From a virus, in the IMG/VR virus record IMGVR_UViG_3300045009_000660, positions 1 through 26,872 of that record: DNA of 26,872 nt; one strand, written 5' to 3'. Every line of letters begins with the position of its first letter. The stretch's first letter is position 1. The notes beneath the pieces were generated by a model. That model did not search any database, was not told where the DNA came from, and was given only the letters and a program-made list of their open reading frames with translations. The translations under genes and the position numbers were made by a program. Shown in pieces: positions 1-26,872 of the stretch.

Positions 1-380
1 ACATCCCAATCATAAGGGACATGAGCATAAAAATCATTCCAACTAAAGTTCCAAAATTTCACCAAATCTAAATTACAATCATCTTCCATAATCACCGCAT
101 ATGGACTATTTGAAGTTTCATACCAATGTTTGATTGCCTTAAGATGAGAAGTAGTGCATCCAATCTCACCAGATGTCATCATCTCAGGATAACGTCCAGT
201 AAGAATATCACTCAAATCATCATCTCTACCATCATATGCTGATATACGAGTATAGTTTTCGATTTCCCAATATTTAAACTGATCTTCCATATATTGGCGT
301 CTTTCTGGTTGACCATCTAAATTAAGGTAGTAAATGGGATCAAAGTTTTGGAGTTTGTATGCAGATTTATTTTTATCCAT
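1..380 (-). CDS. Glycosyltransferase family 25 (partial, C-terminus off window)
   Basis: This gene reads from 380 off the left edge, so only the first 126 codons are visible. The protein has the family 25 (LPS biosynthesis) pattern: IYYLNLDGQPERR near residue 16, RISAYDG, the GEIGCTTSHLKAI segment and the acidic metal-binding-type motif YAVIMEDD. GT25 enzymes transfer sugars such as galactose onto LPS cores or proteins from nucleotide donors. The ATG overlaps the stop of the upstream GT11 gene by one base (TAATG), which supports this start and translational coupling. It is a second GT25 besides the one at 2139-2870. Donor and acceptor cannot be told from sequence. Family call is firm; length and C-terminus are unknown. 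Confidence 0.85.
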   Translation of the reverse strand, partial: MDKNKSAYKLQNFDPIYYLNLDGQPERRQYMEDQFKYWEIENYTRISAYDGRDDDLSDILTGRYPEMMTSGEIGCTTSHLKAIKHWYETSNSPYAVIMEDDCNLDLVKFWNFSWNDFYAHVPYDWD

Positions 381-1234
381 TAAATAATTTCCCAATCACG
401 ACAATAAAGATCTTTTGTATTATGAAATGAATATGCGGAACCAAACCACATTTTTGGTGCTATTACCTTTTTATTTGGATTTTTTTGCAACCAAGCACCC
501 CACCAACTCATAGAACTATTGGCAATAATAGCATGAGAACAAAGAGACATTAAACATAGATCTACATACGGAACTAATGCTCCATCATCATATTTGTCCT
601 CTGGTTCAGAAAACATGAATCGATCTGGTTTAAAAAACTCTTGTTCTTTACACCATTCAATAGAATCCGAGAATACAAGAACTGGCATATTATCTGAAAA
701 ATATGCCAATGCCTTTTCGTAATATTCCAATGGTTGAACTGGATGTTGGTCTTGAAGATTCACATAAGCCCATTTAAATCCACGTTTATCTGTCAGATTA
801 GGATCTCCCCTACGAACATGTAAAAAAGCAACTTCTTGATCTCTAAATTGCTTCATGAATTCTTGACATGGTTCTAACCATTCTTTTTTGAAAGTGTAGT
901 CTTCACGAACTTCATCCTTTACATGTTTAAAATATTTTTCTGTTTGAAAAAACCCAACCACATTTGCACTATCAGGACAATCATTGAATAATTCTTCATC
1001 AAAATGAAAATGAGATTCTTGTGCAGGAATCATGTTATAAGAAAACTTGATATGATCTACATTTTTCATTTCAAATGCATCAAACAATCCATAATTATCA
1101 ATCTGGAATTCTGGATGGTGTGGTGGAATAGAGTATTCAAACTCCCTATTTCTAGCAATTCCTTTTACTGCGGCATGTTGGAACATTTGATTTCCCAAAC
1201 GACCCATAGTACCAATATTATCAAATCCAATCAT
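380..1234 (-). CDS. GT11 fucosyltransferase-family glycosyltransferase (copy 1)
   Basis: The 284-residue protein is a family 11 glycosyltransferase, the group containing alpha-1,2-fucosyltransferases that use GDP-L-fucose. Visible hallmarks are the N-terminal GRLGNQMFQ (residues 11-19), the donor-binding motif HVRRGD (139-144) and the C-terminal NSSMSWWGAWL region (239-249). Length is normal for bacterial GT11. It is a paralogue of the gene at 3598-4524, sharing FFQ(T/S)EKYFKH, DLCLMSLC and SWWGAWLQKN. It overlaps the upstream epimerase gene by 14 bases and the downstream GT25 start by one. No GDP-fucose synthesis genes are in the window, while a GDP-mannose 3,5-epimerase homologue is, so L-galactose is a possible donor sugar (inference). 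Confidence 0.9.
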   Translation of the reverse strand: MIGFDNIGTMGRLGNQMFQHAAVKGIARNREFEYSIPPHHPEFQIDNYGLFDAFEMKNVDHIKFSYNMIPAQESHFHFDEELFNDCPDSANVVGFFQTEKYFKHVKDEVREDYTFKKEWLEPCQEFMKQFRDQEVAFLHVRRGDPNLTDKRGFKWAYVNLQDQHPVQPLEYYEKALAYFSDNMPVLVFSDSIEWCKEQEFFKPDRFMFSEPEDKYDDGALVPYVDLCLMSLCSHAIIANSSMSWWGAWLQKNPNKKVIAPKMWFGSAYSFHNTKDLYCRDWEII

Positions 1235-2069
1235 TTTTCATTTCCTCAAATACTTTAGCAATCCCATTATCTATGGTAGTCTTTGGTACCCACCACCCAG
1301 TAATATAAGTATTTGCTTCATTCCTTTTATCCATTTGAACACTATCTTTTGCTAAACCTGGTTTAATATTTACCTCTCTACCAATTAGTTTAAACTGATC
1401 CCGAATGATTTCAGCAATCTCTTTAATAGAAGTTGATCTAAATGATGTAATGTGAAGAGGATCTTCTGGTTTAAAATCAGTATAATTTTCCATTATGATT
1501 TCTAATGCTTCACAACAATCTTCAGCATACAGAAATTGCCTTTCCTCTGTACCATCCGTCATCATCTCAAAATCACCTTTTTCAAATCCTTTTCGAATAA
1601 AATCAGTGATTACGTGTGCCTTTTCGTGATCATTTTCAATACCATAGACATTCCAGAATTTAACAGTCAATCCATTCAGTGCAGTGGTGTAAAGTTCACC
1701 AACTCTCTTCATCACACCATAAGGAGAGTAACTCATATTACTCATCTGAGAAGATGCGAATACAAATCTCTTATTATATTTTTCAAGAAGACCGAATGCA
1801 TTTGCAATGATGCGAGTATTATTATTGATAAAATCAAAAGTATGTTGATACTTTTTGAGATACCTAGAACCACCTACATCAAATGCTAAAAAGAAAACAA
1901 AATCAGAATCCATAATCACACGATGAAGTTCTGGATTAGGAATAACGGTTAGATCTTGATGTTCTCCATTGACAATGTCAAACTCATGAATCTTATGTCC
2001 CTTGTTACCCAAATATTTTGTCAAATAGGCACCGATCTGACCACCAGAACCCAATATCGCAATTTTCAT
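1221..2069 (-). CDS. NAD-dependent epimerase/dehydratase (extended SDR)
   Basis: This 282-residue protein is an extended short-chain dehydrogenase acting on nucleotide sugars. The Rossmann motif GSGGQIG lies at residues 7-13 and the catalytic Y-x-x-x-K is Y117-K121 (YGVMK), preceded by the serine-containing FASSQ. The C-terminal part resembles sugar-binding regions of UDP/GDP-sugar epimerases, but I cannot name the substrate. The first glycine-rich motif departs from the usual GxxGxxG only slightly. Its start ATG has an AGGA about ten bases upstream. It follows a 69-base AT-rich spacer after the GT25 gene and overlaps the GT11 gene downstream. It probably supplies or modifies a donor sugar for the neighbouring transferases. 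Confidence 0.85.
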   Translation of the reverse strand: MKIAILGSGGQIGAYLTKYLGNKGHKIHEFDIVNGEHQDLTVIPNPELHRVIMDSDFVFFLAFDVGGSRYLKKYQHTFDFINNNTRIIANAFGLLEKYNKRFVFASSQMSNMSYSPYGVMKRVGELYTTALNGLTVKFWNVYGIENDHEKAHVITDFIRKGFEKGDFEMMTDGTEERQFLYAEDCCEALEIIMENYTDFKPEDPLHITSFRSTSIKEIAEIIRDQFKLIGREVNIKPGLAKDSVQMDKRNEANTYITGWWVPKTTIDNGIAKVFEEMKNDWI

Positions 2070-2138
2070 TTTTAAATTTCCTAAATTAGATTAATCTTAT
2101 TAATTAAAAAAATATAATATATTTTCTTCCAATCGCAA

Positions 2139-2870
2139 TTAAACGAGTTTAGAAGGATAATAAGTGCTTGGACAATTGTTCAGATCTGGAACTCCTTGAA
2201 GGCTACCTAAATTATATTTAACGTTGTCAAAAAACGTATCAGATTGTGAAATATCCATTCCCATTTCTGTAATTTTAGTTGATGTTACTCCACCATTATG
2301 TCCATCTTGTTTAAAAATAGGCATATCCAAAGAATAAACATTATAGTATTTTTGTATTTCAGCATATCCATTATCCATGTGATCCATAAGTTGATAGCCA
2401 CAATACTTAGATATGCGAGAGCAAACTTTGCGATATTCTTCAGAAAAATAGATTATAGCATGTCCAGACAACATATTATATACTTGGACTATTTTATCAT
2501 TAATTTTTTTATAATGCAAAAATGGACCAGAAAAATTTAAATATCTTGCCCACTGAGATACTCCAATGAATAGAGCATCAGCATCATCAGGAACTTCAAT
2601 TTCAAATTCATAATTACCAGTAAATAAACAATCATCTTCCATTAACAAAAATGGAGTTTGAATTGAAGTATCAGACAAAACTTTATGTTGAGATCTGGCA
2701 CACCCAACTTTGCCGTCATCACACTTGACTCCAGAAACTCTTGTCACAAAAGAAAAGTTAAGTCTATTGAGAGTAGACTCAATGGATCTCCTTCTATCTT
2801 CTTTTTCATCAAGATTAATATAGTAAGTATTTAAATTTCTTAGGTTAATTTTCATATCAAATGTTACCAT
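2139..2870 (-). CDS. Glycosyltransferase family 25
   Basis: The 243-residue product carries GT25 landmarks: YYINLDEKEDRRRSI near the N-terminus, RVSGV, the VGCARSQHKVL segment and FLLMEDDCLF with the acidic cluster. Compared with the partial GT25 at the left edge it is more divergent after the EDD motif. Two starts are possible: ATG at 2870, overlapping the GT6 stop by 14 bases, or ATG at 2855, one base after that TGA, giving a 238-residue protein starting MKINLRNLN. Neither has a strong Shine-Dalgarno sequence. It is probably a cytoplasmic transferase in the same glycan pathway. The acceptor is unknown. Confidence 0.85.
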   Translation of the reverse strand: MVTFDMKINLRNLNTYYINLDEKEDRRRSIESTLNRLNFSFVTRVSGVKCDDGKVGCARSQHKVLSDTSIQTPFLLMEDDCLFTGNYEFEIEVPDDADALFIGVSQWARYLNFSGPFLHYKKINDKIVQVYNMLSGHAIIYFSEEYRKVCSRISKYCGYQLMDHMDNGYAEIQKYYNVYSLDMPIFKQDGHNGGVTSTKITEMGMDISQSDTFFDNVKYNLGSLQGVPDLNNCPSTYYPSKLV

Positions 2871-3588
2871 ATTGATCTAATTCTCTTTTTTCTTGATTAA
2901 ATGAGGTGTCAAAAGCATCCTTATTAACTGCAATCAGTTTTGGTTTCCAGGGGTAATTTGAATAATTAACCAGTTCTTCAGGAAACATATAACTTGGAGA
3001 AAGATCCTTTGGAGGATTCTCATTGAAATATTTGTTCAAATGACTTTCGTCATGCCACACTGCAACAATTCCATTCTCCTCATCTTTAGAAACTCTTTCA
3101 GAAATAGTCCTTGCCATTTCCAGAAACTTCTCAGACCTACCACCAGCAAATGCTGCAGCATAATACTTATTTCTATTATTATCAGGAACATAAGCAGTAG
3201 ACTGCTTTCTTACTTCATAAGGATAGACAGACTTATCCTCAAGCACTTTGTATGGATGAATTACACCAACCAAGTCTTCAAGAACTTCATCTCCAACCTT
3301 ATCCACAAAATAAACATCAGCATCAAACAGGTAAGTATAATCAAACTGTTTAAGATACTCTCTCTCAGAATAAATGTAGTTGTACTTTTTCAATGCTGGT
3401 TCAGGCCAGATCTTATGTTCGATTTTACTAACTTTAATATTATCAGAAGTCTCTTCTAAATCATTATCAGTAAAAAGAAGACAACTAATATCATGACCTA
3501 CCAAAAAATTATTTTCAATAGATTTAAGAAGTTTTTCAACAAATTGAATATACCTTCCAGTTGCAATTGTAATTACACAAATTTTCAT
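2857..3588 (-). CDS. GT6 family glycosyltransferase (ABO/alpha-galactosyltransferase relative)
   Basis: This 243-residue protein matches glycosyltransferase family 6, which contains the animal blood-group A/B transferases and alpha-1,3-galactosyltransferase plus a few bacterial and phage members. Visible signatures are LFDADVYF with a DxD metal motif at 89-91, YYAAAFAGGRSEKFLEMA (142-159) and the very characteristic WHDESHLNKYF (178-188), where E181 matches the catalytic-site glutamate of animal enzymes. Family members transfer Gal or GalNAc in alpha-1,3 linkage, often onto an alpha-1,2-fucosylated galactose. Like other microbial forms it lacks the animal N-terminal membrane anchor. Most bacterial GT6 proteins are reported to have NxN in place of DxD (recalled), so DAD here suggests metal dependence. 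It sits nine bases after a GT11 gene. Confidence 0.88.
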   Translation of the reverse strand: MKICVITIATGRYIQFVEKLLKSIENNFLVGHDISCLLFTDNDLEETSDNIKVSKIEHKIWPEPALKKYNYIYSEREYLKQFDYTYLFDADVYFVDKVGDEVLEDLVGVIHPYKVLEDKSVYPYEVRKQSTAYVPDNNRNKYYAAAFAGGRSEKFLEMARTISERVSKDEENGIVAVWHDESHLNKYFNENPPKDLSPSYMFPEELVNYSNYPWKPKLIAVNKDAFDTSFNQEKRELDQYGNI

Positions 3589-3597
3589 TTTAATAAC

Positions 3598-4524
3598 TCA
3601 GTTATAGGTCATTTGAATCCAACCATTTGGAATGAGATCTTTCGTATCATTACTCTTCATAAGATCTGGACCAAACCATGGTTTTGGAACTATTATATCA
3701 TTCGTTCTATTCTTTTGCAACCAAGCACCCCACCAACTCAGAGAACTTGTTGCTGTAATGCCGCCATTACACAAACTCATTAAACAGAGATCAGTATAAG
3801 GAATAGTTGATGATCTAAATTCAGGATTACCATCTAACCATAACCAACACTTACCAGAAAATTTTTCATTATTTTCAGATAAATAAAACCTTTCATCTTT
3901 AAAAAATTCTTGATCTTTACACCAATCAATTTCATCACTACAGACAATTACAGAAACATTATCATTGAATTTTTTTAAAGCTGGTGCATAATACTCATCA
4001 AAAGTTTTATTCTTACAAAGATGTTCAAATCCATGGGCATCACCTCTACGAATATGCAAGAAAATAACCTCACTAAACTGAGATACAAAATCTTTACAAG
4101 GTTCTAAAATTTCATCAATAAATTCAAAATCTTCACGAATTTCTTGTTCAATATGTTTGAAGTATTTTTCAGATTGAAAAAATCCATCAATATTTGTATT
4201 GTCTTCTACTTCATTAAAAAGTTTTTCATCAAATTCAAATGATTTTTCAATTTTATTTTTGATTTGCGGGTTTGAAGATGCAAGTGATTCAAAACTATAT
4301 CTTTGTTGATCTCCAACATTTTTATTTAAAATTCCAATATTACTTTCCTTTAAATGAGGCATTTTAAAAGGAAATTGAATACAATAATCAGTTAATGATA
4401 AGATATCTTTATCAGGAATACACCAATCAAATCCACGATTTGCAGCAATGCCACGAAGAGCAGCATACTGAAACATTTGATTTCCCAATCTTCCATTGCT
4501 TCCTAATCTGTCGTATGAAATCAT
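3598..4524 (-). CDS. GT11 fucosyltransferase-family glycosyltransferase (copy 2)
   Basis: The 308-residue protein is a family 11 glycosyltransferase with GRLGNQMFQ (11-19), HIRRGD (157-162) and TSSLSWWGAWLQKN (259-272). It is 24 residues longer than the other GT11 in the window, with insertions around residues 60-95 and 220-238. The two share the same scaffold, so they are diverged duplicates and probably act on different acceptors. Its ATG overlaps the TGA of the upstream gene (ATGA), and the GT6 gene follows nine bases later. In animals GT11 makes the alpha-1,2-fucosyl acceptor that GT6 extends, and this adjacency suggests the same order here. Confidence 0.9.
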   Translation of the reverse strand: MISYDRLGSNGRLGNQMFQYAALRGIAANRGFDWCIPDKDILSLTDYCIQFPFKMPHLKESNIGILNKNVGDQQRYSFESLASSNPQIKNKIEKSFEFDEKLFNEVEDNTNIDGFFQSEKYFKHIEQEIREDFEFIDEILEPCKDFVSQFSEVIFLHIRRGDAHGFEHLCKNKTFDEYYAPALKKFNDNVSVIVCSDEIDWCKDQEFFKDERFYLSENNEKFSGKCWLWLDGNPEFRSSTIPYTDLCLMSLCNGGITATSSLSWWGAWLQKNRTNDIIVPKPWFGPDLMKSNDTKDLIPNGWIQMTYN

Positions 4525-5399
4525 AGTTTTAATTCTGATGGATCAAATTTATAATCAGAGTCTAAAAATACTCTGTTAGGATATGTAGGTTGATAAAAAT
4601 TATCTCTCACAAGTGTCTGATTAAAATTCAATAGATGTGAGATCCAACTATAAGAACTTTTAGACATAATTAAAAGATTCGCATTTGACATATGATAAAT
4701 ATCATCTATTGGATGTTCATTTAATTTTAAAACAATCTCAAAGTTTTTATTTGATAATTCTAACAAATCTATGAAATCATTTTTATTTCCTTGAGAATGA
4801 ATATAAACGCACACATTTTTATTATATAATCTTTCCTTTAAAATATCAAAAATATTTTGAATATGACTAGAATCCTTATAAACAAGATATGTCTCCATTT
4901 CTGGATAAGTTGGGACATCGCAAGAATTAAGTGCTCTTAAATGAAGACTAATATTGAAAACATTTTCATCAAAATAAATTTGATTAGAATAGATAAGATT
5001 TTTTTTTATTTCTTTCAAATAATCATTTTGATATATTTCATCAATCAATGGAAATCCATTTTTGATTATAAAATTCTTATCAACTTCCACACAAATATTT
5101 TCTTTACAGTCTTCATTCTCGCCAATAAAGTCTAATAGATCTTGATATTTACCACTAAAGTCATATTCAACATCAAACTTTTGTGACTTACTTAAATTGA
5201 AAAATTTAGTAAAATCTTCACTCCACTTTTCTTTGGGAACACTATTATACTGATAATGTGATATGTTTATAAATGGATCAGCAAAAAAATCTACCTCAAG
5301 TTTTTTACAAATTCCATAAAGAACTAGATTCCATTGAGCAATAGAACCTATTCCTTCCTTTCCAAATCCATTAACATTGGTTTTTAAAAAAATAGACAT
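4521..5399 (-). CDS. Putative fucosyltransferase-like GT-B glycosyltransferase
   Basis: The 292-residue protein has no confident family name. It shows weak but patterned similarity to the fucosyltransferase fold seen in its neighbours: a glycine-rich N-terminal GFGKEGIGSIAQ (11-22), an H-x-R motif in SLHLRA (H153, R155) placed like the HxRRGD of GT11, and a C-terminal SKSSYSWISHLLN (246-258) that resembles the GT11 SSxSWWGAWL segment. I infer a distant GT11/GT23-type enzyme. It overlaps the next GT11 gene by four bases (ATGA), which supports a joint role. No membrane segment is visible. It could be inactive or use another donor. Confidence 0.55.
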   Translation of the reverse strand: MSIFLKTNVNGFGKEGIGSIAQWNLVLYGICKKLEVDFFADPFINISHYQYNSVPKEKWSEDFTKFFNLSKSQKFDVEYDFSGKYQDLLDFIGENEDCKENICVEVDKNFIIKNGFPLIDEIYQNDYLKEIKKNLIYSNQIYFDENVFNISLHLRALNSCDVPTYPEMETYLVYKDSSHIQNIFDILKERLYNKNVCVYIHSQGNKNDFIDLLELSNKNFEIVLKLNEHPIDDIYHMSNANLLIMSKSSYSWISHLLNFNQTLVRDNFYQPTYPNRVFLDSDYKFDPSELKL

Positions 5400-5401
5400 A
5401 A

Positions 5402-5530
5402 TTAAAAATTCAAATATTTACGAATTTCGTGCAAGTTAGCATCACACTGAATATAATCTTTAGGAATACTTCGCAAAGTTTTTAAAAATTCTTCAGAAAT
5501 AAGTTCTGGTTTAACATATTTATCCATCAT
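5402..5530 (-). CDS. Small unknown protein, 42 aa
   Basis: A short frame between two glycan genes that I do not recognise. It begins ATGATG, overlapping the stop of the upstream sugar dehydrogenase (TGA at 5529-5527), and ends two bases before the next ATG. It fills the otherwise empty 127-base gap exactly, as expected for a real gene in a compact operon. The product starts MMDKYVKPELISEEFLKTL and ends HEIRKYLNF, an acidic/basic helical composition without a membrane segment. It could instead be the remnant of a larger gene. Confidence 0.45.
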   Translation of the reverse strand: MMDKYVKPELISEEFLKTLRSIPKDYIQCDANLHEIRKYLNF

Positions 5531-6744
5531 TTTACTATTCCCCAATAATCAACAACTTTTTTATCAACATAATTTAAATCACCGAATAATTTATCGGGAT
5601 GCATAATCACCACCACATCCGAGTTATCAATACATTCCTGAGGATTTGAGAACTCATTAATGTTCATATCAAGATTAGAATATGTTTCAAAAATAGAATC
5701 ATAACCATTTACTTCAATTTCAAGATCTAAAAGATCTCTTATTAATCTTGCAGATGGAGATCCAATCACAACAGGAGAGTTTGGTTTAAATGAAATTCCA
5801 AGAACTCCAACTTTTTGATAAGATTTAAGCTTACTCAAAATACTTCCATAAACCATTTCATTTACTTCTTCTGCAAAAATCAAGTTTTTTGCAGTTTTTT
5901 TTCTATCCTTTGCAAATTTTATAAATGCAGAAGTATCTCTTGGAAAACAAGTTCCACCATAAGGAGTTCCATACCCAAAAAAGTAAGGAGAAATTCTTTT
6001 ATCTAATCCAATTGTTTGAGTAATATTATGAATATTTACATTATTCATTCCTTCGCAAAGTTGTCCTAAAAAATTTGCAAAAGTAATCTTATTTACGATA
6101 TAAGCATTTAATGCAACCTTAGCAACTTCTGCTTCCTCTAAAGTTAAAATTTTTCTTGGTGGATCATTATCATGAAATTTATACCAAATTGATTGAGTCC
6201 TTGTGATGTCTTCAATATTGTTTGCACCAACTAAAAAGAATTCTGGATTTTTAAAATCTTTTATCACACTACCAAGTTTGACAAAATCGGGAACATAAGA
6301 AAACCCAAACCCCTCACCATGAATTCTTTTAGAAATCTTTTCAACGTGTTTAATTAAGTTTTTAATGGTTCCTGGAAGAACCGTTGAAGAAAGAACAATG
6401 AGATGATAATCTTTAGTACTTTTTCTCAAGTTCATCGCAAGATCTGTGAGTGCAGATTCAACAAACTCAGATGAATAACCATTGTCACCAAGTTGAGTAT
6501 TAACTAAAATAATAGTCGCATCAGTTTCATCAACCGCTCTTTGATAAGAATCAGTAAATCCAATAAAATTTACATGAGGAAAAATATCAGATAATCCTGG
6601 TTCATAAAAAGGAACTTCTTTATTATTAAGTTTATCTAAAATAAACTCATTTTTATCAACACCAAGAACTTTATTTCCGGATTTTGCAAGACAACATGCA
6701 AGAGGTAATCCTAACTTTCCCAATCCAACAAAACTAATTTTCAT
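5527..6744 (-). CDS. UDP-glucose/GDP-mannose dehydrogenase family protein
   Basis: The 405-residue protein is a nucleotide-sugar 6-dehydrogenase, an NAD enzyme oxidising a UDP- or GDP-hexose to the uronic acid in two steps. An N-terminal Rossmann motif GLGKLGLP (7-14), SSTV with T121, K209 and N213 in the central helix, and catalytic C266 in GGTCFPRD (263-270) are present, followed by the C-terminal domain GISFKPNSPVV. Length is typical. An oddity is the PEFLREG-type loop, which here reads PDFVKLG, so the first glutamate is aspartate and the second is leucine. That makes the substrate uncertain. It begins at ATGA overlapping the upstream ligase-like gene. Confidence 0.88.
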   Translation of the reverse strand: MKISFVGLGKLGLPLACCLAKSGNKVLGVDKNEFILDKLNNKEVPFYEPGLSDIFPHVNFIGFTDSYQRAVDETDATIILVNTQLGDNGYSSEFVESALTDLAMNLRKSTKDYHLIVLSSTVLPGTIKNLIKHVEKISKRIHGEGFGFSYVPDFVKLGSVIKDFKNPEFFLVGANNIEDITRTQSIWYKFHDNDPPRKILTLEEAEVAKVALNAYIVNKITFANFLGQLCEGMNNVNIHNITQTIGLDKRISPYFFGYGTPYGGTCFPRDTSAFIKFAKDRKKTAKNLIFAEEVNEMVYGSILSKLKSYQKVGVLGISFKPNSPVVIGSPSARLIRDLLDLEIEVNGYDSIFETYSNLDMNINEFSNPQECIDNSDVVVIMHPDKLFGDLNYVDKKVVDYWGIVK

Positions 6745-7955
6745 TTCGATATAATCCTCACTAATTTATTTTTCCAGTAAATATCATATTGCTCATCTTT
6801 TGCAATAACAAATTCAGTGTCCAATCCAACATTTTCTTTTACCCAATCTGCATAAGGTTTTAGTGCATCAAAATTTTCTTCATTTCTAAATCTAACATGA
6901 AGAATTAAAGTTTTTCTTGGAATATTTACCTCACATCTCCATTTTTCAATTATAGATCCTACAGTATGTGAAATTGGAGCAACAATCCACCAACCAATTG
7001 CTTTTTTTACCTCTGGTCCATTGTAATAATCAACTCCACGACCAATTATATCATAAAGAACATAATATTGTCTACCATTGTTTTCAATTTTCTTCATCTT
7101 TCCCCTATCACCACACCTATAACGAAAGATAGGAGTTTGATAGTTATTGAAGTCTGTAACTACAATATATCCCTCTTCACATTCTTTTACCGGATTTTCA
7201 TCATCATCAAGAATTTCAACAATTCCTTGTTCCATTATTACACGAAGATTTCCATATCCATCAGTTGAGGCAACAGTTGGGAGTTCAGCAAGACCATATT
7301 GTTCGTGGAATTCTTTGACGAAAGGAATCAATCTTTCCTTGTGTCCATATGAACTTTCACTACACCAATGAATTTTAATATCTTTAAGAACGTCAGCATG
7401 TCCCGCATCAATAATCATTTCACATAATTGACGAATAGATCCTCCTGGTCCATGAATAAGAAATGGTTTATGTTTAACTACCCAATCAACATGCTTTTGA
7501 GAAAGTGTTTTATAATTCATTGCTTTCACATTTCTCAAACTATCATAAAATGGATAATTTGGTTCTCCAGAAATTAATCTAAAAATCCATTCATTTTTTC
7601 TACCCATTCGCATCCAACTACGAGTAAAAATAGCATCCTTTCTATACCAGGAAGAAGAAGGAACCCAAATTACTCTTGGTTGTCCTGTAGATCCAGATGT
7701 TTCGTGCTGTCTCATTTTCTCATTAGGAAAATTAGGATTATCTGGGAGATCTGATTTAGTCATTACTGGAAGACTATAAAAATCATTCCAAGTTTGAATA
7801 TCAATTCCAAACTTTGATGATGTTTCTTTAAGTCGTTCAAATTGAAAATTCTTTAATTCACCAATAGTTTTATTTTCCATCTCAATAAAGAAATTAAGGT
7901 ATGAAATTTGATTAAAGGTAAACCTATCAAAAATTTTATACAGTAATTTTTTCAT
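6741..7955 (-). CDS. PaaK/CapK-like AMP-forming ligase (adenylate-forming enzyme)
   Basis: This roughly 404-residue protein belongs to the phenylacetate-CoA ligase-like group found in capsule and O-antigen clusters (CapK). The adenylate-forming P-loop TSGSTGQP lies at about residues 86-93, and the later FRYRCGDRGKM and IIGRGVDY segments match the family's adenylate-binding and hinge regions. The reaction would be ATP-dependent activation of a carboxylic acid, perhaps for acylating an amino sugar. I chose ATG at 7955 because it overlaps the aminotransferase stop as ATGA. An upstream GTG at 7976 would add seven residues and has no ribosome site. It is slightly short for PaaK (about 430). The substrate is unknown. 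Confidence 0.8.
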   Translation of the reverse strand: MKKLLYKIFDRFTFNQISYLNFFIEMENKTIGELKNFQFERLKETSSKFGIDIQTWNDFYSLPVMTKSDLPDNPNFPNEKMRQHETSGSTGQPRVIWVPSSSWYRKDAIFTRSWMRMGRKNEWIFRLISGEPNYPFYDSLRNVKAMNYKTLSQKHVDWVVKHKPFLIHGPGGSIRQLCEMIIDAGHADVLKDIKIHWCSESSYGHKERLIPFVKEFHEQYGLAELPTVASTDGYGNLRVIMEQGIVEILDDDENPVKECEEGYIVVTDFNNYQTPIFRYRCGDRGKMKKIENNGRQYYVLYDIIGRGVDYYNGPEVKKAIGWWIVAPISHTVGSIIEKWRCEVNIPRKTLILHVRFRNEENFDALKPYADWVKENVGLDTEFVIAKDEQYDIYWKNKLVRIISK

Positions 7956-9019
7956 ATAATTGGAAAATCTAAACACTTTTGAATGATGTAATCAACCTCA
8001 TCATTTGTTATTTTATTATGTATAGGAAGTAAAATAATACTATTCGAAACTTGAGTTGCATTTGGAAGACCTGATTTTTTCCAAAGTTCTTGTTGATGTA
8101 CCGCAGTCCAACATTTTACCACAATTCCATTAGAAAACAAATATTCTACCATTTTATTTCTAATTTGCGAATCAACCATAATTCCATAAAAGAAATAATT
8201 TGACCGACAATAATTCGGAATTACTTGAACCTTAAATTTTGTAGATAATTCTTCTGTATATTTTTTAGCAATTTGATTCCTTCTTTCTACATATGAATCA
8301 AGTTTCTTTAGTTGTTCTCGTAAAATCGCAGCCTCAATGTCACACATTCTAAAGTTAAGTCCAAATCGATTGTGAATATATTCATAAGACTTTTTATTTG
8401 AAGAGTAACCATGATTTACAATTGATCTACAAATTTCTGCAAGTTGATCATTGTTAGTGGTGATTAGTCCACCCTCACCTGATGTAATAATCTTTGATCT
8501 TTGAAAACTAAAGCAATGAAGATCAACTTGAGTTCCAATTTGTTGATCTTTATAAGTTGAACCTAAACTCTCAGCACTATCCGCAATTAGGTAAACTCCA
8601 AGTTTTTTAAATTCATCATAATTACAAGGAACTCCACCAACATCAACAAGCATTACGACATTAACATCCTTAGGAACATCTTCTGCACGAATGTTCCAAT
8701 TATCTAAATCACAATCAACAAGTTCAACATCATCCAATACAAACTTTGCAGCATTTGCAGATGCAATAAAAGTAAAAGATGGAACTGCTATTTTTTTAAT
8801 TTCAAAATAAACTTCTTTGAGTGCAAGAAGTGAAGTCATTAATGCAGTAGTGCAATTAGAAACTGGAATTGCATGTTTACAACCAAGTCTTTGTTGAAAT
8901 TGTTTTTCTAAAAGTTCAAGATTTTCTCCTTTTACACCAATCCCTTGAGAAAGAGATTTGAGTGCGGCATTAATTTCTTCTGAACCAATATCCACATCGT
9001 CCCAGTTAATTAATTTCAT
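7952..9019 (-). CDS. DegT/DnrJ/EryC1/StrS family sugar aminotransferase
   Basis: The protein of about 355 residues is a PLP-dependent aminotransferase of nucleotide keto-sugars. The PLP lysine is in FSFQRSKIITSGEGG (K176 from this start), the cofactor-ring aspartate is in LIADSAESLGS (D147), and NFRMCDIEAAIL is the usual family segment. It would convert a 3- or 4-keto sugar to an amino sugar using glutamate. ATG at 9019 (MKLINWDDVD) fits family N-termini. An ATG at 9037 would add six residues and a longer overlap with the kinase-like gene. The following ligase-like gene could activate the acid that acylates the amino group (inference). Confidence 0.9.
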   Translation of the reverse strand: MKLINWDDVDIGSEEINAALKSLSQGIGVKGENLELLEKQFQQRLGCKHAIPVSNCTTALMTSLLALKEVYFEIKKIAVPSFTFIASANAAKFVLDDVELVDCDLDNWNIRAEDVPKDVNVVMLVDVGGVPCNYDEFKKLGVYLIADSAESLGSTYKDQQIGTQVDLHCFSFQRSKIITSGEGGLITTNNDQLAEICRSIVNHGYSSNKKSYEYIHNRFGLNFRMCDIEAAILREQLKKLDSYVERRNQIAKKYTEELSTKFKVQVIPNYCRSNYFFYGIMVDSQIRNKMVEYLFSNGIVVKCWTAVHQQELWKKSGLPNATQVSNSIILLPIHNKITNDEVDYIIQKCLDFPII

Positions 9020-9995
9020 ACTTTTCGCAAAACTCATTAATAAGAATTACTGAGGTATAATATGCAACTTTTGATCTTGCATCTACACCATCAAAATCAA
9101 GAAGAAATGGAACAAGACTTGCAAAATGCATTACTTCATTCCACTCTGTTTTTCTCATTACATCTGCAGGATCTTCTAGGGAATGATCATAAAGAACTTG
9201 TGGGAGCGATTTTTTAAGATTTTCACAAAGTTTGAATACATCATTATCAAATAATTTAAAGTTACTTCCATCAAATTCAAATTGACGAGAAGCAATCATT
9301 TCATATTTTCCATTTACAGAGTGCCAAAACTTTCCATAGTCATAATAATAATCACAATAATCATAACCACGGGGATCAATCATAATGAATTTATCATTTA
9401 CACGATCAATCAAAACATTGGAGAAATGGAGATCAGAATGACTCCAACGACCAACAAATTCTGGTTGGACTGTTTGAAGAAATTTTTGTGTTTTAAATTT
9501 TTCCGCAAGCACTGAGATGTTTTTATATTCATTATCATTTACAATAACGGTTTGTTGTTGAATAAGATCTTTAAAAAAATCAGATTTTTTGGACAGCTCT
9601 TCAAGACGATTACTTAAGCGAGTAAAGTGCATTATATTAAAGTAATCTTCAGGTGTTGGGAGAACTTGATACTGATATAGTCTACGAGAAAGTTTTGTAA
9701 TTTTATTTGCCCAATAGAGTACTTCCTTTTCATCAATTTCTCCAGAAAGAATTAATCTACGAAGAGTTGGAAGATCATAATGTTCCATCTCATAAAATGC
9801 TTTATTACCATCTATTCCATAAAAAATAATACGAGGAAAGTAATCTTTGAATTCTTCAGGAATATTTTCAATGAACTCATATTCATCTACAAGCTTCATC
9901 ATCCGTTCGTCAGCAGCTTCTTTATGAACCCTGCTGACCAAGATAACCTTTGTTTTTCCACCACTTTCTTGTTTTAAATAATCAGAATTATTCAT
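9006..9995 (-). CDS. APH/choline-kinase-fold phosphotransferase (putative sugar kinase)
   Basis: This 329-residue protein shows the aminoglycoside-phosphotransferase/kinase core: WSHSDLHFSNVLID with H186, catalytic-type D188 and N193, then FIMIDPRG with the metal-binding D207. The N-terminal lobe is weakly conserved. In glycan clusters such proteins phosphorylate sugars or related alcohols, but the substrate here is unknown. The start is decided by a GAGG about nine bases before ATG 9995. A GTG at 10010 that would add five residues coincides with this ribosome site. It overlaps the HAD phosphatase gene by eight bases, so kinase and phosphatase are co-translated, perhaps as successive steps in one nucleotide-sugar route. 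Confidence 0.75.
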   Translation of the reverse strand: MNNSDYLKQESGGKTKVILVSRVHKEAADERMMKLVDEYEFIENIPEEFKDYFPRIIFYGIDGNKAFYEMEHYDLPTLRRLILSGEIDEKEVLYWANKITKLSRRLYQYQVLPTPEDYFNIMHFTRLSNRLEELSKKSDFFKDLIQQQTVIVNDNEYKNISVLAEKFKTQKFLQTVQPEFVGRWSHSDLHFSNVLIDRVNDKFIMIDPRGYDYCDYYYDYGKFWHSVNGKYEMIASRQFEFDGSNFKLFDNDVFKLCENLKKSLPQVLYDHSLEDPADVMRKTEWNEVMHFASLVPFLLDFDGVDARSKVAYYTSVILINEFCEKYEIN

Positions 9996-10305
9996 TGAAA
10001 AAATCCTCACTATTAATTGCTTTATCGTCTATGTAATAATCTGCTGCATATTTAACTCCGGTTCTTAATTCCTGAAACTTGACACCCCACCCTGTTAATT
10101 GATCATAAGTTTCAACATACCAATTTCTTTTAGTCCAAAAACCCCTTGCAGTTTCAATTATAACATAATTACCTTCTTCAGACAGCATATTAACTTTTTT
10201 AATTCTATTTGGAAAAGGAAGTGCTTGAAGATAATTCCAAGAACCATCTTCATTCTTTTTCGTGTCACAAAGAGTATTGTCCAAATCAATTACATACCTT
10301 TTCAT
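9988..10305 (-). CDS. Small HAD-superfamily phosphatase
   Basis: The 105-residue protein is a minimal (capless) HAD hydrolase of the type found in capsule and polysaccharide loci. Motif I is VIDLDNTLCDT with nucleophile D7 and acid/base D9. ETARG at 51-55 supplies motif II, K85 lies in the motif III region and YYIDDKAI with D93/D94 is motif IV. Size matches the small capsular phosphatases. It likely removes phosphate from a sugar phosphate. ATG at 10305 overlaps the epimerase TGA (ATGA). A close functional link to the kinase-like gene that follows is inferred from the overlap. Confidence 0.85.
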   Translation of the reverse strand: MKRYVIDLDNTLCDTKKNEDGSWNYLQALPFPNRIKKVNMLSEEGNYVIIETARGFWTKRNWYVETYDQLTGWGVKFQELRTGVKYAADYYIDDKAINSEDFFNE

Positions 10306-11351
10306 TTGTTTTTAATTTGCTCCAAAATCCAATTATAAGTTTTGCGAATACCTTCTTCAAGGGTCTGAGAATAATCCCAACCCAATTCTTTACGAATTAA
10401 ATCGTTATTAGAGTTACGTCCACGAACACCGAGAGGAGCATCTAGAATATATTCTTTATCGACAAATTTACTAGCAACCTTTGCAGCAGTCTCTACTAGT
10501 TGATTAATAGTTACCATTTCTTCTGAACCAATATTTACTGGCCCAATAAAGTCAGATTCCATCAAACGACGAGTTGCTTCAATACACTCATCAATATAAA
10601 GGAATGAACGAGTTTGTTTTCCATCACCCCAGACTTCAATGGTTCCACCTTCTTTTGGAAGATATGCTACCTTACGACAAATTGCTGCTGGAGACTTCTC
10701 TCTACCACCTTCCCAGGTTCCTTCAGGACCAAAGATATTATGATACCTGCATACACGAACAGGTATACCATAGTTGCGGTGATAGGCAAAATATAACCTT
10801 TCAGAAAAGAGTTTTTCCCATCCATACTCAGAGTCTGGTGCAGCAGGATATGCTGAGTCTTCACGACAGTCAGGATTATCAGGATCTAGTTGATTGTGTT
10901 CTGGATACATACAAGCTGAACTACTGTAGAACACCTTAGTTTTATTTAATTCACAGTGTTCATTCAATTCCTTAATGGCACGAAGAACATTTAAATTGAT
11001 TGATGCAGAGTTTTGCATTACATCAGAATCGTGCTCTCCTGTGAAAATGTATCCTGCTCCACCCATATCAGCAGCAAACTGATAAACTTCATCAAATGAT
11101 AAAACATATCTTGAAGGAACAAAATTATAAAAGTTTCCTAGATATCCTTTAAATTGAACTATACGTTCGGTGAAGTAAAAATCAGTAAGATCTCCTTGAA
11201 TAAATTCATTTGCTTTCGTAGGAGAAAACTCTGGTCTTTTTAAATCTACACCACGAACCCAATAACCTTCGGATCGTAGTCTTTTAACCATATGGCTTCC
11301 AATAAAACCACCTGCACCAAGTACAAGTGCAGTTTTTTGATGTTCACTCAT
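10302..11351 (-). CDS. GDP-mannose 3,5-epimerase-like SDR enzyme
   Basis: The 349-residue protein closely follows the plant GDP-mannose 3,5-epimerase pattern, the enzyme turning GDP-D-mannose into GDP-L-galactose/GDP-L-gulose. It has GAGGFIGSH (12-20), FAADMGGAGYIFT (92-104), SSSACMYPE with C147, YGWEK with Y176 and K180, and a GTWEGGREKSPAA segment with K219. In the Arabidopsis enzyme the matching catalytic residues are C145, Y174, K178 and K217, a constant offset of two, so activity looks intact. This is the first gene of the long glycan operon. A promoter-like region with AATAAATA lies about 20 bases upstream. No obvious Shine-Dalgarno precedes the ATG. Confidence 0.88.
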   Translation of the reverse strand: MSEHQKTALVLGAGGFIGSHMVKRLRSEGYWVRGVDLKRPEFSPTKANEFIQGDLTDFYFTERIVQFKGYLGNFYNFVPSRYVLSFDEVYQFAADMGGAGYIFTGEHDSDVMQNSASINLNVLRAIKELNEHCELNKTKVFYSSSACMYPEHNQLDPDNPDCREDSAYPAAPDSEYGWEKLFSERLYFAYHRNYGIPVRVCRYHNIFGPEGTWEGGREKSPAAICRKVAYLPKEGGTIEVWGDGKQTRSFLYIDECIEATRRLMESDFIGPVNIGSEEMVTINQLVETAAKVASKFVDKEYILDAPLGVRGRNSNNDLIRKELGWDYSQTLEEGIRKTYNWILEQIKNK

Positions 11352-11370
11352 AAATTATTTTTGTTTATTT

Positions 11371-11382
11371 TATTTATTATAG
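11371..11382 (-). promoter_or_regulatory. Putative late promoter for glycan operon
   Basis: On the minus strand CTATAATAAATA (11382-11371) combines AATAAATA, matching the NATAAATA-type late motif of T4-like cyanophages, with an overlapping TATAAT. It is about 20 bases upstream of the first glycan gene. No clear -35 box was seen. It is the only recognisable promoter-like element I found for the whole cluster. Confidence 0.45.
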
Positions 11383-11399
11383 AAAAAAAAGAGTTGCTG

Positions 11400-11585
11400 T
11401 CAAATACAAGAAATATGAATAATATTTTCACACATTTCTCTATAATAATTTGGAAGTTTCAAAAAAGTACAGAATTGGATTAAAATATAAAATCTATCAA
11501 TCTCTGCTACATTAATAAAATATCTTATAAACTTTTCTGTGGCAATCGGAGATTGTTTTACCAATTCAACAAATCTTTTTATCAT
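11400..11585 (-). CDS. Small unknown protein, 61 aa
   Basis: I do not recognise this protein. It starts MIKRFVELVKQSPIATEKF and ends NIIHISCI, mostly helical, with hydrophobic and aromatic residues (FYILIQFCTFLKLPNYY) but no clear transmembrane run. ATG at 11585 is chosen because a longer frame starting at 11612 would begin inside the terminator hairpin of the upstream gene. No Shine-Dalgarno is obvious. The next gene is the glycan epimerase with its own promoter-like site, so this is probably the end of a short unit. Confidence 0.45.
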   Translation of the reverse strand: MIKRFVELVKQSPIATEKFIRYFINVAEIDRFYILIQFCTFLKLPNYYREMCENIIHISCI

Positions 11586-11589
11586 AATT

Positions 11590-11625
11590 AAAAAATATAT
11601 TAAGGGGGGCAAATCTGCCCCCTTA
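11590..11625 (-). terminator. Rho-independent terminator
   Basis: On the minus strand the arms AAGGGGGCA and TGCCCCCCTT fold over a GATT loop (11602-11625) and are followed by a T-rich run near 11600-11590. It ends transcription of the hendecad-repeat protein gene at 11659. Confidence 0.85.
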
Positions 11626-11658
11626 TGTGATGGAAGAAAAAATTAAATTTCTATACGA

Positions 11659-12405
11659 TTATGAATTGATAAGATTTTCAATTTTAGACATACTTTCAAC
11701 AATTTTTTCGTGAGTGATCTTTCCTGGAAGTTTAACATTAGGATCTGGGAGTTCAGATTCTAAATTTGAAACAAATAGTTGTCTAGATGCATCGTATTCA
11801 TTTTGCAAAAGAGATAATGCAATAGCATACCTTTGTTGTTTCATATCATTTTGTTTTTGTACAAATTCTTTTTCTTGCAACTCCAATTGTTCTTTTTGTG
11901 CTGCTAATTGCAATTCTTGTTGTTCTTTTTGTGCTGCTAATTGTAACTCCACTTGTTCTTTTTGTGCTGCTAATTGTAACTCCACTTGTTCTTTTTGTGC
12001 TGCTAATTGTAACTCCACTTGTTCTTTTTGTGCTGCTAATTGTAACTCTTGTATTCTTATTTGTTCTTTTTGTGCTGCTAATTGCAACTCCGCTTGTTCT
12101 TTTTGTGCTGCTAATTGCAACTCCACTTGTTCTTTTTGTGCTGCTAATTGTAACTCTTGTTGTTCTTTTTGTGCTGCTAATTGTAACTCTTGTTGTTCTT
12201 TTTGTGCTGCTAATTGTAACTCTTGTAGTTTTAATTGTTCTTTTTGAACTTTCAGTTGTTCTTTTTGTGATTCAATATTCAATTTTTGTGTTTCAATATT
12301 CAATTTTTGTGTTTCAACGTCAAAAGCAAATCTTTCTCGTTGAAGTTTGAGACTTTCGGCTGAAGACTCTAATTGTGATTGTGGTGTAGAGGGTGTAGAA
12401 GTCAT
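11659..12405 (-). CDS. Hendecad-repeat coiled-coil protein
   Basis: The 248-residue protein is unassigned. Residues 63-175 hold ten copies of LQLAAQKEQ, nine of the steps being 11 residues and one being 14 (an inserted IRI-type piece at about 116-118). Eleven-residue periodicity predicts a long, nearly straight coiled-coil rod. Before the repeats are imperfect copies such as KLNIETQ/KLNIESQKEQLKVQ. After them a non-repetitive tail (QRYAIALSLLQNEYDASRQ...) ends KIENLINS. The N-terminus is Ser/Thr/Pro-rich. There is no signal peptide or membrane segment. A rod or spacer role in the virion or host cell is only inference. A strong terminator follows. The upstream 80 bases are AT-rich (TTATATATAA) with no certain promoter. 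Confidence 0.8.
   Translation of the reverse strand: MTSTPSTPQSQLESSAESLKLQRERFAFDVETQKLNIETQKLNIESQKEQLKVQKEQLKLQELQLAAQKEQQELQLAAQKEQQELQLAAQKEQVELQLAAQKEQAELQLAAQKEQIRIQELQLAAQKEQVELQLAAQKEQVELQLAAQKEQVELQLAAQKEQQELQLAAQKEQLELQEKEFVQKQNDMKQQRYAIALSLLQNEYDASRQLFVSNLESELPDPNVKLPGKITHEKIVESMSKIENLINS
11881..12219 (-). repeat. 33-bp tandem repeat array within coding sequence
   Basis: Ten near-identical units, each about 33 bp and one 42 bp, encode the hendecads of the gene at 11659-12405. Several units are identical at the DNA level, for example the three consecutive VELQLAAQKEQ units. This suggests recent expansion by slippage or recombination. Unit length is always a multiple of three, so copy number can change without frameshift. 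Confidence 0.9.
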
Positions 12406-12484
12406 TTGTTTTTTTCTTTATTTACTTTTTTATATATAATGAATGCCATTTTGGCTTATTTGACACTTTTAATCTTTTCTGTGA

Positions 12485-12715
12485 CTAAGTATAATGCCGA
12501 TAAGCAGGAACATTGTCAGGATCCAACCATTTAGCATATTCAATGTCTTCCATAGCAGTACAGCACTGCATAGAATTGTCAAAAAGATAAATGTCATACC
12601 AATATTTAGTATATTCATTTTTCTTTTGCATTCTATAATCTGGTAATCCATTAATCTCAAGAATACCAGCATCAACAAAACGGTATCCTTCTCGTTCAAA
12701 AATAACCTTTTTCAT
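12485..12715 (-). CDS. Small unknown protein, 76 aa
   Basis: I do not recognise this product. It begins MKKVIFEREGYRFVDAGILE and contains the segment DIEYAKWLDPDNVPAYRHYT at its end, with no membrane segment or known motif. ATG at 12715 overlaps the upstream TGA as ATGA, so it is coupled to the 71-aa gene before it, and both sit behind a strong early-type promoter at 12978-12950. Early phage genes of this size are often host-takeover factors. That is only a contextual guess. Confidence 0.6.
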   Translation of the reverse strand: MKKVIFEREGYRFVDAGILEINGLPDYRMQKKNEYTKYWYDIYLFDNSMQCCTAMEDIEYAKWLDPDNVPAYRHYT

Positions 12716-12927
12716 ATCACTCCAACAGTTTCAAGATCTTGAGCAATGCATTCAATCAAAATGTCATAATTATCTAATGGATCTTCAGAAAAAATTACCC
12801 CTTCATTTTGATAATAACGACGAACTTTTTTGTAAAGTTTTGGATTCTTTACATCAAGAAAGATTTCACCATTTACGGCAGAACGAAGTGTGTTGATTTC
12901 TTTTTTGAACTTTAAAACGACTGACAT
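12712..12927 (-). CDS. Small unknown protein, 71 aa (early)
   Basis: An unrecognised 71-residue protein beginning MSVVLKFKKEINTLRSAVNG and ending LETVGVI. It has a mixed helical composition with basic patches (LYKKVRRYYQNEG). ATG at 12927 is chosen because the predicted early promoter (-10 box 12955-12950) gives a transcript start near 12943. The longer frame starting at 12996 would begin upstream of that promoter and includes an unlikely RDHHHLTS leader. It overlaps the next gene by ATGA. Confidence 0.6.
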   Translation of the reverse strand: MSVVLKFKKEINTLRSAVNGEIFLDVKNPKLYKKVRRYYQNEGVIFSEDPLDNYDILIECIAQDLETVGVI

Positions 12928-12949
12928 TGTAATGATTGTTAACTCTGAT

Positions 12950-12978
12950 ATTATAGGGTAAACTGAATTAGAAGTCAA
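12950..12978 (-). promoter_or_regulatory. Early sigma70-type promoter
   Basis: Minus strand: TTGACT (12978-12973), a 17-base spacer and a perfect TATAAT (12955-12950). It drives the two-gene unit starting at 12927, with a leader of about 16 bases. Confidence 0.8.
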
Positions 12979-13135
12979 GTGGTGATGATCTCTCATTTTT
13001 CAAAACCTTTTCCATCGAATTTGCACCAGTCCTTAAGATTTCACAAGACCTTTTATAATACATATTGTTATTATTTCCTGACTCTTTTATTACATCCTTT
13101 ATTCTTTTCCAATTTTCCCGAGTCTGGTTATCCAT
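12968..13135 (-). CDS. Small unknown protein, 55 aa
   Basis: An unrecognised short frame, from MDNQTRENWKRIKDVIKESG to VLKNERSSPLDF. It is charged and helical with a polar NNNN stretch and no membrane segment. A CATAAATA late-type motif lies 24 bases upstream of the ATG, directly after the tRNA-Ser gene. The stop falls inside the -35 region of the next early promoter. The reading frame fits the gap between the tRNA and that promoter well, which supports it being real. Confidence 0.5.
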   Translation of the reverse strand: MDNQTRENWKRIKDVIKESGNNNNMYYKRSCEILRTGANSMEKVLKNERSSPLDF

Positions 13136-13158
13136 AAACACGAAAATAAATATTTTTA

Positions 13159-13166
13159 TATTTATG
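13159..13166 (-). promoter_or_regulatory. T4-type late promoter motif CATAAATA
   Basis: CATAAATA on the minus strand, just 3' of tRNA-Ser and upstream of the 55-aa gene at 13135. Confidence 0.45.
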
Positions 13167-13168
13167 AA

Positions 13169-13253
13169 CGGAAAGAGTGAGATTCGAACTCACGGAAGCT
13201 TTCACCTCGACAGTTTTCAAGACTGTTGCCTTAAACCACTCGGCCATCTTTCC
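13169..13253 (-). tRNA. trnS-UGA: tRNA-Ser (UGA)
   Basis: A full class II cloverleaf: acceptor GGAAAGA/TCTTTCC with G73, anticodon arm ACAGT-CTTGAAA-ACTGT giving anticodon TGA, a long variable arm and T-loop TTCGAAT. CCA is not encoded. The 5' end immediately follows the stop codon of the zinc-ribbon gene. Confidence 0.95.
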
Positions 13254-13505
13254 TTATCGTACCTCAAAGTCCAGTTTACGAACCTTACGATTTCTTCTTT
13301 TTTCTTGAAATTGTAAATCTTCTCTGGTAAGAACTGCTGATTTTGAGACTTCTTTTATTGAGTTTAGCATTATCACTCTAGACAAGTCAATGGCAGTAAT
13401 TTTATCACCACAAACAGTTGCCATATTTGGACAACCACAAGACACTGTTTTGGTTGAGTGTGAAGTCAATTCTTTATTACAATCTTTACATCTAATGATT
13501 AACAT
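13254..13505 (-). CDS. Zinc-ribbon small protein
   Basis: The 83-residue protein has an N-terminal CxxC (C6, C9) and a second CGC cluster (C23, C25) plus C32, as in a small zinc ribbon, then a helical segment (ITAIDLSRVIMLNS) and a basic tail (EKRRNRKVRK). It resembles small conserved T4-like cyanophage proteins of unknown function. A perfect TATAAATA late promoter lies about 15 bases upstream of the ATG, and AAAGGGA serves as the ribosome site. The gene is wedged between tRNA-Asn and tRNA-Ser, and its TAA abuts the tRNA-Ser 5' end. A nucleic-acid-binding role is inferred from the ribbon. Confidence 0.75.
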   Translation of the reverse strand: MLIIRCKDCNKELTSHSTKTVSCGCPNMATVCGDKITAIDLSRVIMLNSIKEVSKSAVLTREDLQFQEKRRNRKVRKLDFEVR

Positions 13506-13520
13506 TGTCCCTTTTTTACG

Positions 13521-13528
13521 TATTTATA
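13521..13528 (-). promoter_or_regulatory. T4-type late promoter TATAAATA
   Basis: A perfect TATAAATA on the minus strand (13528-13521) between tRNA-Asn and the zinc-ribbon gene. Confidence 0.7.
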
Positions 13529-13534
13529 GTGAGA

Positions 13535-13606
13535 CTCCACAACCTGGATTCGAACCAGGGACCAAGTGATTAACAGTCACCGACTCTACCACTGAGCTAT
13601 TGTGGA
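13535..13606 (-). tRNA. trnN-GUU: tRNA-Asn (GUU)
   Basis: A cloverleaf with acceptor TCCACAA/TTGTGGA and G73, anticodon loop CTGTTAA (anticodon GTT) and T-loop TTCGAAT. CCA is not encoded. Confidence 0.95.
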
Positions 13607-13655
13607 ATAATGGAACGTCTTTCCAAAAATCAAACTATTTGGTGACCACTCCAAG

Positions 13656-13727
13656 AGCGAAATAGCGGATTCGAACCGCTGACGTTCTGCTTGGAAGGCA
13701 GACATTCTACCGCTGAATTAATTTCGC
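13656..13727 (-). tRNA. trnG-UCC: tRNA-Gly (UCC)
   Basis: Acceptor GCGAAAT/ATTTCGC, anticodon arm TCTGC-CTTCCAA-GCAGA (anticodon TCC) and T-loop TTCGAAT. The 5' end lies one base after a candidate structured RNA. CCA is not encoded. Confidence 0.95.
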
Positions 13728-13728
13728 A

Positions 13729-13819
13729 ATGTGAAAGTGAAAGGTTTCACATCCTTTTACTGTATCTTTTGTAGGGGTACCGCACTTTTGGCGTCACTCT
13801 CAGCGCACTTTCTTCACAC
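13729..13819 (-). ncRNA. Candidate structured ncRNA upstream of tRNA-Gly
   Basis: This non-coding stretch is visibly more GC-rich than its surroundings. Its predicted transcript starts near 13819, from the sigma70-type promoter at 13854-13826. The 5' segment GTGTGAA (13819-13813) plus AGTG (13809-13806) can pair with CACTTTCACAT (13739-13729) as an 11-bp closing helix with a GAA bulge. Inside, AAAGG/CCTTT forms a hairpin. GCG/CGC and GGTACC-containing segments fill the core. It lacks a T-loop and anticodon arm, so it is not a tRNA. RNase P cleavage of tRNA-Gly would release it. T4 tRNA operons also carry stable RNAs of unknown role (RNA C and D). Function unknown; could also be only a leader. 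Confidence 0.5.
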
Positions 13820-13825
13820 CAAACA

Positions 13826-13854
13826 AATATAAGAAATAATGAGTATTATGTCAA
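13826..13854 (-). promoter_or_regulatory. Early sigma70-type promoter for ncRNA/tRNA-Gly
   Basis: Minus strand: perfect TTGACA (13854-13849), a 17-base spacer and TATATT (13831-13826). The -35 box lies two bases from the tRNA-Thr 3' end. Predicted start is near 13819. Confidence 0.8.
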
Positions 13855-13855
13855 G

Positions 13856-13927
13856 AGCCCTCAAACGGATTTGAACCGATGACCTTCGCTTTACAAAAGC
13901 GTTGCTCTACCACTGAGCTACAAGGGC
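13856..13927 (-). tRNA. trnT-UGU: tRNA-Thr (UGU)
   Basis: Acceptor GCCCTTG/TGAGGGC with two G-U pairs, anticodon loop TTTGTAA (anticodon TGT) on a stem with one A-A mismatch, and T-loop TTCAAAT. CCA is not encoded. A hairpin terminator lies between it and the upstream tmRNA. Confidence 0.92.
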
Positions 13928-13929
13928 AT

Positions 13930-13953
13930 AAAAAAGAGGGCACAAATACCCTC
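13930..13953 (-). terminator. Terminator after tmRNA
   Basis: GAGGG (13953-13949), an 8-base loop and CCCTC (13940-13936), followed by six T on the minus strand. It would end or attenuate the permuted tmRNA precursor just before tRNA-Thr. Confidence 0.75.
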
Positions 13954-13954
13954 C

Positions 13955-14155
13955 TTAATTTAATTCGTCAGAGTTCTATACCAAAGAAGGTAAAGAAGTC
14001 CTCGAAAATGCAACAATTTTGTTTGCGTTTGTTTTTTTGTTCCGTCAACAGATAAAACCTTTATGCCCCGTCGAAACCTTGGCATCCCCGTGCAATGGAG
14101 ATGAGCGGAGTCGAACCGCTGTCCGAAACATCAGAATTTTTATCCTCTTGAACGT
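13955..14155 (-). ncRNA. ssrA: Circularly permuted two-piece tmRNA (ssrA)
   Basis: Read on the minus strand, the acceptor piece comes first. It has T-arm AGCGG-TTCGACT-CCGCT and 3' acceptor strand CATCTCC (14103-14097) with A73 at 14096. A six-base spacer TTGCAC (14095-14090) follows, then the 5' end of the coding piece, GGGGATGCCAAGGTTTCGAC (from 14089). GGGGATG pairs with CATCTCC over seven bp (one G-U). Pairings GGGGCAT/ATGTTTC and TTTTATC/GATAAAA between the pieces fit helix P2. The order acceptor-spacer-coding is the permuted arrangement of marine cyanobacteria. The tag frame is at 14026-13976. The RNA rescues stalled ribosomes with SmpB and adds a peptide tag. CCA is not encoded. Outer ends are approximate. 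Confidence 0.9.
13976..14026 (-). other. tmRNA tag reading frame
   Basis: From resume codon GCA (14026-14024) to TAG (13978-13976), encoding ANKIVAFSRTSLPSLV, 16 residues. Marine picocyanobacterial tags as I recall them run ANKIVSFSRQTAPVAA or similar, so the first nine positions nearly match. The tail differs: SLV replaces the usual VAA. That end normally recruits ClpXP, so degradation may be altered. Confidence 0.85.
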
Positions 14156-14158
14156 CAA

Positions 14159-14190
14159 TATTTATAGCACGATTTATGAGATGGTGTCAA
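14159..14190 (-). promoter_or_regulatory. Composite early/late promoter of tmRNA
   Basis: Minus strand: perfect TTGACA (14190-14185), an 18-base spacer, then TATAAATA (14166-14159). The last element serves as a -10 (TATAAA) and is also a perfect T4-type late promoter. The predicted start is near 14154, just before the tmRNA acceptor piece. Confidence 0.7.
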
Positions 14191-14193
14191 GTA

Positions 14194-14267
14194 TCGGCGT
14201 GGCAGGATTCGAACCTGCGACCCTTCGCTCCCAAAGCGAATGCGCTACCAAACTGCGCTACACACCG
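14194..14267 (-). tRNA. trnP-UGG: tRNA-Pro (UGG)
   Basis: Acceptor CGGTGTG/CACGCCG with A73, anticodon arm TTCGC-TTTGGGA-GCGAA (anticodon TGG) and T-loop TTCGAAT. CCA is not encoded. Confidence 0.95.
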
Positions 14268-14278
14268 AAACGTCGAAA

Positions 14279-14351
14279 CAGGCACGGCTGGGGTCGAACC
14301 AGCAATCGACAACTTAGAAGGTTGATGCATTATCCATTATGCTACGTGCCC
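14279..14351 (-). tRNA. trnR-UCU: tRNA-Arg (UCU)
   Basis: Acceptor GGGCACG/CGTGCCT with a G-U first pair and G73, anticodon loop CTTCTAA (anticodon TCT), T-loop TTCGACC. The anticodon stem has a T-T mismatch at its base. It starts 14 bases after the stop of the membrane-protein gene. Confidence 0.93.
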
Positions 14352-14365
14352 ATAAACTCAGTATA

Positions 14366-14782
14366 TCATTCTTTAGGGCACGAGTCGACCCAAGGAGCAC
14401 AGATTCTCATTTCACCTCCAAGTGCTTTACATTCATCAGTATAGCACACAGAAGTATCTACTGGTTTTTCGGAGTATCTGGGTTGAAATTTTTTATCATC
14501 ATCAGAAATAATTCGATTATACTCTGGTGTTATATCATCGATTGCTCTATTCACATCTCCTTTAATTCTTCGATCTAAAAGAATTGGGTCAGTAATAATC
14601 CAATCATTTAAAGGTTTTCCTGGTATTTTTCTCTGAATTTGATTGATAATATCGTAAATTTTTTCTTCAGGAATATGAGTACACTGCGATATTCCCGCTA
14701 TAACAGAAGTCAATATGACTCCTATAATCGCATATCTAAAAATATTTGATTTCTTTTTACCAAATTGAAAATCAAATTTCAT
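14366..14782 (-). CDS. Small N-terminally anchored membrane protein
   Basis: This 138-residue protein is not recognised. After a basic MKFDFQFGKKKSN it has one hydrophobic segment (YAIIGVILTSVIAGI, about 17-31), then a soluble, charged region and four cysteines near the C-terminus (VCYTDEC, RICAPW, DSCPKE), suggesting disulfides on the far side of the membrane. ISQC after the hydrophobic run is not a good lipobox. The ATG overlaps the 2OG oxygenase stop by 11 bases, so the two are co-expressed. Likely inserted in the host inner membrane or periplasm-facing. Confidence 0.65.
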   Translation of the reverse strand: MKFDFQFGKKKSNIFRYAIIGVILTSVIAGISQCTHIPEEKIYDIINQIQRKIPGKPLNDWIITDPILLDRRIKGDVNRAIDDITPEYNRIISDDDKKFQPRYSEKPVDTSVCYTDECKALGGEMRICAPWVDSCPKE

Positions 14783-15296
14783 AAGTCCAAATTTGAAGAG
14801 ATATTCTTATTTGTGGAGATAATGGTGAAATTGATGTTACCATATGCGGTTGAACGGTATCATTTATAATCAAGTTATTAAACTGTGGAGATAATCCAGA
14901 AATTTTTCCAACTAATTGATCTTTTTCGTTTTCATACCAAAGAAAAACACCACCCCATTCAGGACTCCAAGATTCATTTAAATATATTGTTGCTCCACAT
15001 TTTCTATTATGACTGCTATCAGTATGGAATGATATTCCACTACCATTCATCCAACAATAAAAATTAACTTCAAATTTATTATATTCTGAAAAATATTTTT
15101 TAAATTCAAATTCAATTTTTTCAGAAAGAGATTTTGATACAGGAGAAATTAAACATTCTCCGAACACACATTCTCTAATTTTTTCATTCCAAGTAAAAGA
15201 ACTGGATTGCCAACAATTTTTTTCGGATTTAAATTCAAGCTCTTCCATACATTCCAAATACAAATCATTAGGCAAAACATTTTTATAAATTTTCAT
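14772..15296 (-). CDS. 2OG-Fe(II) oxygenase (prolyl hydroxylase-like)
   Basis: The 174-residue protein carries the 2-oxoglutarate/Fe(II) dioxygenase facial triad: H91 and D93 in FHTDSSHNR, distal H151 in VQPHMV, and R164 (PQIRISLQIW) for the 2OG carboxylate. Between them is the usual ATIYLNESW...GGVFLWY strand pair. Size fits the compact P4H-like domains common in T4-like cyanophages. Such proteins hydroxylate amino acids or nucleic-acid components, and the substrate here is unknown. A CATAAATA late motif about 40 bases upstream suggests late expression. Confidence 0.85.
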   Translation of the reverse strand: MKIYKNVLPNDLYLECMEELEFKSEKNCWQSSSFTWNEKIRECVFGECLISPVSKSLSEKIEFEFKKYFSEYNKFEVNFYCWMNGSGISFHTDSSHNRKCGATIYLNESWSPEWGGVFLWYENEKDQLVGKISGLSPQFNNLIINDTVQPHMVTSISPLSPQIRISLQIWTYEI

Positions 15297-15335
15297 ATTA
15301 ATTATAAATTTTTACACCACCGGTGAAAGACTCAT

Positions 15336-15343
15336 TATTTATG
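15336..15343 (-). promoter_or_regulatory. T4-type late promoter motif CATAAATA
   Basis: CATAAATA on the minus strand, overlapping the stop codon of the Hc1-like gene and lying about 40 bases before the 2OG oxygenase ATG. Confidence 0.5.
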
Positions 15344-15536
15344 ATGCGGATTTTGCTTTCTTACGAGCATTCTTCTCTTCAATGATTTCGATTCTTCTTT
15401 CCTTTACAGCTTTAGCAACTTCTTGAAGTGCTTTGCGAGCGCGAGTTCCTGCAGCATTATTTCCTGCAACAAACTTATCATCCTCATCTTTCCATGCATC
15501 TACAGCATCCAAAAGTTTTTGTATTGTTTCTGACAT
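15339..15536 (-). CDS. Histone H1-like DNA-binding protein (Hc1 family)
   Basis: The 65-residue protein matches the Hc1 histone-like family. The central NNAAGTRARKALQEVAKAV (residues 26-44) is the conserved core, followed by a basic tail ENARKKAKSAS-type end, and the N-terminus is acidic and helical. Chlamydial Hc1 condenses chromosomal DNA. Phage versions presumably bind DNA in the host or phage nucleoid. Upstream, TATAAATG is one base off the late consensus, preceded by the lysozyme terminator, so it forms its own transcription unit. Confidence 0.75.
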   Translation of the reverse strand: MSETIQKLLDAVDAWKDEDDKFVAGNNAAGTRARKALQEVAKAVKERRIEIIEEKNARKKAKSAS

Positions 15537-15554
15537 TTTTTTAAAAAGTGATTA

Positions 15555-15562
15555 CATTTATA
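15555..15562 (-). promoter_or_regulatory. Near-consensus late promoter TATAAATG
   Basis: TATAAATG on the minus strand (15562-15555), one mismatch to TATAAATA, about 20 bases before the Hc1-like ATG and after a terminator. Confidence 0.4.
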
Positions 15563-15570
15563 TATAAAAC

Positions 15571-15597
15571 AAAAAAAGTGGGGAGGTTTCTCCCCAC
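15571..15597 (-). terminator. Rho-independent terminator of lysozyme gene
   Basis: GTGGGGAG (15597-15590), a short AAAC loop and CTCCCCAC (15585-15578), followed by seven T on the minus strand, just after the lysozyme-like gene. Confidence 0.9.
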
Positions 15598-15605
15598 CAA
15601 TCGAT

Positions 15606-16256
15606 TTAGGTATCAAGTACCATTTTCTTAGCATAACGATAGGCAAAGTCAGTACGAGCACCATGATGCCCCCAACGTATCCATCTCGATGCAAGACCCA
15701 TATAACTGTCAATGGATCTTCCAGGGGTCTTCATTCCCCTCTCAATCATCTTCCAATCACTCTCATTCAACATATAGTTGAGTTGAGTATCAAGTGAAGA
15801 TGGACTACCACCAAAACGGGCAGCATGATTTCCTAAACCATTATATCGTGAAGAATCTGTCCACTGAATCAATCCATATCCTCCACTTCCACAAGACTCA
15901 TATTTTGTTCTCGTGCCACCTTCACAAATATTGGGAAAAAATCCAGATTCCTGCTTTATGTTTCCCATAATGGTGGCAAGAGCATTCTTATCTTTGATTC
16001 CTTGTTTTTGTAAGAAATTCAAAGTATAAGTTTCTGTTTGATTGCACCCCTTACATTTCCAAATCTTTTCTTTATTTTCGACTTTCATTTCTGTAATGTT
16101 TAGTTTTTCAGATTTGGTGTCTTTCTGATTTGAAAAGTCTTGAATTGTAAGTTCTAAACTTTCTTTCTCAGGAACTGGTGGAACACTCACTGGTATAAGT
16201 AGTGGTGACTGAAACGCAGTTGAGACTGTTAGGGCAGTAATTGTTAATAGTAGCAT
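15606..16256 (-). CDS. Lysozyme-like endolysin/tail lysozyme with signal sequence
   Basis: The 216-residue protein has a hydrophobic N-terminus (MLLLTITALTVSTAF), a linker to about residue 65, a CKGC pair (68-71) and then a phage-tail-lysozyme-type domain: NALATIMGNIKQESGF with likely catalytic E103, and GYGLIQWTD (127-133). This family cleaves peptidoglycan. The signal-like N-terminus suggests export or membrane release of an endolysin rather than a tail-fixed enzyme. The ATG lies five bases after a 26-codon upstream frame. A strong terminator follows. Confidence 0.8.
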   Translation of the reverse strand: MLLLTITALTVSTAFQSPLLIPVSVPPVPEKESLELTIQDFSNQKDTKSEKLNITEMKVENKEKIWKCKGCNQTETYTLNFLQKQGIKDKNALATIMGNIKQESGFFPNICEGGTRTKYESCGSGGYGLIQWTDSSRYNGLGNHAARFGGSPSSLDTQLNYMLNESDWKMIERGMKTPGRSIDSYMGLASRWIRWGHHGARTDFAYRYAKKMVLDT

Positions 16257-16261
16257 TAAAA

Positions 16262-16342
16262 TTAATAGAATTCGGCATCCGTATAGAAGAGGGGTACACC
16301 CAACTCCCGAAGGGCATCTTCCACGGCTCTAAGAGTTGTCAC
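16262..16342 (-). CDS. Possible 26-codon leader frame upstream of lysozyme
   Basis: A GTG-initiated frame (VTTLRAVEDALRELG, then VPLFYTDAEFY) ends five bases before the lysozyme ATG (TAATTTTAATG). It uses more GC-rich codons than its neighbours (GCC, GTG, CGG, CCC) and forms a sensible amphipathic peptide. This could be a leader peptide coupled to lysozyme translation, a small gene or a fragment. No Shine-Dalgarno is clear. Confidence 0.3.
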   Translation of the reverse strand: MTTLRAVEDALRELGVPLFYTDAEFY

Positions 16343-16356
16343 TCAAAATCTCATAA

Positions 16357-16382
16357 TAAAAAAACAATCTTTTTAAAGATTG
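16357..16382 (-). terminator. Rho-independent terminator
   Basis: CAATCTTT/AAAGATTG perfect inverted repeat (16365-16382) followed by seven T on the minus strand, after the 57-aa gene at 16415. Confidence 0.85.
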
Positions 16383-16414
16383 CTTAAACATTATATTTTA
16401 TTATTTAGAGTTTG

Positions 16415-16588
16415 TCAAGATTCCTCTTCAAAATAGGAAATCTCCAAATGATCACCCTCTGGTTCAATCCATTCATAAAACTCAGAAATAAGAGCAAGAG
16501 AATCCTCTTCTGAGATAGTTTTGTCTGCCACTCTTTTAAGTGACCATTCTCTTACATAACAAACAATATCTTCAGTCTTTACTTTCAT
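16415..16588 (-). CDS. Small acidic unknown protein, 57 aa
   Basis: An unrecognised 57-residue protein from MKVKTEDIVCYVREWSLKRV to LEISYFEEES. It is acidic toward the C-terminus and helical, without a membrane segment. I chose ATG 16588, which overlaps the upstream nuclease-like gene by 17 bases. The longer frame from 16654 would overlap by 83 bases. A terminator follows within 60 bases, so it is the last gene of this unit. Confidence 0.55.
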   Translation of the reverse strand: MKVKTEDIVCYVREWSLKRVADKTISEEDSLALISEFYEWIEPEGDHLEISYFEEES

Positions 16589-17018
16589 AGTAGTCTTTTC
16601 TAAAGTATCTCGAGAGAACATTTGAATTGTACCACTTTGGTTCTCCGGTGTCAAGAGATTCTATGAGGACATTGTTGATAAAGAGTTGCCTGGTCTCTTC
16701 GTAGTTTGTTCTTCCTTTTGTTTTGTGTAAGGATAAGATGGTTCTTGTGAAATTCTGTTTGCCAAATTTAATAATATCTTCTTTAAGTTCTGGACAAGAT
16801 CCATAATACTTCTTCCAATCTGATTCTAATTTTACTTTTCTTTTTTTTCCTTTTGGTGTTCGAAATTGCCAAAAATACTTTCTACCAATATAACTCCGAT
16901 GATTGAGAATATTTCGTATAAGATATACAAACCCGTAATAATCTTGGATCTGATCTGAGTCAAATATTTTCTCTTCATAAATCCAAGGATTGTCGTAGTT
17001 ATATCCTATACTCATCAA
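16572..17018 (-). CDS. GIY-YIG-like endonuclease (putative)
   Basis: The 148-residue protein shows a GIY-YIG-type start: YYGFVYLIRN (27-36) corresponds to GIY and HRSYIGRKYF (40-49) to YIG, followed by a basic stretch (KGKKRKVKLESDWKKYYGS) and the pattern LKEDIIKFGKQNFTRTIL, all as in Seg-like or very-short-patch-type phage nucleases. No separate DNA-binding domain is evident, so it may be a resident nuclease or a decayed homing enzyme. It starts with two ATG codons (17018 and 17015) and overlaps the preceding small gene by 20 bases. It lies directly downstream of nrdB, where homing endonucleases often reside in T4-like phages. Confidence 0.65.
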   Translation of the reverse strand: MMSIGYNYDNPWIYEEKIFDSDQIQDYYGFVYLIRNILNHRSYIGRKYFWQFRTPKGKKRKVKLESDWKKYYGSCPELKEDIIKFGKQNFTRTILSLHKTKGRTNYEETRQLFINNVLIESLDTGEPKWYNSNVLSRYFRKDYYESKD

Positions 17019-17148
17019 TAATGTTAAGAACTTCGTCCAAATATTTATGAGCCAGAACCTTAGGATTCGTAATAAGTTGATTTACTTGATCTTCATATAA
17101 CTTATGTTTTAATTTCAATACACGAACTTTGAGTTTGTCTTTACTCAT
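16999..17148 (-). CDS. Small unknown protein, 49 aa
   Basis: A basic-then-acidic helical peptide beginning MSKDKLKVRVLKLKHKLYED and ending NIIDEYRI. Two 5' sub-frames (ATGAAATGA) surround the start. It fills the space between the nrdB terminator and the nuclease-like gene and overlaps the latter by 20 bases. Family not recognised. The length and clean frame make it plausible. Confidence 0.5.
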   Translation of the reverse strand: MSKDKLKVRVLKLKHKLYEDQVNQLITNPKVLAHKYLDEVLNIIDEYRI

Positions 17149-17163
17149 TTCATTTCTGGGCAT

Positions 17164-17191
17164 AAAAAAGGGGAGTGTTGATTACTCCCCT
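17164..17191 (-). terminator. Rho-independent terminator of nrdB
   Basis: AGGGGAGT (17191-17184), a seven-base loop and ACTCCCCT (17176-17169), then T-rich sequence on the minus strand, 14 bases after the nrdB stop. Confidence 0.92.
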
Positions 17192-17205
17192 ATCTATACT
17201 TGATG

Positions 17206-18336
17206 TTAAAGTTTAAAACCGCTAAATGTGTCTTTTTTTACATCTTGTTTGATTCCACCAACCACATAACTTTCAACTTCCGTTTCCTGGGGTGCCACCT
17301 GAAGACCTTTAGAGGAAATCCAGTGCTGAGTCCAAGGAAGTGGATTATTGTTTGCTGCGATATCATATTGTGGTTTTAATCCTATTGCCTTAAGTCTGCG
17401 ATTTGCAATCCACTCGACATATTGCTGAAGAAGTTTATCGTTTAATCCGATCATACTACCATCCTTGAAAAGATAGTCAGCCCATCTTTTCTCTTCGTTG
17501 ACAGCACGATCAAACATTGTATAAACCCACTCTTCTTCTTCCTTTGCAATCTGTTGCATTTCGGGATCATCACCTTCTCTCCACTTATTCATAATATTTT
17601 GAGTAAGTGCTAGATGTTGATTTTCGTCTCTTGCGATAAGGCTAATGATTTTAGCTGATCCTTCCATAAGCTTAAGTTCGCCAAAGGCGAAACTACAAGC
17701 AAAACTAACGTAAAACCGAATTCCCTCAAGAATGTTAACATTTGCAATTGCTCTGTACAACTTTCTTTTGACATCATTGAGTGTATCTTTTGCGAGAGGA
17801 ACGTTTTCAAGTTGATACATCCATTGATCGGATGATCCATAATTCTGTGCTGTGATTATGAAATCATCATATGATTCTGTAACACTCTTAGCGCGTTCAA
17901 AAATGCGCTCATCAGTAATAATTGTATCAAACACTTCAGATGGATCTGAGTATATGTTTTTGATTATGTACGTATAAGAACGACTATGAATCATTTCCAT
18001 GAACTCCCAGACAGTTATACATGCTTCCAGTTCCGGCAAAGAACAATATGGAAGAAATGCTAATCCGGGACCACGACCCTGTACACTATCTAACATAATT
18101 TGATATTTCAAATTAGATGTGTATATATGTTTTTGTTCGTCTCTTAACGTTTGATAATCACCTCGATCTTTTTGCAAGGAAACCTCTTCAGGTCTCCAAA
18201 AATACCCTAGTTGCTGAGTTGTTAACTTATCAAAAACGGGATACTTATATGAATCATACCTTTGAACTCCCAAAGGTTTTCCAAAGAACATTGGTTGCTT
18301 TTTTGTATTGACCTGATCCGTGTTAAAAACAGTCAT
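17206..18336 (-). CDS. nrdB: Ribonucleotide reductase class Ia beta subunit NrdB
   Basis: The 376-residue protein supplies the tyrosyl radical for NDP reduction. From ATG 18336 the iron ligands are D83, E114, H117, E204, E238 and H241 with radical Y121 (IHSRSYTYI), essentially the E. coli numbering (D84, E115, H118, E204, E238, H241, Y122) and the same total length. That is why I chose this start. A GTG at 18396 preceded by AGGAGGGAG would add 20 residues inside the nrdA end, but that purine run encodes the conserved nrdA C-terminus. The C-terminus DTFSGFKL is the R1-docking tail. It feeds dNTPs for phage replication with nrdA. Confidence 0.95.
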   Translation of the reverse strand: MTVFNTDQVNTKKQPMFFGKPLGVQRYDSYKYPVFDKLTTQQLGYFWRPEEVSLQKDRGDYQTLRDEQKHIYTSNLKYQIMLDSVQGRGPGLAFLPYCSLPELEACITVWEFMEMIHSRSYTYIIKNIYSDPSEVFDTIITDERIFERAKSVTESYDDFIITAQNYGSSDQWMYQLENVPLAKDTLNDVKRKLYRAIANVNILEGIRFYVSFACSFAFGELKLMEGSAKIISLIARDENQHLALTQNIMNKWREGDDPEMQQIAKEEEEWVYTMFDRAVNEEKRWADYLFKDGSMIGLNDKLLQQYVEWIANRRLKAIGLKPQYDIAANNNPLPWTQHWISSKGLQVAPQETEVESYVVGGIKQDVKKDTFSGFKL

Positions 18337-18376
18337 GCCTTTTACTTGCGTTTGTTGTTCTTCTTGATTAAGAATT

Positions 18377-20677
18377 TTAAACTGCACAAGATTCACACTC
18401 TCCCTCCTCCACTTTACTTAATTCTTCAACCAATTCATCCAAAATGGGTTTCGACACCTCAACCTCATCAGTTTTATTATCATAAGTATTTTGATAATAT
18501 GATGTCTTCCACCCATACTTATATGTAGTTAGAAAATCATTTGCCATTACGGAAACGGGAACTTCATTGTCAGGATAATTCTCTGGATTATAAGACCAAT
18601 TTCCCGATATTGCCTGATCGAAAAACTTTTGCATTACTGCAACAACATTAACATATCCTCGATTGGATTTCATATCCCAAAGTAAAGTATAATTATTTTT
18701 GAGAGTACTATATTGCGGAACAATTTGTTTCAAAGGGCCTTTTTTGGATTTCTTTACAGACAAATATCCACGAGGAGGTTCAATACCGTTAGTTGCATTA
18801 GAGACCACAGAACTGCTCTCTGAGGGCATCTGTGCGGAGAGAGTGGAGTGTCTCAACCCATATTGAGATATGGATACTCGCAGTGCTTCCCAGTCGTGTT
18901 GAAAGGGAATATTAGTAATCTCATTAACATCTTTTTTGTAAGTATCAATCGGAAGAATTCCATCAGCATACTTAGTGCGTCCAAAATATTCACAATATCC
19001 TTTTTCTTTGGCAAGTTGATTAGATGCCTTGAGTAGATAATATTGAAATGATTCAGATAATCCATGAACTGCATCCCATGCCTCTTGAGAATCATAAGAA
19101 AATCCAAGTTTTGCAAGGTAATGTGCGAGACCAATAAACCCTACACCTAATGCTCTACGACGTTTTGTAAAGTTTTCTGCTGCCTTGACTGGATAATCCT
19201 GATAATCAATCAGTTCTTCAAGTCCTCTGATAACAAGGTCGCAGAGTTCTTCAAGTTCTTCATCTGATTTGATTTTACCAACATTCAATGCACTTAAAAT
19301 ACAAGTTGCGATTTCTTCTGGTCCATCATCATCAATATGCTGAAGAGGAACAACCGGCAAAGTTATTTCCTGACACAAATTTGACATTGTAATCTGATCC
19401 TTAAAAGAACTATGAGTATTACAGTGATCTATGTTCATAATATAGATGCGACCTGTTTCTGCACGTTCTTTGAGAAGATTAAGAATAAGTCTTTGTGCCC
19501 TTACCGTTTTCTTTGGAATATTTGGATTATTTTCGTATTCAAAGTAGAGAGAGTCAAACTCAATTGTTCCGAAAGAATCATAAAGTCCAGGTACATCATG
19601 CGGGGAGAAAAGTGTAATCTCACCATCTTGAATAAATCTTTCATAAAATAATTTACTAATCTGAATTGAATAATCTAATTTACGAACACGGTTATCTTCG
19701 GTTCCTTTATTATTTTTTAATACTATAATATCTTCTATTTCTTGATGCCAGATTGGAAAGTGAACCGTAGCACTTCCACCGCGAATCCCATTTTGTGTAC
19801 AGCACCTAACAGTTGCTTCAAACTTTTTGAGGAATGGGATAACGCCTGTATGAGTAACTTCTCCCCCTCGGATCTTACTGTTGATGCCACGGATTCTACC
19901 TGCGTTGATACCGATACCAGCCCTTTGTGAGACATACCTGCCAATAGCCATATCACTGCTAAAGATACTATCGAGGGTGTCATCAATATCAACCAGAACA
20001 CAAGATGAAAATTGACGAAGTGGTGTTCGCACTCCTGCCATAATTGGTGTTGGGATGTTGATTCGGTGCCTTGAGATTGCATCATAATACCTCTTGACAT
20101 ATGAAAGTCTGGTTTCTTTGGGATATTCCGCAAATATTGTGAGTGCGATCATAATGTACATAAACTGTGGAGTCTCATACACTCCACCACCACTGCGATC
20201 TTGTACAAGATACTTATCGACTACCTGACGCAATCCTGCATAAGTGAATATGTAATCACGATCATGACGAATAAATGAATTTACAGCATCAATATCTTCC
20301 TTAGAGTATTTATTGTAAATATCAGAATCATAAACTTCTGCGGAAACGCAGTCCATAATATGTTTCTCAAGATGTGGAAGTTCCTGCATCTTTCCATAAA
20401 GTTGCTTACGAATCGAAAATAGAAGCAGACGAGCAGCAACAAATTGATAGTTCGGATGTTCTAAATCAATCAAATCTGATGCACTACGAATCAAAATTTC
20501 TTGAATTTCGGCAGTGGTAATTCCATCATAAAACTGAATTCCAGACTGTATCTCAACTTGTGATGCAGAAACTCCGGCAAGGTTTTTACATGCCTCATCA
20601 ACCATTACATGCATCTTATCAAGATCTATTTGCTCAACGTGACCACTTCTTTTTTTAACTTTAATACCGTTACTCAT
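18377..20677 (-). CDS. nrdA: Ribonucleotide reductase class Ia alpha subunit NrdA
   Basis: The 766-residue protein is the catalytic subunit. An N-terminal ATP-cone (about 1-90) is followed by the R1 barrel with C226 (FSSCVLVD), the catalytic NLCQEI (N433, C435, E437) and C459, matching E. coli C225, N437, C439, E441 and C462. The C-terminal redox pair is C761/C764 in CESCAV. All catalytic residues are present, so the enzyme looks intact, including the allosteric ATP cone. Its ATG overlaps the primase stop (ATGA), which puts primase, nrdA and nrdB in one operon behind the early promoter at 21694. Confidence 0.97.
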   Translation of the reverse strand: MSNGIKVKKRSGHVEQIDLDKMHVMVDEACKNLAGVSASQVEIQSGIQFYDGITTAEIQEILIRSASDLIDLEHPNYQFVAARLLLFSIRKQLYGKMQELPHLEKHIMDCVSAEVYDSDIYNKYSKEDIDAVNSFIRHDRDYIFTYAGLRQVVDKYLVQDRSGGGVYETPQFMYIMIALTIFAEYPKETRLSYVKRYYDAISRHRINIPTPIMAGVRTPLRQFSSCVLVDIDDTLDSIFSSDMAIGRYVSQRAGIGINAGRIRGINSKIRGGEVTHTGVIPFLKKFEATVRCCTQNGIRGGSATVHFPIWHQEIEDIIVLKNNKGTEDNRVRKLDYSIQISKLFYERFIQDGEITLFSPHDVPGLYDSFGTIEFDSLYFEYENNPNIPKKTVRAQRLILNLLKERAETGRIYIMNIDHCNTHSSFKDQITMSNLCQEITLPVVPLQHIDDDGPEEIATCILSALNVGKIKSDEELEELCDLVIRGLEELIDYQDYPVKAAENFTKRRRALGVGFIGLAHYLAKLGFSYDSQEAWDAVHGLSESFQYYLLKASNQLAKEKGYCEYFGRTKYADGILPIDTYKKDVNEITNIPFQHDWEALRVSISQYGLRHSTLSAQMPSESSSVVSNATNGIEPPRGYLSVKKSKKGPLKQIVPQYSTLKNNYTLLWDMKSNRGYVNVVAVMQKFFDQAISGNWSYNPENYPDNEVPVSVMANDFLTTYKYGWKTSYYQNTYDNKTDEVEVSKPILDELVEELSKVEEGECESCAV

Positions 20678-21642
20678 ATTTTTTTCCAGGTAGTAAATTT
20701 TAGTTTTGCTTCTAATCCTACATATGTATTTGATTCAATCATTTCCTTAACGTTATGATCAGAAAGAATCATATCATTAATATCTTTTTCCTGAATATTA
20801 TTGGGCCAGATTACAACTTTTTCTCCACGATCAATGCACTTTGAGATTCTTGAGTGAATTTCAGAATTTCGTGGTTCGTTATCATATATCCAGACACAAT
20901 CGTCAATGCCCCACTTACCAATATCACCATCAGCTCCGCAAAGAGCAATCGAGTTTGAAAGGAATGTTGAATCAAATGGTCCTTCAGTAACGTAAACGGT
21001 TTCGTTTTTTTTAACATCATCAAGTCCATAAATTTTTGGGGCATCTTCATAAAGCATTATAGTAATGTATTTAATCTTATTAATACCCAGTGATCTTCCT
21101 TGAAATCCAATTAAAGTCTTTTCATAAAACATTGGAATGATGATTCTTGGTTCATCATACTTCGTATTATCAAAAGTTTTTTTAAGAGAATTTGTCCACT
21201 TTTTAAAATTTTCGGCATAATAAAACTTATCTGGATTTAATTTTCTACCTTGTAAATATTCACATGCACTTGAATTTTCAGATGCTCTTGGTAAATCTAT
21301 CTTTGATTTAAATTCAGGAGTCTTGAATTCAAATTTAGGTTCTTCAACCACAAAGTTTTTACCGGTGTGTCCTTCTTTAAACTTCTCAAAAGAATATTGT
21401 TTGTGAATCTCTACATCAATCTGTTTTAGAAAATTGCTGAAAGAGATGTTAATACCACAATTGTGACACTTGAAATTTATATTATTTTTGACTTGATACA
21501 AATATCCTCTTGCTTTATTTTTGTTTTTTTGAGAATCACCACAAATCGGACAACGAAAGTTATAAAGATTATTCTTGACTTTTTTAAACTTCTGAAAACG
21601 AGCAGAAATAAGATTGATGTATTTTACATCAATAAAATCCAT
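20674..21642 (-). CDS. 61: DNA primase (T4 gp61-like)
   Basis: The 322-residue protein is a DnaG-type primase like T4 gp61, making RNA primers for the lagging strand with the gp41-type helicase. The N-terminal zinc finger is CPICGD (C31, C34) and CHNCG (C59, C62), then a linker and the TOPRIM domain with E220 in VTEGPFDSTFL and D254 in WIYDNEP. ATG at 21642 (MDFIDVKYINL) is chosen because the promoter -10 box is at 21672-21667. A TTG at 21684 lies upstream of the predicted start. No strong Shine-Dalgarno is visible. It is first in the nrdA/nrdB operon. Confidence 0.92.
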   Translation of the reverse strand: MDFIDVKYINLISARFQKFKKVKNNLYNFRCPICGDSQKNKNKARGYLYQVKNNINFKCHNCGINISFSNFLKQIDVEIHKQYSFEKFKEGHTGKNFVVEEPKFEFKTPEFKSKIDLPRASENSSACEYLQGRKLNPDKFYYAENFKKWTNSLKKTFDNTKYDEPRIIIPMFYEKTLIGFQGRSLGINKIKYITIMLYEDAPKIYGLDDVKKNETVYVTEGPFDSTFLSNSIALCGADGDIGKWGIDDCVWIYDNEPRNSEIHSRISKCIDRGEKVVIWPNNIQEKDINDMILSDHNVKEMIESNTYVGLEAKLKFTTWKKI

Positions 21643-21666
21643 AATAAAAAGATAATCATTAATATT

Positions 21667-21694
21667 AGTATAACAGATTATCAAATCTTGTCAA
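21667..21694 (-). promoter_or_regulatory. Early sigma70-type promoter of primase-nrdA-nrdB
   Basis: Minus strand: perfect TTGACA (21694-21689), a 16-base spacer and TATACT (21672-21667). The predicted start is about 18 bases before the primase ATG. Confidence 0.8.
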
Positions 21695-21815
21695 GACATA
21701 GACTCGTAATGATTGCTGTCCACTTGACAATTGAATTTGTAAATTTTTGAAGTGAATAGATTGTCGTTTTCTTTTGAGTTTTCATTGGCCTGAAATAATG
21801 CCAACACTCTTTTAT

Positions 21816-22232
21816 TTATTTTATACGAGTCTGTCCTATACGATGGGGATCTTCCATTCCATTTGGAGTTAACCAACCAGATGCTAAATTTGCAAAAAGT
21901 CCTACTAATACGGTTAAAACCACTCCGATACCAACAGTCATCCATCTGATTTTTGAAATTTCACCAACTTGACCTTCCAAATCATCAATTCTATCCGATG
22001 TTTTTTTATATTCTTTTTGAGTTTCTTCTTTAAAATTATCAATCATTTTTAAAATTAAGTCATCGGTTCTTTGCCCATATTCAATTTTTTCATCGTGAAC
22101 TGCAAGCATTTTAATTACATTTGTATTAACTTCACTCAATTTTTGAATTGCATCATCAAGTTTGTTGACTATATTTGCAAAGTCAGCAAACTTTTGTTCT
22201 AATACGGCAACTTTTACAACTTCTTCTGACAT
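21816..22232 (-). CDS. Coiled-coil membrane protein (XhlA-like topology)
   Basis: The 138-residue protein begins MSEEVVKVAVLEQKF, continues as a long heptad-like helix (to about residue 92) and then one transmembrane segment (WMTVGIGVVLTVLVGLFANLA, about 97-117) with a short soluble tail. This helix-then-TM layout resembles haemolysin XhlA-type phage proteins, which work at the membrane in lysis. I regard that as topology only. An AATAAATA late motif lies about 68 bases upstream, inside the previous gene's end. No signal peptide. Confidence 0.7.
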   Translation of the reverse strand: MSEEVVKVAVLEQKFADFANIVNKLDDAIQKLSEVNTNVIKMLAVHDEKIEYGQRTDDLILKMIDNFKEETQKEYKKTSDRIDDLEGQVGEISKIRWMTVGIGVVLTVLVGLFANLASGWLTPNGMEDPHRIGQTRIK

Positions 22233-22298
22233 TTTTTTAAGAGCAAAGTTAATATGTTAGATAAAGAGCACTTTGCAAATATTAATTATCATCTGTGA

Positions 22299-22496
22299 CT
22301 ATTTATTCTTTAAATAATCCAACCAAGGTTTTCTCTTTCCCTTAAAAAACTTCTTTGGTTTCATTGTGAGATCAAATCCGGCAACCGGTCCTTGTGAATT
22401 TGCAGATCCACTAAATCCACCTTGAGAACCTGGAGAATTTGCTACCATATTTTCTCTAATAATAGAAATTATTTTATTGAGTGTCTTTTTTTCCAT
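22299..22496 (-). CDS. Small conserved-type cyanophage protein, 65 aa
   Basis: The 65-residue protein has a helical N-terminus (MEKKTLNKIISIIRENMV), a Gly/Ser/Asn-rich middle (NSPGSQGGFSGSANSQGPVA) with the GPVAGFD motif also seen in other short cyanophage virion-type proteins, and a basic Lys-rich tail. I recall such GPVAGFD peptides in cyanomyoviruses but cannot name a function. It overlaps the upstream 131-aa gene by 23 bases. The late motif for the next gene begins in its stop region. Confidence 0.65.
   Translation of the reverse strand: MEKKTLNKIISIIRENMVANSPGSQGGFSGSANSQGPVAGFDLTMKPKKFFKGKRKPWLDYLKNK
22300..22307 (-). promoter_or_regulatory. Late promoter motif AATAAATA
   Basis: AATAAATA on the minus strand, overlapping the end of the 65-aa gene, about 68 bases before the coiled-coil membrane protein. 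Confidence 0.4.
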
Positions 22497-22869
22497 TATA
22501 GATTTTGTAAAGTTCTTCTAGACAATCTAAATCAACCTGAATATTATGAATATCTGATTTTGGATACTCTGGGAGTTTTCCAAGAAAAATAATAAAACTT
22601 TTAATAAGAGACCAAAGTTCCTTTTCAATTTTGAAAAATAACATCGGTGTTGTTGCTTCACCAAAAATATTATAAAGAATAATGAAATGATTTAAAAGTA
22701 AGTTAACCTTCAGATTCCCATTATTCTTATATCTATTTAATAATCTTTTAATATACTTGAAATGATTTAAGTCTTTTTCAAAATCTTCTCTAGTTACTGC
22801 CTGAGGATTTTCGTAATGTTTAATTGCAAATAAAAGAAAATTATCCTCATTCAATTCATTAAAAATCAT
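22474..22869 (-). CDS. Conserved-type cyanophage protein of unknown function
   Basis: The 131-residue protein is mostly helical, starting MIFNELNEDNFLLFAIKHYE with a VNLLLNHFIILYNIFGEA hydrophobic helix and ending in a basic tail. Proteins starting with this ELNEDNFLL pattern are familiar from cyanomyoviruses, where they are hypothetical. The hydrophobic helix (about 55-72) is broken by charged residues, so membrane insertion is doubtful. The start is six bases after the structural gene's stop, so it is part of the same late unit. Confidence 0.65.
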   Translation of the reverse strand: MIFNELNEDNFLLFAIKHYENPQAVTREDFEKDLNHFKYIKRLLNRYKNNGNLKVNLLLNHFIILYNIFGEATTPMLFFKIEKELWSLIKSFIIFLGKLPEYPKSDIHNIQVDLDCLEELYKIYNGKKDTQ

Positions 22870-22875
22870 ATCACA

Positions 22876-23640
22876 TTATGCAGAAACTGTGAGAGTCGTG
22901 ATCCCAATTCCAACCGAAGTATCTGTAACTGTTCCAGCACCACCAACTTGACGAAGAATATCTGAAGTAAAAGTTTTGATTACTGCGGCACCACCAGAAA
23001 AATCAGTAATAGTTCCTACGACTCCTGCAGACATATTAATGCTAAAAATCGTTCCAACACCTGAATTTCCAGATGTAAAGGCAAATGCTACACGGTTTGA
23101 AATTTGACCATTAAAGTTGTTATAAACAACTTCACCATCATCATTAGTGTAATTTACAACTCCACTATTTGCTGAAGTTGATGCTGCCGTTGCAACAACT
23201 GATGTGCCTGTAGATCTGTTGAGAAGAACCGTGGCACCTGCACTACAATACACATTTTCATTCCAAACTACGTGAACATATGCAGTCTGTCCATTGTTTC
23301 TAATTTTATCGGTGGACCCTGCAGCAACAGAAATTCTTGAATTTTGATTTGGATCTTCAAAGAAAACGGCAACTGGAGTTGCATTTCCAAGACCAGTTGC
23401 TCCAGTATCTGATGCAGATCCTGCGGTATTCAGTCCGACAACAGGAACAATTACTTCATCATAATAGTTTGTTGATAGTCCTGATTGTTCTGAAGTACCA
23501 TACCTTCTGTAAACCCATCCACGATTGTCTGCAAAGCAATTCCAAGGAGTGTTTTCGCGGTCATTCTCGGAAAGGTGCTTTGGAAGTCCATATCTATTTG
23601 CTTCTGTTTCAGTGGTTGTGGAAATTCCCCAGAGTGCCAT
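22876..23640 (-). CDS. Cyanophage virion structural protein (putative)
   Basis: The 254-residue protein starts MALWGISTTTETEANRYGLP, a beginning I recognise from conserved cyanomyovirus virion proteins. GWVYRRYGTSEQSGLSTNYY and ATPVAVFFEDPN match as well. The rest is Gly/Ala/Ser/Thr/Val-rich beta-type sequence, as in decoration or head-tail proteins. Exact position in the virion is unknown. A perfect TATAAATA late promoter sits about 33 bases upstream and AGG occurs about 10 bases before ATG, supporting strong late expression. Confidence 0.75.
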   Translation of the reverse strand: MALWGISTTTETEANRYGLPKHLSENDRENTPWNCFADNRGWVYRRYGTSEQSGLSTNYYDEVIVPVVGLNTAGSASDTGATGLGNATPVAVFFEDPNQNSRISVAAGSTDKIRNNGQTAYVHVVWNENVYCSAGATVLLNRSTGTSVVATAASTSANSGVVNYTNDDGEVVYNNFNGQISNRVAFAFTSGNSGVGTIFSINMSAGVVGTITDFSGGAAVIKTFTSDILRQVGGAGTVTDTSVGIGITTLTVSA

Positions 23641-23672
23641 TCTTTTTACCTATAATTCGTTAATCTAAAAAG

Positions 23673-23680
23673 TATTTATA
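23673..23680 (-). promoter_or_regulatory. T4-type late promoter TATAAATA
   Basis: A perfect TATAAATA (23680-23673 on the minus strand), just past a terminator and about 33 bases before the structural gene. Confidence 0.75.
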
Positions 23681-23724
23681 AAAATAAAGAGACCTCGTTA
23701 ATTTGAGAGTCTCTTTATTTTTTT
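23681..23724. terminator. Bidirectional hairpin terminator
   Basis: AATAAAGAGAC (from 23683) and GTCTCTTTATT (to 23719) form a long stem flanked by A-rich and T-rich runs, so it can stop transcription on both strands. The stop codon of the 50-aa gene lies in its arm. Confidence 0.8.
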
Positions 23725-23867
23725 ACAATAACCATCAAAACATTTCTGACAAATTGATAAATACTATTTGCCTTTATGTTTTGATTTTGACCAATATATT
23801 CTGATAGGGAGAATAACAGTCCAAGGGCAACTGTGAATCCCCAATTTGCGAGAAAGCAAGTAATCAC
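23715..23867 (-). CDS. Small membrane protein, 50 aa (GTG start)
   Basis: A GTG-initiated frame overlaps the previous gene's TGA (GTGA). The product has a hydrophobic helix (ITCFLANWGFTVALGLLFSL) and a second segment VRNVLMVIVKK, with SEYIGQNQNIKANSIYQF between. The pattern resembles short cyanomyovirus membrane proteins that I recall as hypothetical. Its overlap with another small gene suggests a functional pair, possibly a holin-type or pore regulator pair. The TAA falls within the terminator hairpin. Confidence 0.6.
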   Translation of the reverse strand: MITCFLANWGFTVALGLLFSLSEYIGQNQNIKANSIYQFVRNVLMVIVKK

Positions 23868-24037
23868 TTACAGTTCTTCAGAAGAGCAGCTCTTACGGTA
23901 GAGGCAATTATATTATCAATGTCATTGTCAGTGGTCTTTACATAACGATCAATCAAATCTACAACCAGTTTCTTTACCTGACAAGAATTGAGAAACTGAA
24001 ACAAAATTGGTTTAATTAAATTTACTACATTTGCCAT
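23864..24037 (-). CDS. Small hydrophobic protein, 57 aa
   Basis: The 57-residue protein (MANVVNLIKPILFQFLNS, then a VKKLVVDLIDRYVKTTDND helix, ending AALLKNCK) is amphipathic and resembles short conserved cyanophage peptides of unknown role. An AGGA seven bases before the ATG supports the start. It overlaps the next gene by GTGA. Membrane association is likely for the N-terminal helix. It lies just after the halogenase gene. Confidence 0.6.
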   Translation of the reverse strand: MANVVNLIKPILFQFLNSCQVKKLVVDLIDRYVKTTDNDIDNIIASTVRAALLKNCK

Positions 24038-24113
24038 TTTAAAAATCCTATTACAACAATTCTATTTAGGGATTTTACCAAATTTTAACTATTACAGAAT
24101 ATAAAACTTTTTT

Positions 24114-25565
24114 TTAAACTTTTTGTCTCAAAATGAGATCAATATATTCTCGGTGTCCTAGAGTTACACTAGTATTATCAAGCCAATTTGAACTTGATAT
24201 TTTATTTTCATATTCATTATGCAAGTGTGGATATGAATTATATTCGTTTATAATATTATTAACATCAAACCAATCTAACCCGTATAAAACGCAAATATAA
24301 TTTGCAGAGGAAAACATTCCATAAGGAACATCACAGTCTCCATATTGTGGTAATCTATATTTCCATATATCCAAATTATTTTTTAAAGATTCTGTAAGTT
24401 TTAAATTGCATTTAATTTCTCTCCAAAAAGGTGTATCATCCCTCTTCACCAAATAATGTGCCTGTATATAATCAACGAGATTATCAAAAACCGCATTCAT
24501 CCTAGTATTAAAGGTTTTATGATCGTTTGAAGGATAATATGATATAAAACAACGAATTTGTTGAATAGTACTACCAATTGAAGTTGCTTCTAATGGTTCT
24601 ACAAAATTTGCAGATAATCCTGCTGCCATACAATTCTTATACCAAAATTTTTCAAGTCTTCCTGGATCAAATTTAAATCTTTTTACAATTTCAACATTAT
24701 CAAAGTCTCTTTGCATTTCTTGATGCGCTTCATCTTCAGAGATAAAATTGTCGGAAAATACATACCCATTCCCAGTTCTACCTCGAACGGGAATATGCCA
24801 AGACCAACCAGCATTTCTTGCTTGAGATAATGTCCAGGCATTATATTCATCCATTTCTTTTGTTGCAAATGATATTGCAGAATTTAGAATTAAATATTCG
24901 GAATATGATTTCCACTCAATTTTCAATTTTTCAGATATTAAAAATCTTTTAAGTCCACTACAGTCAATAAAAAATTTGGAGGTGTATTCATATCCAGTAG
25001 TAGAAATTAAACTTAAAATATTTCCACTGCTTTCACAAATTTTAACATCTACTAATTCATCATCTATTAATGTAATTCCCCTTTCATAACAAAGTCTATG
25101 TAAATATTCATTTAATTTATATGTATCAAAGTGATACTGGTTTGTAGGAACCTCATTTTTATTTCTAGAAAATCTTGCAACAAATCTATTCTTCCAAATA
25201 AGATCCGATTGTAAAAGTTTTTTTGGAACTCTATTCGCAATTAAACTTGCATATGCTATATGATAATCGTAATTTGTCGCGGCATGTGGGTTTCCAACAT
25301 TGTGCATATAATCTTGATGAGACCAATTTTTAAAATAAATTCCAAGTTTAAAAGTTGCCCCAGTTTCTTTGATTAAATCATATTGCGTAATTCCAATATA
25401 ATCACAAAAGAATCTCCAATGTTCTGTAGATCCTTCACCAACACCAATTATACCAATTTTTTTAGATTCTATTATTTTTATATCTTTTTGTGGATATGCC
25501 CTTTTTAACATCAAGGCAGATATGCATCCAGCAGTGCCACCACCAACAACAATGAAATCACACAT
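24114..25565 (-). CDS. Flavin-dependent tryptophan-halogenase-family enzyme (VirX1-like)
   Basis: The 483-residue protein is a flavin-dependent halogenase. It has the FAD motif VGGGTAGC (7-14), GVGEGST (41-47), the family lysine K73 (ATFKLGI, PrnA K79), the halogenase signature AGWSWHIP (252-259, WxWxIP) and E326 in FVEPLEATS (PrnA E346). These enzymes use FADH2, O2 and halide to make hypohalous acid that halogenates a bound substrate. Cyanophage members are known (VirX1 from phage Syn10, reported to iodinate many substrates). A perfect late promoter TATAAATA lies 23 bases upstream. The natural substrate is unknown. Confidence 0.93.
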   Translation of the reverse strand: MCDFIVVGGGTAGCISALMLKRAYPQKDIKIIESKKIGIIGVGEGSTEHWRFFCDYIGITQYDLIKETGATFKLGIYFKNWSHQDYMHNVGNPHAATNYDYHIAYASLIANRVPKKLLQSDLIWKNRFVARFSRNKNEVPTNQYHFDTYKLNEYLHRLCYERGITLIDDELVDVKICESSGNILSLISTTGYEYTSKFFIDCSGLKRFLISEKLKIEWKSYSEYLILNSAISFATKEMDEYNAWTLSQARNAGWSWHIPVRGRTGNGYVFSDNFISEDEAHQEMQRDFDNVEIVKRFKFDPGRLEKFWYKNCMAAGLSANFVEPLEATSIGSTIQQIRCFISYYPSNDHKTFNTRMNAVFDNLVDYIQAHYLVKRDDTPFWREIKCNLKLTESLKNNLDIWKYRLPQYGDCDVPYGMFSSANYICVLYGLDWFDVNNIINEYNSYPHLHNEYENKISSSNWLDNTSVTLGHREYIDLILRQKV

Positions 25566-25587
25566 AAAAATTAATCATCATTTAGTA

Positions 25588-25595
25588 TATTTATA
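25588..25595 (-). promoter_or_regulatory. T4-type late promoter TATAAATA
   Basis: A perfect TATAAATA on the minus strand about 23 bases before the halogenase ATG. Confidence 0.75.
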
Positions 25596-25634
25596 ACAAT
25601 TAAACTATATTTAATTTCGTAAAAAAATATTTTT

Positions 25635-25974
25635 TCAAATTTTAACTATTTTTTTAGGATGCATAACTTTTTTAGGATAATAATTAAGATTATTAAGATT
25701 ACTAGGAGAATTCTTCCACTCTTTTTCAAACGCAGGAGTGTTTATTGCTTGTATTAATTTAGATTTTATTTCAATATTATCCTGTCGTTCTACTTCAGAA
25801 ATCTGCTCACCTTCTGGTTATTAAGATGCTTCTAAAGGTAATTTTCCGGACTTCTGCATTTGAAATTTTTGTTTCTGCAGAGTCTGTTGCAGTTAGTTTT
25901 GGTTTTTGAGTTGATCCAGTCATTAAACTTGGAGTATTTGCTCTGATATACTCAAGTGCTTTAGATGCTCCACT
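25635..25974 (-). pseudogene. Decayed 3' part of the DUF3008-like gene
   Basis: Coding-like sequence continues past the TAA at 25977-25975. In the same frame it reads SGASKALEYIRANTPSLMTG and on to a TGA at 25809-25807. Around 25870-25820 the signal shifts to another frame, which has MQKSGKLPLEAS followed by two TAA codons, then PEGEQISEVERQDN through to a TGA at 25637-25635. One stop, one frameshift and a double stop suggest decay of an originally longer protein, or sequencing errors. A short ORF from ATG 25923 (38 aa) may persist. Confidence 0.55.
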
Positions 25975-26799
25975 TTATTTTTGAACTTCTTGAGTATTTC
26001 CAGAAACTTCTTCTGGTGGATTACTCATCTTTTGAAGATTTTTTCCTTTTATTGTAGCAATTTTTTTGCGTATATTAGTTTCTTGTTTCAAAGCATTATT
26101 GCGTATCTTAGTTTCTTGTTTCAAAGCATTAAGAAGTTCTGGTGTGAGGGAAATATCATCTAATCCCTCATCAACTTTTTTGGGAATTCCTTCGTGTTTT
26201 GTTTTGGCAAAATCACGAATTTTCTTTTCACTCATAGTATCAACAATTTTAAGAACCGCATCACTTACTTCAGATCTTGGAGTTTGTCCTCTTTTAACGG
26301 AAAGGGCAAGTCCGAATAACTTTTGCTGCTGCTTACTTTCTGCTTTTTCATTAAGTTCTATCATTTCTAAAAGAGTTCCACCAAGATTTTCTACTGACTC
26401 ACAAAGTTTTGGATGAATTACAACTGTATTTGTTATATTCTTCCTTTCTTTTACTTTTTTTTCCTTAATCGGGTTATCGCTTAAAATGACATTGATTACT
26501 TCAGCGAGATCTTGTCTCCAATTAGAATATCCTTCTTTTACTTTTTTCTTTGAGATTGCCTTTCCAACTACTTTTCGACGTCTACCCTTTACTTTTCTAC
26601 CCTTTACTTTTTTCTTTTTCTTTGAGATTGCCTTTCCAACTACTTCACGACGATTATGAAGATACTTATCAGATTCATCGGTGTCGCCATCATTATCAAT
26701 ATCAGCATCTTCTTGGCCTACGGGATCAAGATGCGATTCTTTACAAAAAACCTGCTCTAAATAAACTTTTGAAATATCGTTAAGAATATTATTAGACAT
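25975..26799 (-). CDS. DUF3008-like protein with repeats, probably truncated
   Basis: The 274-residue protein contains, in order: DPVGQEDADIDNDGDTDESD with EF-hand-like DxDNDGDxD acidic spacing (26-45), two copies of VVGKAISKKK inside a Lys/Arg-rich region (53-87), EGYSNWRQDL, and a DUF3008-type module KAESKQQQKLFGLALSVKRG with later SEVSDAVLKIVDTM and KIRDFAKTKHEG. Near the C-terminus is a duplication ALKQETKIRNN/ALKQETNIRKK. It seems to have lost its 3' end to a premature TAA. A late promoter TATAAATA lies upstream, and the starting ATG overlaps a partial upstream frame. Possibly a virion or DNA-packaging-associated protein; function unknown. Confidence 0.7.
   Translation of the reverse strand: MSNNILNDISKVYLEQVFCKESHLDPVGQEDADIDNDGDTDESDKYLHNRREVVGKAISKKKKKVKGRKVKGRRRKVVGKAISKKKVKEGYSNWRQDLAEVINVILSDNPIKEKKVKERKNITNTVVIHPKLCESVENLGGTLLEMIELNEKAESKQQQKLFGLALSVKRGQTPRSEVSDAVLKIVDTMSEKKIRDFAKTKHEGIPKKVDEGLDDISLTPELLNALKQETKIRNNALKQETNIRKKIATIKGKNLQKMSNPPEEVSGNTQEVQK
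26057..26130 (-). repeat. 33-bp tandem duplication
   Basis: Two adjacent near-identical units encode ALKQETKIRNN and ALKQETNIRKK inside the DUF3008-like gene. Confidence 0.8.
26535..26655 (-). repeat. Imperfect duplication of Lys-rich VVGKAISKKK segment
   Basis: The stretch encoding RR(E/K)VVGKAISKKK occurs twice about 72 bp apart, at roughly 26549-26577 and 26620-26650, with low-complexity KVKGRKVKGR codons between. Slippage or recombination is likely. Confidence 0.7.
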
Positions 26800-26872
26800 T
26801 AGAGTAAATACTTTTTTTTATTTTCTTATACTTATTTATAAATTCTTTGATGTGACTATAACCTTTATATGG
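26792..26872 (-). CDS. Partial upstream CDS, C-terminal 26 residues
   Basis: A minus-strand frame entering from the right edge ends at TAA 26794-26792 and reads PYKGYSHIKEFINKYKK then IKKSIYSNV. Its basic helical composition suggests coding. It would overlap the DUF3008-like start by eight bases and contain that gene's late promoter. Without the rest of the gene, the product cannot be named. Confidence 0.35.
   Translation of the reverse strand, partial: PYKGYSHIKEFINKYKKIKKSIYSNV
26833..26840 (-). promoter_or_regulatory. T4-type late promoter TATAAATA
   Basis: A perfect TATAAATA (26840-26833 on the minus strand) about 34 bases before the DUF3008-like ATG. Confidence 0.7.

What the first reader, a model, noticed from the sequence alone, without database searches (positions are those of the whole stretch)
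2857..4524. H/ABO-like glycan pathway in a phage: GT11 next to GT6
Seen: a GT11 (HIRRGD, SWWGAWL) is followed nine bases later by a GT6 with DAD and HDESHLNKYF. A second GT11 lies at 380-1234 and a third fucosyltransferase-like gene at 4521-5399. Known: in animals GT11 makes Fuc-alpha-1,2-Gal (H antigen) and GT6 adds GalNAc/Gal to it (A/B antigen), and a bacterial GT6 (Bacteroides ovatus) also uses fucosylated galactose. Inference: the phage encodes a two-step histo-blood-group-like cap, on host LPS or on its own virion.
Basis: partly seen in the sequence, partly recalled or inferred. Interest (0 to 1): 0.8.

Follow-up and report, generated by a model that had tools for sequence, protein, structure and literature searches.

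The report
Cyanophage blood-group-like sugar-capping gene pair
A virus of marine cyanobacteria carries, side by side, the two kinds of enzyme that animals use to build ABO blood-group sugars; the gene order recurs in many related viruses, and here the linked sugar supply suggests the first sugar may be L-galactose instead of fucose.

Summary
Observation confirmed. 2857-3588(-) is a genuine GT6 (Pfam E 1.8e-41; AlphaFold model TM 0.86 to BoGT6a, DAD motif). 3598-4524 and 380-1234 are GT11. 4521-5399 is only fold-level fucosyltransferase-like. The record is a 26.9-kb fragment of a T4-like cyanophage.

Interpretation partly supported. In dereplicated phage GT6 loci GT11 lies immediately upstream in 20 of 40, against 3.6 expected. 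Compact GMD-Fcl-GT11-GT6 and GME-GT11-GT6 operons recur. In bacteria 43 of 80 GT6 loci have GT11 within 5 kb, and two encode GT6-GT11 fusion proteins. Against this: the pair is not always adjacent, GT11 is common in phage sugar clusters even without GT6, and the GT6 acceptor pocket differs from H-antigen-using enzymes at two positions.

Main new point: this cluster carries GDP-mannose 3,5-epimerase (GME, GDP-L-galactose) and no GMD/Fcl. Across phages the donor module (GME or GMD-Fcl) tracks the GT11, not the GT6. I therefore favour a two-step cap, L-Gal (or L-Fuc) by GT11, then probably Gal by GT6. Not shown: activity, acceptor, and whether host LPS or virion is the target. GT6 in cyanophages, and GT11+GT6 in E. 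coli O86, were already known.

The parts
2857..3588 (-). GT6 (ABO-type family) retaining glycosyltransferase, DXD type
   Evidence: Pfam E 1.8e-41; PDB GTB/BoGT6a; AF2 pLDDT 90, TM 0.86-0.87 to BoGT6a; catalytic residues kept
3598..4524 (-). GT11 (alpha-1,2-fucosyltransferase family), directly upstream of GT6
   Evidence: Pfam 65.6 bits; PHROG 2644 E 4e-93; groups with GT11s of GME-bearing phages
380..1234 (-). second GT11
   Evidence: Pfam 77.4 bits; in GME-associated part of GT11 tree
4521..5399 (-). putative GT-B fucosyltransferase-like protein, directly upstream of the GT11
   Evidence: weak GT11 match 15.3 bits; fold nearest POFUT2/FUT8/NodZ, Z 8.9, low-confidence model
10302..11351 (-). 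GDP-mannose 3,5-epimerase (GME): GDP-Man to GDP-L-Gal (and GDP-L-gulose), first gene of the sugar cluster
   Evidence: PDB plant GME 2c59 E 1.8e-78; the motifs with the catalytic Cys, Tyr-x-x-x-Lys and Lys (SSACxYPE, YGxEKL, GREKxPAA) are kept
2139..2870 (-). GT25-like transferase (sub-threshold), overlaps the GT6 end by 14 bases
   Evidence: Pfam GT25 E 0.0011, below cut-off
1221..2069 (-). NAD-dependent sugar-nucleotide epimerase/dehydratase
   Evidence: Pfam Epimerase E 1.5e-22
3..395 (-). GT25, cut off by the record end
   Evidence: Pfam GT25 E 4e-12
5527..6744 (-). nucleotide-sugar (UDP-Glc-type) 6-dehydrogenase
   Evidence: TIGR03026 260 bits, over cut-off
6741..7976 (-). PaaK/FlxY-like adenylate-forming enzyme (distant)
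   Evidence: NCBIfam E 4e-9, below cut-off
7952..9037 (-). DegT/DnrJ sugar aminotransferase
   Evidence: Pfam E 6e-76
9006..10010 (-). kinase-like protein (distant)
   Evidence: PHROG 21938 E 5e-29 of unknown function; PHROG 18305 kinase E 6e-4
9988..10305 (-). HAD capsule-biosynthesis phosphatase-like
   Evidence: TIGR01689 E 5e-7, below cut-off

Best explanation
The GT11 and GT6 genes form a two-step branching module inside a phage-encoded surface-glycan cluster. Step 1 (inferred): GT11 adds an alpha-L-sugar, in the family typically alpha-1,2, to a terminal galactose-type residue; the donor in this phage is most likely the GDP-L-galactose made by its own GME, or else GDP-L-fucose from the host. 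Step 2 (inferred): GT6, a metal-dependent retaining transferase, adds an alpha-1,3-linked sugar, probably Gal, to that branched acceptor, giving an ABO-like cap. The host's outer-membrane LPS/O-antigen during infection is the likeliest carrier. Shown here: family membership, fold, conserved active-site residues, non-random gene order, donor-module linkage. Not shown: any activity, linkage, acceptor or target.
For: GT6 fold and active site: (D211, D213, H233, W300, H301, D302, E303 kept in all 31 phage GT6). GT11 directly upstream of GT6 in 20 of 40 dereplicated loci (3.6 expected, P < 1e-5); two separate cyanophage GT6 clades both show the pairing. Four-gene GMD-Fcl-GT11-GT6 and three-gene GME-GT11-GT6 operons (Bellamy, SynMITS9220M01, S-CAM9, S-PRM1, S-8S55). 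Bacteria: 43/80 within 5 kb, two GT6-GT11 fusion proteins, 0 of 14 GT25-centred control regions that lack GT6. Donor module tracks GT11: 3 label changes on the GT11 tree, 6 on the GT6 tree, about 14.6 when shuffled. The window's GT6 is closest to GMD-phage GT6s, its GT11 groups with GME-phage GT11s. Donor of GT6: no Gly at 266/268 (AAA), and PMC4692239 proposes that GalNAc needs Gly there. Precedent: E. coli O86 WbwK (GT11) plus WbnI (GT6) make blood group B (PMC4202792).
Against: In the window GME is about 6.7 kb (seven genes between) upstream of the GT6, not adjacent to the pair. A second GT11 and a possible third fucosyltransferase make it unclear which enzyme uses which donor. Cluster-level GT6/GT11 co-occurrence in phages is not above a GT25 control. 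Positions 235 (Tyr) and 245 (Pro) of the acceptor pocket are unlike GTA, GTB and BoGT6a. The record is a fragment, so GMD could lie outside it. Some GT11s of GMD phages fall inside the GME-type part of the tree (DSL-LC02, S-SRM01), and one GME locus (L227) falls among GMD types. GT11 also contains an alpha-1,3 enzyme (HhFT2, PMC4202792).
Confidence: 0.55

Rival explanations
1. Generic modular LPS/capsule cluster: GT11 and GT6 add sugars at different points of a larger glycan and are neighbours because cyanophage sugar genes are shuffled as cassettes; there is no sequential H-to-A/B step.
For: GT11 occurs in 22/41 GT25-centred phage loci without GT6, 16/39 with it; GT11 lies 3-16 kb from GT6 in G005-G009 and G012-G014; the cluster has many other sugar genes.
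Against: Strong excess of GT11 exactly one gene upstream, minimal operons containing only donor genes, GT11 and GT6, fusion proteins in bacteria.
Confidence: 0.27
2. Canonical H/ABO pathway: GT11 uses GDP-L-fucose from the host to make Fuc-alpha-1,2-Gal, and GT6 adds Gal or GalNAc; GME feeds some other transferase. (This overlaps with the best explanation, which leaves the donor open.)
For: GT11 and GT6 families' characterised members; E. coli O86 and BoGT6a precedents; many phages do carry GMD-Fcl with GT11-GT6.
Against: Window and its four nearest relatives have GME and no full GMD; the window GT11s lie in the GME-associated part of the tree; pocket residues 235/245 changed.
Confidence: 0.25
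3. GT6 here acts like the mammalian alpha-1,3-galactosyltransferase on an unsubstituted galactoside, without needing a GT11 product.
For: Bulky residue at position 235 (Tyr; Trp in a3GT, Ser/Gly in GTB/GTA/BoGT6a) and AAA at 266-268 (HAA in a3GT). That Trp at 235 excludes fucosylated acceptors in a3GT is recalled from memory, not checked.
Against: His at 233 is kept as in GTB and BoGT6a (Gln in a3GT); sequence scores favour GTB and BoGT6a over a3GT; GT11 pairing.
Confidence: 0.13
4. The glycan decorates the phage's own virion proteins rather than host LPS (a question of target, independent of the rivals above).
For: No Wzx, Wzy, WaaL or oligosaccharyltransferase was recognised among the window proteins examined; a related cluster lies near a tail-fibre gene (ACG-2014f).
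Against: No protein-glycosylation enzyme was recognised either; the GT25/GT11/sugar-nucleotide content is typical of LPS clusters; published reading of such cyanophage genes is host surface change (PMC9602691).
Confidence: 0.25

Closest known systems
E. coli O86 WbwK (GT11) + WbnI (GT6), blood-group-B O-antigen
   Same: GT11 and GT6 acting in sequence in surface-polysaccharide synthesis (PMC4202792)
   Different: Bacterial chromosome; GDP-fucose donor. The phage cluster has GME in place of GMD-Fcl and a GT6 with diverged acceptor-pocket residues; activity untested
Bacteroides ovatus BoGT6a
   Same: Same fold (TM 0.86-0.87, rmsd 1.6 A), catalytic WHDE and acceptor-side His kept
   Different: NXN and metal-independent; GalNAc donor with AGG at 266-268. 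Phage enzyme is DAD and AAA, predicted metal-dependent and Gal-using
Prochlorococcus phage P-SSM2 GT6 (PSSM2_268) and its LPS cluster
   Same: Cyanophage GT6, 53% identical; GT11 in the same operon. Cyanophage GT6 genes are noted in the literature (PMC3961637)
   Different: GMD-Fcl donor module, AGG at 266-268, two genes between GT11 and GT6
Cyanophages Bellamy, SynMITS9220M01, S-CAM9, S-PRM1, S-8S55
   Same: GT11-GT6 with GME in the same operon, here as a tight three-gene cassette
   Different: Second GT6 clade (about 33% identical), QGC at 266-268; annotated as UDP-glucose 4-epimerase, hypothetical protein or plain glycosyltransferase
Cyanophage S-SCSM1 (PMC9602691)
   Same: GMD, Fcl, GME and alpha-1,2-fucosyltransferase annotated together
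   Different: No GT6; no ABO-like step in the passages of the paper that I read

Membership tests
CAZy GT6 | Match to GT6 profile over the catalytic domain | tested here: met
   142 bits, cut-off 25, residues 3-212
CAZy GT6 | GT-A fold like GTA/GTB/BoGT6a | tested here: met
   AF2 pLDDT 90; Foldseek TM 0.86-0.87
CAZy GT6 | DXD (metal) or NXN motif and WHDE catalytic block | tested here: met
   DAD, WHDE
CAZy GT6 | Retaining alpha-1,3-Gal/GalNAc transfer | not testable with these tools
   no assay
CAZy GT11 | Match to GT11 profile and HxRRxD motif | tested here: met
   65.6 bits, HIRRGD
CAZy GT11 | alpha-1,2 transfer from GDP-L-Fuc | not testable with these tools
   no assay; the family also holds an alpha-1,3 enzyme and donor linkage here points to GDP-L-Gal
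H/ABO-like two-step pathway (E. coli O86 type) | GT11 and GT6 in one operon | tested here: met
   9-base gap, same strand; conserved order
H/ABO-like two-step pathway (E. coli O86 type) | GDP-L-fucose supply genes (GMD, Fcl) in the cluster | tested here: inconclusive
   No full GMD among the window's sugar genes or in G001-G004; GME instead; the record is a fragment and the host may supply GDP-Fuc
H/ABO-like two-step pathway (E. coli O86 type) | Acceptor-pocket residues of H-antigen-using GT6 (His233, Ser/Gly235, Thr245) | tested here: inconclusive
   His233 kept; 235 is Tyr and 245 is Pro, which shows divergence but not loss of function
H/ABO-like two-step pathway (E. coli O86 type) | GT6 requires the GT11 product | not testable with these tools
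   no assay
GDP-mannose 3,5-epimerase | Sequence match and catalytic Cys, Tyr-x-x-x-Lys, Lys | tested here: met
   E 1.8e-78 to plant GME over residues 5-347, all three motifs aligned

The most novel reading that the evidence does not exclude
Cyanophages encode two interchangeable versions of an ABO-like cap: an L-fucose version (GMD-Fcl-GT11-GT6) and an L-galactose version (GME-GT11-GT6). In the latter the GT11 is an alpha-L-galactosyltransferase and the product is an L-Gal analogue of the B antigen. GME was found in only 7 of 291 sampled cyanobacterial genomes, so most hosts could not make this donor themselves.
Probability: 0.42. Interest if true: 0.8.

Novelty: new variant of a known kind. 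Interest (0 to 1): 0.6.

Why it matters
It gives a concrete, testable pathway for otherwise vague 'LPS genes' of cyanophages, with a clear prediction (L-Gal in GME phages, L-Fuc in GMD phages; Gal for AAA-type GT6, GalNAc possible for the AGG type). It supplies natural GT6-GT11 fusions and minimal operons for assay. If the cap is placed on host LPS it would be a blood-group-like surface change made by a virus, possibly blocking superinfection; if on virions, a phage analogue of antigen mimicry.

Tried and rejected
1) Cluster-level co-occurrence as evidence: all 29 GT6-bearing records searched also have GT11, but a GT25-centred phage control showed GT11 is just as common without GT6 (22/41 against 16/39), so I rest on gene order instead. 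2) A suspected GT11-GT6 fusion in phage contig L281 was two overlapping ORFs. 3) 'GME and GMD are mutually exclusive' is false in general: S-SCSM1 has both, though none of 135 GT6 loci showed both within the fetched flanks. 4) Human faecal 'phage' contigs MT836857 and MT836906 carry GT11 but no GT6. 5) PDB sequence search of the GT11 found no significant solved relative, so no residue-level donor test for L-Fuc against L-Gal was possible. 7) Fold match of 4521-5399 to POFUT/FUT8/NodZ is near the level unrelated folds can reach and is not used as proof. 8) No held paper describes a phage GT11-GT6 pair or a phage L-galactose cap; most subscription journals are not in that library.

Full report
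WHAT IS THERE. The record is a 26.9-kb IMG/VR virus fragment of a T4-like cyanophage: its nrdA/nrdB region is 74% identical to Synechococcus phage S-SM2. All sugar genes lie on the minus strand. In transcription order: GME (11351-10302), HAD phosphatase-like, kinase-like, DegT aminotransferase, PaaK-like adenylate-forming protein, nucleotide-sugar dehydrogenase, a fucosyltransferase-like protein (5399-4521), GT11 (4524-3598), GT6 (3588-2857), a GT25-like gene, an epimerase, a second GT11 (1234-380) and a GT25 cut by the record end.

THE TWO ENZYMES. The GT6 passes Pfam's cut-off by 117 bits, is closest in the PDB to human GTB and BoGT6a, and its AlphaFold model (pLDDT 90, pTM 0.88) superposes on BoGT6a with TM 0.86-0.87 and 1.6 A rmsd, and on GTB structures including H-antigen complexes. 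Across 31 phage GT6 proteins both Asp of DXD, His233, Trp300, His301, Asp302 and Glu303 (human numbering) are invariant. This is the metal-dependent (DXD) half of the family; the NXN half of the tree is mostly Bacteroidota. Both GT11 genes pass Pfam. The protein at 4521-5399 is only structurally fucosyltransferase-like.

IS THE PAIRING REAL? In annotated phages GT6 occurs in 71 records, nearly all cyanophages plus 640-kb uncultured phages. Every GT6-bearing record I searched whole (29) also has GT11. A control corrected this: phage loci centred on GT25 have GT11 as often without GT6 (22/41) as with it (16/39), so presence alone means little. Gene order is informative. After dereplication at 85% GT6 identity, 40 loci have GT11 within about 6.8 kb, and it is the gene immediately upstream in 20, against 3.6 expected by random placement (P < 1e-5). 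The phage GT6s fall into two separate cyanophage clades (plus a megaphage pair), and both cyanophage clades show the adjacency. In some relatives GT11 lies 3-16 kb upstream instead, so adjacency is a strong tendency, not a rule. The loci are related by descent, so the P value overstates the number of independent events.

BACTERIA. A scan of species genomes gave 80 GT6 loci. 43 have GT11 within 5 kb and 27 have it adjacent or fused. A Hoeflea MAG and a Planctomycetota MAG encode GT6 and GT11 as one protein, the strongest sequence sign that the two activities work on one product. Of 20 GT25-centred control regions from genomes that carry GT6, GT11 was present only in the six that also contain GT6. 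GT6s of Dependentiae and Chlamydiae mostly have no GT11 near, so GT6 does not always go with GT11.

THE DONOR. The gene at 10302-11351 is a GDP-mannose 3,5-epimerase (E 1.8e-78 to the plant enzyme; catalytic motifs aligned), the source of GDP-L-galactose. No GMD/Fcl is seen in the cluster, and the four nearest relatives also have GME and no full GMD. Elsewhere in phages two compact operons recur: GMD-Fcl-GT11-GT6 and GME-GT11-GT6; of 135 GT6 loci 30 have GME nearby, 24 have GMD, and none has both within the fetched flanks. On a dereplicated set the donor type changes 3 times on the GT11 tree and 6 times on the GT6 tree, against about 14.6 when shuffled (a larger GT11 tree needs 4, shuffled 12.3). 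The window is an example of the exchange: its GT6 is nearest to GMD-phage GT6s, its GT11 groups with GME-phage GT11s. The simplest reading is that the linked donor is the GT11's substrate: L-Fuc in one version, L-Gal (6-hydroxy-L-fucose) in the other. This is inference. Exceptions exist (S-SCSM1 with both; DSL-LC02, S-SRM01 and L227 out of place; B23 with neither). A GME hit was found in 7 of 291 genomes of the class of Moorena (Cyanobacteria), all 4.2 Mb or larger, so marine picocyanobacterial hosts probably lack it.

STEP TWO. PMC4692239 puts forward the hypothesis that GT6 needs Gly at 266 or 268 to use GalNAc. The window group has Ala-Ala-Ala (predicts Gal), the P-SSM2 group Ala-Gly-Gly as in BoGT6a (GalNAc possible), the Bellamy/S-CAM9 group Gln-Gly-Cys. 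Acceptor side: His233 is kept, but 235 is Tyr (Ser/Gly in GTB/GTA, Gly in BoGT6a, Trp in a3GT) and 245 is Pro (Thr in GTB, BoGT6a and a3GT). The acceptor may thus not be the canonical H disaccharide.

TARGET AND FUNCTION. Not determined. No polymerase, flippase or ligase was recognised among the window proteins examined, so the glycan would use host LPS machinery or be placed on proteins. Published reading of such cyanophage genes is alteration of the host surface (PMC9602691).

NOVELTY. GT6 in cyanophages (PMC3961637), GT11+GT6 in E. coli O86 (PMC4202792), and GMD, Fcl, GME and an alpha-1,2-fucosyltransferase in cyanophage S-SCSM1 (PMC9602691) are known separately. I found no paper on the phage GT11-GT6 operon, the donor-module exchange or an L-galactose version, within an open-access library only. 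I rate it a new variant of a known kind.

Noticed in passing
window 13937-14185 (-): A tmRNA, matching Rfam cyano_tmRNA (101 bits) and tmRNA_permuted (89 bits), lies in a tRNA cluster (six tRNAs, 13169-14352) of this phage; a permuted tmRNA in a phage is unusual.
   Followed up: partly
window 24114-25565 (-): Flavin-dependent tryptophan halogenase family protein (Pfam E 7e-100; PHROG 2928), function in a phage unclear.
   Followed up: no
window 11875-12222: About ten copies of a 33-base tandem repeat encoding a coiled-coil-like (LQLAAQKEQ) stretch in ORF 11659-12405(-); long ORFs are also open on the + strand there; no family hit.
   Followed up: no
L109 4416-6590; L132 4998-6629: Natural GT6-GT11 fusion proteins in a Hoeflea MAG and a Planctomycetota MAG, good assay subjects.
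   Followed up: yes
L028 2230-3831 (LR756502.1, 642-kb uncultured phage): GT6 appears fused in one 534-aa frame behind an N-terminal region that looks like a GT2 transferase by eye.
   Followed up: no
L068, L070, L079, L083 and others: Many Dependentiae and Chlamydiae carry DXD-type GT6 without GT11 nearby; the 2014 paper knew of only two bacterial DXD-type GT6.
   Followed up: partly
phage records S-CAM9, S-T4, S-SSM7, S-SM2 and others: Cyanophage GME genes are widely annotated as 'UDP-glucose 4-epimerase'.
   Followed up: yes
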